Assembly: GCF_003024685.1 (NCBI RefSeq)
Contig: NZ_PYLQ01000020.1
Coordinates: 1 to 47,078 of the forward strand
Source: Faecalibacillus intestinalis
GTDB lineage: Bacteria; Bacillota_I; Bacilli_A; Erysipelotrichales; Coprobacillaceae
DNA: 47,078 nt
Direction: 5' to 3'
The notes beneath the pieces were generated by a model that was not told the origin of the DNA, did not search any database, and worked only from the letters and a program-made list of their open reading frames with translations. This document shows positions 1 through 47,078 of this stretch, piece by piece. The translations under genes and the position numbers were made by a program. Positions within the stretch are counted from its first letter, which is position 1; each line of letters begins with the position of its first letter.

Positions 1-727
1 GCTGGTATGATATTAACAACTATTCCAACAGTAAATGCGGAAGATGAAATTACATTAGATGAAGTGACTGATCAAATAATTGATATTTCAGATAAATATA
101 ATTAAGCTGGTGTTACATCAGGACAATTATTCAATTTAATTACGCTAACTCAAACGGATGATGAATTATTAGACGCTTTATCTTTAGATAAAAATGATTT
201 ATTTGATACATCTATACCAAAAAAAGTTAATATACAATCATCACGAAGTGGAGATCCATATGATGGAAATCCACTTGCGTCTAAAGAGGAACAAAAAGAA
301 AGAATGAAGTATATTCGATCAGTCTATAATAAAGAATATAATGATGGAAACCATGATGAATCTATATACGATATATTTATATACTTCACATTATATTGAA
401 AATATAAACTATGATAAGAGTTTTTCAGATGAAAAAAATTTTGGACATCCTGTATATGCAAATATTATTTCACAAAATGATATAGATGCTTATGAACAAT
501 TTTATAAATCTCAAACAGGTGTCGCTATTTATAAAGCATTTAGGACTTGTACAAATGGAATAAAAAATTATAAAGAAAAAGGTGGAAAATATGCGTTTGC
601 TTATGAATTCTTTGGATCAATGTCAAATATTTTAGATTCAAAATATTCGGATTATTTAACAGCATTAGATACCGTTGGAATAACAAATACTACTGATATT
701 TTAGCAACAGGTGTCAAAATAGTATAA
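1..727 (+). pseudogene. Broken secreted-protein gene (partial at window edge)
   Basis: The window opens inside a reading frame whose first residues (AGMILTTIPTVNAEDE) look like the end of a signal peptide and the start of a mature secreted protein. The frame meets TAA at 103-105, then continues as convincing coding sequence (residues such as SGQLFNLITLTQTDDE) to about 390. There a frameshift moves it into the frame ending at 727 (IYTSHYIENINYDKSF and onward). One stop plus one frameshift in otherwise protein-like sequence indicates a decayed gene. I do not recognise the family. Its position next to other broken ICE genes suggests it belonged to the same element. Confidence 0.55.
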
Positions 728-753
728 TGACTTTAATAAAAGGAGGAGAGAAT

Positions 754-1317
754 ATGCCAAATATAAAACCTATCTCTGATTTAAGAAATTACAGCGCAGT
801 ACTTGAAGATGTTACCGTTGGTTTTCCTGTTTATTTAACAAAAAATGGACATGGTTGTTATACTATTATGGATATAAATGAACAAGAAGAAATGTCAAGA
901 AAGGCGAGAAAGTATGACAAGATGGTAGCAGAACTAGAAGTAATGAAAATGTTAAATGAAGGCTTAGCTTCAGCAAATGAAGAAGGCTGGATTGATGAAG
1001 ATTCAATGATAATACATTTCAATGATAAATTCAAGGTGAACAAGAGAGAGTGTTCATCGAAATTGCAAAAAGAACTTGGAGAAATTATAAAATTTTGTAA
1101 AGAAAACAATGAACCTGTTTATCTTGAATTTAATGATAAAGAGAATTTAATTATTATGAGTAGTGAGACATATGATCGCAGAGAAAAAATGTTAGAGTTA
1201 TATGAACAACTTGTTTATATTGAATCAGAGAGAATTATAAATAATAAACAATATACAATTGATGAGTTAAGTAAATATCTTGATAATGTTATAAAAGATA
1301 TGACTGTTAAAAAATAA
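754..1317 (+). CDS. Tandem Phd/YefM-like antitoxin-domain protein
   Basis: The start is ATG 754, behind AAAGGAGGAGAG; an upstream ATG at 727 lacks such a site. Residues 1-45 (MPNIKPISDLRNYSAVLED, then a GFPVYLTKNG stretch) match the DNA-binding N-terminus of Phd/YefM antitoxins. Residues about 95-140 (SSKLQKELGEI, NEPVYLEFND, LIIMSSETYD) resemble a second, diverged copy of the same fold, giving a two-domain protein of 187 residues against about 85 for normal Phd. No RelE, Doc or similar toxin gene follows. It could be an orphan antitoxin, or a regulator of the surrounding ICE. The domain identification is good; the role is inferred. Confidence 0.6.
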   Translation: MPNIKPISDLRNYSAVLEDVTVGFPVYLTKNGHGCYTIMDINEQEEMSRKARKYDKMVAELEVMKMLNEGLASANEEGWIDEDSMIIHFNDKFKVNKRECSSKLQKELGEIIKFCKENNEPVYLEFNDKENLIIMSSETYDRREKMLELYEQLVYIESERIINNKQYTIDELSKYLDNVIKDMTVKK

Positions 1318-1339
1318 GAAAAAGGAATAGTAGGTTAAA

Positions 1340-2316
1340 GTGAAAAATACAACAAAAGCAGGAATGTTTAATATTAACAAGGCTTATGTTCGAGATGCTA
1401 TTTTATATTATACGATTCAACAATACTTTAATAATAATGATAAAAAGACATGTGAATATATAAATCAATTAGAAAAAATAGATCATTTTAATTTTAGAAG
1501 TGGATTAAAAAATATTATTCCCTATTTGTCATCAAAATTAAGTATTTCAGAAAAAGAGTTTTATAACTGTTATTTGAGAGTAAAAGATAGCTTTGCAAAA
1601 TTAACAGATGATGTCATTTTAGTAAAAAAGGTGATGGAATATATTCAAAGCTATTAGCTGATACACAAGGAACACCTCCATTTCTATTTCTAAAAGGAAA
1701 TGTTCATCTATTAAATGAAAAGTCTGTATGTGTTGTTGGAAGCAGAAATGCTACAATAGATTCAATGAAGAAGACAGAAAAAATTGTAAAGTCACTTATC
1801 AAAAGAAATCTTGTTGTTAATGCAGTACTGGCTAAAGGAATCGATACAGTTACTCATAAATCAGCTTTACAAAATGGTGGAAGAACAATTGCAGTTATAG
1901 GAACTCCAATTAATCAATACTATCCAAAAGAAAATAAAGAATTGCAATTAGCTATTGAAGAAAAAGGATTAGTGGTTTCACAATTTCCGCCATGTAATCC
2001 AGTTTATAGATGGAATTTTCCAATAAGAAATGGGACAATGAGTGGAATCTCATTAGCAACGATTATCATGGAAGCAGGGGAAACAAGCGGTGCTTTAAAA
2101 CAAGCAGATTATGCTCTAAAACAAGGAAGAGATGTTTTAATACCGCAATCAGCTCTCAATAATTCTTCTCTATCATGGCCAAAGAAATACATTAAAAAAG
2201 GTGCATATTCTTTTAAAAATTTAAAAGAGGTTTTAGAAATATTAAATAAAGCGAAAGTGTTCTATAAATTATTGAATAACGATGATATAAATGCAATAAG
2301 AAGCATAGAAATATAA
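1340..2316 (+). pseudogene. DprA/Smf-like DNA-processing gene, frameshifted
   Basis: Two overlapping frames together make one DprA-like protein of about 325 residues, within the usual family length. The first (GTG 1340 to TAG 1657) gives the helical N-terminal part. The second, in the -1 frame from about 1612, carries the Rossmann core: LLADTQGTPPFLFLKGN, VCVVGSRN, KGIDTVTHKSAL, GGRTIAVIG, FPIRNGTMSG, EAGETSGAL. DprA binds single-stranded DNA and loads RecA; DprA-like proteins also occur on mobile elements. The join falls on an A-AAA-AAG heptamer at 1624-1630, so either a homopolymer indel broke the gene or ribosomes slip back one base. The decayed genes on both sides make mutation the simpler reading. 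Confidence 0.6.
1624..1630 (+). other. Slippery heptamer A-AAA-AAG at the dprA-like frame junction
   Basis: The heptamer is in the exact zero-frame phase (GTA AAA AAG) for a classic bacterial -1 slip. The next codon after a slip is GGT at 1630, which opens the DprA Rossmann frame. I see no strong upstream Shine-Dalgarno stimulator. It may therefore simply mark where an A was gained or lost. Confidence 0.35.
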
Positions 2317-2434
2317 AATATTGAAATTATTAGTGTATATTGCAATGAAAAAATAAAATTATATACTAAAACAGCCAATCAAAAATGTTGAACAAATATA
2401 GAAAATCATTAAATAAGTTCAACAAACAACCACG

Positions 2435-3329
2435 ATGAAATATTCAGGTAATAAAATTATAAATTTTATAAAAAAGCCAATAGCAATCATGAATCATTTG
2501 ATTTCTTACGGAACAGGAATGATTGTTCTAATAGTGCTTGTTTTATTTATTGGAGTATTTTCTGCGTTGTCAGATGATTCCAGTGCAGTCATCAGAATGT
2601 GGATTTAATGAAAAATATCCAAGAGTGCATAATGGAATAACAGATGATGATTATTCCATTAAGGTAGGAATACAACATTTAGCTAGTTGCTTAAATGATG
2701 CAAAGGTTGCTTCAAGTGGAGATACCGAGCATATATCATTAACCCTTCAAGGGTATAATTATGGAAACGAATATATAAGTTGGGCAAATGAACATTTTGG
2801 AGGATATACTAGAGCAAATGCAAAGGTGTTTTCTGATGAAATGAAGGCAAAATTAAAAACAAATGTTTATGGTGATCCTGATTACGTTGTACATGTTTTA
2901 AGGTATTATCATATTGGAAATAACAATATAGTAGAAGTTGCAAAGTCACAAGTCGGAACAACAAGTGGAAGTAAATATTGGACATGGTATGGATTCAATA
3001 AAAAAGTAAATTGGTGTGCCATTTTTGTATCATGGTGTGCAAATGAAAGTGGAATGTTAGATGATAACTCAGTACCAAAGTTTTCTCTATGCACAAATGG
3101 AGAAAATTGGTATAAGAAAAATAACAGATGGAAAGATAAATCTTATGTACCGATGACAGGAAATATCATATTTTTTGATTGGCAACAGGATGGGCATACA
3201 GATCATGTAGGTATTGTTGAAAAAGTTGAAAATGGAAAAGTATTCACTGTAGAAGGTAATAGCAAAGATGAGGTTAGAGAAAAAAGTTATAATTTAAGTA
3301 GCAAATCTATTTATGGTTATGGGATTTGA
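2435..3329 (+). pseudogene. CwlT/Tn916 Orf14-like cell-wall hydrolase, internal deletion
   Basis: An N-terminal piece (ATG 2435, MKYSGNKIINFIKKP, then a transmembrane helix VLIVLVLFIGVFSAL) ends at TAA 2606-2608. The main body is in another frame from about 2575: PVQSSECGFNEKYP and GITDDDYSIKVGIQ, then YGNEYISWANEHFGGYT of the CwlT lysozyme domain, followed by a C-terminal CHAP/NlpC-type domain (WCAIFVSWCANESG, Cys then TDHVGIVEKVENGKVFTVEGN). The part of the lysozyme domain that normally holds the catalytic Glu is missing at the join. Intact homologues cut peptidoglycan during conjugative transfer. The CHAP domain could still be made from ATG 2538 or 2574 but would lack a secretion signal. 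This is a good marker of a Tn916-type ICE. Confidence 0.75.
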
Positions 3330-3396
3330 AAAATGAAAATATTTTTAAATGACAAAGAAATTCTTTATTTATATTTTTATAATGGAGTGTAATGAT

Positions 3397-3534
3397 ATGA
3401 AAGAATTAGAAAATCTAATTAATGATACGGAAACAATAGCAAAAAAGGTTAAAAATCAATTAGATTCTGCATCTAGTACTTTACAAATAATTCAACAACG
3501 TGAAGAATATCTTGATGAAATAGCAAAAATCTAA
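3397..3534 (+). CDS. Small helical protein after the CwlT remnant
   Basis: A 45-residue reading frame starts at ATG 3397 behind GGAG at 3384-3387. The peptide (MKELENLINDTETIAKKV..., ending in REEYLDEIAKI) is acidic and looks entirely alpha-helical, possibly a coiled coil, with heptad-like Leu/Ile spacing. I do not recognise a family. Its place directly after the hydrolase fits a small conserved gene of the conjugation operon. The good ribosome site and clean frame suggest it is real. Confidence 0.45.
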   Translation: MKELENLINDTETIAKKVKNQLDSASSTLQIIQQREEYLDEIAKI

Positions 3535-3621
3535 TTTAAACATTTTGAAATGGATGTTAGTTAAATAATCAATATATAAATTGATAATAATAAAATAAAA
3601 ATTAAGATAAAAAATGAAATG

Positions 3622-3680
3622 AATCCTGTAAAATATGAATAAATAACAAAGTATTTTTTTGTATTCATTTTACAGGAATT
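3622..3680 (+). terminator. Long hairpin closing the left ICE block
   Basis: TCCTGTAAAAT near 3624 pairs with ATTTTACAGGA near 3667, extending through GAATA/TATTC with a small bulge. The loop is T-rich and the T-tract after the stem is weak. It separates the ICE remnants from the promoter at 3757. Nothing coding is seen in 3535-3756. Confidence 0.5.
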
Positions 3681-3756
3681 ATTTTAATTTTCTTAATATT
3701 TTATACCAAAAATTTGGAATAAAGGTTTATTAAAATTTGTACCTATATAAGTAAAT

Positions 3757-3785
3757 TTGTTATTAATGCATAAAAATGCTAATAT
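3757..3785 (+). promoter_or_regulatory. Fixed promoter reading into the invertible segment
   Basis: TTGTTA at 3757-3762, a spacer of exactly 17, and TAATAT at 3780-3785 make a good sigma-A-type promoter. Transcription would start around 3792, just outside the left inverted repeat (3794-3814). Whichever operon lies next to that repeat would be transcribed. Confidence 0.65.
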
Positions 3786-3793
3786 TAAGTATG

Positions 3794-3814
3794 GATAATT
3801 AGAAGTTATCGATA
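3794..3814 (+). repeat. Left inverted repeat, recombination site (IRL)
   Basis: This 21-bp sequence is perfectly repeated in inverted orientation at 8979-8999. Internally it is GATAA, seven bases (TTAGAAG), TTATC: two short inverted arms round a 7-bp centre, the architecture expected of a tyrosine-recombinase core site. It lies between the promoter and the ribosome binding site of the first gene of the segment. Confidence 0.85.
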
Positions 3815-3839
3815 TAATGATACTGAAAGGGTGATTAAA

Positions 3840-4274
3840 TTGAAAAAAATGATTGGATATACAAATGGAGTTTTTGATTTATTTCATTATGGTCATTTAG
3901 AATTTTTAAATTGTGCAAAAAGTAAGTGCGATTTTCTTATTGTTGCATTATGCCCGGATGATATGGTTGAAAAATATAAGAATAAAAAACCAATTATACC
4001 ATTTGAACAGCGAAAGAAAATTCTAGAGCATCTTGATTGTGTAGATAAAGTTGTAACACAAATATCAACAAATAGAATGGTTGAATTTGACAAATATAAA
4101 TTTGATATATATTTTCATGGTGAGGATGGCTTTGAATTTGATAAAAATACAGGAAATTATGATAACTTACTTAAACAAAATATAATTGTTGATTATATTC
4201 CTAGAAAACTAGATATATCAACTACTAACATAATTAATAAAATTATTTTAAATTATTCAAATGAAAAAAAGTAA
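3840..4274 (+). CDS. Cytidylyltransferase-fold nucleotidyltransferase
   Basis: The protein has about 144 residues, the length of TagD-type glycerol-3-phosphate cytidylyltransferases (about 130). Motifs are GYTNGVFDLFHYGHLEFL (the HxGH nucleotide-binding signature), a basic PFEQRKKILEHLDCVDKVV segment, and IPRKLDISTTNII, the family's ISTT motif. It should transfer CMP from CTP to a phosphorylated alcohol, perhaps glycerol-, choline- or ethanolamine-phosphate; the substrate cannot be read from the sequence. TTG 3840 fits GAAAGGGTG best; GTG 3831 overlaps the ribosome site and ATG 3849 is a later choice. It overlaps the next gene by 14 bp and is the first gene after the left inverted repeat. Confidence 0.75.
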   Translation: MKKMIGYTNGVFDLFHYGHLEFLNCAKSKCDFLIVALCPDDMVEKYKNKKPIIPFEQRKKILEHLDCVDKVVTQISTNRMVEFDKYKFDIYFHGEDGFEFDKNTGNYDNLLKQNIIVDYIPRKLDISTTNIINKIILNYSNEKK

Positions 4275-6585
4275 TTTTATAAAAAAAGTTATCATTTGTA
4301 TATATATATTTTTTTTGTTAATTCTTTTAACTATTCTTTATTATAACCCACATAAATGGTTTGATATTTTAACCATTTTTCTTACATCTATTCTATTTCC
4401 TTTTCTTATGTCTATAATTAAAAAATTAAATAAAAAACGTAATTTATTGAATAGTTTGTATGCTGAAAATATTCCAAGTCACTTTATTGATAGAACAAAA
4501 GCATTAGAAGAAATTATAAAGAAAATAAATAATAATAATAAAATAATTTTTATTTCTGGAGGAAATGGAATAGGTAAAACATTTTTCTTATTGAAAGTTT
4601 ATCAAGAAATTACAGAAAATAAATATAAATTTTATTCTAATAAATTATTTCCAATATATCTTGAGTTAAATGATGATATATCTATAGAACAAGCAATAAT
4701 GAATAAAATAAAATTGGAAGAAAATAATTATAGTTGCAAAGAAATTATCCAAAGACTTAGAAAGATAACAAAAAATGATATAGTGATTCTAGTTGACAAC
4801 AATTCAACAAATAATTATCAAAATATGATGTCATTTGTTGAATCATTACAAGAGCTAGATAATGGCTTAATATTTATAATAAGTACATACACTTCCTCAC
4901 CAAATTTATATGAAAATAATATCGAATTAGAAAAATTTTCAATTAAAGAAGTAAATGAGATGGCTAGTGAGTATAATTTAAATATACCTCATGAAATTTC
5001 AGAAACTATTTTCAATTATTCAAATGGAATTCCTATTTTAATAAAAATATTATTATTCAACCAAAAAGTTGTTAACAATTCTCATAACAGCATTCCTGCT
5101 CAAAATTATATTCATGAAATTTGTCAAAGACTTGATAAAAATTCTTTAGAAATGTTAAAAACTGTTTCATTTTTTAATATTTTAGAAGAACCCATGAATT
5201 ATTCATTATTTAGAGGCATAAATATTAATTTTTCAAAAAATAATTTACGCATTTTAAAAGAGCGAGGATTAATAAATAGTACGAATGACAAAATTATAAT
5301 TAACAACTACATAGCTTTTTTAATAAGACAATGTTATGATGATGAAAGATTTGATTATTATAATAGTTTTATAGAAAAAAGAATAAAAATTGGTTACTCA
5401 GATGAAAAGTATATTTTTCTTGTATTAAATAGTCAAAATAATGATCTATCTAAATTAGAAATAAAAAATTATTTATTAAGTTTTTTTAAAAAAAGAAAAT
5501 ATACTTATTTTATTAATTTATATGAAAAAACTTTTATAGAAGATTTTAATTTAAACAATAATTATGATGATGAAGAAATAAGAAATTATTTAATGTATAT
5601 GTATTTTCATTCTTTATTAGAATTAGGTGAGTATCCAAAAGCAATTGATTTTTTTAATAATGAAGATCTATGGGTATCTAACATAACTTTGCTAGATCAT
5701 AAAACATTTTCTTTTGATTTTAATTTTGATTCTGCTGATTTATATCATTTTCAAGCTGAATACGAAAATGCAATAGAACAATATCAAATATTAAAACGTG
5801 ATGAAAAAAATTCGTTAAAAAACAACTTAAAATGTCAATGGGCTATAGCACACTGTTACCGACATATGGGCTCAGAAAAGGATTTAATTTATTCTTTAAG
5901 TATATCGGATTCTATTTGTGAAAAAACAAGTTCAAAAAAAGAACTTTTCAATTTATATCTTCGAAATAAGATGTCCATTATTATGATTAATTTATATTTA
6001 AAGAATACAAATTATGACTATGAAAAACAATTTAATAGATTAATACAAAAATGCAATCAATATTTTCTTGACAATAAGAAAAATGAAATTTTAAATAGTA
6101 GACAAAGAGCAATTTTCTACAAAATAATAAAAAAAGATTATGATACTGCATGTAAAATGTTGTATTCTTCTATACAAGAACTTGAAAATAAGAACTTAAG
6201 AATAAAGTATGATTATTATTTTGAAATTGCTGAAGTATATCGCAAAAAAGCACTTATCAATATTTCAAATGAATATTTAACTATCTCAAAAAAATATTAT
6301 GAAAAATCGCTTCGCTTTGCTAAAAGAGTAAATGATGTAAATTTAGAAATGATTAATCAACTAGGTATTATCATTTCAAATATACAAAATGAGATTCTTG
6401 AAGAGAAGCAATTAAATATTATTTTAAAAATAGAACAATTTGCCAAAGAGAAAAAAATATTTTATATATTAAATTGGTGTGCAAGTATTAGAGAGTATTT
6501 AACAATTGCATTACATGATAAATCAAATTCAAGGGTAAATTATTTATATGAAAAAGTAGTAAATATTGATCTCTTTGTAATGTAA
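4261..6585 (+). CDS. Membrane-anchored STAND-type NTPase with TPR-like C-terminus
   Basis: A 774-residue protein. Two transmembrane helices occupy residues about 8-26 and 33-55 (IYIFFLLILLTILYY and ILTIFLTSILFPFLM). An AAA/STAND NTPase follows, with Walker A GGNGIGKTFFLL near residue 100 and Walker B DIVILVDNN near 175. The C-terminal half is rich in Tyr and Leu helices with TPR-like pairs (ADLYHFQAEYENAIEQYQ). STAND proteins work as signal-triggered switches; some are antiphage or death effectors, but no effector domain is recognisable here. It overlaps the upstream gene by 14 bp without its own clear ribosome site, so translation is probably coupled. Pairing with a cytidylyltransferase is unusual. 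Confidence 0.65.
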   Translation: MKKSNFIKKVIICIYIFFLLILLTILYYNPHKWFDILTIFLTSILFPFLMSIIKKLNKKRNLLNSLYAENIPSHFIDRTKALEEIIKKINNNNKIIFISGGNGIGKTFFLLKVYQEITENKYKFYSNKLFPIYLELNDDISIEQAIMNKIKLEENNYSCKEIIQRLRKITKNDIVILVDNNSTNNYQNMMSFVESLQELDNGLIFIISTYTSSPNLYENNIELEKFSIKEVNEMASEYNLNIPHEISETIFNYSNGIPILIKILLFNQKVVNNSHNSIPAQNYIHEICQRLDKNSLEMLKTVSFFNILEEPMNYSLFRGININFSKNNLRILKERGLINSTNDKIIINNYIAFLIRQCYDDERFDYYNSFIEKRIKIGYSDEKYIFLVLNSQNNDLSKLEIKNYLLSFFKKRKYTYFINLYEKTFIEDFNLNNNYDDEEIRNYLMYMYFHSLLELGEYPKAIDFFNNEDLWVSNITLLDHKTFSFDFNFDSADLYHFQAEYENAIEQYQILKRDEKNSLKNNLKCQWAIAHCYRHMGSEKDLIYSLSISDSICEKTSSKKELFNLYLRNKMSIIMINLYLKNTNYDYEKQFNRLIQKCNQYFLDNKKNEILNSRQRAIFYKIIKKDYDTACKMLYSSIQELENKNLRIKYDYYFEIAEVYRKKALINISNEYLTISKKYYEKSLRFAKRVNDVNLEMINQLGIIISNIQNEILEEKQLNIILKIEQFAKEKKIFYILNWCASIREYLTIALHDKSNSRVNYLYEKVVNIDLFVM

Positions 6586-6912
6586 ATTATTGGATATCAT
6601 GTAAGCAAGATTAAATCAATATATTTGATTGATAAAATGACATTCTAAATTTTTATGGTTTTAAGAAGTCGCTAACTTTATACCAAATTTAGATTTAAAG
6701 ATAAAAGACATTAGATTTATTACGTTTTGAAGGTAACAATTAATGTCTTTTTTTATGGATATAATATCTTACTTTATTATGATATTTATTTTTTGGCTAC
6801 TTAACAATGAAAAAAGTTTTACTATTACGTTCTTGCTAAGTTTCTATAACGGTAAATTGACTCTTTAATACTTTAGATATTCAACAGAATGATACCTTTA
6901 ACTTTTTATTAA
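6586..6912. other. Convergent intergenic region inside the invertible segment
   Basis: These 327 bp separate the 3' ends of the two opposing operons. The only structure I see is the bidirectional hairpin at 6703-6751; no gene or promoter is evident. Confidence 0.5.
6703..6751. terminator. Bidirectional terminator between the convergent operons
   Basis: AAAAGACATTA (6703-6713) pairs with TAATGTCTTTT (6741-6751) and is followed by Ts on the plus strand; the complementary A-run serves the minus strand. It insulates the two operons in either orientation. Confidence 0.65.
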
Positions 6913-8199
6913 TTATAATTTAAATAATTTATTTGTTAAATCTATTATGTTTTCTTCAAATGTATATTTTATCATTTTTCTTTTTGATAAATTTTTAACT
7001 TCTGAAATTATATAATTTGAATAATTTGTATTTTCATCAATACATTCCAAATATACTTTGTATAGTACTTCTGATATTATTTTCAGTTCATCGTAATTCC
7101 AACCGTACCTGGCTATTAATTGTGTACCTATCCTAATTCCAGAACCATTATATATTTGTTTCTTTCTTGCATTTAAAGTTATTTTATAAACTTGGCATCG
7201 CATTATAAATTTATCAACTATTTTTGAATCCATCAAAATAAAAATTTGATGAGTTTCTGTATAAATTTTATCCTTTTTTACAATATTAAACCCTTTTTCT
7301 TCTAATAATTTTCCTAACATGTTTGCAACTTTCACCATATGCTCACAGTATTCTTTACCAAAAATTGAAAATTCTTCTAACGTAAATATCAAACTCATTA
7401 TTTGATGGAGTTGTACATTTCTTAGATAATCTGGATTTATTTTTAAATCAATCTTATTTATAATATCAGAAGAATTTGTTAATATTAATCCATTTGTAGG
7501 TCCTGGCAATGTTTTATGTGTTGATCCTGCCATAATAAACTGATAGGAACTATCAAAAAATTCTAGATAGTTTCTTATTTTTTTTGATGCGATTAATCCT
7601 AAAACCTGTGTAGCATCATAAATAAGAATTTTATTTTTATCCATTTTTATTTTTTCTAATTTAGGTTGAAATATCATATCAGATTGACATATCAAAATAC
7701 CTTTTATACTGTCATCTAATAAGAGTGTGTTTAACTTTTCATAATCAAAATCATAGTTATTATAATCATATGGCATAGAACATGTTTTAATACCTAGTCT
7801 TTTACATAATTTTGGCATAGAACTATGACCTCCACATTCTTCATCGCTGATTAATATTTTATCATTATTTTTAAAAAGGGACATAAGTAATAGACTAATT
7901 GTATTTACTCCAGTTAGAGTTCTTCCATCAGCGTACATACTTTTAAATAATTCAGAACTCAATCGATTTAATAAATTGTATAATTCAAAAAGATTATTAC
8001 TTCCAATAAAGTTATTATGTTCTTGATATTCTTCAATACCACCCATTATGTATTTATCTTGAATAAAAGATTTTAAAGGTATTTTTGTAAATTCAGATTG
8101 TTCATTCTCAGCAGCACATAATGGTAAACAAGATTTTTCAAAATTTGTTATTGGTTCGTATACTTTCTCACATAATTTGTAGAATTCATCGTATTTCAT
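6913..8199 (-). CDS. SHMT-like fold-type I PLP enzyme
   Basis: The protein has 428 residues, close to bacterial serine hydroxymethyltransferase (about 415). The motif AGSTHKTLPGPTNG with Lys229 matches the SHMT PLP-lysine motif THKTLRGPR. Asp195 in YDATQVLGLIA matches the PLP-nitrogen Asp of DMAHIAGL, with the following His replaced by Gln. Other family features are TGVNTISLLLM and DEECGGHSS. Overall divergence suggests a specialised enzyme, such as an amino-acid aldolase or a hydroxymethyl/methyl-transferring SHMT of secondary metabolism, rather than the housekeeping GlyA. It lies 2 bp after the methyltransferase gene. In the orientation shown the operon has no obvious promoter and is probably silent. 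Confidence 0.7.
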   Translation of the reverse strand: MKYDEFYKLCEKVYEPITNFEKSCLPLCAAENEQSEFTKIPLKSFIQDKYIMGGIEEYQEHNNFIGSNNLFELYNLLNRLSSELFKSMYADGRTLTGVNTISLLLMSLFKNNDKILISDEECGGHSSMPKLCKRLGIKTCSMPYDYNNYDFDYEKLNTLLLDDSIKGILICQSDMIFQPKLEKIKMDKNKILIYDATQVLGLIASKKIRNYLEFFDSSYQFIMAGSTHKTLPGPTNGLILTNSSDIINKIDLKINPDYLRNVQLHQIMSLIFTLEEFSIFGKEYCEHMVKVANMLGKLLEEKGFNIVKKDKIYTETHQIFILMDSKIVDKFIMRCQVYKITLNARKKQIYNGSGIRIGTQLIARYGWNYDELKIISEVLYKVYLECIDENTNYSNYIISEVKNLSKRKMIKYTFEENIIDLTNKLFKL

Positions 8200-8201
8200 A
8201 T

Positions 8202-8963
8202 CTATATTTCTCCAATATAAACAATTGTACTCAATGGAAAATAAACTAAATTACCTTGAGCGTATTTATGAAATACTTTTCTTAAATCACTAATATATAA
8301 GTTGTATTTACTATCTTTATTGGTCAAAGAGTATGAAGCCGATAATGCTCTTCCTATATATTCCTCTTCTGTTAAATAATTTAAACCATCATCAATGAAT
8401 TTATAAAAACGTGGTTGTTCTTTAAAAAAATTATTGAATGAATCTTTTTCAAAAGAAAAACTATGTATATCATCTTTATATACTTTACTATATTTTTTTA
8501 TAGTCTTTTGTGTTTCAAGACACAATTCATTTTTTGTTTCTTTGCTATTCCATACTAAAATAACTTTCCCTCTTTTTTTTAAAATTCTTTTAAATTCTTT
8601 TTTTGTGTCTTTTAAATCCAGCAATTGAAAAGCTTGTGCAACAGTAATTAAATCAACTGAATTATCTAATAAAGTAGTATGTTGCGCCGTAGTATTTATT
8701 AAACAAGTATTTTTCTCTAAAATATTTCTTTTTAATTGCTTGTACATATCCTTATTTGGCTCAATTGCAATAACTTGATTTACATATTTTGATAAAATTG
8801 TTGTATTAATTCCTGTACCTGCAGCTATATCTACAGCAATTTTTATTTTGTTTTCATAAATCTCTTTACATAATAAATTTATATAATTATTACTGTATCT
8901 CGCCCTTGTTTTATCGTATATTACAGCTTTTTCATTAAAAATTTCATAATTAAAATCAACCAT
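8202..8963 (-). CDS. Class I SAM-dependent methyltransferase
   Basis: About 253 residues with the standard methyltransferase order: motif I AVDIAAGTGINTTIL near residue 50, an acidic loop IAIEPNKDMYKQL, then LDNSVDLITVAQAFQLLD and LKKRGKVILVWNS. This is a Methyltransf_11/UbiE-like small-molecule methyltransferase; the substrate is unknown. The start at 8963 was chosen because AGAAAGG lies 9 bases before it, whereas the ATG at 8972 abuts that site with no spacing. It begins about 16 bp inside the right inverted repeat and is followed at 2 bp by the SHMT-like gene, so one-carbon or amino-acid chemistry shared by the pair is plausible. Confidence 0.75.
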   Translation of the reverse strand: MVDFNYEIFNEKAVIYDKTRARYSNNYINLLCKEIYENKIKIAVDIAAGTGINTTILSKYVNQVIAIEPNKDMYKQLKRNILEKNTCLINTTAQHTTLLDNSVDLITVAQAFQLLDLKDTKKEFKRILKKRGKVILVWNSKETKNELCLETQKTIKKYSKVYKDDIHSFSFEKDSFNNFFKEQPRFYKFIDDGLNYLTEEEYIGRALSASYSLTNKDSKYNLYISDLRKVFHKYAQGNLVYFPLSTIVYIGEI

Positions 8964-8978
8964 CCTATTCATCCTTTC

Positions 8979-8999
8979 TATCGATAACTTCTAATTATC
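8979..8999 (-). repeat. Right inverted repeat, recombination site (IRR)
   Basis: Exact reverse complement of 3794-3814. On this side the arms extend one base further (CGATAA, 7-bp centre, TTATCG). It lies between the methyltransferase ribosome site and the recombinase promoter region. Confidence 0.85.
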
Positions 9000-9038
9000 G
9001 CTATAAAAGGGTATATAAAAGAATTAACATTTCTATAT

Positions 9039-9055
9039 AATTACATATTGTAATT
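9039..9055 (+). promoter_or_regulatory. Perfect dyad upstream of the recombinase
   Basis: AATTACA, TAT, TGTAATT: a 7-3-7 perfect palindrome ending a few bases before the ribosome site AAAGGAG. It is a candidate operator, possibly autoregulatory, for the recombinase gene. TTAACA at 9024-9029 could be part of a promoter, but no clear -10 box is paired with it. Confidence 0.4.
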
Positions 9056-9072
9056 TAAAGGAGAAATATGAT

Positions 9073-9996
9073 ATGAAAAAAATAGAATTAGAAAAACAAT
9101 TAGAATCTTATTATGAAGATTGCGAATTTAGAAAAAGATTAAATGAAAAAACAATAAAAGCCTATACAATAGATCTAAATCAATATTTAGAATTTATTAC
9201 TACTACAGAAATAAATCAAAAAATAATAAATGAATACATACATTACCTAAATAAAAAATATTTAAAATATAAAACTATTAAAAGAAAAATAGCAAGTGTA
9301 AAAGCTTTCTATTCTTATTTAGAATATGAAGAAATAATAGACTATTCCCCATTTAATAAAATAAAAACAAAAATAAAAGAACCTAAATTACTACCAAAAA
9401 CAATTCAAAAAGATTATATCGATAAAATTATTCATCTATTATTAAAAGACTTAAAAAATTCAAAGACAGAATTCCAAAAAAAGATATCCTTAAGAAACAT
9501 TACACTTATAAGCGTAATGTTTTCAACTGGAATCCGTGTATCTGAATTATGTAATATAAAATTAAAAGATATAGACTTATTAGAAAAGAAATTAAAAATA
9601 TTTGGTAAAGGATCAAAGGAAAGAATTTTATATTTGGGAAATTCTAATGTAGTTCAATTATGTCAAATGTACCTAACTTATAATAATACATGTAAAAAGA
9701 ATGAATATTTTTTTCTAAACAAATTCAATAAAAAGCTATCGGAACAAACCGTTCGCATATTGTTGAAAAAAATAGAAAGTGAATTAGAACTTTCGACACA
9801 TATAACCCCTCATATGTTTAGACATACATTTGCTACAACTTTACTTGAAAAAGGTGTTGACATTAGATACATTCAAAACATATTGGGACATAGTTCAATA
9901 TCGACAACACAAATATATACATATGTTACATATTCAAAACAAAAAGAAATATTAACTAACAAGAATCCAATAAATGATTATCAATTAAATATTTAA
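9073..9996 (+). CDS. XerC/D-like tyrosine recombinase, likely invertase
   Basis: The protein has 307 residues, the standard Xer length. The N-terminal core-binding SAM-like domain occupies residues about 1-100 (EKTIKAYTIDLNQYLEFI). The catalytic domain has all expected residues: Arg in FSTGIRVSELCNIKL, Lys in FGKGSKERILYL, HMFRHTFATTLLEKGVD (His, Arg), GHSSISTTQIYTYV (His, nucleophilic Tyr). ATG 9073 follows AAAGGAGAAATATGAT. It lies 74 bp from the right 21-bp inverted repeat whose core architecture suits this enzyme family, so it most likely inverts the neighbouring segment. It could instead be an old element integrase. Confidence 0.85.
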   Translation: MKKIELEKQLESYYEDCEFRKRLNEKTIKAYTIDLNQYLEFITTTEINQKIINEYIHYLNKKYLKYKTIKRKIASVKAFYSYLEYEEIIDYSPFNKIKTKIKEPKLLPKTIQKDYIDKIIHLLLKDLKNSKTEFQKKISLRNITLISVMFSTGIRVSELCNIKLKDIDLLEKKLKIFGKGSKERILYLGNSNVVQLCQMYLTYNNTCKKNEYFFLNKFNKKLSEQTVRILLKKIESELELSTHITPHMFRHTFATTLLEKGVDIRYIQNILGHSSISTTQIYTYVTYSKQKEILTNKNPINDYQLNI

Positions 9997-10002
9997 AATA
10001 AT

Positions 10003-10021
10003 GAAAGATTTGGAATCTTTC
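10003..10021 (+). terminator. Hairpin after the recombinase gene
   Basis: GAAAGATT, a 3-base loop, AATCTTTC, directly after the stop codon. The following T-tract is short (TTACC), so termination may be weak. Confidence 0.4.
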
Positions 10022-10153
10022 TTACCTTGGGACACTATCTAAATAAAAATTTTGTATAATATAGAAAATTTTTAATTTTTTATTTATCCACTATTGAGTA
10101 ATAATAAAAATTTGAAATTATATGTCTTTTTTTGATTATTTCTAAAAAAGCGG

Positions 10154-10198
10154 TATCAACATTAATAATAATAGTTATATTAATGTTGATATTTTTTT
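10154..10198 (+). terminator. Strong intrinsic terminator
   Basis: TATCAACATTAAT (10154-10166) pairs perfectly with ATTAATGTTGATA (10179-10191), followed by seven Ts. It ends any transcription leaving the recombinase. Confidence 0.75.
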
Positions 10199-10828
10199 AT
10201 TTTCAAATAATTTTTCTTATCAGTATCAATTTGTGAAATATTATGTAAGCGACGAATAAAATAATGGATGAAAATATAGTAAATCACCAATGATAATTAT
10301 AGTAGTTTTAGTGCCTAATTTTACTATACATGGAAGATGAGATTATGAATGTTTGCAAAAGTCAATATAAAAATGTAGATTTTGGACTAAATAATTTTGT
10401 GGGTTTTCTAACATTTTTATTTTATCCTTTACAAATGTTAAGAGTATTAATAACGACATCAAAACAAAGCAATGGATGAAGATAATAAGAAAGTGGGCTA
10501 CCAATTAAAATGTGGTGTAAGACCTACTACAAACGGCTTAAGAAAGTAAGAACTATAGCAGTTGAATCGGGAGCTATTTCAATTCCAAACATTGTTTCTA
10601 TAGATTAGAGTAATCTAAAAAATAAAATATTGATATAACCAAAGTCGACGTACGAATCGAAGTTTCTTGTCATATGGATATAAAAACAATAACAAATATT
10701 ACCGGAGCTTTATTATGCTAGGTGATATATTCTATGCAGAATATATTTACTGTTGATTGAAATTATGTGTTATAGAACACAATCGAAAGAACTGACTGCT
10801 TTCAACTTCTACTAAGGTAGTTGATAGT
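10199..10828. other. Gene-poor stretch with decayed coding traces
   Basis: No intact gene is present. A short plus-strand frame near 10395-10480 (GFLTFLFYPLQMLRVLI) resembles a membrane helix of an ABC exporter but stops at once. Traces around 10500-10790 are broken by many stops. I read this as insertion-sequence and cargo debris. Confidence 0.4.
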
Positions 10829-10998
10829 ATTCAGCGTGATCGAAATAGCAAAAGATAACAAACTGGATCTATATGATTATATTGAATTTATCCTGAATTA
10901 TTTACCTCAATAAGATTTAGTTGAAAATCTAGAAAACTGGATTGTTTTTGCCATGGAGTGAAGAGATAAAAGAAGAATTTGAAAGAAAAGCCGTTTAA
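10829..10998 (+). pseudogene. IS66-type transposase C-terminal remnant
   Basis: The frame reads FSVIEIAKDNKLDLYDYIEF and then ILNYLPQ, stop, DLVENLENWIV. After a one-base shift it reads LPWSEEIKEEFERKAV, stop. This is the characteristic end of IS66 transposases (ETAKANGL..PY.YLEYLL...LP...LPW). One stop and one frameshift make it dead, and no IS66 N-terminal part is visible upstream. Confidence 0.6.
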
Positions 10999-11036
10999 AT
11001 TGATTATCAGATCAAATTGAACGGCTTTTTTTATTT
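10988..11036 (+). terminator. Strong terminator before the lanthipeptide operon
   Basis: AAGCCGTTTAAATTGAT pairs with ATCAAATTGAACGGCTT, followed by a T-run. It shields the downstream operon, so a promoter for lanC must lie in 11037-11228. That stretch holds only weak candidates, such as TTGAGT near 11072. Confidence 0.75.
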
Positions 11037-11228
11037 GGCATTTACAGTGTTATTTTCAATAAGACTATCTTTTGAGTGAATAATACTAAAATATTAAGTA
11101 TGTAAAATTTGTTTTTAATTTTGTTAATAGAGGAGAGTTGTGCCATATATGTGTAACTTATAACAAATTAATACTTTTTATGCTTTATAGGTGTTATTTT
11201 TTATATGTCAAAGAGATGAGGCGAAAAA

Positions 11229-12455
11229 ATGAAGAAAGTGAAAAAGAATATTATAGATAACATAAACCTGGAATTAGAAAATTATAAACCAAATAATTTC
11301 CCAGAAACATTTGATTTAGTTATATATTATTATTTTTTGGCAATTTATTATAAAAAAACAGATTTAAATAAATATAGACAATATCTTGAATATTCAAAGG
11401 ATCAACTAAATAAAATACTTAATAACCTAAAAAAGTATGATATTCCATTGGGTAGTTGGTACGGATTTACAGGAATAGCATATATGATAAGAGAATTATA
11501 TGGTGAATGTCAAATATTGTATTCAATAGAAAATTTTGTTAAAGATCAATCTTTAAAATTAATTGTTAATGGGAAAAATCATGACTTGTTTAATGGAAAA
11601 TATGATTTATTAAATGGTTTAACAGGGATTTTGTCATATTTTATTACATATCACAATGAACAATTAAATTATATAGAAGAATGTTTGAATTGGATGATTA
11701 AATTATTTGAGGAAGATTGTGAAATAATTAAATCAAAAAATATATGGATAAAAAATAAATACATAACAAATCCAATTTTTAAAAAAAAATATTCAGAAGG
11801 GTATATTGATTTAGGAGCAGCACACGGAATTATAGATTTCTTGTATATATTTTCTCTTGCGAAAAAAAATAACATAAAATGTAATAAATTAGATGAAACA
11901 TATAATAAAATTTTAGAATTTTATATAAATATGTTTGTATTTTCAAATGATACATATTGGCCACAGATTATAACCAATAATGAAAATGATAGAAAATATG
12001 TATATAAAAAAAGATTTGCATGGTGTTACGGGAAATTGGGAATAATTAGAATACTCTTTTGTGCTGCTAATAATACAGAAAATATAGAATTAAAATCATG
12101 GATGATACAAGAAATGAAAAAAATAGATATAAATGATTTAAATTTAGAATGCCCTACATTTTGTCATGGGTATTCTGGATTATATTTAATTATTAATTTA
12201 TTTTATATAGAAACTAAAGATGATTATTTTAGAATATTAAGTAATGTACTTGAAAGAAAAATATGGCAAATGGGAAATAAAAATAATAAGTATTATTTTT
12301 ATAAATATGATAAAGACTACATAAATAATAAAGATATTTATGAGTATGAAAAATTAAATTCAATAGATGGTTTATTTTCGATTTTAATACCCTATTTTTT
12401 AAAAGAAAGTAATTATTTTTATAATATGTACACAAAATCATTATTTTTAGTATAA
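11229..12455 (+). CDS. lanC: Lanthionine synthetase C-like cyclase
   Basis: This LanC forms the thioether rings by adding precursor cysteines to dehydrated Ser/Thr. The length, 408 residues, matches NisC (418). The zinc ligands are visible: Cys266 in FAWCYGKLG, and Cys312-His313 in CPTFCHGYSG. The conserved His199 (LGAAHGI) and Asp126 (YDLLNGLTG) correspond to NisC active-site positions. GSWYGFTGI is a typical first-barrel-repeat motif. It is the first gene of the operon, with ribosome site GAGG before ATG 11229, and LanB follows at 17 bp. The cyclase sits before the precursor genes, unlike nisin-type order. Confidence 0.9.
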   Translation: MKKVKKNIIDNINLELENYKPNNFPETFDLVIYYYFLAIYYKKTDLNKYRQYLEYSKDQLNKILNNLKKYDIPLGSWYGFTGIAYMIRELYGECQILYSIENFVKDQSLKLIVNGKNHDLFNGKYDLLNGLTGILSYFITYHNEQLNYIEECLNWMIKLFEEDCEIIKSKNIWIKNKYITNPIFKKKYSEGYIDLGAAHGIIDFLYIFSLAKKNNIKCNKLDETYNKILEFYINMFVFSNDTYWPQIITNNENDRKYVYKKRFAWCYGKLGIIRILFCAANNTENIELKSWMIQEMKKIDINDLNLECPTFCHGYSGLYLIINLFYIETKDDYFRILSNVLERKIWQMGNKNNKYYFYKYDKDYINNKDIYEYEKLNSIDGLFSILIPYFLKESNYFYNMYTKSLFLV

Positions 12456-12472
12456 AGAGGAGGATATAAAAA

Positions 12473-15448
12473 ATGAAATGCAAAAATGATTTTATGATAA
12501 GAATACCTTATAATTCATTTGATTATTATAAGGAATCAATAGAAAACAAAGAGAATTTATCACTAGATAAATTTAAAGAAAATTTATTGATATCTTCATC
12601 TGGCTTATATGATATTATTTCAAAAAAAGAAAAAATAAATAATGATGAATTGATTTCGTTAACTAAATATTTAATAAGAAGCTCAACAAGATGTACACCA
12701 TATGGTTTAAATTCGAGTGTGATGATTGGAAATTTTAAAGAAGACAATATATTAAATATACATAAGAAACATCATAAAAAATCTAGGCCTGATATGTCTT
12801 GGTTAATTGAAATTATAAAAAAATTAGAAAAAGATGTAGGTATTAAGCTAAAGGTAATAATAAATGATACCAATAGATTTGTTGGTGAAAAGGTCTTGAA
12901 AAAATGGAATAGTTGTTATGTGAAAAATGCACGTGAAAGTGAAAGAAAGATATATATTAATAATACCAAAGCAGTAAAGTATGTATTTGATATGTGTAAA
13001 CAATATATTTCTATTGAAGATATTATCAAAAATTTAAAATCAAATTCAATTGGTGTTAAAGAAGAATCAATAATTGAATTCATTAGTAGTTTACTAGACA
13101 ATGAATTCTTAATAAGCGACTTAAGACCAAATACTTTAATTACTGATCCATTAGGATATGTATTAGAAAAACTTGAGGGATACAATGTTAGTACAGAATT
13201 ATTTTGTAAATTATTAGAACTAAGAAGTATGTTAGATAATTATGAAAAGACTGATATAGGTGAAGGTGAAGAAATTTATAAAAATATAATTAATTTTATG
13301 GAAAGTATTAATGTATCCGATAATTATCTTCAAATAGATATGTATAATACGTCAAAAATATCTTTAAATAACAAAGTAAAAAGTGATATTGAAGATTTTG
13401 CAAATTTTCTTGCTAAATATAGATATAATGAAACATTTTTTGATTATTCGATGAAATTTAAAGAAAAATATGGAAATCAGGCTGTGAAATATCTTGATTT
13501 AATAGATGAAGAAACGGGCTTAGGATTTCCACATTCCGATGATAAAAATTCTTTAAAATATAATGATAATATTATTTGTGAAATTTTATTAGCAATGTCT
13601 GAAAATAAAACAAATAATTTAAAGTTAGAAAATTATATGGTAAATAATATAACATACAAAGAAGATGTTTCGCAAACAGGAGGAGAATTAGCTTTATATT
13701 TATATAATGAAAAAAATACGTTAAAATATATGATAAGTCCCTTGATGGGATCAAATACGGAATATAAAATTTCAGGAAGATTCGAATATTTATTTTCTAA
13801 TGAGGAAAAGCATAAAATGGATTCTTTAGTTAAGGAAGTTGAAGTATGTTTTATACCTCAAAATGCAAGATACAATAATGTTATGATGTGTAAATCAAAT
13901 AAAAGTGCATATGTTGAATATGGGACAAATACAATTATTCAAAATAAAGAAAGAATAGATATCGAAGATATATATGTAATAGTTGATAATCAAAACTATA
14001 TTAGGTTTGTTCAAAAATCTACAAATGAAATTATAGAGTTTTATGCATCTAATATGTTCAATATAAATGCATATCCACAAGAGTTAAGAACACTTATTGA
14101 GGTAACTAATAAACAGAAGTTGTTATTTACAAGTTTTTATACAGCTTTGCAACACTATATTTTACAAGTAAAAGGTTATTTGCCACGAATAAGTTACAAA
14201 AATTTTATTTTATTTCCAGCTTCTTATACATTGCCGAAGGATTTTGATTTTAAAAACAAAGATGTAACATTAAAAAATATATATGAATATATAAAAGAAA
14301 TGAAGAAAAAATACAACTTTTCTAATCTAGTTAGTGTAGGACCATTAGATCAAAGAATGCTTTTAAATGTAGAAAATAGGGTACATTTAAATATTTTATA
14401 TAATCTACTTAAAGGAGATAGTACATTAAGAATTTATGAAAATATTTTTGAAGAATCAAATCTTCCAATATATGATGAAAATAATGAAAAATATGTTAGT
14501 GAGATAATAGTTCATTTATCACCATGTCAAAAAAAATATAAAGATAAGTTAATTTTACCAGATGATATTCAGTATATAGATACAAATAAATATTTAATGT
14601 ATTCAAAATTTCCTTTAGAAAATTGGCTAAGTATTAAATTGTATTCCAATGACGATGTACATAATCACATTTTAATTAATTCTATTTCAAAATTAAATAA
14701 TATTTTAAAACAAAAACAGTATAATAGTAGACTATTTTTTATTAGATATAAGGATCCAAAATCACATATAAGACTAAGAATTAAGTATTCCAATGAGAAA
14801 TTAAAAGATATTGTAGGATTTGTAAGTGATATGATTAAAGATTTAAAGGAAAATAATTTAATAACAGAATGTGTTATGGATACATACTTTCAAGAATTTG
14901 AGAGATATGGAGGAGCTAATAACTTTTATTTTGCAGAAGAAACCTTTTTTTCAAATAGTGAATTAGCTATAGGACTTCTAAAATTGTATGAATACAATTT
15001 TACAAAATTAAAATTAACTGATTTATTTATTATAAGTTGTTATAAGTTAATAGAAGATTTAGATATTAATTCGGAAGATAAACTATACTATTTAGAAAAT
15101 TTTAATATTGGAAAAAAATATAATAAAGAATTTGAACAAATAAAAATAAGAACAGGGCATTATTTGAAAAATCATGATAATTGGCAAAATTATAGAACTT
15201 CAGAAGAAGGAATAAGATTATTAATTAACCTAGATAACTATGAGAATGATTTTATTAGTTACTGGAATAAAATTAATAGTAGCATCAATTCTAAAGAAAG
15301 AAAAAAGGGAATATTATTAAGTATTTTTCATATGCAATTCAATCGAATGATAGGAATAAATAGAAAATTAGAAAATAGAACAATGGGATATTTAAGAAAA
15401 ATTATTTATAACCAAATTATGAGGGAAAAATATTATGGAAAGAAATAA
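12473..15448 (+). CDS. lanB: Full-length class I lanthipeptide dehydratase
   Basis: At 991 residues it is the size of NisB (993) and contains both halves: the glutamylation domain (Lant_dehydr_N; SSTRCTPYGLNSSVMIGNF near residue 75 is the family signature RxTPFGLF) and the C-terminal elimination domain (SpaB_C; NWLSIKLYSND near residue 725, then FFIRYKDPKSHIRLRIKYS). It activates precursor Ser/Thr with glutamate from tRNA-Glu and eliminates it to give dehydro-residues. ATG 12473 follows AGAGGAGG. Its 3' end overlaps the ABC transporter start by 14 bp, indicating translational coupling. Confidence 0.92.
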   Translation: MKCKNDFMIRIPYNSFDYYKESIENKENLSLDKFKENLLISSSGLYDIISKKEKINNDELISLTKYLIRSSTRCTPYGLNSSVMIGNFKEDNILNIHKKHHKKSRPDMSWLIEIIKKLEKDVGIKLKVIINDTNRFVGEKVLKKWNSCYVKNARESERKIYINNTKAVKYVFDMCKQYISIEDIIKNLKSNSIGVKEESIIEFISSLLDNEFLISDLRPNTLITDPLGYVLEKLEGYNVSTELFCKLLELRSMLDNYEKTDIGEGEEIYKNIINFMESINVSDNYLQIDMYNTSKISLNNKVKSDIEDFANFLAKYRYNETFFDYSMKFKEKYGNQAVKYLDLIDEETGLGFPHSDDKNSLKYNDNIICEILLAMSENKTNNLKLENYMVNNITYKEDVSQTGGELALYLYNEKNTLKYMISPLMGSNTEYKISGRFEYLFSNEEKHKMDSLVKEVEVCFIPQNARYNNVMMCKSNKSAYVEYGTNTIIQNKERIDIEDIYVIVDNQNYIRFVQKSTNEIIEFYASNMFNINAYPQELRTLIEVTNKQKLLFTSFYTALQHYILQVKGYLPRISYKNFILFPASYTLPKDFDFKNKDVTLKNIYEYIKEMKKKYNFSNLVSVGPLDQRMLLNVENRVHLNILYNLLKGDSTLRIYENIFEESNLPIYDENNEKYVSEIIVHLSPCQKKYKDKLILPDDIQYIDTNKYLMYSKFPLENWLSIKLYSNDDVHNHILINSISKLNNILKQKQYNSRLFFIRYKDPKSHIRLRIKYSNEKLKDIVGFVSDMIKDLKENNLITECVMDTYFQEFERYGGANNFYFAEETFFSNSELAIGLLKLYEYNFTKLKLTDLFIISCYKLIEDLDINSEDKLYYLENFNIGKKYNKEFEQIKIRTGHYLKNHDNWQNYRTSEEGIRLLINLDNYENDFISYWNKINSSINSKERKKGILLSIFHMQFNRMIGINRKLENRTMGYLRKIIYNQIMREKYYGKK

Positions 15449-17225
15449 TATACTAAAAAAAACAAAAGTGATTTCAAAAAATATTATAGAAACCATGAAG
15501 CTTTTACTAAGGTATGAAAAAAAATATATATTTTTATCATTATTTTTGAATATTTCAGTTAGTACGTTACCTTTTATTTCTATTATTATTTCTCAAAAAA
15601 TGCTTAATATGCTTCAAATTGGAGGGGAAAAAAGTACTTTAATTAAAGTTTTAATATTATATACAACGATAAAAATGGTTTCCCTTATTTTGAATAATTT
15701 TAATTCATATTACTTAACTAAGTACAGTGATTATTTATTTTATCATTTAAATGTTTTATTTTTAGACAAATGTTCAAGGCTTGATTATCAAGATTTCGAA
15801 AATCCACAAATATATGATGCTTTACAAAGAGCAGAACAACAAATAGGCATTAGACCATTAAGTCTTTTTAAAAATATATTGTCCTTAATTTCAGGGTTAG
15901 TAAGTTTTATAGTTTCGTTAATTATATTATCAAATTGGCATTTATGGTCATTGATAGGGTTTATTATCTTACCATTTGCAGCTTACAAATATTTTATTGA
16001 AATTAATAAAAAAGAATACGATATGGTATACAAAAGAGCAGAAAATGAAAGAAAGGGATGGTATTTATCACATTTAATTATTAAAGATTATTTTGTAAAA
16101 GAAGTTAAAATGTTAAATTTATCTGAATATTTAATAAGAAAATTTAAGAATATAAAAAAAGAAATATTTAATGAAAATATAATTATTAATAAGAGAAAAA
16201 ATATTTTTAATTTCTTTTATCAACTTTTAAATACATTATTTTCGCTAATAATTGTGGCATTAGCGATGTTAGAAGCGTTATCTTCAAAATTATTATTAGG
16301 GAGTTTAATGACTTATATTAATACGACTACTAAAGTTGAATCTGCAATTAATAATATTGCTAGTTCGTGTTTTACATTATATACGGATAGTGTTTATTGT
16401 GAATATATTTTATCTTTTTTTAGATTAGTGGACAATAAAAAGTACCAAAATAATGAAGAAAAAATAAAAATAGATTCTATTAAAAATATAGAATTAAAAA
16501 ATGTTTCATACAGATATAAAAATAGAAAAAATTATTCGTTAAAGAATATCTCATTAAAATTAAATTCTGGCGAAATAAATGCACTTGTTGGTGAAAATGG
16601 TTCAGGTAAAACAACTTTAATTAAAATACTAACAGGATTATATACTGATTATGAAGGAACTGTTTTAGTTAATGATATTGATTTAAGAAAAATTGATATG
16701 AAAGACTATCAAAACAAAATTTCTACAGTTTTTCAAGATTATAACAATTATGAATTTGATGCAAAAAATAACATTGGTGTTGGGGATATAACACAAATTA
16801 ATAACAAAGAAAAAATAATAAAAGCGGCTAAACTGACAGGTGCAGATGATATTATTCAAACATTACCAAATAAGTATGATCAACAATTAGGAAATTGGTT
16901 TTCTGGAGGTATACAATTATCTGGTGGCCAATGGCAAAAAATTGCTATTGCTCGCTCTTTGATTAGATGTGCAAGTATGTATATTTTAGATGAGCCTACT
17001 GCTGCACTTGATCCATCTGCGGAATATTCATTTTTTAAGAATTTTAGAAATAATATTTTAGATAAAATAGGAATTTTTGTTACACATAGATTTTCTAATG
17101 TCAAGATCGCAGATAATATTTTTGTACTTAAAGATGGAAAATTAATTGAACAAGGAACACATAAGTCACTGATGAATAATAAAGGTGATTATGCCAAATT
17201 ATATAATATACAGATAGGAGAATAA
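15435..17225 (+). CDS. lanT: Lanthipeptide-type ABC exporter without peptidase domain
   Basis: At 596 residues it has the NisT/SpaT arrangement: an N-terminal membrane domain with about six helices (residues about 30-310), then one ATPase domain. The ATPase shows Walker A GENGSGKTTLIKIL, signature LSGGQWQKIAIARSL, Walker B MYILDEPTAALDP and H-loop VTHRFSN. It probably dimerises to export modified precursor. There is no N-terminal C39 protease, so leader removal needs a separate enzyme, and none is seen in the operon. The start at 15435 has GAGGGA 9-14 bases upstream, within the 3' end of lanB. Confidence 0.88.
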   Translation: MERNNILKKTKVISKNIIETMKLLLRYEKKYIFLSLFLNISVSTLPFISIIISQKMLNMLQIGGEKSTLIKVLILYTTIKMVSLILNNFNSYYLTKYSDYLFYHLNVLFLDKCSRLDYQDFENPQIYDALQRAEQQIGIRPLSLFKNILSLISGLVSFIVSLIILSNWHLWSLIGFIILPFAAYKYFIEINKKEYDMVYKRAENERKGWYLSHLIIKDYFVKEVKMLNLSEYLIRKFKNIKKEIFNENIIINKRKNIFNFFYQLLNTLFSLIIVALAMLEALSSKLLLGSLMTYINTTTKVESAINNIASSCFTLYTDSVYCEYILSFFRLVDNKKYQNNEEKIKIDSIKNIELKNVSYRYKNRKNYSLKNISLKLNSGEINALVGENGSGKTTLIKILTGLYTDYEGTVLVNDIDLRKIDMKDYQNKISTVFQDYNNYEFDAKNNIGVGDITQINNKEKIIKAAKLTGADDIIQTLPNKYDQQLGNWFSGGIQLSGGQWQKIAIARSLIRCASMYILDEPTAALDPSAEYSFFKNFRNNILDKIGIFVTHRFSNVKIADNIFVLKDGKLIEQGTHKSLMNNKGDYAKLYNIQIGE

Positions 17226-17227
17226 AA

Positions 17228-18520
17228 ATGAATATATTATTGTTAATGTCTTCTCCAAGAAGTCATATTACTCTTGTAGAAGTACTAATAAGAGAATTAA
17301 TAAATAAACAAAATGTAGTTTATTGTATGAGTACATCCAATAATAAAGATATGCTTGAAAGTTATGGTGCAAAGTTTATTGAATATCCCGATTATATTGT
17401 TCCTGCTTCTTGTAATAATATTGATGTTGATTTGGTTATGAAAAAAACAGACGAACTATGGAAAAAAGGTAAAATTAAAGAAGGTTATGATTATATAACT
17501 GAAAAAGACATAGAATCTGTTTTTGATATAACATTAAAACAAATAGATTATATTTGTGAAATTGTAGAAAAATTTAACATCAATTTAATGTTTCGAGATG
17601 CTGTGGATAAATTAGGAAGATTGGTTGCTGATAAAATGAATATTAAATGCATTGGATATATGACACATAATATTTATTCAAAAAGATACTTTGAGCAGAA
17701 TCCAAATGATTTATATGCTGTATTTATGAATGCTAAATGGCGTATAAAAAACTTACCAAATGAATATTTTCTTGATTTAAGAGAGAGAGCAGAAAAATTA
17801 TATAAGAAATATGGGGAAAAAAATTTTCCAATTTATACTCATCATCAGTTAGATCCAATGACTGAATTTACACTAATTTTTTCAAGTGAAAAATTTCAAC
17901 CGGTATCATCATTTTATGAAAATAGAAAGTATTTAATAATCAAACCAGAAAAATCTGTATTTAAAATAGAAGAAAATATAGATGATAAATTAATAAAATT
18001 TATTGAATCATACAAAAAAATCATATATATATCTTCAGGTTCATTTGTAACACAATCATATTATTATTATAAAAATTTTGTAAATGCTCTTTCAAAATTT
18101 AATATTGGAGTTGTTATGGCAGTTGGAAAATTTTCAGAGCCCCTAAATAACTATATAAGAGAAAATAAAATAAATAATATTTACATTTCTAGTTTTATAC
18201 CTCAAAAATTTATTTTATCAAAAACAGATGTCTTTATTACATCAGGAGGTCATAATAGTATATTAGAAGCAATTTATTATAAGGTTCCAATGTTAATTAC
18301 TCCAATTAGTAGTGAACAAAGAATGAATGGATTATTATTAGAAGAATTAGGAATAGGTGAAACAACCTATTCATTAAATAAAAATGCTTCAATTTCATCA
18401 CAAATAAATAAATTATTAAGAAAACAGTTGAATGTAAATAAATTAAATGAAATTTCAAATGATTTAAGAAATCAAAATAATAATTTTAAATCTATGTGGG
18501 ATTATATTTATGATAATTAA
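17228..18520 (+). CDS. GT1/MGT-like glycosyltransferase of the lanthipeptide operon
   Basis: A 430-residue GT-B fold enzyme. The C-terminal donor-binding region is clear: ISSGSFVTQSYYYY at the start of the second domain, SSFIPQKFILSKTDVFI, then TSGGHNSILEAIYYKVPMLI and PISSEQRMNGLLLEELGIG (residues about 336-377), the pattern of UDP-sugar MGT/YjiC-type transferases. The N-terminus (LLLMSSPRSHITLVEVLIREL) is the acceptor domain. It starts 2 bp after lanT (ribosome site TAGGAG) and overlaps the reductase gene by 11 bp, so it is firmly part of the operon. By context it should add a sugar to the peptide, or less likely to a resistance target. Sugar and acceptor are unknown. Confidence 0.82.
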   Translation: MNILLLMSSPRSHITLVEVLIRELINKQNVVYCMSTSNNKDMLESYGAKFIEYPDYIVPASCNNIDVDLVMKKTDELWKKGKIKEGYDYITEKDIESVFDITLKQIDYICEIVEKFNINLMFRDAVDKLGRLVADKMNIKCIGYMTHNIYSKRYFEQNPNDLYAVFMNAKWRIKNLPNEYFLDLRERAEKLYKKYGEKNFPIYTHHQLDPMTEFTLIFSSEKFQPVSSFYENRKYLIIKPEKSVFKIEENIDDKLIKFIESYKKIIYISSGSFVTQSYYYYKNFVNALSKFNIGVVMAVGKFSEPLNNYIRENKINNIYISSFIPQKFILSKTDVFITSGGHNSILEAIYYKVPMLITPISSEQRMNGLLLEELGIGETTYSLNKNASISSQINKLLRKQLNVNKLNEISNDLRNQNNNFKSMWDYIYDN

Positions 18521-19190
18521 AAGTACAAAAAAATTGTTGCATATTAATGGAGATCATTACAATGAGAAGAAAACAACAATGAAAATCTATAAACAATTAA
18601 AATTAGAAATAAAAAAAAGATACTATTTAGAAGAAATTTTTATAGATGATAGTTACTTAAATTTTATAAATAATTGTATTGGGTGTAAAACTTGCTTTAA
18701 AACTGGAAATTGTATTTATGATAACAAGGATGGAATTATTGAAATAAAAAACAAACTATTAGGCGCAGATATTATTGTTATTTCAACACCAATATTTATT
18801 GATAATATATCAGGTAATTTAAAAACACTATTTGACAGATTATCATATTGGTTTCATACGATGCCATTGAAAGGTAAAAAGTGTATTCTAATAATTTCTA
18901 CATATAGAACAGGTATAAATGAAGTATCTAATTATTTATATAAAATATGTAGTTATTTAGGGTTAGAAGTAGTGGGATTAATAACCAGTGATTATAAAAC
19001 AACTAAAAATGTCCTATGTAATGAAATAGATATATCTTTAGATTATTTGGAAACAGGATTATTAAAGAAATGTACAAATGTAGCTTATAGTGATTATATA
19101 TATAATTTATATGATAAATTATATAAAGATATGTTAAAAAATAATCTTATTACTTTTGAATTAGCTTACTGGTGTAAATTACATCAATAA
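18510..19190 (+). CDS. Flavodoxin-fold NAD(P)H-dependent FMN reductase
   Basis: A 226-residue protein of the NADPH-dependent FMN reductase/iron-sulfur flavoprotein group. CIGCKTCFKTGNCIY near residue 53 and ADIIVISTPIFIDNISGNLK followed by LFDRL near residue 95 form the FMN site. The cysteine trio may bind a cluster or be redox active. Flavin-dependent reductases of the LanJ type convert dehydroalanine or dehydrobutyrine into D-amino acids in other lanthipeptides, so the same job is plausible here. That is inferred from context; closeness to known LanJ enzymes cannot be judged by eye. Coupled translation with the glycosyltransferase (11-bp overlap) supports a biosynthetic role. Confidence 0.75.
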   Translation: MIIKSTKKLLHINGDHYNEKKTTMKIYKQLKLEIKKRYYLEEIFIDDSYLNFINNCIGCKTCFKTGNCIYDNKDGIIEIKNKLLGADIIVISTPIFIDNISGNLKTLFDRLSYWFHTMPLKGKKCILIISTYRTGINEVSNYLYKICSYLGLEVVGLITSDYKTTKNVLCNEIDISLDYLETGLLKKCTNVAYSDYIYNLYDKLYKDMLKNNLITFELAYWCKLHQ

Positions 19191-19218
19191 GTGGTTATAG
19201 AAGAAAGGAGGGAAAAAT

Positions 19219-19386
19219 ATGGATAAAGAATTACAATTAGAAGACTTCAATTTAGATTTGTATGATGAAGGTAATGGAGAAGATGATGGTGTTGGAGTAT
19301 ATTCTTCAGTAGTAGGAACAAATAGCTCTACATCAATTGTCTGTGCAACATTAACAAACTTCACAGAAGGATGCAATTATTGCTAA
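19219..19386 (+). CDS. lanA1: Class I lanthipeptide precursor, copy 1
   Basis: A 55-residue peptide. The leader carries DFNLDL at residues 9-14, the same FNLDL box that NisB and NisC recognise. A very acidic Gly-rich stretch follows (residues 16-26, EGNGEDDGVG). The core, probably from about residue 28, has Ser29, 30, 36, 37, 39; Thr34, 38, 44, 46, 49; and Cys42, 52, 55, allowing up to three thioether rings and several leftover dehydro-residues. Tyr28, Tyr54 or any Ser/Thr could carry the sugar. The C-terminal residue is Cys, but no LanD decarboxylase is present. The leader cleavage site is not obvious. A strong AGGAGG ribosome site precedes the ATG. Confidence 0.92.
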   Translation: MDKELQLEDFNLDLYDEGNGEDDGVGVYSSVVGTNSSTSIVCATLTNFTEGCNYC

Positions 19387-19410
19387 AAAAAGTAGAAAGG
19401 AGAAAAAATT

Positions 19411-19578
19411 ATGGATAAAGAATTACAATTAGAAGACTTCAATTTGGATTTGTATGATGAAGGTAATGGAGAAGATGATGGTGTTGGAGTATATTCTTCA
19501 GTAGTAGGAACAAATAGCTCTACATCAATTGTCTGTGCAACATTAACAAATTTCACAGAAGGATGCAATTATTGCTAA
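19411..19578 (+). CDS. lanA2: Class I lanthipeptide precursor, copy 2 (identical peptide)
   Basis: It encodes exactly the same 55 residues as copy 1, with FNLDL leader box at 10-14 and Cys at 42, 52 and 55. The DNA differs at two silent positions. It lies 24 bp after copy 1 with its own ribosome site AGAAAGGAG. This is not a two-component lantibiotic, because the peptides are identical; extra gene dosage for the last genes of a long operon is the simplest explanation. Confidence 0.92.
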   Translation: MDKELQLEDFNLDLYDEGNGEDDGVGVYSSVVGTNSSTSIVCATLTNFTEGCNYC

Positions 19579-19590
19579 GGCAAAAATACA

Positions 19591-20124
19591 ATGAATAAAA
19601 GTTATATAACATTATCAAAAACTAATATTTTTAATGCAGTAATTTCAATAAATAGTAAAAATGAACAAAAATATTATCACAAATATAAACCTGAGATTGG
19701 TGTTAATATAACAGCTAATAGTATAGAATTACATTCAATTGGTTCATTAACTGGTAAATGGAAACAAGAGCCATTTAAAATAATTAATTATTCAGAAATA
19801 GAAAAAATAGAAGTATCAATTTGCAGAAGAAATTATGGTGCTATTTCGGGAATAATTGTAAATGAATACCATATTGATTTAATTTTTGAATTATTAGATG
19901 GATATTCTTATCAATTAGAAACGCAATCATGGGATAATTTTATTTACATGATAGAAAAATTAAAGTTAGAAAAAGTGTTAGTGGATGATATATTAAATGT
20001 TTATGAAAATTACAAACAGTATAGAAAAAAATATTTTGAAAAGTTAGATAAAACTTTTGATGATATTGCTAATCAATACCATTTAGATTCATATAGATCA
20101 AGCAATAAAAGAAAAGGGTGTTAA
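19591..20124 (+). CDS. Unknown protein closing the lanthipeptide operon
   Basis: A 177-residue soluble protein, 12 bp after the second precursor gene and before a strong terminator, so it is the last gene of the operon. The pattern of alternating hydrophobic strands (GVNITANSIELHS, FKIINYSEIEKIEVSI, YHIDLIFELLDGYSYQLET) followed by a C-terminal helix resembles a bacterial PH-like domain. There is no signal peptide and no lipobox, so it is not a LanI lipoprotein. It might give self-protection from inside the cell or help modification. I do not recognise a family. Confidence 0.55.
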   Translation: MNKSYITLSKTNIFNAVISINSKNEQKYYHKYKPEIGVNITANSIELHSIGSLTGKWKQEPFKIINYSEIEKIEVSICRRNYGAISGIIVNEYHIDLIFELLDGYSYQLETQSWDNFIYMIEKLKLEKVLVDDILNVYENYKQYRKKYFEKLDKTFDDIANQYHLDSYRSSNKRKGC

Positions 20125-20161
20125 AAGCCAATGCCATTAAGTTAAGATTTTATGGCTATAG

Positions 20162-20192
20162 GAGGTTTACATTAAAGTAGACCTCTTTTTTA
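20162..20192 (+). terminator. Terminator of the lanthipeptide operon
   Basis: GAGGTTTAC (20162-20170) pairs with GTAGACCTC (20177-20185, one G-U pair), followed by seven Ts. Confidence 0.8.
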
Positions 20193-20226
20193 TTTTTAAT
20201 ATTGACATGGCTATAAAGTATGCAGT

Positions 20227-20255
20227 CTATTATCAATAGATTTTATTGATAATAG
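20227..20255 (+). terminator. Second hairpin after the lanthipeptide operon
   Basis: CTATTATCAATA, a 5-base loop, TATTGATAATAG: a perfect 12-bp stem, with a T-run starting five bases later. It may be a backup terminator or the edge of the adjacent IS4 remnant. Confidence 0.5.
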
Positions 20256-20290
20256 GTCAATTTTTTATAGATATTGTCGGAGTTGTTTTT

Positions 20291-21156
20291 ATGGATAACT
20301 ATAAGTATTTGAAAAATATTTTATATCATATCATTGATGATATGAACAATTCTTGTTCTCTTTTTTGTGAAAATCCGGATACTGATTTTATTCGTTCTTG
20401 TAAACTTGATTTTAAAACTACTTCCATCCTTTGTATGGAAACAAGTTCTTTAAAAGATAAATTTTATCAATTATTTGATTATTCTTCGACTACTCCTGCT
20501 TCTTCCACTTTTGTATAATCCAAAAGTAAGATTAAAATGGAAGCTTTTTTCATATTCTTAATACTTTCAACAAGAAAATATATGATGAAAAGTTCTTTAA
20601 AGAATATCGCTTTTGGCTGTAGATGGATGTGAGCTTCTTATCGACAATGCTTTTTAGGATAATGAAACAACTGTTAGAAACTGTAATAAATAGGACAAAA
20701 CATACAGTGTATTCTATCTAAATGTTTCTTATGATTTATTGGAATTTACTTTTGATATCTTATCATGCAAAGAAAAGCTATAATGGATGAAAATGATGTT
20801 CTCTGTCAAATAGTTGACTGTTACCAAAGTAATAAAGATAACAAAGAATATGAATCTTACAATGGTATTGAAAATGTTTTAAAATTTGACAATAAATATC
20901 TGATTAGGGTAAAAAATATTCATTTTAGAACGAGTTGTCCAGATTATTAGGACCATTTCCAGATGATGAATTTGATTTAGATGTAAGTAGAATCCTTGTA
21001 TTAAAAAATATAAAGATGGTAATGGCATGCTTTCATTACTACAAATGGTATCCTAAAAATATGGGATTTGATTATTATATAAAAGCAATCCATAAAGCAT
21101 ATTTTTCAATATTTCTTTTCATATATCTTTTTATTGTTTCTCTTTGTTATCTTTGA
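20291..21156 (+). pseudogene. IS4-family transposase remnant
   Basis: Fragments in several frames line up with one IS4-type transposase. They are MDNYKYLKNILYHIIDD from ATG 20291, the DYSSTTPASSTFV motif with the next Gln codon changed to TAA, then KSKIKMEAFF, FKEYRFLAVDGCEL (frame changed), YDLLEFTFDILSC, and a late piece NKYLIRVKNIH followed by PFPDDEFDLDVSRIL. Stops and frameshifts are frequent, so it is dead. No terminal inverted repeats were found by eye. It marks the right edge of the lanthipeptide operon as an insertion hot spot. Confidence 0.65.
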
Positions 21157-21313
21157 TTTTTATAAAAGATGAAATAAGCAATTCAATACCAGTAAGTAAT
21201 CCTAATAAAATATCTATAAAATCAATACTGCTTTTCAAACTAATCAATTTATAGAATTGAATTAAAATTGAAATGACACTTAATATAGTAGCTAAATATA
21301 ATCAATTTTTCAT
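21131..21313 (-). pseudogene. Small two-helix membrane protein with a TGA at codon 4
   Basis: On the minus strand AAGGAGAACTTGAAG precedes ATG 21313. The frame reads MKN, TGA, then an uninterrupted 56-residue membrane-protein-like sequence (LYLATILSVISILIQFY, FIDILLGLLTGIELLI, ending KIKDNKEKQ). The good ribosome site and clean remainder suggest a recently broken gene, or a sequencing error. I do not recognise it. Small two-helix membrane proteins are often found near bacteriocin loci as immunity proteins, but that is speculation. Confidence 0.4.
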
Positions 21314-21396
21314 CTTCAAGTTCTCCTTAATAAGATTATAAATTATTATATAACACACATTTTTATGGCAAACCATTATTTTAAGCGGCTCACACC

Positions 21397-21464
21397 TTGG
21401 CATATTCACTGATATGCCAAAAGATTGTTCTATTTTGACCTAATTTAAACCTAAAATAACCTAA
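21397..21464. promoter_or_regulatory. Hairpin plus three phased ACCTAA repeats
   Basis: TTGGCATAT, a 6-base loop, ATATGCCAA (21397-21420) is followed by ACCTAA at 21438, 21449 and 21459, spaced 11 and 10 bp, one helical turn each. Such phasing is typical of protein-binding arrays. No gene clearly depends on it now. Confidence 0.35.
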
Positions 21465-21607
21465 TTTTGAACATAGTCCTACAATGAGAACATGTAAAAA
21501 TTCCTTATGTAGAAAGGATTTTAAAATAGTTACATATATATGCTCCACTTAGTAATGTAGGGGTCAAAATTATGAAAATGTCTTTTTTTTAGTTACAACA
21601 AAGTAAA

Positions 21608-21645
21608 AATCAGAAGAATATTTTTATTTGATATCTCTTCTGATT
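21608..21645 (+). terminator. Hairpin, terminator-like
   Basis: AATCAGAAGA (21608-21617) pairs with TCTTCTGATT (21636-21645). The following sequence is AT-rich but not a clean T-run. Confidence 0.4.
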
Positions 21646-22380
21646 ATATTTATTTCATCATAATTTAATAACATTGTATTAAAAGCAGCCTTTTTAATTA
21701 TAAAACCAATATCACATGCTATGCATGTGGTAACAGAATAGCTTTAGCATTGAGAAAAAACTTCAGTGATATACTGAAAATAGCCTGAAAATTAAAAATG
21801 AAAAAGTAAAGTGGAGTTGTTTACGAATGAGTTAATGAAAACGTTGTAGACTTTAGATTTCAGTCAGTAGAAACTTTGACGTCAAAATAATGTACTCTTT
21901 TTGGATGTGGATATAGTATATTTTTTGATATTGGAATGATTAAATATATTGTAGTAATTCTTTTTTTAATCAAAAATTTTAATTGATTAGATAGTTTATA
22001 CTATTTTATTTTTAATAGTTTTTTTGCATTTATATTTTTTTATTATGTTTGATCTTTTCTACTATGTTATTATAGAACAAAAAATTTTTTCTAAGTAAAT
22101 TACTAATAATTTTTTTGAGCTAATGTTTTAATTAGTTAAGTATTTTCATTTATCATAAATTATTTTATGAGTATATAATCTAGAATCATGTGTGTTTTCT
22201 AATACAGTTTAGTCTAAATATTTTTTAATACATAACTAGGAGAAAAATTTAAATTATTATATCAATATATTTGTTTCATTTCTAAATATAGGTATTTTTG
22301 CAATCATAATTTTAAAAAAATAAATGTGTAATATAACGCAAAATTATTTTCTTTATAAAATAGAATTAATCACGTTATGC

Positions 22381-22411
22381 TTTTGTTAGTTGTGACATAT
22401 TTTTGTTAGTT
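22381..22411 (+). promoter_or_regulatory. Paired direct repeats, candidate AgrA/LytTR binding site
   Basis: TTTTGTTAGTT occurs at 22381-22391 and again at 22401-22411, start-to-start distance 20 bp. LytTR regulators such as AgrA bind two such direct repeats about two helical turns apart. The pair lies 64 bp upstream of the autoinducer gene, just where an activator would sit. I did not find the same pair in front of lanC or agrB. Confidence 0.6.
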
Positions 22412-22474
22412 ACGTAGATAATAAATACAAATGCTTAAAGATACTATAAAGTTAAATATGGAGGGAAAAGGAAT

Positions 22475-22612
22475 ATGAAAAAAATTAAATTGAAAAAGAA
22501 TATGGTAAATTTTCTATTAACAGTATTGGCTTTTATGGCTACTGCAGGAGTTAATAATTACTCTATTAGTGGATTATATCAACCAAAAAAACCAGATGAT
22601 TTTTGTTTTTAA
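22475..22612 (+). CDS. agrD: AgrD-like cyclic autoinducer precursor with Ser in the ring
   Basis: A 45-residue peptide with the AgrD plan: an amphipathic N-terminal helix (MKKIKLKKNMVNFLLTVL), the small-residue hinge FMATAGVNNY, a ring segment, and the conserved charged tail YQPKKPDD at 35-42. In family members the five residues before the Y(Q/E)P motif form the thiolactone and begin with Cys. Here that segment is Ser30-Ile-Ser-Gly-Leu34, so a lactone through Ser30 is predicted. The only Cys (44) lies in the tail. ATG 22475 follows GGAGGGAAAAGG. Directly downstream are the LytTR regulator and sensor. AgrB is 6.8 kb away across an insertion. Confidence 0.8.
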   Translation: MKKIKLKKNMVNFLLTVLAFMATAGVNNYSISGLYQPKKPDDFCF

Positions 22613-22744
22613 AATACATACAATATCAAAAAATAATTAAATCAATGTATCGATGTATCTTTAGAATTGTATATGAAAGTATTTAATTGTGTCAATAATT
22701 ATGATAAAATTATTTTAATAATGATATAGTGAGAGGTACATATA

Positions 22745-23440
22745 GTGAATATAGCAATTGTAGATGATGATGTTGATTTTTCTAGTGAACTTCAACAATA
22801 TGTAATAATGTTTATTGAAAGATTGTACACTAGGTATGAGATTGATATTATAAATAGTGATTTTTTTAATAATTCTTTAGATAAAAACTATGATATTGTT
22901 TTTTTGGATATTGATTTAAAAGAGATAAACGGAATAAATATAGGAAAGAAATTATTAGTTTCAGAAGCAAATCCTATAATTATCTTTGTATCATCAAGAG
23001 GTGATTTAGTGTTTTCGTCGCTTTCAGTTAGACCATTTTATTTTGTACGAAAGGCATATTTAAGACAAGATTTAGAAGAAATGTTTATTTTGTTAAAGAC
23101 GTATTTAAAAGAAACAATGCAATTATTTACTTTTGATTTTCATGGAAGAAAAACAAACCTATTTTTAAAAGATATTTATTTTATAGAATCCAGTGGACAT
23201 GATGTTACTTTATATACTAAAAATGGAGAATATTGCTATAGATCAACTATGAGAAATATCTTGGATACTTTGGGAACAGAAACAATTGTACAATTTCAAA
23301 AATCATTTTCAGTAAATTTAGATTATATTAAGGAAATAGAAAAAAATACTATTATTTTAAAAAATAATGAAGAATTTAATATAGGCAGAAAATTTAAAAA
23401 TAATGTTATACAAAAATACAAGGAGCACTTTTTACGATGA
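22745..23440 (+). CDS. AgrA-like LytTR response regulator
   Basis: A 231-residue protein: receiver domain residues 1-120 with acidic pocket VDDD (6-9) and phospho-acceptor Asp55 in FLDIDL, then a LytTR DNA-binding domain (residues about 130-231; DIYFIESSGHDVTLYT, FQKSFSVNLDYIKEIE). It starts with GTG 22745 behind GAGAGGT. Its stop codon overlaps the sensor gene start by 4 bp. It most likely binds the repeats at 22381-22411 and activates the autoinducer gene, in the way AgrA does in other Bacillota. Confidence 0.88.
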   Translation: MNIAIVDDDVDFSSELQQYVIMFIERLYTRYEIDIINSDFFNNSLDKNYDIVFLDIDLKEINGINIGKKLLVSEANPIIIFVSSRGDLVFSSLSVRPFYFVRKAYLRQDLEEMFILLKTYLKETMQLFTFDFHGRKTNLFLKDIYFIESSGHDVTLYTKNGEYCYRSTMRNILDTLGTETIVQFQKSFSVNLDYIKEIEKNTIILKNNEEFNIGRKFKNNVIQKYKEHFLR

Positions 23441-24651
23441 CAATATATAATTATTTTATAAATTTTTTAGAGGGTCTATTATTGAGTTCATTCATGGCAT
23501 ATTATTTCAATGTTAAGAGGAAAAAAATGTATATTTTAATAACAACGATAATTTGTTTTTTTGAAATATCTATTTCAAATTACTACAATACATTTGATCA
23601 GTTGTTGATATTTATTGTAATTGCAACATTATTTATCTCTTTATTGAAATTAAAAACAGAAAGTTTGTTTGAAAAAATTATTATTTGTTCTATAGCAGGA
23701 ATATTTTTATACTTGGCAAACTTATTGTCAATGCTTGTTACAACTTTTATATTTAATATTAGCACATTAGAAATTTATACAAAAAATTATTATGTATTCT
23801 GTACAATATTATCTAAATTTATTTTGTTATGTTTTATAATATTTGCTTGTATTTTTAAACGGTATTTTTATGATTCTTTAACAATGAAGAATGGATGGGC
23901 TATCCTATTATTATGTCTAACGATTGAATATACTATTGCTGTATTATTAGAAACGTTATTAACAGGTGCTTTTTCTACGAAAAAAGGTGTTTCATTAACA
24001 ATATCCCTTATTGTTATAAGTGGTTTGTTTCTATTTATATTTAGAAAATTACAGATTGATAATGAAAAGAGACTACAATATGAGCTTAAGCTTCAAAAAA
24101 ATCATTTTAGTGAAGAAAATTATAGTAAAATGAAATATATGTATAATGAAATCATAGAAACAGAACATAGAATGATGTATATATTAATAGGTGTAAAGAA
24201 ATACTTAGAGTCAAATCAAATAGATAAAGCAAATTTTATGTTAGAACAATATATTTCAAAAGTTAAGAGATTTTCAACTGCAATAAATACTAATAATCCA
24301 TATTTTGACTTTGTTTTAAGTTCAAAAATACATGAGTTTATGTATGATGATATTTTTTTAAAAAATACGTTATTTATATGTGAAAATCCTATTTACGATA
24401 CGAATGAATTTTGTGATTTAATTATTTACTTGTTGGATAGTTTTAAAGATAATTTAAATTCTAAAATAGGATTAAGCTTAGGAATTCATCAGGAAAATAA
24501 TTTTATAATTGTGGAGATGATAGGTGATTTAAAAGAATATAAAGTTACAGATGGTTTATATAAAAAAATTAAATATTTTACAACGGATTACTCTTTAAAA
24601 AATGTGGAGAGTATTTATACTTTGAAATTAATTATTGATATTGTTGAGTGA
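23437..24651 (+). CDS. AgrC-like sensor kinase with degenerate ATPase domain
   Basis: A 404-residue protein with six to seven transmembrane helices in residues 1-205 and a cytoplasmic AgrC-type region. His244 in ETEHRMMYILIGVKK is at the expected phosphorylation position, and NTNNPYFDFVLSSKIHE matches the AgrC NPxxDxxLxxK motif. The HATPase is poor: the N-box, normally LLDNAIEA, reads YLLDSFKDN, and no GxGL-type G-box is seen before the end (ESIYTLKLIIDIVE). It may be a sensor with weak or no kinase activity, or a phosphatase-type partner. It should detect the cyclic peptide. The IS21-like relic begins 40 bp after its stop. Confidence 0.78.
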   Translation: MTIYNYFINFLEGLLLSSFMAYYFNVKRKKMYILITTIICFFEISISNYYNTFDQLLIFIVIATLFISLLKLKTESLFEKIIICSIAGIFLYLANLLSMLVTTFIFNISTLEIYTKNYYVFCTILSKFILLCFIIFACIFKRYFYDSLTMKNGWAILLLCLTIEYTIAVLLETLLTGAFSTKKGVSLTISLIVISGLFLFIFRKLQIDNEKRLQYELKLQKNHFSEENYSKMKYMYNEIIETEHRMMYILIGVKKYLESNQIDKANFMLEQYISKVKRFSTAINTNNPYFDFVLSSKIHEFMYDDIFLKNTLFICENPIYDTNEFCDLIIYLLDSFKDNLNSKIGLSLGIHQENNFIIVEMIGDLKEYKVTDGLYKKIKYFTTDYSLKNVESIYTLKLIIDIVE

Positions 24652-24690
24652 TTTTAATCAAATTGAATATTTTAGCCTCCTGCACGCACC

Positions 24691-24731
24691 ATGTTGATCG
24701 AGTGACGACAGTGTGTTAATAAAAACGCCGA
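24691..24731 (+). repeat. IS21-like terminal inverted repeat, left
   Basis: About 30 of the first 40 positions match the reverse complement of 28684-28723, including an 11-base block GACGACAGTGT. Confidence 0.55.
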
Positions 24732-24744
24732 CAATAAAAGGGTA

Positions 24745-25233
24745 ACCAAATAATTTAGGGGGAAAGCCAAATTATTTAGGGGCCAATTTTAGGGGGCTTG
24801 AAAAAAGTCTGTTAAAAGTTAGGGGGACACTTTAGGGGCCACCCCAAAATACTATAAGAAAATTTATGAAAAAAGAGAACAAATGCGAAATGCAAATTGT
24901 TCTTTTTTTATATAAATAAGAAAACAATAACAACATATTGCTAGAAATAGAAAGTATGCTATTAAAATAAATTGTTAGATCAAAATATACTAAATAAAAG
25001 AAAACTGGCTATATTTAAGCATTTTTGGCGATTTAATAATATTTAATAGAATGGAGTATCTTGTGATAATTAACGTATTAATATATTGTTATTAAAATCA
25101 AATATAATTTTATTTGATTGAATTTAATAAAGAAATAACAATTAATTGAGATAATTTTTAGTTGTTATTTTTTAATATTGATTTTTAGATTCATCCCCTT
25201 AAAGTAGCCCCCCAAAGTTGAGCCCCTAAATTA
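24745..25233. repeat. IS21-type internal end repeats and two terminators
   Basis: AATTTAGGGG-type units recur at about 24750, 24770, 24788, 24820 and 24830 on the plus strand. Again at 25190-25233 they occur on the minus strand, directly after the istB stop. Two opposite-facing sets suggest the ends of two IS21 copies. Between them are hairpins with T-runs at 24875-24910 (AGAACAA/TTGTTCT) and 25133-25176 (AAATAACAA/TTGTTATTT). No gene lies in 24652-25230. Confidence 0.5.
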
Positions 25234-25950
25234 TTTATTTTCTCTAGTTCTCATTGAGTGATTTTCCTTAGTATGAATCAAATATGAGTTAGCTATAATT
25301 CTATCTAGAATTGCATCAGCTAATGCACCACCTCCTAAATTTTGATGCCAACCCTCTGGCAAAAATTGAGATGCAAATATTGTTGAATGAGTGTCATATC
25401 TTAATTCCAATAATTCTAAAATATCTTTTTGTTGTTGGTGTCAATAAAAATTCATCAACGATCAATAATTCAATACGTGATAGCGCGCTTAATTTCTTTT
25501 TTATAATTATCTTTATTTCTTGCTTGATCCAATTCATATAATAAACCAGGAAGTCTTATATATTTAACGTTGATAGCTTTCTTGCATGCTTCGTTTCCTA
25601 ATGCAGATATATAATACATTTTACCTGATCCTGTTGCACCCACAACAATAACGTTTAAATGATCGTTAACGTAATCACATGCAGATAATTTCATTGTCAA
25701 TATTTTATTGATTTCTTTGTCTGGATAGAATTTAATATTGCTGACAGATGCATTTGTCATTTTAATGTGTGATCTTTTTTTCTATAAATCAAGTTGTTAT
25801 ATTTTGCATCTGTTTCACCATCAATCAATATAGAAAGCCTTTCATCAAAAGATAATTCCAAAGATGCTTTATTAGCTAATTATTCTTTTTATAACTCAGC
25901 CATCTTTGGTAGTTTTAATTTCATTAGTTTTTCATAGTTTTGATTTATCA
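25231..25950 (-). pseudogene. istB: istB (IS21-family ATPase) pseudogene
   Basis: From ATG 25950 the minus strand reads MINQNYEKLMKLKLPKMAEL followed by stops, then SFDERLSILIDGETDAKYNN. A frame change leads to a longer clean piece with Walker A VVGATGSGKMYYISALGN (normally GKTYYIS, so the Walker Thr is Met), KVKYIRLP and LLYELDQARNKDNYKKE. A decayed tail ends at 25231. IstB is the helper ATPase that directs the IS21 transposase. Several stops and frameshifts make it inactive. Confidence 0.8.
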
Positions 25951-26415
25951 TTTTTTATTTTCCTCTATAATATTTTGCACCTCTTACAAGGGCAAAACAG
26001 TTAAACTAGATGAAATATTTCAGTTTAACTGTTACTTTTTCTTGACGTAGTACCAACCTCAGCTAACTTTTTGCGACAAACCTTTTTCGACCAACGGTAC
26101 CATTACTATTTTTAAAGTTTACTGGAATTCGTTGTCCACAAGACCTCACGGGGTAATTCACTAATCCTCTAACTTTTACAACGCCTTGATTTACTGTCTT
26201 GGTTTTACGTTTACCTTTTGGACTTCGACCTGTTATGCAGCCTCATCCACCATTTAGCTTAATATCAAGTTTCTGTTTGTACGCTCAAAAGAATCACTAC
26301 ACCACTTCCTCCATCATTGTCATCACTGACAACGACTTGTAGTTCATTACACTTGGCGGTAAATACCTGTGATTGGTTTATTTCCAATTGAATTATACCA
26401 TGCTCGGTACACATA
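25951..26415. other. Degenerate DNA upstream of istB
   Basis: No intact gene. A hairpin CAGTTAAACT/AGTTTAACTG lies near 25999-26031. On the minus strand, about 26035-26240 reads as a basic peptide (SPKGKRKTKTVNQGVVKVRG, GQRIPVNFKNSNG, ending RFVAKS) without a start, of unknown origin. The istA that should precede istB is not recognisable. Confidence 0.4.
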
Positions 26416-26419
26416 AAAA

Positions 26420-26449
26420 GGGCACAGAAGCCAATCGGTTTCTGTGCCC
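26420..26449 (-). terminator. Terminator after the toxin-like peptide
   Basis: GGGCACAGAA and TTCTGTGCCC form a perfect 10-bp stem. On the minus strand it is followed by TTTTTA, 12 bases after the stop codon of the small peptide gene. This is the compact layout usual for type I toxins. Confidence 0.7.
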
Positions 26450-26460
26450 GCCATTTTTTC

Positions 26461-26556
26461 CTAATACCCCAAACAATCTAGAGGGGTTATAAAATCTAAA
26501 ATTTTCACAATTACTAAACTCAAAAATCCAATAACGGTACTCAATTCAGAAATCAT
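26461..26556 (-). CDS. Type I toxin-like / holin-like small membrane peptide
   Basis: A 31-residue peptide starts at 26556 behind AAGGAGGTGTG: a polar start MISELSTVI, one membrane helix GFLSLVIVKILDFI, and tail TPLDCLGY. Strong ribosome site, single helix and an immediate terminator match TxpA/BsrG/Fst-type membrane toxins controlled by antisense RNA. I cannot identify the antisense promoter with certainty; it should lie across 26400-26560 on the plus strand. It could also be a small protein of another kind. Confidence 0.5.
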   Translation of the reverse strand: MISELSTVIGFLSLVIVKILDFITPLDCLGY

Positions 26557-26658
26557 AGACACACCTCCTTGAATGTTAGCTATCATATTACAGCCCCCAT
26601 TCACTTATCACTAAGTTCTATTAGCAACACAACCTCTCGATTGTGTGGGGCGGGGCAT

Positions 26659-27316
26659 TTATATTGTACCGCCTATTTCAAAGCTTTTCAACTGGCGTTC
26701 CAATTTTTTATAGGTTGTGATTTTCTTCGTTGAATGATTGACTAACTCCATTAAAAGTAGCGTCAATGCTTTGGCTGTAAAACGTTGTTGGAGCAAGAAT
26801 AAATTAAGTTCGTTATATTTTTTGTCAGAAATATGTAACAACTTATATGTGCGCAAGTTTTTGTTGGATTTTAAAAATTCAAGGGTAGCCTTTAATTCTT
26901 CCGACAAAATACACTTTGGATAATTCTTATATATCGTTGTTCTTTCGGCAAGAGATATATTTTTACATTCCGCTAATGAAGTATTGACTATCGTTGTGTA
27001 GTTGATAGTTGTAGCAGTAAAATTGCAATTGCTGAATTTACAAGCCATGAATACACAATCTGAAATTCTTGCTCCACTGAAATCACAATCCTTAAAGGTA
27101 GTTCCCCAAAAATCACAACCAGTTATTGTACTATTATTAAACTTTACTTTCGTAAATATAGCTCCGCGAAAATTAGCATAAATAAAACTTTGATTTTGAG
27201 CATTGCAATTAATGATATGGCTCTTAGCTAAATAGCGACACCGTACGGACTTTACCATTTTTTTTTTGACATTTATCTGTAATCAGATTTATTCTGTCTA
27301 TTTTGTAAGCTTGCAT
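26659..27316 (-). pseudogene. Pentapeptide-repeat protein, frame broken at an A10 tract
   Basis: The frame from 27258 encodes pentapeptide repeats (FIYANFRGAIF, CDFWGTTFKDCDFSGARISD, CKFSNCNF; A(D/N)LXX-like right-handed beta-helix) followed by a C-terminal helical region. The best start is 27316, with AAGGGAG eight bases upstream, giving MQAYKIDRINLITDKCQKK. That frame runs into ten consecutive As (27258-27267) and is one base out of phase with the repeats. The gene is either switched off, phase variable through the tract, or initiated poorly at 27258. It lies 42 bp after abiH in the same direction and so is probably a co-transcribed partner. Confidence 0.65.
27258..27267 (-). repeat. Homopolymer A10 tract near the 5' end of the pentapeptide-repeat gene
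   Basis: Ten As on the coding strand fall about 17 codons after the well-placed start at 27316. A change of one or two bases would join the start to the repeat frame. Confidence 0.7.
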
Positions 27317-27357
27317 AGGTTTTTCTCCCTTTCTTACAAATTATCTTGTTTTGTATC

Positions 27358-28320
27358 TTAAAACTTAAACAGTTGAAAGTTCTTTATATTCAGCCTGCGA
27401 ATGAGGTTCTGCGCGTTGACTATATTGTCATGATATGAGATATACCATCGACAAGTTAACGAAACATTCTTTTTGATTTCAGCAAAATAGTCAAAGTCTA
27501 TTTCCGAAAGAGAATGACCAAATATATACACTTCATTAACTATCGTCAACGAGTTAAAAAAAGATTGATAATTTCTAATAATTGAAGCAGTATCTTTGTA
27601 AGTTTTTCTAAAATAGTCTTTTATAATTTCCTTTGCTTCTTGCAATCTAAAATCTTCTTCTATATCTTCCATATAGATATCATGTTCTTCTGGCGCATTA
27701 AAAGCGGTAATTGTTTTTCCTTGAAAAAGTGTAGCGTCATGGTGCCCTAATATGAGATTGTCTCCTCGCAAGGCATTACCATGAATATATAAAATATTAG
27801 AAGCAGGAATACCATACACTTTTTCTAACGTATCCGTATAGTTGAAGTTCAGAAACAAGCAGTTTCTATTGAGTATATTTGATGATACAATGGGCGATAC
27901 ATCAGTATTAATGTGTAAAATCCACTCTGAAAAGTAACGTGAAATATCTTTTGCAAAAGCCAAATCTTCCTTAATCATATATTGAAAATCGTGATTTGCA
28001 CTATCACGCCAATTATCATCTCCATAACCAAGAAGATAGCAAGAATTATCTTCTTGTATCTGTTCATAATCCAAAAAACTTAATGCTTCTTCAAATGAAC
28101 TCCATAAATCCTGTTCGGGTATGTATTTGCTTATTGCTTCATAAAAATGATGTTTTTCTTGGTCTCGTGGCGAAATACTATCAAGACGAACAAATCTATC
28201 ACATATAATTTCCGGCTCTTTTTCATAAGAACATAGATATTCCATAAAATCAGAATACTTTGTATGCAAGCCATGAGCTAAATCAAATCCATTACCTATG
28301 ATTATTAACCTCGACAACAC
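27358..28320 (-). CDS. abiH: AbiH-family abortive-infection protein
   Basis: A 320-residue protein with the AbiH N-terminus SRLIIIGNGFDLAHGLHTKY, the middle block NRNCLFLNFNYTDTLEKVY and IHGNALRGDNLILGHHDA, and EVYIFGHSLSEIDFDYFAEI near the end. These are the conserved family positions and the full length is present. AbiH proteins stop phage multiplication by an unknown mechanism. It starts with GTG 28320 behind AAAGGGGGA. The pentapeptide-repeat gene follows in the same operon. Its base composition is richer in G+C than neighbouring genes, which fits recent arrival with the surrounding IS21-like relic. Confidence 0.85.
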   Translation of the reverse strand: MLSRLIIIGNGFDLAHGLHTKYSDFMEYLCSYEKEPEIICDRFVRLDSISPRDQEKHHFYEAISKYIPEQDLWSSFEEALSFLDYEQIQEDNSCYLLGYGDDNWRDSANHDFQYMIKEDLAFAKDISRYFSEWILHINTDVSPIVSSNILNRNCLFLNFNYTDTLEKVYGIPASNILYIHGNALRGDNLILGHHDATLFQGKTITAFNAPEEHDIYMEDIEEDFRLQEAKEIIKDYFRKTYKDTASIIRNYQSFFNSLTIVNEVYIFGHSLSEIDFDYFAEIKKNVSLTCRWYISYHDNIVNAQNLIRRLNIKNFQLFKF

Positions 28321-28683
28321 ATATTCCCCCTTTCTTTCGAAGTATTATAACAAAAAAATAAGAACTTTTCCACCATTAGACCGCTATCCACGCTCTGTTT
28401 CCTTTTCCCGTTCCGGATCTTTATCTTACCGCAAAACACTGTCAATGTTGCGCATGATAACGTTATATTCCTTGACTTGTTTTTTCAGCTTCCCATAGTC
28501 TGCATACAGTACTTTAGATTCATCTTGACATAGTACCAAGTCCTTGATGATTTAAACGAACAATTTTTCTCTTTAGACATAATAAAAAATCCTCATTTCG
28601 TTAAATTATAGGCTTATAACCTACATAATTATTTTAATGTAAGAAGGATTTAAATATTATGATTAAATTGTTCAAATATATGT

Positions 28684-28723
28684 TGTCATTTTCATTAATA
28701 CACTGTCGTCGCTTAATTAACAT
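28684..28723 (-). repeat. IS21-like terminal inverted repeat, right
   Basis: Partner of 24691-24731 in reverse orientation, with the shared block GACGACAGTGT and similar flanks. Confidence 0.55.
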
Positions 28724-28900
28724 AATGTAATCATTGGAATAAAATATCCACAAATTAAGAAAATTCCAAAATGTTATTCATAGTATATTAATACATTGAG
28801 TAAATATATAATTTAAAATAAAGAGGGATTTATCATATTTTGGTTATCAAATATTGTGAGGATTAGTTCAGGCTCTGTGTCAATAATGAAGGGTGCCTGA

Positions 28901-28925
28901 GAGATAGCGAAAGCTATCTCTTTTT
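28901..28925 (+). terminator. Intrinsic terminator
   Basis: GAGATAGC, GAAA tetraloop, GCTATCTC, then TTTTT. Its gene is missing, so it is probably left from a lost transcription unit. Confidence 0.7.
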
Positions 28926-29396
28926 CTTTATTCAAATTCATATGAGAACCTAAGATGAAGAAGAATCATCTTTCTTAAATTATAAAAATATTTGTATCCA
29001 TAGGCATTTCGTTTTACAAGCTTGATCTTGTTGTTCTTGTTCATGGTTTTATATAATGTACTTTTTATGTTTTATGTTTCTTATTAAGAAAGAGTAGCTT
29101 TGAAAATTGATATTAATTAATTTTTTTGAATAATATAAGTTATATTAAAGATGATTATTAGATCTAGTTAAGTTTAATAAAAAAAGAGGAGTATATAAAA
29201 ATGCCAATGATTTAAAAATATTTAATATGTTAAAGAAATGTTATTATTTATGCTTTACTATAATCTTTTTAAATTTTTGAATGATATTATTTAATATTAA
29301 TAAAGTAAGTTATGCCATATTTAGGTTAGATATGCCTAAATAAATATATAAAATTTTTCTTAATGTATAATTAATTTGAAGAAGGAAGATGGTATA

Positions 29397-29951
29397 ATGA
29401 ATGGCTATATTATAAATAGATTAGTAAGAAATGGCTATATAAAAGAAAAAGAACGAGCGAGTTATCAATATGGAATGGATGTTTTAATTTTAAATTTGAT
29501 ACCAATTTTTATAATTCTAGTTATTTCAGTTGTAACAAGAAATATTAAATTTGGTGTAATATTCCTATTATTTTTTATTCCTGTAAGAATAAATATTGGT
29601 GGATATCATTGTAAGAAAATTTCTAATTGTACATTATTGTTTGTTTTATTATATATTTTTGTTTTAAAACTAAGCACATTATCAATACAATTGATATTAA
29701 AATATTTTGGAATCCTTTGTATACTTTTTATTATGCTTTTAGATCCTATATCGTACGATATTATAGAAAATAAAGTTGAAAATTATAAAAGATCAAAAAA
29801 AATCATTAAAGCAGTCAGTATTTTAATGATAGTAATATTATTTTTATTAAATGATAATTGTTTGTTAAGTGCAACAAGCATGGCGGGAATTTTAAATTTT
29901 TGTCTTTATTGTATGGGACGAGTTGATTTAAGAAGAGGAAAATTATTATGA
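29397..29951 (+). CDS. agrB: AgrB-like peptide-processing membrane protease
   Basis: A 184-residue membrane protein with about six helices. The catalytic pair of AgrB endopeptidases is present: His71 in RINIGGYHCKKIS and Cys78, seven residues later, the same spacing as His77/Cys84 of Staphylococcus aureus. AgrB cuts the AgrD tail and forms the ring, releasing the autoinducer outward. ATG 29397 fits GAAGGAAG better than the TTG at 29376. No intact agrD is adjacent; the nearest is at 22475. Its stop overlaps the next gene by 4 bp, so it heads the operon to 33141. Confidence 0.88.
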   Translation: MNGYIINRLVRNGYIKEKERASYQYGMDVLILNLIPIFIILVISVVTRNIKFGVIFLLFFIPVRINIGGYHCKKISNCTLLFVLLYIFVLKLSTLSIQLILKYFGILCILFIMLLDPISYDIIENKVENYKRSKKIIKAVSILMIVILFLLNDNCLLSATSMAGILNFCLYCMGRVDLRRGKLL

Positions 29952-30463
29952 AAAATACACCAGAAATATATTTAATAGGTCAAAGAATTAAGAGAAAAAT
30001 ATTAATGATAATGATTTTAATAAGTGTCTTATTAGGTGTCATTGTAGGTAATGAATGTAAATCATTAATATTTGGCTTATTTTTAAGTGTAGTATTAGCA
30101 TTTTTTCAAATTGTAATGACAAGAAAATATTATTGGATAATAAGTAATCAAGGTATATATACTCCATTAAATTTTGGAATAAAAAATTATTTAATTATAA
30201 TGCTTAAATATTTATTATGTGGAGATGATACAGGAAATATAGTTTTTGTTAACTATAGAACTATTGCATATTTAAATTTGTTTGAAAGAAAAAACAAGTT
30301 ATGGGTACAAATTATTCGAAAAAATGGAGATTTTATTTCTATAACTATTGAGTCGAAATTTTTTAATCAAGATTTGGTAAATGCAGTAATTTATATAAAA
30401 AGAAAAGGAATAGTTATAAATGGTTTAGAAGTATTAACAATAATTAAAAATAAGATAAATTAA
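29948..30463 (+). CDS. Unknown membrane protein in the agrB operon
   Basis: A 171-residue protein: two adjacent membrane helices at residues about 18-55 (ILMIMILISVLLGVIVG and LIFGLFLSVVLAFFQIV), then a cytoplasmic beta-rich part (YYWIISNQGIYT, IVFVNYRTIAYLNLF, LWVQIIRKNGDFISITI) that looks like a bacterial PH-type domain. Its start overlaps the agrB stop (ATGA). I do not recognise the family. Coupling to agrB and the nearby transporter suggests a role in peptide signalling or transport. Confidence 0.6.
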   Translation: MKNTPEIYLIGQRIKRKILMIMILISVLLGVIVGNECKSLIFGLFLSVVLAFFQIVMTRKYYWIISNQGIYTPLNFGIKNYLIIMLKYLLCGDDTGNIVFVNYRTIAYLNLFERKNKLWVQIIRKNGDFISITIESKFFNQDLVNAVIYIKRKGIVINGLEVLTIIKNKIN

Positions 30464-30481
30464 TAGTAAGGAGCTAACTAT

Positions 30482-31099
30482 ATGAAAAAAATAATTATTT
30501 TATTTACAGTTTTATTACTTACAGGTTGTGGAGTAGGGACTACTAGAAACAGTAAGAATAATTCTCAACATCATAATATTTATATGAATACAGATTCAAA
30601 ATGTGCAGGAATAAAAAGAGTAAGTAAAAAATACAAAGAAACAAATCCAAAGGATATGTTAGAAAAAGTTGATTATTGTTTTATTGGAAAAATAAAAAAT
30701 TTTAAAGACGTAGAAATATATGAAAATGGGAAGATTAAAACATTAATGTCAATTTCAATTGAATCAACCATTAAAGGTGATGTAACAGGTGATATAGAAA
30801 TATATAGAGATGGTGGAAGAAGTGGAATTAATGAATATGTTAATTATCCAAAAGATACATGTTTAGATAAAAATAAATTAAAATCTATCCCTGATAAAAT
30901 GAAAGAAAGTTGTTATATAGAAGTTGTACCAGATGCATATTTCCAAGCAAAAGAAGGGGAAGAATATATGTTTTTTGTGAAGAATAAAAAACAAATGGAA
31001 ATTTATAATGATGCGTATGGAATGTTGAAGGTTTTAGATGATAAGAATCTAGAAAATGTTTATACAAATAAAAAATATAAAATTTCAGAAATTTCTTAA
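30482..31099 (+). CDS. Lipoprotein of the agrB operon
   Basis: A 205-residue protein with a clear lipobox: MKKIIILFTVLLLTGCGVG, cleavage before Cys16. The mature part (VDYCFIGKIKNFKDVEIYEN, then MSISIESTIKGDVTGDIEIY) is beta-rich and resembles small exported proteins of unknown function. It starts 18 bp after the previous gene behind AAGGAG. Outside the membrane, next to an FtsX-type transporter, it could be a substrate-binding or immunity lipoprotein; this is inference. Confidence 0.65.
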   Translation: MKKIIILFTVLLLTGCGVGTTRNSKNNSQHHNIYMNTDSKCAGIKRVSKKYKETNPKDMLEKVDYCFIGKIKNFKDVEIYENGKIKTLMSISIESTIKGDVTGDIEIYRDGGRSGINEYVNYPKDTCLDKNKLKSIPDKMKESCYIEVVPDAYFQAKEGEEYMFFVKNKKQMEIYNDAYGMLKVLDDKNLENVYTNKKYKISEIS

Positions 31100-31114
31100 A
31101 AGTAGGTGAATATG

Positions 31115-32365
31115 ATGAAATTTGCATTAAATAATCTTTTTAAACAAAAGAATTTAATGATAATTTACGGATTGACAATTACATTAGTTGCAGCTATATG
31201 TTTTGTTTTTCTGGCTATGTTATATGATCCATATTTGCAATTAGACACAACAAGTGTTGATAAAATGTATATGGGATCAGCAACAACATTATTAGTACTA
31301 ATTTTTAGTGTTTGTCTCATGATTTATACAAATATGTATGTTTTAGAAGCAAAAAATAAAGAAATGTCGTTGTTGGTTTTTCATGGATTGACATTGAAGA
31401 AAATGATTTTTTATCAATTTTATCAAAGTATATTTATGTATATATTATTTGGAACGTTGGGAATTGCTTTGGGATATAAATTAACACCAGTAATATTTAA
31501 AAACATATATTATAAATTACATTATGTTTATGATATTAAAATTATCAATCAATCATTTTATCAAGCTATTTATATGTTATTGATGATGCTTTTTATTTCT
31601 CTTGTTTTAAATATTGGATATGTATATCGTGGTAGGTTGACTAGTATGATGTCAAATACGAGACAAAAGAATTATAGGAAAAAGAATGTTTTTCAAATAA
31701 CGAGTAAGATATATCCTGTTTTATTTATTTTAGGACTTGTAATGATGTTTACAACAGAGCATATTGCGTCGGGATATATAGTATTTAGTGTTATTGGAGC
31801 ACTTGGTGGATATGGAACAGTAAGATATTTTTTCCCAGAATATATTGAAAAATTAAAAGCATCCAAATGGTTAAATAATAGTCAAAGACTAGTCGTTTTT
31901 GGAGAACTATATCTAAAATTTAAATATATAGGAATATTTTTAGAGTTATTGATACTTATTTCAATAATAATAACAACATTAATTTGTTTCAACTTAAATA
32001 ATTTAATCGAAATGTACAGAATGATTATTGCCTACATTATTATGATGCCAATGATTGTATTTTGTATCACTTATAAAAATTTAATTATTTCAAAAAAGAA
32101 TGTAAAGAATCAAAATTGTATTTATAAATTAGGAATTACAAAAAAATATCAAAAAAAATTTATAAAAGAAGAAACACTAATTATGTATGGTATATTATTT
32201 ATTTTACCAATGACATATATGATATCCACATTGGGAAGATTTTATGTATATGATGGAATTTCAATTTTAATAATTGCCTTTATTATTGGTTATTTTATAT
32301 TAAATTTACTTATTTCAATGTATATATCTTACAAAGTAACTAATCAATTTTTTAGGGGGGTCTAG
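31115..32365 (+). CDS. FtsX-like ABC permease (BceB/antimicrobial-peptide type)
   Basis: About 416 residues with around eight membrane helices: one at the N-terminus after MKFALNNLFKQKN, a cluster at residues about 55-175, and more towards the end. It is shorter than BceB (about 650) and lacks its large extracellular loop. The N-terminal pattern and the dedicated ATPase next door place it in the FtsX/MacB superfamily of peptide-sensing and peptide-removing transporters. The start was chosen at 31115, after AAGTAGGTG. The ATPase follows with 2 bp between them. It may protect against, or export, the lanthipeptide or the autoinducer. Confidence 0.72.
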   Translation: MKFALNNLFKQKNLMIIYGLTITLVAAICFVFLAMLYDPYLQLDTTSVDKMYMGSATTLLVLIFSVCLMIYTNMYVLEAKNKEMSLLVFHGLTLKKMIFYQFYQSIFMYILFGTLGIALGYKLTPVIFKNIYYKLHYVYDIKIINQSFYQAIYMLLMMLFISLVLNIGYVYRGRLTSMMSNTRQKNYRKKNVFQITSKIYPVLFILGLVMMFTTEHIASGYIVFSVIGALGGYGTVRYFFPEYIEKLKASKWLNNSQRLVVFGELYLKFKYIGIFLELLILISIIITTLICFNLNNLIEMYRMIIAYIIMMPMIVFCITYKNLIISKKNVKNQNCIYKLGITKKYQKKFIKEETLIMYGILFILPMTYMISTLGRFYVYDGISILIIAFIIGYFILNLLISMYISYKVTNQFFRGV

Positions 32366-32367
32366 CT

Positions 32368-33141
32368 ATGAATGAAATTATAATAGAGGTAAAAAAAATT
32401 AGTAAGGTTTATGATGAAATGACAGATAATCCAGTAATTTCACTAAATAATATTTCTATGTCAATAGAAAAAGGAGAATTTATTTGCGTGATGGGGACAT
32501 CTGGATCAGGAAAAACAACTTTTATCAATTGCATTTCAACAATGGATACTCCTAGTAAGGGACAAGTTATATTATATGGAAAATCAACATTAGAAATGAG
32601 TGATGAAGAAATTGGCAATTTTAGGAGTAAAGAAATTGGATTCATTTTTCAAGAATATAATTTATTGGATTATTTAACATTGGAAGAAAATATTGCATTT
32701 CCATTATCAATGAACAAAGTAAAAAATAGTGAAATAAAAAAAAGAGTACATGAAATTGCTAAAAATCTTGGCATCGAAGGTCTTTTAAATAAATATCCAG
32801 ATGAATGCTCTGGAGGACAAAAACAGCGTACTGCAATAGCTAGGGCTCTAGTTAATGAACCAAGTATTATTATTGCTGACGAGCCAACTGGAAATTTGGA
32901 TAGTAAAAATACAAGTGAATTATTGGCAATTTTGAAAAATTTAAATGAAAAAGAGGGAAAAACAATCATTATGGTTACACATGATGTTATGGTTGGGTCG
33001 TTTGCTTCTAGATTGCTCTACATTCAAGATGGGACTATTAAAGAACAATTAAGCAGAAAAGAATTTAAGACACAGGAAGATTATTTCTATAATATTTCAA
33101 AAATAAATTCTAAAGAGCAACTCATATCATTGAAAAAATAA
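32368..33141 (+). CDS. ABC ATPase partner of the FtsX-like permease
   Basis: A 257-residue MacB/BceA-type ATPase: Walker A MGTSGSGKTTF near residue 45, Q-loop GFIFQEYNLLDYL, signature CSGGQKQRTAIARALV, Walker B IIIADEPTGNLDS and the switch His in MVTHDVM. It powers the permease encoded just upstream. ATG 32368 follows GGGGGG (TTTAGGGGGG). A strong terminator ends the operon about 95 bp later. Confidence 0.88.
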   Translation: MNEIIIEVKKISKVYDEMTDNPVISLNNISMSIEKGEFICVMGTSGSGKTTFINCISTMDTPSKGQVILYGKSTLEMSDEEIGNFRSKEIGFIFQEYNLLDYLTLEENIAFPLSMNKVKNSEIKKRVHEIAKNLGIEGLLNKYPDECSGGQKQRTAIARALVNEPSIIIADEPTGNLDSKNTSELLAILKNLNEKEGKTIIMVTHDVMVGSFASRLLYIQDGTIKEQLSRKEFKTQEDYFYNISKINSKEQLISLKK

Positions 33142-33680
33142 AATTACAGTAAATATTAAATTTAATAAAAAATCAATATTTAAGACAATATTCGTTCAAA
33201 TTTAATATGATTATAGGAAGTAAAATAATTGAGGGGGAGCAATTATAGACACTAATTGTTCTCTTTTTTTTTAATAATCCAAAAATGATAAAATATTGTT
33301 ATTTAAATTAGAAAATATATTCCAAATATTAATTTTTGAATTTACTCTGTAAAATTTTCTTTTGAACAAATCAATAAGAATCTTTGAAATTTCTAAAATA
33401 CTATAAATTCTTGAGAATATTTTTGTGTTATATGACATATGATTGTTAGATAAGACAAATTTATATATATAATTAAAAAAATATATATACTGAAATTAAG
33501 TTAAATGGCTAGGAGGAAATAAATGAAGTAATATAAAAAATATTTAAAACAAATGATTAGATTACTATTTTTAAAATGCATGAATAAAAAAGGAGGTAAA
33601 AATAGGAACATATAAATAAAAAATATTAGAGTTTATAAAATAATATTATCAAAAGAAAATAAAGAAAGAAGAAAGTTATT
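33142..33680. other. Intergenic region with terminator and orphan ribosome sites
   Basis: A 540-bp stretch. After the terminator at 33236-33272, AGGAGG near 33512 is followed by ATGAAGTAA (a two-codon frame). AAGGAGG near 33591 is followed by ATAGGAACATATAAATAA, where ATA replaces a start. The first frame would continue as a basic peptide (YKKYLKQMIRLLFLK) if its TAA were a sense codon. These look like dead small-peptide genes. Confidence 0.35.
33236..33272 (+). terminator. Terminator of the agrB-ABC operon
   Basis: GGAGCAATTA pairs with TAATTGTTCT (G-U pairs included), followed by a run of nine Ts. Confidence 0.75.
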
Positions 33681-34298
33681 ATGGAAAATATATTAATTGT
33701 AGGTGCGCATCCTGATGACATAGAATTAGGATGCATAGGAAGTTTAATGAAATTAAAAAAAGAAGGGAAAAAGATTGTTTATTTAGTAATGACAAATGGA
33801 GGAAATTGGGAAAAGAAAACTTATAAAGATAGGGTTGATGAAATAAAAAAAGCTTTAATTCATATAGATGTGGATGAAGTCATAGTTGGTGCGATACAAG
33901 ATGGGTATTTAAAACATGATCCTGATACAATAGATTTTTTAAGTAATATTATAAAAAAATATTCCATTGACACAGTGCTTTGTCAGTATTATAAAGACAC
34001 GCATCAGGACCATGTTAATTTAGGATTAAATACACTATCGATTGCAACAAGCTGTAAAAACTTGATTTTTTATGAATCATTAACAAGTACAGAATTTGTT
34101 CCTAATTATTATATTGATATATCTAAATATGAAATTGATAAAAAAAATGTATTAAAAGAGTATGTTTCACAAATAGAAAAGTATAAAAATAGAAATCAAG
34201 ATTTATTATCTTATATTGATGCAAAAGATAAAATAAACGGAATAAAGTCTCACGTTGATTATGCTGAAGGGTTTATTATTAATAAGATGGTTCAATAA
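33681..34298 (+). CDS. PIG-L/LmbE-family deacetylase
   Basis: A 205-residue enzyme with the zinc motif GAHPDDIELGCIGSL at residues 7-21, LVMTNGG, and the second metal/active-site motif HQDHVNLGLNT. Family members remove acetyl groups from N-acetylglucosamine in small molecules, for example bacillithiol BshB, mycothiol MshB and glycopeptide tailoring deacetylases. It has no clear operon partner and ends an AT-rich stretch. It is the only other sugar enzyme in the region, so it might trim a GlcNAc placed by the glycosyltransferase at 17228, but it lies 14 kb away and could be unrelated. Ribosome site AGAAAG precedes ATG 33681. Confidence 0.82.
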   Translation: MENILIVGAHPDDIELGCIGSLMKLKKEGKKIVYLVMTNGGNWEKKTYKDRVDEIKKALIHIDVDEVIVGAIQDGYLKHDPDTIDFLSNIIKKYSIDTVLCQYYKDTHQDHVNLGLNTLSIATSCKNLIFYESLTSTEFVPNYYIDISKYEIDKKNVLKEYVSQIEKYKNRNQDLLSYIDAKDKINGIKSHVDYAEGFIINKMVQ

Positions 34299-34855
34299 AA
34301 AAGGTGTTATTGATTTGTAGAAAAATATCTAATAAATATCATTTTCTATAAAATAAGAATATGTTTTTCTATTTTTAACAGTTTGTAAAAAATATTTGGT
34401 TGTTATTAATATTTAAGAATTTTTGTTCGTATAAATTAAACTACTATTTAAATATATTGATGCATTTGAACAATAATCAATAATAGACAAGATATATGAG
34501 AAAGTTATATTTTTATAGATATAATAAACAAAATTGATTTAATAAAAAATATATTTATAAAACTTTTTTGAAAATAAAAAAGTTTATATAAAAATTGAAA
34601 TATAAATAATATTACAGTAGAAAATGAAATAAGCAATTATTAAGTTTTTTTTAAAAGGAACTCTTTTTATCTCATTTGTATTCAAAAGTCTTTAGCATAA
34701 TATATGTATGATTTATTTGCTCTTACATGAAAGATTAGTATATGTAAAATTGCATCATATGCTTGTTAATATCTATGTTATGTTTTTCTTGTTTAATTTT
34801 TTAAATTTAAACTTTAATGTAAATTAAAAATATCAGGTAAGGAGAATTAATATGT
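34299..34855. other. AT-rich intergenic region, no gene seen
   Basis: About 560 bp of very AT-rich sequence with stops in all frames and no convincing hairpin with a T-run. The strong ribosome site TAAGGAG before 34850 serves the next small gene. Confidence 0.5.
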
Positions 34856-35047
34856 ATGGAAGATGATCAATATTTAGATGAAATGTTAAATAAGATAATT
34901 ATTACTAAAAGCCAATTAGAAGCAAATGAATATATCAGACTTGTTAAAAATTATATATATGTAACAAATAAATATACTAATTTAAAAAAAGTTGATTATT
35001 TATTATTGATAGATAAAATAGCACTAAGTAGAGATTTACCGATTTAA
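34856..35047 (+). CDS. Small helical ICE-type protein
   Basis: A 63-residue, mostly helical protein (MEDDQYLDEMLNKIIITKSQ, then YLLLIDKIALSRDLPI). TAAGGAG is 12 bases upstream; a nearer ATG at 34851 gives only MYGR. It lies just before the sigma-like gene, a position held in Tn916-type elements by small regulators before xis and int. I do not recognise a family. Confidence 0.45.
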   Translation: MEDDQYLDEMLNKIIITKSQLEANEYIRLVKNYIYVTNKYTNLKKVDYLLLIDKIALSRDLPI

Positions 35048-35128
35048 TACAATATATTATTAATATAAAGTATTTCAATATTAGATCACCTCCGGTTTAA
35101 AAAAAGAAAATAAAAATTGGAGGATTTT

Positions 35129-35527
35129 ATGAAATATAATTATAGTAGAGAAAAAATAAAATGGGAAAATGAAAAGATATTAGAAGAAAAACTGTTAAAA
35201 GATAATAATATTGATCAAACGATTATAAAAAAATTAAGAGATTACGATTGGATTGATTTTAATAAAGAGAGAAGTTTTAGAACACATCAAAATATTACAA
35301 AAGATGTGTTTTTTAATTTAACAGAAACCAATGATAAAAAAGAAATAAACTCTATAAATGATTTGATGGATGAAATAGAAAACGAGAATTTATATAAGAT
35401 TTTATCTAAAGAAGATGATGTTACTTTAAAAATATTAGTTTATAAAATACAAGGATATTCAACTAAAGAAATTGCAAATATATTGGGTATAACAATAGAT
35501 AATATTTATTACCGAATAAAAAATTAA
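35129..35527 (+). CDS. Sigma-70 region-4-like / HTH regulator
   Basis: About 132 residues. The C-terminal 45 residues (LKILVYKIQGYSTKEIANIL, GITIDNIYYRIKN) form a sigma-70 region 4 / LuxR-like helix-turn-helix. The N-terminal part is helical and charged, with YDWIDFNKERSF. ATG 35129 follows TTGGAGG. In Tn916 a comparable sigma-like Orf7 lies before xis and int and drives transfer genes. Here the Tn4451-like element separates it from mazF, xis and int. Confidence 0.65.
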   Translation: MKYNYSREKIKWENEKILEEKLLKDNNIDQTIIKKLRDYDWIDFNKERSFRTHQNITKDVFFNLTETNDKKEINSINDLMDEIENENLYKILSKEDDVTLKILVYKIQGYSTKEIANILGITIDNIYYRIKN

Positions 35528-35670
35528 GAAAAAAAATAAAATAATTTACAAAATCACTTAATTTCATTGCCTTTATAGTGAAGGGTAAAAAACCTAAGAG
35601 TACATTGAAAACAAAATAGTAATATCTGAAAGCTTTTGTCAAGGGGGTGCGTGGATATTTTTTATATTAC

Positions 35671-35868
35671 TTACGCAGATTCTCTCTCTGCTTCTGCCTG
35701 AATAATGCGTTTCAATCTGTCCTCAGCAGTCAAACCGCTACTATGGTCAAAAAACACTTTGACTTTATAATTTGTTTTGCCTTGCTTAATCACAAAAACT
35801 CCATCTGGTTTGTTTTTCTCCGAATGGTTATTTGGGGTGGGTAGTGTACTGTTCACAATATTTGTCAT
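35671..35868 (-). CDS. tnpW: Transposon-encoded protein TnpW
   Basis: A 65-residue protein; ATG 35868 follows AAGGAGGAAT. The core FVIKQGKTNYKVKVFFDHSS and TAEDRLKRIIQAEAE matches the TnpW pattern (a VxxxGxTxYxVxVxF strand pair plus a helix). Its role in Tn4451-like elements is not well defined. It is the last gene at the left end of the element. Confidence 0.65.
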   Translation of the reverse strand: MTNIVNSTLPTPNNHSEKNKPDGVFVIKQGKTNYKVKVFFDHSSGLTAEDRLKRIIQAEAERESA

Positions 35869-35898
35869 ACGATATTCCTCCTTAAATGAAAAAAGCCC

Positions 35899-36112
35899 GA
35901 CAAGGAAAGGTCTGACAACGAAGTTCCGACAACGGACATCAGAAAAACTTTTTTCTTTATCGGGCGATACTATCTTTTTACTATTTCCTTTTTCTTTATA
36001 ATATTGGTTGTCATGGTTGTCAGAGAGGGAAAAGTGCCGCAATATCAAGGCTTTCGGGATTTTTGCCCGACAACCAGACCGACAACCGGCTCGACAACCG
36101 AAGCGACAACGG
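35899..36112. repeat. GACAAC iterons beside the replication genes
   Basis: GACAA units on the plus strand start at 35899, 35914 and 35928. Two in reverse (GTTGTC) lie at 36007 and 36016. Four GACAAC units with an exact 12-bp period start at 36069, 36081, 36093 and 36105. They sit between the vapE 3' end and tnpW. Such arrays bind replication initiators, so this is a candidate replication origin or plasmid-like control site for the excised element. Confidence 0.6.
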
Positions 36113-36116
36113 GCTT

Positions 36117-37493
36117 TTATTTTTGCTTCAACCATTCTTCCGGAAGTCCTAACTGTTCCATTTCTTCTGTCGGGATTTCTTGAAAACCATCCATGCTGTT
36201 GTCAGGCTCGTTGTCGTTCCTGATACGCTCCCAGCCTTTTTGTCTACGGTAAGGCTCTGGAAAATACCTCGGATTGCTGAACGCCCTCCAGCCTGTGACA
36301 GCGTTATTCATAATGTCGTTGATCTCTCGCAGTTCCCATTGTTTCGGTTCGTCATAATCATGCCCCAGTGCTTCCTTATAAAGCTGTTTGGAACAGACCA
36401 TGCTGCCGGAATAGCGTTCCAGATAATCTAAAATCTGTCCTGCCTTTGTGTCCTCCGGCATAAAGTCCTTTTGGTGAGCTTTCAGGTAAGCGTTCATAGC
36501 CGGACTGAATCTCAGACGGAAATTGCCGCTTCTGTAAATCTCCATAGCCTCTGCCCACATCTGATTGATATACTCTCTGGAAGCCTGTTCATCTTCCAAA
36601 ATATGAACCTCAGCCCTTTCAGGATAGACCATAACCGGAACGAAGCGGCGGTTGCCTGTTCGGTCAAGGGGAAGAAAGTCAAGGGTATTGGAAGAACCTC
36701 CAAACACACATTGTCGTTTTCTGTCTGCCGGATGTGTTTCATACGGTATCTTATAGGTTTCCTTTTGGCGGCTCAGAAAGGATTTGATTTCTTCAATGCT
36801 CTTAGCGTTAGCGGTTGCAATCATTTCCGACATTTCAATAATCCAATGCCCCTGCATTTTGCGATACACATTTTCATCATCCAGCTTTTTCAAGTCATCA
36901 GAGAACCAATCATCATTGACCGCAAGCAAACGGAAGAAAGAGGACTTTCCGGCTCCCTGACCGCCTACAAGACAGAGCATTACCTCAAATTTACACCCCG
37001 GCTTAAAGGCTCGTGAGATAGCACCCAGCAGAAACAACTTCAATGCTTCACAGGTGTAATCATCTGTATCAGAACCGAGAAAGCGGTGCAGACAGAAGCG
37101 TATGCGTTCTGTTCCGTCCCATTGCAGGGCATTGAGAAAATCACAGACAGGGTGGTAACGGTTTTCATTGGCAATAACCGCAACTGCGTCTATAATTTTC
37201 TTCTCTACGGTCAATCCATAGTTTTCTTCAAAATATAGGAGCAGATATTTCACATCCACATCCGTCAATGTCGGGCTGTCACGATACCAGCCGAGGGACT
37301 TCACAATGTCGATTCTTTCGGTCAGAAGATTTTTTCGGATAGCCCCTTTCAAAAGTGGGTCATATTGCAGAACACGCTTATAATTTGCGGCAGTATTATA
37401 AACCTTACCTTTCTCGCTCTGCTCTAAGCTGTTTCGGATTTCTTCTACTGTGCATGGTTCTGTCTGCTGACAGTTCTGCAATTCGCTGTTCAA
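36117..37493 (-). CDS. Virulence-associated E (VapE)-type SF3-like helicase/ATPase
   Basis: A 458-residue protein with Walker A LVGGQGAGKSSFFRLL near residue 185, IIEMSEM as the acidic strand, and CVFGGSSNTLDFLPLDRTGN, typical of the VapE family found with phage and element primases. It probably unwinds DNA for replication of the excised element. The start is TTG 37493, with AAGGAGG eight to fourteen bases upstream. This lies inside the primase gene, so the two overlap by 89 bp in different frames and are probably translated together. Confidence 0.82.
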   Translation of the reverse strand: MNSELQNCQQTEPCTVEEIRNSLEQSEKGKVYNTAANYKRVLQYDPLLKGAIRKNLLTERIDIVKSLGWYRDSPTLTDVDVKYLLLYFEENYGLTVEKKIIDAVAVIANENRYHPVCDFLNALQWDGTERIRFCLHRFLGSDTDDYTCEALKLFLLGAISRAFKPGCKFEVMLCLVGGQGAGKSSFFRLLAVNDDWFSDDLKKLDDENVYRKMQGHWIIEMSEMIATANAKSIEEIKSFLSRQKETYKIPYETHPADRKRQCVFGGSSNTLDFLPLDRTGNRRFVPVMVYPERAEVHILEDEQASREYINQMWAEAMEIYRSGNFRLRFSPAMNAYLKAHQKDFMPEDTKAGQILDYLERYSGSMVCSKQLYKEALGHDYDEPKQWELREINDIMNNAVTGWRAFSNPRYFPEPYRRQKGWERIRNDNEPDNSMDGFQEIPTEEMEQLGLPEEWLKQK

Positions 37494-38043
37494 GTTTCAA
37501 CACCTCCTTTCTCTGTTCTGCCACAAGTGCTTTTCGTTCCTCCAATGAACCATACAGAAGAATATCAAGCAGATATTCGATATAGTTCTTCTTATACAGT
37601 GCTTCTGCAAACAGAGGATTCCATTCCTCATCCGGCTGTTTAGGAGCGTATTTCTTTTCCCATTCTCTAAGAAGATGAAAATAATCCGTCAGCACCTTGT
37701 AGCAATGATTTTCTCCTTTTTGATACTTCTGTTCCGGTGTCGGCTCACGAATACGAGGGCGGACACTGGGCTTTTGTCGGCTGTCATAGTTAAGACCAAA
37801 ATCTTCAGCAAGTTTGACAGCAGCTTCCCTCAGCCCGATACCGAATAGCTTCGCTGTGAGATCAACAGCGTCTCCGGTTGCTCCGCAGCCAAAACAGTAA
37901 TAGCGTTCATCCAGCTTCATACTGGGGGACATATCCGAGTGAAACGGACAGCACGCCATACCTGTGCGACCCACTTTCAAGCCATAGGCTTCTGCGGCTT
38001 GTCGGGCAGTAACATTTTCTTTTACAATTTCAAATACATTCAT
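37405..38043 (-). CDS. CHC2 zinc-finger DNA primase (truncated type)
   Basis: A 212-residue protein containing a DnaG-type CHC2 zinc finger: Cys31/32 and His35 in CCPFHSDMSPS, then Cys50 and Cys53 in YYCFGCGATGDAVD. No TOPRIM domain follows, so it may only recognise DNA and work with VapE. ATG 38043 follows AAAGGAG. It is a typical partner of VapE in Firmicutes mobilizable elements. Confidence 0.82.
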   Translation of the reverse strand: MNVFEIVKENVTARQAAEAYGLKVGRTGMACCPFHSDMSPSMKLDERYYCFGCGATGDAVDLTAKLFGIGLREAAVKLAEDFGLNYDSRQKPSVRPRIREPTPEQKYQKGENHCYKVLTDYFHLLREWEKKYAPKQPDEEWNPLFAEALYKKNYIEYLLDILLYGSLEERKALVAEQRKEVLKLEQRIAELSADRTMHSRRNPKQLRAERER

Positions 38044-38065
38044 GTGACTCCTTTCCTGAAACGAA

Positions 38066-38192
38066 AAAAGCACCTGTCATTTTCAAAACGAAAATAGCAA
38101 GTGCCTTAAAGTTCCATATTTAATTTTAGGTGCAAAAAAGCAGGAGACCTTTTCAGATTTCCTGCTTAGCAAAGCTGTGAAGATTTAATTGT
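38066..38192 (-). repeat. Cargo-flanking direct repeat, copy 1
   Basis: It contains the hairpin GCACCTGTCATTTTC/GAAAATAGCAAGTGC. On the minus strand it also shows a fossil of the relaxase C-terminus (codons for NMEL then stop) and the terminator GCAGGAGA..TTCCTGC. Homologous to 38748-38993 and 39635-39740. Confidence 0.7.
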
Positions 38193-38240
38193 GGTTGGGT
38201 TGCCAGTTATACAAACTGGGATTTTTCTTTTTAGAATGAA

Positions 38241-38711
38241 TTATTTATTTTCTACAATAGCACCATATTTCGTATGCGGAAGATATTGTACCTTTAAATA
38301 AGTATTTTTATCAACATACCTTGAAAATACTGTGATTTCGATTTCATCATCTTTAACTTTATCATATAGAAAAATACTTCTTCTTTCAGAAGATATATCT
38401 GCACCACCATGAGATTGTTCAGTTACATATCCTTCTGCATAACTATACTGTTTGTTTATGATGTAAGGCATATCTAAAACAAAATCTTTCAAATATAAGA
38501 TTAAAAGAATAGCTACTATAACAAGAATGGTATTAGCCAATCGAAGAAATATTATATCATTTTTTCCAGTATATTCTTTTTTTATCGCTTCTTTATCAAA
38601 AAATATCGAATAGATAAGTTTTCTTTTTTTAATTAGATAGATAATGCAAGCAATTAAAGCTATAACAAATAATGAAACTCTTATAAACAATCTAAATATA
38701 GCAAAATCCAT
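38241..38711 (-). CDS. Cargo membrane protein, paralogue of 41316-41804
   Basis: A 156-residue protein with two or three membrane helices (FIRVSLFVIALIACIIYLI; LANTILVIVAILLILYL) and a C-terminal soluble part ending YLKVQYLPHTKYGAIVE. The same ending (IKVKYLPHSKTGIVI) closes the protein at 41316-41804, so the two are diverged members of one family. Function is unknown. It has its own ribosome site AAGGGA and lies between two copies of a direct repeat, as if added to the element as a cassette. Confidence 0.6.
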   Translation of the reverse strand: MDFAIFRLFIRVSLFVIALIACIIYLIKKRKLIYSIFFDKEAIKKEYTGKNDIIFLRLANTILVIVAILLILYLKDFVLDMPYIINKQYSYAEGYVTEQSHGGADISSERRSIFLYDKVKDDEIEITVFSRYVDKNTYLKVQYLPHTKYGAIVENK

Positions 38712-38747
38712 AATATCATTCCCTTAAACTTCAAGTTTGTTGCTTAC

Positions 38748-38993
38748 ATTATACTTCATCAACCTAAAGAATGGAAGATATTTTCTTGCTCCCTAAAGCA
38801 AAAGCACCTGTCATTTTCAAAACGAAAACAGCAAGTGCCTTAGAGTTCCATATTCAGTTTTTGGGAAAAAAAGCAGGAGACCTTTTCTGATATGCTCCCT
38901 TTATGAGAGACAGTGAAAAAACAAACTGTCATCATGAAGGGAGCATATCATTCGGATCTCCTGCTTAGTAAAGCTGTGAAGATTTAATTGTAG
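38748..38993 (-). repeat. Cargo-flanking direct repeat, copy 2, with hairpin insert
   Basis: It begins with ATTATACTTCATCAAC and contains the same GCACCTGTCATTTTC hairpin and relaxase-tail fossil as copies 1 and 3. Compared with copy 1, the terminator loop is interrupted by a 63-base near-perfect palindrome (38888-38950, TGATATGCTCCCTT..AAGGGAGCATATCA). Confidence 0.7.
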
Positions 38994-39049
38994 TCAGTTT
39001 TTCTTATACCATCCGAAATTTATACTTTAATGTTCTCTCATAACAAAAA

Positions 39050-39559
39050 TCAATTTTGTCCTCCAACAAAAATACCGTTTGGGGGATTATCCCATATAAA
39101 ATTATCCTCAGCCACTTCGCTCTCTAATGCAATTTCAATTTTATATATCCCCACATTTTGGGCATTTTCATCATCCTCACTATACATATAAAAATTCATA
39201 CAATACCGTTCCTTCTCTGTCAATATGAGATACATACCATCCAATTCCGTTTTCCTTTTACCATAGTTGCTTTCACTTGATGATGCACAATCGCCCTCAA
39301 AACTTTGGATACTGCCCTCAATATAATCGAAAAAAGCAGAGATTTCAGTGTCTAAATTCTCAATGTTCTTTTTGCTTTCTTCGGAAAATAGAGATTTGAG
39401 TTTCTCTGAATCCTGTTGCTTACATGCCTCGATAATTTGTTGACACATCTTATCCGTTTCATTTTGTTCAGAGCTAAACCAGTCATTGAAATATTTGTTA
39501 GAGCAGCCTGTTAAACCGAGTATAATAATCACACTGAAAAGCAACAGTACTTTCTTCAT
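39050..39559 (-). CDS. Cargo lipoprotein (DUF5104-like)
   Basis: A 169-residue protein with signal and lipobox MKKVLLLFSVIIILGLTGCS. The mature part (QIIEACKQQDSEKLKSLFSE, FFDYIEGSIQSFEGD, then YCMNFYMYSEDDENAQNVGI) has the cystatin/NTF2-like outline of the DUF5104 group of exported lipoproteins. Start 39559 has AAAGGATG upstream; an earlier frame start at 39595 lacks one. It lies between repeat copies 2 and 3. The function is unknown. Confidence 0.65.
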   Translation of the reverse strand: MKKVLLLFSVIIILGLTGCSNKYFNDWFSSEQNETDKMCQQIIEACKQQDSEKLKSLFSEESKKNIENLDTEISAFFDYIEGSIQSFEGDCASSSESNYGKRKTELDGMYLILTEKERYCMNFYMYSEDDENAQNVGIYKIEIALESEVAEDNFIWDNPPNGIFVGGQN

Positions 39560-39634
39560 ATAATTACATCCTTTACTTGATAATTGCAAAATCACTTATT
39601 GGATTAAGGTCATTACAAAAAATTTCTTACTATC

Positions 39635-39740
39635 ATTATACTTCATCAACCTAAAGAATGGAAGATATTTTCTTGCTTCCTAAAGCAAAAGCACCTGTCA
39701 TTTTCAAAGTGAAAACAGCAAGTGCTTTAGAGTTCCATAT
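39635..39740 (-). repeat. Cargo-flanking direct repeat, copy 3 (with the real relaxase 3' end)
   Basis: ATTATACTTCATCAACCTAAAG, the hairpin, and the true relaxase ending (QDMEL, stop). Copies 1 and 2 carry fossils of the same codons, so this copy is the likely parent. Confidence 0.7.
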
Positions 39741-40959
39741 CCTGTTTTTTGCTTTTCGCCGGAAGTGTCCGGCTGACTTCACGCTCTGCCATTTCTTTCT
39801 TTTTTCGGCTCAACTGCTCTATAATGGAACTTTTGGCTTTCTTCTTGATTTGCTCCGTTCCGGCTTTTTTGACCTCCGGTTTCATCAGCGTGGTTTGAAT
39901 TTTCTGAATGGTTGATTTCATAGCGTTTGTGATTCTGGCAATCACGCCATCCAATCGTTTCGTTGCATACTCGATTTCTTTCTTTGAAGCCTTACGCTCA
40001 GGGGAGAGAACCCATGCCTTAGACTGCTCCACCAGCTTAATATCCTCCTTGTGCGTTTCCAGTTTCACAGTATCAGCAACGACCTCAACCGCCTTGTCAT
40101 AGGCAATATCGGCAACCTCGTCCACCAGAGCTTCCACATCCTCAATCTTCATCGTGAGTTCTTCCAGCTTTTGCTCCTGTGCTGCCAGTTGCTCCTTTTG
40201 CTTGAAAAGAATATAGTCCTGTTTTTCCAGATATGCACGACCACCATATTCCGGTTCTTCTTCCAGTTGTAAGCCATGCTTTTTCGCCACATCAAACAGC
40301 AGCACTCGGCAAGCTGAATCGAAAGTCATCTTGCGGTTATTTTTTCTTCCGACAGGCTTCTCCGGTTCCGGCAGTTCAAACCCCAGTGCTTCCAAAGCCT
40401 TTTCCTGTTGTGGGGCAATCTCCCCATATTGATTTTCACAGTCGAACACATGACGCTCGTGAATATGAGGGGTACTTTCATCCAAGTGCAGAGCCCAATT
40501 CAGGATATGGACATGAGAACCGAAACGCTCATTTACGATTTCCATAAATTCTGTGACGATCTCAATGAGCAATTCCGGTGGAACATGATTATCAAGCGTT
40601 CCAATCTGATAGACCGTTTCCTCTGGACAGGTCTTTTTGCTTTTGAGTAAATCTCCGGTTTCCTTATTTCTTTCAGGGTGTCGGTTCTTCACATTTCTTT
40701 CGTTCTGTCCGGTCACAAAATCACGATACCGCTGACGATAAAAAAGCTGTTCCACATCTTCAAAAGTGGCAGACAGCTCATTTTCCTTTTCGGGATTTTT
40801 GAAATTGCGGAAGCCATTGTAACAGTCCCAATAGAGATTTTGTTTGGCTCGTTCTTCGTCAATGTGTTCGCTGTTGGCAATGTCAAAACTGCGGTCATTG
40901 TGCTTCGGATTATAAACGCCATTCTTTCCGGCTCGTCCATTGTGTCTTGTTAATTTCAC
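39727..40959 (-). CDS. MobV/Pre-type relaxase (TnpZ-like)
   Basis: About 410 residues. The relaxase domain includes the metal-binding motif LHLDESTPHIHERH (HxDExTPHxH), typical of MobV/Mob_Pre enzymes, after NRKYRQRYRD-like basic regions. A coiled coil (EQLAAQEQKLEELTMKIEDV) and a basic C-terminus follow. The start is GTG 40959 behind AAGGAGGAAC; longer upstream frames have no ribosome site. It should nick oriT, probably the hairpin at 41047-41080, to mobilise the element with a helper conjugation system. In Tn4451 the equivalent is TnpZ. Confidence 0.8.
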   Translation of the reverse strand: MKLTRHNGRAGKNGVYNPKHNDRSFDIANSEHIDEERAKQNLYWDCYNGFRNFKNPEKENELSATFEDVEQLFYRQRYRDFVTGQNERNVKNRHPERNKETGDLLKSKKTCPEETVYQIGTLDNHVPPELLIEIVTEFMEIVNERFGSHVHILNWALHLDESTPHIHERHVFDCENQYGEIAPQQEKALEALGFELPEPEKPVGRKNNRKMTFDSACRVLLFDVAKKHGLQLEEEPEYGGRAYLEKQDYILFKQKEQLAAQEQKLEELTMKIEDVEALVDEVADIAYDKAVEVVADTVKLETHKEDIKLVEQSKAWVLSPERKASKKEIEYATKRLDGVIARITNAMKSTIQKIQTTLMKPEVKKAGTEQIKKKAKSSIIEQLSRKKKEMAEREVSRTLPAKSKKQDMEL

Positions 40960-41046
40960 ATGAGTTCCTCCTTTTCTTTTTGATTTCCCCGACAGGGGAG
41001 AAGGGCAGCGAAGCTGATTCCTTGCGGCTTTCTGCGTCAAGTAATA

Positions 41047-41080
41047 CCCAGTACTAAGTGGCGAAACGCCACTTAACTGG
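41047..41080. other. Candidate oriT hairpin
   Basis: TAAGTGGCG (41055-41063), AAA, CGCCACTTA (41067-41075) make a perfect 9-bp stem, extended outward by CCCAGT (41047) and ACTGGG (ending 41080). It is directly upstream of the relaxase start, the normal oriT place for MobV systems. No gene lies in 40960-41315; the rest is GC-rich non-coding sequence. Confidence 0.6.
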
Positions 41081-41315
41081 GCAAGGCTGCCGCCCTTGAC
41101 CTGCACAGGGATATTGCATTCCCTGTACCCATGCACAAAGGGTTGCACCCTCTGTACTCCCGCCCGAACAAACTGACTTCGCCCCGTCCCAAGCTCTGTC
41201 AGTTCCTTCGGTTTTACAAAACAGTCCACCGGACTATTTTGCAAAAAGAAAAACCGACGCATGATCGCTTTACGCTCAATACATCGGTTTCTTCATCTGA
41301 CCTTAACGGTCATAT

Positions 41316-41804
41316 TCAGTTGTGGCAGATTGTTATTACAATGCCTGTTTTAGAATGTGGCAAATATTTTACTTTTATAAAATCATCTTTATGAATACCA
41401 TTTTCCCAATACAAATTTAAGTCATGTAGTTTACCATTATCCTTTTCTTCCACAACAACATTGTAACACTCTAACTTATTTGATGATTCTATATTTGAAC
41501 CTTTTACTACAATCCCTTCCGTTATTACTGCTCCTTTGCTTACCACAATCGGAATATCCATCAACGCTGATAATCCAAAACTGCAACTCACAAAAATCAT
41601 ATTAGAAATCACTATCAAATTGATAAGAAAGTCAACTATTCTTTTCCGCTTTTTTAGCATATCTCTTAGACGACATTGTATCATCCTGTCTGGATTAAAT
41701 CTAATCCACCCTTTTCTTATATATCTCACTAATAAATATCCTACAAACGCATAGATGATAAAAACTTTTCCATAAAACATTAACAAAAACAAATTCCAGT
41801 TCAT
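41316..41804 (-). CDS. Cargo membrane protein, paralogue of 38241-38711
   Basis: A 162-residue protein with helices near residues 8-27 and 60-85, and a C-terminal soluble part ending FIKVKYLPHSKTGIVITICH. The shared ending with the 156-residue cargo protein (VxYLPHxKxGxxV) shows common ancestry, although overall identity looks low. ATG 41804 follows GAGGGGGGAG. It sits upstream of oriT rather than between full repeat copies, but part of the repeat (41884-41912) precedes it. Confidence 0.6.
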   Translation of the reverse strand: MNWNLFLLMFYGKVFIIYAFVGYLLVRYIRKGWIRFNPDRMIQCRLRDMLKKRKRIVDFLINLIVISNMIFVSCSFGLSALMDIPIVVSKGAVITEGIVVKGSNIESSNKLECYNVVVEEKDNGKLHDLNLYWENGIHKDDFIKVKYLPHSKTGIVITICHN

Positions 41805-41883
41805 ATTACTCCCCCCTCTCTACTATGCAGTGAATTTGAATATAATCATTAGCTCTAAAACGAAATTTATTGTGTTATAAAAA

Positions 41884-41912
41884 ATTATACTTCATCAACA
41901 TAAAGAATGGAA
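41884..41912 (-). promoter_or_regulatory. Shared upstream element of the cargo genes
   Basis: ATTATACTTCATCAAC and AAAGAATGGAAG also occur before the other two cargo genes (from 38748 and 39635). On the coding strand this gives GTATAAT, a good -10 box, with TTCCAT 17 bases upstream. A shared promoter for the cargo genes is likely. The rest of 41805-42069 shows no gene. Confidence 0.55.
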
Positions 41913-42069
41913 GAAAAAATTTTGTGTACAGAGTTCCTGTTCAAGCCTTGTAACGCACATTTCTGCAAAATCCATAGTCCCCGATATTTTCCTCACAGGC
42001 GATAGGCAACGGTCAAAACATCAGGTCTGCACCTGACATTTTAACCGCATATCAGCCCTGATTATCACA

Positions 42070-42360
42070 CTATCCCTGCTGACTGTTCAGCCCATGCTTT
42101 TTCGCATATTCACTGGCTTTCTGTCTGCGTTCCTCACTGTAAGGCGGCAGGAAACGGATAGACAGACGGGACTTTGCCAGCTCATAAGAAACACCGCCTT
42201 GAACATTGGATTTTTCCAGTCGGCAAAGGTCAGGGTACTTCTTAGCAAAAGCAGCCAACCTCTTTTTCAATCCGGCGTTGTGGGTGTAGATATTTGCCTT
42301 GTCCTCGCCCTCATTAAAGAGAACGATTGTTTCTTTCTCAATCTTCGTCAGTCTCGTCAT
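42070..42360 (-). CDS. Small conserved mobile-element protein
   Basis: A 96-residue protein (MTRLTKIEKETIVLFNEGED; YTHNAGLKKRLAAFAKKYPD; later SYELAKSRLSIRFLPPYSEE then RRQKASEYAKKHG). Such proteins travel with Firmicutes ICE and Tn4451-like elements. The basic C-terminus suggests nucleic acid binding. ATG 42360 follows GGGAGG and overlaps the preceding gene by 23 bp. The function is unknown. Confidence 0.6.
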   Translation of the reverse strand: MTRLTKIEKETIVLFNEGEDKANIYTHNAGLKKRLAAFAKKYPDLCRLEKSNVQGGVSYELAKSRLSIRFLPPYSEERRQKASEYAKKHGLNSQQG

Positions 42361-42586
42361 AGCAGCCCTCCCTATGGTTTTTCAACACACGCAGCTTGCA
42401 GTAAAAGCAGCGATACCACCTTTCAACACCCTCAGCACTCAGCTTGACGGAAAGCATATAAAACAGCTTTTTCGCCACTGGATCGGGTGCAAGGGCAGCT
42501 ACCATACGCAAACGCTCGACAGTTGCTTTCAGGTTCGGACAGCCAAAGGCATAAAGGGCTTCCATTTCATTCCGGTTCATCTTCAT
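42338..42586 (-). CDS. Small cysteine-containing mobile-element protein
   Basis: An 82-residue protein starting at 42586 behind AAGGAGG (MKMNRNEMEALYAFGCPNLK, then YRCFYCKLRVLKN). The CxxC pair may bind zinc. It is often seen just before the 96-residue partner in mobile elements. The function is unknown. Confidence 0.6.
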   Translation of the reverse strand: MKMNRNEMEALYAFGCPNLKATVERLRMVAALAPDPVAKKLFYMLSVKLSAEGVERWYRCFYCKLRVLKNHREGCYDETDED

Positions 42587-42695
42587 TGTGTTTTCCTCCT
42601 TAAAGTTTGATAAATGAAAAGCGACAGACACTTCATAAGGAAATATCTGTCGCTTCGTTTACGATACAAATTTGTTGGTTTTGGACTTGATAAAA

Positions 42696-43079
42696 TCAGC
42701 AGTAAATCATTTCCTGTCTGATGATTTCTTCGGCTCGGTTACGGATAGAGTTCATGGACTGTACCCACAACATCTGATTGTCTGCTTTCATGGTTTCGGT
42801 CACGCCCTCGGCTTGTTTCATCTGCTCAATGATAAGGCTGCACCTTTCCGTTGCCTGTTCGTTCAGATCAGCAAGGTAAGTATGCAGTTCGCCGGATAAA
42901 CAGAGGGCAGAGAACCTTGCAGGGCGGTACTGCTCCAAATATGTCCTGTGCAGTCTGCCCCACATACCGATAGGGCGGTGTTCCTCCGGTAGCTTCAAGT
43001 CCGGCACATAGTAATCACCCACAAGAACATAGTCCAGACCGTTGCTTTCGTCATGGATTCGTGATTTCAATTCTGTCAT
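42696..43079 (-). CDS. tnpV: Transposon-encoded protein TnpV
   Basis: A 127-residue protein with the TnpV pattern (GLDYVLVGDYYVPDLKLPEE, GMWGRLHRTYLEQYRPARF, then LLSGELHTYL-like helices). ATG 43079 overlaps the tnpX stop by 4 bp. In Tn4451-like elements it always accompanies tnpX; its role is not settled. Confidence 0.78.
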   Translation of the reverse strand: MTELKSRIHDESNGLDYVLVGDYYVPDLKLPEEHRPIGMWGRLHRTYLEQYRPARFSALCLSGELHTYLADLNEQATERCSLIIEQMKQAEGVTETMKADNQMLWVQSMNSIRNRAEEIIRQEMIYC

Positions 43080-44998
43080 GCTATTTTTTCTCCTTTCACT
43101 TTTTGCCGATTTGATTTGCTTGTGGCGTTCTGTTCAACACACACATTGCTATCAGAACTTTTTTCTTCTGCTATACGCTCATGCTCCGCAAATTCTTTTG
43201 ATTTCTCACGAATCTTTTTCATATACTTACGATTGGATTCTCGTTTTCTGCGAAGTCGTTCCGCCTCTTTTTCAGCAGCAATCCTTTCTTCCTCTGTTGG
43301 TTCATGCTGCTCCACAGGTACTTGAAATTGCCCGACATAGTTAAGATATATCTCCACCTCTGTGGTGCGGTCTGCACCTTTTCCCTGTGGCTCGTGAACC
43401 AGAATTTTGTCGATAAATTCATTTATCATGGCAGGAGTAAGTTCTGTAATGTTCTCATACTTTTTAACCAGCTTTAGAAAACGCTCCACATTATTTTGAC
43501 CGCCTATAATCCGTTGCATATCAGCGGTGTCAGTCTCAATAATCTTGTTCAGCTCGTTCCGCTCATTTTCATAATCAGTAAGCATACTCTGAAAAAGCCT
43601 GTCCGGCAATCTTCCAATCACATTATCTTCATAGATTTTCCTGATAAGCATATCCAGTTCGTGAACTCGCTTCTGATTTCTTTCAATGCGGTTTTTTACA
43701 GTTTCAGAAACAGCAATATCTTTCATCGCCGATTCTTCTTGCAGAGAATAAACAAACTCCCGCTCATTCAAAGAAACATAATGGCAAGTCTCCTGTATGG
43801 TTTTCAGAATGATGCTTTTAAGTGCTTTTGTTGAAATATGGTGGCAAGTACAATGTCGGTCATACTTCTGATAAGCAAGATTATATGTGGAACATTCATA
43901 ACAATCTGCCGGATTTGAATGGCTTATCCGCTTTTCGCCTTTGGTAGTATAGTATATTCTTTCTCGCCCTTTCCGCTGCCTGTGATTATACATCGGCGCA
44001 CCACAATCAGCACAGTAAATCTTTCCGGTCAGAACATTAGGCTCGCCCATAGGATCTGCTTTTCTTACATTCTGTCTTAACTTTTGAGCAAGCAGCCATG
44101 TTTCTTCATCGACAATAGGCTCTTGTGTATCATCAAAAACCACCCAATCTTCCTTGTCTGCCCTTTTCGTCTTTTTGTCCTTATAGGAATTTTTGAATGT
44201 CCTGAAGTTGACAGTCTTTCCGATATACTCTGGTCGGGCAATCAGAGTAGTAACCTGATTTCCTCGCCACATATACGGATTTTCTTTGTCATAGTTGCTT
44301 GCATGATTTCCAAGTCCCTTTTTGCCAAGATAATAAGATGGTCTTTCAATTTTTTCTTCTGAAAGTTCTCTTGCTATCTGATAAGGTCCTTTTCCCTCAA
44401 TGGTCATACGATAAATTCTGCGGACTACTTCAGCAGCTTCTTCATCAATAATCCAATGGTCGGGGTTTTCGGGGTCTTTCAAATAGCCGTATGGTGGGAT
44501 ATTACTTGTATGAGCGTTGCCGGAAGAACCTCTGGATTTCAGTACAGCTTTAATTTTCTTACTTGTGTCCCTGACAAACCACTCATTCATAATATTCAGA
44601 AAAGGGGCAAACTCACTGGTTTCTTGACGGTCACTGTCAATACCATTATTGATTGCTATAAATCGAACTTCCTTTTCTCTAAACAGAATGTCAGTGAAAA
44701 AACCTACTTGCAAATGATCTCTGCCAATTCTGGACATATCCTTGCAGATACAGGCAGTGATTTCTCCGTTTTTAACACCTTCAACAAGTCTGTTCCATGA
44801 AGGTCTGTCAAAAGTCGCTCCACTCCAACCATCATCGGTAAAATGAACAAGATTCGTAAAACCATGTTTCATAGCATAATCTTCAAGCATTTGCTTTTGA
44901 TGAACTATACTGTTACTCTCTCCAGCATTATCATCATCACGAGACAGTCTTTCATACAAAGCAGTAATGCCATTGCTTTTATCTTTTTTTCTTCTCAT
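43076..44998 (-). CDS. tnpX: Large serine recombinase TnpX
   Basis: A 640-residue serine integrase: resolvase domain with nucleophile Ser19 (LYERLSRDDD) and CKDMSRIGRDHLQVGFFTDI, the recombinase domain (NIPPYGYLKDPEN, GPYQIARELSEE), a zinc ribbon (YCADCGAPMYN and a later Cys pair), a coiled coil, and a DUF4368-like C-terminus. It excises and integrates the element through a circle. Members of the TnpX group act at GA dinucleotides. Confidence 0.9.
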   Translation of the reverse strand: MRRKKDKSNGITALYERLSRDDDNAGESNSIVHQKQMLEDYAMKHGFTNLVHFTDDGWSGATFDRPSWNRLVEGVKNGEITACICKDMSRIGRDHLQVGFFTDILFREKEVRFIAINNGIDSDRQETSEFAPFLNIMNEWFVRDTSKKIKAVLKSRGSSGNAHTSNIPPYGYLKDPENPDHWIIDEEAAEVVRRIYRMTIEGKGPYQIARELSEEKIERPSYYLGKKGLGNHASNYDKENPYMWRGNQVTTLIARPEYIGKTVNFRTFKNSYKDKKTKRADKEDWVVFDDTQEPIVDEETWLLAQKLRQNVRKADPMGEPNVLTGKIYCADCGAPMYNHRQRKGRERIYYTTKGEKRISHSNPADCYECSTYNLAYQKYDRHCTCHHISTKALKSIILKTIQETCHYVSLNEREFVYSLQEESAMKDIAVSETVKNRIERNQKRVHELDMLIRKIYEDNVIGRLPDRLFQSMLTDYENERNELNKIIETDTADMQRIIGGQNNVERFLKLVKKYENITELTPAMINEFIDKILVHEPQGKGADRTTEVEIYLNYVGQFQVPVEQHEPTEEERIAAEKEAERLRRKRESNRKYMKKIREKSKEFAEHERIAEEKSSDSNVCVEQNATSKSNRQKVKGEKIA

Positions 44999-45373
44999 GC
45001 TGAACTCCTTTCTTCAATTCCTATCCACTCCTTACGCTCACAAAATATCACATCGGTAACGTTACTTATATTTAAGCCCAATCATGAATACGCCATGACC
45101 AATATGTATTGAGAGCGAATAATATTTGATGGTAATCATAGGTGCTGCTATGAGGCAATGACAATATAAGAATATAATGATACGCATAGTGTTCGCATGA
45201 GTAATTAAATTTGCCGCACGCAAAACACTATTGAAGGTTAGAATCCTTTGAGAACATATAACGCCTTGAAGATTATATGTGACTCGTGGAATTGCATAGC
45301 AAAGCAATCTACTGATATTACAATTAACTAAAAGCAACTTTACTGTTGCTTTTAGTCATACATAAAAAAGAAG
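44999..45373. other. Right junction of the Tn4451-like element
   Basis: No gene. The right end of the element should lie near 45060, where composition drops. A perfect hairpin CTAAAAGCAAC/GTTGCTTTTAG is at 45328-45355 immediately before mazF. It could be a terminator of lost ICE transcription or an attenuator for the toxin gene. Confidence 0.5.
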
Positions 45374-45376
45374 GTG

Positions 45377-45730
45377 ATGAAGTTGATAGAAAACATAGTA
45401 AGAGGAGAAATCTATATGGCTGATTTAGATCCTTGTATAGGCAGTGAACAAGGTGGTATTAGACCTGTTGTGATTATTCAAAATAATACTGGCAATAGAT
45501 TTAGTACAACTACTATTGTTGCACCTATTACAACAAAATTAGGCAAAGCATATTTACCAACACATTTGGTTATAAGTAAAAGAACAGGAATTTATAAAAA
45601 ATCTATGATATTACTTGAACAAATAAGAATCATTGATAAAAGTCGGCTGTTAGAAAAACTAAGTATTTTAGAGGATCAGGAAATCGATTTAATGGATAGG
45701 TCTTTACGAATAAGTATTGGTTTAAATTAA
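45377..45730 (+). CDS. MazF/PemK-family endoribonuclease toxin
   Basis: About 117 residues with the MazF core: RGEIYMADLDPCIGSEQGGI, RPVVIIQNN, TTIVAPITTKLG and the basic middle. MazF toxins cut mRNA at short sequences. The start is ATG 45377 (or TTG 45383) after AAGAAGG. No MazE-like antitoxin gene is next to it. Many Firmicutes ICEs carry such a gene just before xis and int, where it may act as a maintenance or regulatory factor. Confidence 0.85.
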   Translation: MKLIENIVRGEIYMADLDPCIGSEQGGIRPVVIIQNNTGNRFSTTTIVAPITTKLGKAYLPTHLVISKRTGIYKKSMILLEQIRIIDKSRLLEKLSILEDQEIDLMDRSLRISIGLN

Positions 45731-45800
45731 TGTACGATTAATAAATTTGCACATTTGTATATGAATAAACATCTTAATAAACTAAAGGAGAAGTCAGAAA

Positions 45801-46169
45801 GTGAATAGAATAAATGATTGGGATAAACAGATATTAACAGCACAGGATATTGCAAGAATTTTTAAATGCGGTAAGAATTTAGCTTATAAAATTATTGAAA
45901 GTGATGACATGAATGCTGTTAGGATTGGTTCGACAGTACGAGTATCTATGAAATCTTTTAATGAATGGATTGATAATAAAGGTTTTCTTTTAAATAACGA
46001 AGAAACATTTGATAATCAAGTTTATACATTGGAAGAAATAAAAGATATCTTAAAAATTGGAAGAAATTCTTCTTATAATCTATTAAATGAAAATTACTTT
46101 AAGATCATTAAACTAGGAAAAATTGTAAGAATATCTAAAAAATCATTTGATAACTGGCTTAATAAATAA
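45801..46169 (+). CDS. xis: Excisionase-type protein with two HTH_17 domains
   Basis: A 122-residue protein made of two related winged-helix units: residues about 9-55 (LTAQDIARIFKCGKNLAYKI then RIGSTVRVSMKSFNEWI) and about 73-120 (YTLEEIKDILKIGRNSSYNL then KLGKIVRISKKSFDNWL). Each resembles a complete Tn916-type Xis/MerR-like unit. Normal Xis proteins (about 65 residues) have one. The start is GTG 45801 behind AAAGGAGAAG. It lies 16 bp before the integrase gene and should set the direction of ICE recombination. Confidence 0.78.
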   Translation: MNRINDWDKQILTAQDIARIFKCGKNLAYKIIESDDMNAVRIGSTVRVSMKSFNEWIDNKGFLLNNEETFDNQVYTLEEIKDILKIGRNSSYNLLNENYFKIIKLGKIVRISKKSFDNWLNK

Positions 46170-46185
46170 ATTAGGAGGAACAAAT

Positions 46186-47078
46186 GTGAAAATAACAAAA
46201 AGAAAGTACATTACTACGATTACTTATGACAAAATATGTAATGGAGTAAAAAAATCGTGTATAGAAAGCTTTTTTGATAAGAAATATGTCGATATTAGAG
46301 TAGATGAAATCAATAATTGTGAATATGATAAAGAATATAAGATAGATCAAAATACATTATTTTTAGATTTTATTGATATTTATTTAAAGAAAGTTTCTTT
46401 AAAGAAAGATACTTATAAAAAGTATGAATTTTATGTGAGTTTGACACGAAGATATATTATGGATTATTTTGAAGATATTTATATAAAGGATATAACACAA
46501 ACATTTATTGAAAATTTAAGTATACAGGTAAATAACCAAGTTTCAAAGTATGGCAATAAGGAAAAAGTAATTTCTAAAACATTAAAAAATGATATAAAAT
46601 TTTTCTTCAATAAATTATTTAAATATGCTACAGATATGAATTTATATGATATTAATCCTATGCAATATTATAAAGTGCAAAATAGTTCGAATCGTTATTT
46701 AATTGAATGGGATATTGATACGTTGAACACTATTTTTGAATTAAGTAAAGGAACAAGATTACATATGTTCTTACATTGCTTTTTTGGAACTGACTTGAAA
46801 ATGAATGAAATTTTGGCTTTAAAATGGAATGACCTTTATATTGGTCATAAAAACATCAAAAAAAATAATTGTTATGCTGTAGTGAATAAAAAATTAAAAA
46901 GAAAGAAGATATCCTACATTAATGAACATAGAGAAAATATTATTAAGCAATTTGATCCGAAAATAAATGATGAGGGTAGTACTAGGCTTGTCATTTATAA
47001 AATTGAAAATAGTAAGAAAATCCATATTCCTATTAATGTAGCCAAAATGCTAATAAAATGGAAAAAAGTAGAAGGTAG
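46186..47078 (+). CDS. int: Tyrosine integrase of the ICE (3' end outside window)
   Basis: GTG 46186 follows TTAGGAGG; the frame stays open to the window end, giving 297 residues. A SAM-like core-binding domain is at residues about 65-175 (LFLDFIDIYLKKVSLKKDTY; TQTFIENLSIQVNNQ). The catalytic domain begins near 180 (FFGTDLKMNEILALKWNDL). At the first catalytic Arg position (normally TGLRxSE) this protein has Lys. The His-x-x-Arg and Tyr lie beyond the window. Organisation with xis matches Tn916-family elements. Confidence 0.75.
   Translation, partial: MKITKRKYITTITYDKICNGVKKSCIESFFDKKYVDIRVDEINNCEYDKEYKIDQNTLFLDFIDIYLKKVSLKKDTYKKYEFYVSLTRRYIMDYFEDIYIKDITQTFIENLSIQVNNQVSKYGNKEKVISKTLKNDIKFFFNKLFKYATDMNLYDINPMQYYKVQNSSNRYLIEWDIDTLNTIFELSKGTRLHMFLHCFFGTDLKMNEILALKWNDLYIGHKNIKKNNCYAVVNKKLKRKKISYINEHRENIIKQFDPKINDEGSTRLVIYKIENSKKIHIPINVAKMLIKWKKVEG

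Follow-up and report, generated by a model that had tools for sequence, protein, structure and literature searches.

Glycosylated lanthipeptides have been described in class III, as NAI-112 with the glycosyltransferase AplG, and in class V, as cacaoidin with GT2/GT4 enzymes (PMC10373908, PMC12328550, PMC8068269). Both are actinobacterial and have dedicated glycosyltransferases; NAI-112 carries a deoxyhexose on Trp, and cacaoidin, modified through Cao8/16/24, carries deoxysugars on Tyr. Glycocins such as sublancin, glycocin F and thermoglycocin, treated in the literature as a group separate from glycosylated lanthipeptides, are peptides of Bacillota bearing hexose or GlcNAc; they are made with SunS-type GT-A enzymes, contain disulfides and lack LanB and LanC. 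In bacillithiol synthesis, the glycosyltransferase BshA adds GlcNAc and the PIG-L enzyme BshB deacetylates it. Enzymes of the FMN-reductase family are found within lanthipeptide clusters as LanJB of the CrnJ/BsjJ type, with products so far in class II (PMC7268733). The open-licence literature searched yielded neither a glycosylated lanthipeptide of class I nor any lanthipeptide accompanied by a PIG-L enzyme, and earlier reports of either may exist elsewhere. One passage of a survey of lanthipeptide clusters mentions FMN reductases across the classes and names class IV for glycosyltransferases, and no class I glycosyltransferases appear there.

The window analysed here, a stretch of 47,078 nucleotides (G000:C12:1-47078) from the 2.79-Mb genome of Faecalibacillus intestinalis, has a GC content of 21-27% over most of its first 36 kb. 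At 11229-20124 it carries a tightly packed operon in the order lanC-lanB-exporter-GT1-FMN reductase-two precursor genes-orf177, with all genes intact and on the plus strand. The lanB and exporter ORFs overlap by 14 bp, the exporter and the GT1 gene are 2 bp apart, and the ORFs for GT1 and the reductase overlap. The gene list of a first-pass annotation, including a final gene without family, and the close or overlapping spacing that it described were borne out by these ORFs and by Pfam and TIGRFAM matches. For the single terminator that it placed at the end, a hairpin scan detected one terminator-like plus-strand hairpin after orf177 (20160-20187), which is weak evidence by itself because 1.1 are expected by chance in the region. 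We consider, with a probability of roughly 0.6, that the cluster directs synthesis of a glycosylated class I lanthipeptide, to which GT1 would add GlcNAc for subsequent deacetylation by a PIG-L enzyme.

Assignment to class I follows from the dehydratase, the cyclase and the precursors. The window LanB (12473-15448; PF04738, 2e-93; PF14028, 7.6e-42) aligned over its full length, glutamylation and elimination domains included, to NisB and to 9g04, which is MadB (PMC12241602), and the NisB-type residues in RxxxRxTP, in HIRLR and at the C-terminal His are kept. The window LanC (11229-12455; PF05147, 1.1e-28), a thioether cyclase aligned to NisC and 8byk, has both AWCYG and CHGYSG in place, and thus the complete Cys/Cys/His set of NisC-type zinc ligands. 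Together with the LanT-type exporter (15435-17225; PF00005, 1.2e-31) and the FNLD-type leader, these features are shared with the nisin-type NisABTC and MadB systems. Unlike nisin-type NisABTC, the window set adds GT1, the FMN reductase and PIG-L, and the operon is without LanP, LanFEG and LanRK, an agr locus lying nearby instead. The system is also distinct from glycocins, as the glycosyltransferase is of GT1 and not of SunS type and as no C39 peptidase domain was found in the exporter by domain search.

The two precursor genes (19219-19386 and 19411-19578, plus strand) differ at two nucleotides, both synonymous, and encode identical proteins of 55 aa with an FNLDL leader and a core containing Ser, Thr and three Cys. 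A leader with F[DNE]L and a C-terminal [YF]TE...C pattern are common to the window precursors and those of relatives, and the precursor cores are rich in Ser/Thr (10-19) and poor in Cys (1-3). No acceptor residue was uniquely conserved among the cores. We set aside the idea of a Tyr-specific acceptor, since the C-terminal Tyr of the [YF]TE motif in relatives is Phe in the window. The NAD(P)H-dependent FMN reductase (18510-19190; PF03358, 4.5e-13) contains a CX2CX2CX5C motif of Fe-S type, in which the four Cys are invariant in six relatives. By family match it is predicted to be LanJB-like, an activity that would convert Dha/Dhb to D-residues, and it differs from the described LanJB enzymes in this Cys motif and in its class I context. 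The last gene, orf177 (19591-20124; 177 aa), has weak relatives in four other loci; its fold search gave no significant match, and a low-confidence model with weak PH-domain matches suggests a possible PH-like beta-barrel of accessory role.

Searched with the glycosyltransferase and LanB, the host genome yielded exactly one further copy of each. Both lie in a cluster on contig C11 (G000:C11), where the order is agrA-agrC-agrB, exporter, PIG-L, GT1, FMN reductase, four precursors, LanB, LanC-like and PH-like orf. Since the identity between the two clusters is 32% for the glycosyltransferase and 29% for LanB, they represent an old divergence rather than a recent duplicate. Among 316 genomes of the order, the glycosyltransferase subfamily was detected at six loci in five genomes (twice in G000, and in G028, G032, G033 and G039), and LanB at five loci in four genomes, each adjoining the glycosyltransferase or located one to a few genes off; within the order, LanB was found solely at loci also carrying the cluster glycosyltransferase. 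The sixth glycosyltransferase (G039) is on a contig of 4.4 kb with an FMN reductase and an FDLQ precursor. G032 is Candidatus Stoquefichus massiliensis AP9 and G028 is Candidatus Stoquefichus sp. S9_Bin2, and a contig of an uncultured Mycoplasmataceae carries LanB-GT-LanC. To annotate the related loci, their proteins were compared with those of the window and of C11, and Pfam was used for LanC; the independent clusters form a small sample of seven. A two-sequence profile detected three close relatives of the glycosyltransferase on genome contigs, and searches of viral contigs and plasmids gave none.

The set common to these loci consists of LanB, the glycosyltransferase, a LanC-like protein, the FMN reductase, a precursor and an exporter, usually with PIG-L and the PH-like orf, and with agr genes near. 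The neighbours of the glycosyltransferase vary, from exporter-GT-FMN reductase in the window and LmbE-GT-FMN reductase on C11 to LanB-GT-LanC elsewhere. As gene order varies while the set persists, adjacency of the glycosyltransferase cannot be put down simply to inheritance of a single arrangement. Its recurrence with LanB across rearranged loci of independent relatives agrees with the earlier proposal that it is integral to a class I lanthipeptide system, and the genome mining then suggested, for lanB-lanC-GT1-FMN reductase with FNLDL-type precursors, did recover the set in related genomes. As class- and phylum-level genome samples yielded no further cluster members, six unrelated class I clusters from plasmids of Priestia, Ligilactobacillus, Staphylococcus and Lactobacillus were taken for the base rate of glycosyltransferases; none has an annotated glycosyltransferase, PIG-L or FMN reductase in the PLSDB gene tables, which are incomplete. 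In a tree that included five of the LanBs from these six plasmid clusters, the six cluster LanBs formed a clade apart from those five (support 100/98).

Zinc ligands of LanC are complete in the window only, and at least two are lost in each of the five relatives compared. All three are lost in the LanC-like protein of C11, and in L017, G028, G032 and G033 the sequence is WGNG instead of WCYG and the His is absent. Precursors of the relatives with zinc-deficient LanC contain one or two Cys, versus three in the window (no precursor was identified for L017). Cyclisation by these homologues would be zinc-independent, like that of the cyclase domains of class III, or else rings would be few. In G032, LanB (L018:7096-10004) is broken by in-frame stops, and its precursor, glycosyltransferase and other genes look intact. 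The broken LanB and the lost zinc sites would be expected of a decaying or silent cluster with the glycosyltransferase as a passenger, but the ORFs of the window operon are all intact, its precursor copies differ synonymously only, and the motifs of the glycosyltransferase are kept at about 30% identity, so that we regard such decay as very improbable.

The proposed glycosyltransferase (17228-18520; PF00201, 6.8e-12) matched TIGR01426 at 4.1e-33, far under the curated cut-off, and is accordingly called MGT-like, a divergent subgroup and not MGT proper. The predicted structure has a GT-B fold (pLDDT 82), with YojK, Kcn28, OleI/OleD and YjiC as best PDB matches. The N-terminal catalytic His13, its partner Asp124 and the donor-end Glu363-Gln364 are invariant across seven cluster sequences, and these catalytic motifs of GT1 type persist even at about 30% identity. 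In place of the His of the GT1 donor motif HGGxNS, each of the seven has Ser, Ala or Thr, a mark common to the subgroup, and donor use may for this reason differ from that of UDP-glucose enzymes. In a glycosyltransferase tree with outgroups, the outgroup branches were very long and fragmentary. Resemblance to OleI and to Mgt self-resistance enzymes, in an operon without a LanFEG immunity transporter or LanI, raises a role in immunity: the glycosyltransferase, with or without PIG-L, would alter the target within the producer itself (lipid II or wall polymers) or, in the manner of OleI-type macrolide glycosyltransferases, would inactivate the peptide intracellularly. This is quite improbable, because the intracellular enzyme sits among biosynthetic genes at every locus, coupled to LanB, LanC or FMN reductase, because no matching OleR-like extracellular glycosidase was recognised in the neighbourhood of the cluster, and because an ABC permease/ATPase pair in the window (31106-33141), separate from the operon exporter, could serve immunity instead.

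Glycosylation of the peptide remains the preferred role, and the nature of the sugar is suggested by the PIG-L/LmbE de-N-acetylase gene (33681-34298, plus strand; PF02585, 6.2e-20), which lies 13.5 kb downstream of the operon on its own transcript. BshB1 and BcZBP, both of which act on GlcNAc compounds, were the best matches (PDB 2ixd and 6p2t). Against TIGR04001 the product scored 2e-27, 96 bits versus a cut-off of 182.5. It has the metal and catalytic motifs AHPDD and HxDH, which are invariant among the cluster copies as AHPDD and HQDH. Identity between the window copy and the other PIG-L genes of the clusters is 68-77%, much higher than for the glycosyltransferases or LanBs. At E <= 1e-10, the subfamily was present in three of 43 genomes of the family (G000, G028 and G032), all cluster-bearing, with three of its four copies inside clusters, and was absent from the cluster-bearing G033. 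On C11 the PIG-L and glycosyltransferase ORFs overlap by 4 bp, a predicted translational coupling, and in G028 the PIG-L gene is directly 5' of lanB. PIG-L thus belongs to the cluster gene set, and, with G033 lacking it, deacetylation would not be universal among clusters. Bacillithiol synthesis was considered as its home and rejected: BshC was not found in the host genome by profile search, in which control profiles matched as expected, no BshA passed the cut-off, and the BshB1 equivalog score was missed.

The simplest reading is that PIG-L would deacetylate the sugar added by the glycosyltransferase, which points to GlcNAc trimmed to glucosamine. The deacetylase in the gene set, which the first-pass annotation had missed, favours an amino sugar over a plain hexose or deoxyhexose. 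Relatives of the GT1/MGT family mostly use UDP-glucose as donor, and this, like the location of PIG-L outside the window operon and its absence from G033, would fit transfer of a plain hexose or other sugar to the peptide, with PIG-L acting elsewhere on a sugar precursor or wall component. We regard such transfer as unlikely in view of the confinement of the subfamily to cluster-bearing genomes among the 43, and of its positions against the glycosyltransferase on C11 and lanB in G028. Deacetylation is nevertheless proposed less confidently than glycosylation, because PIG-L is missing in G033 and stands apart from the operon in the window.

For the preferred reading, of GlcNAc transfer followed by deacetylation, the genes with their families and key motifs, the operon structure and the conservation of the set in related genomes are observed, and we infer which substrate the glycosyltransferase uses, which sugar it adds, in what order the steps occur and all of the chemistry. 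LanB would dehydrate Ser/Thr of the core presented by the FNLDL-type leader, LanC would close up to three thioether rings, and the FMN reductase would probably reduce some dehydro residues. GT1 would attach an N-acetylhexosamine to a core hydroxyl, GlcNAc being the most likely sugar and UDP-GlcNAc its donor, PIG-L would then strip the acetyl group to leave an amino sugar, and the ABC transporter would export the peptide, with production probably timed by the agr quorum system beside the cluster. Compared with NAI-112 and cacaoidin, the window thus combines class I, GT1 and a likely amino sugar; that class I with GT1 would be a new combination holds as far as the literature on these two goes (PMC10373908, PMC12328550, PMC8068269), its examples being of class III and V only. 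The predicted steps parallel those of BshA and BshB, the window PIG-L being BshB1-like, but the glycosyltransferase is GT1 and not BshA, BshC is absent, and the substrate would be a peptide. More tentatively, these clusters may represent a previously undescribed class I lanthipeptide-like family with a free amino sugar. With the cyclase zinc site lost from most members, their products would be dominated by the sugar and by dehydro residues rather than by several thioether rings. If the preferred reading is correct, class I lanthipeptides would gain glycosylation, probably with a cationic amino sugar, and engineering could draw on a peptide GT1 and a peptide-sugar deacetylase. One gene family offers a testable contrast, the same glycosyltransferase with zinc-complete LanC in the window versus zinc-deficient homologues in the five relatives compared, and the GT1, LanB and PIG-L set would be a specific query for mining more members.

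The agr quorum-sensing locus near the clusters includes, on the plus strand of the window, an agrD-like signal peptide gene (22475-22612), of which the end ...YSISGLYQPKKPD matches ...YSFIGPYNPKKPD in L018. As ...YSISGLYQPKKPD, like the L018 peptide, carries Ser at the ring position and lacks Cys there, the signal is possibly a lactone. A LytTR response regulator gene of agrA type (22745-23440), with homologues by the clusters in L018, L019 and L021 and beside C11, is followed by one for an agrC-like histidine kinase (23437-24651). The agrB gene (29376-29951; PF04647, 6.3e-25) lies about 5 kb from agrAC with other sequence between, and inside the stretch splitting the locus is a group II intron D1-D4 RNA (26160-26332, minus strand; Rfam RF02001, 88.8 bits).

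XerC-like recombinases adjoin both host clusters (window 9073-9996 and L003:3225-4036), the C11 copy being split into two frames, and a gene like SHMT/fluorothreonine transaldolase and a methyltransferase gene (6913-8972, minus strand) are located just upstream of the window copy. The region 36117-44998, with GC up to 46%, a primase/helicase-like pair, a relaxase-like ORF and a large serine recombinase, is probably a foreign integrative element as read from its ORFs. Near-identical MazF-like and excisionase-like ORFs are located close to the ends of both cluster contigs (window 45374-46169 and L008:11310-12105).
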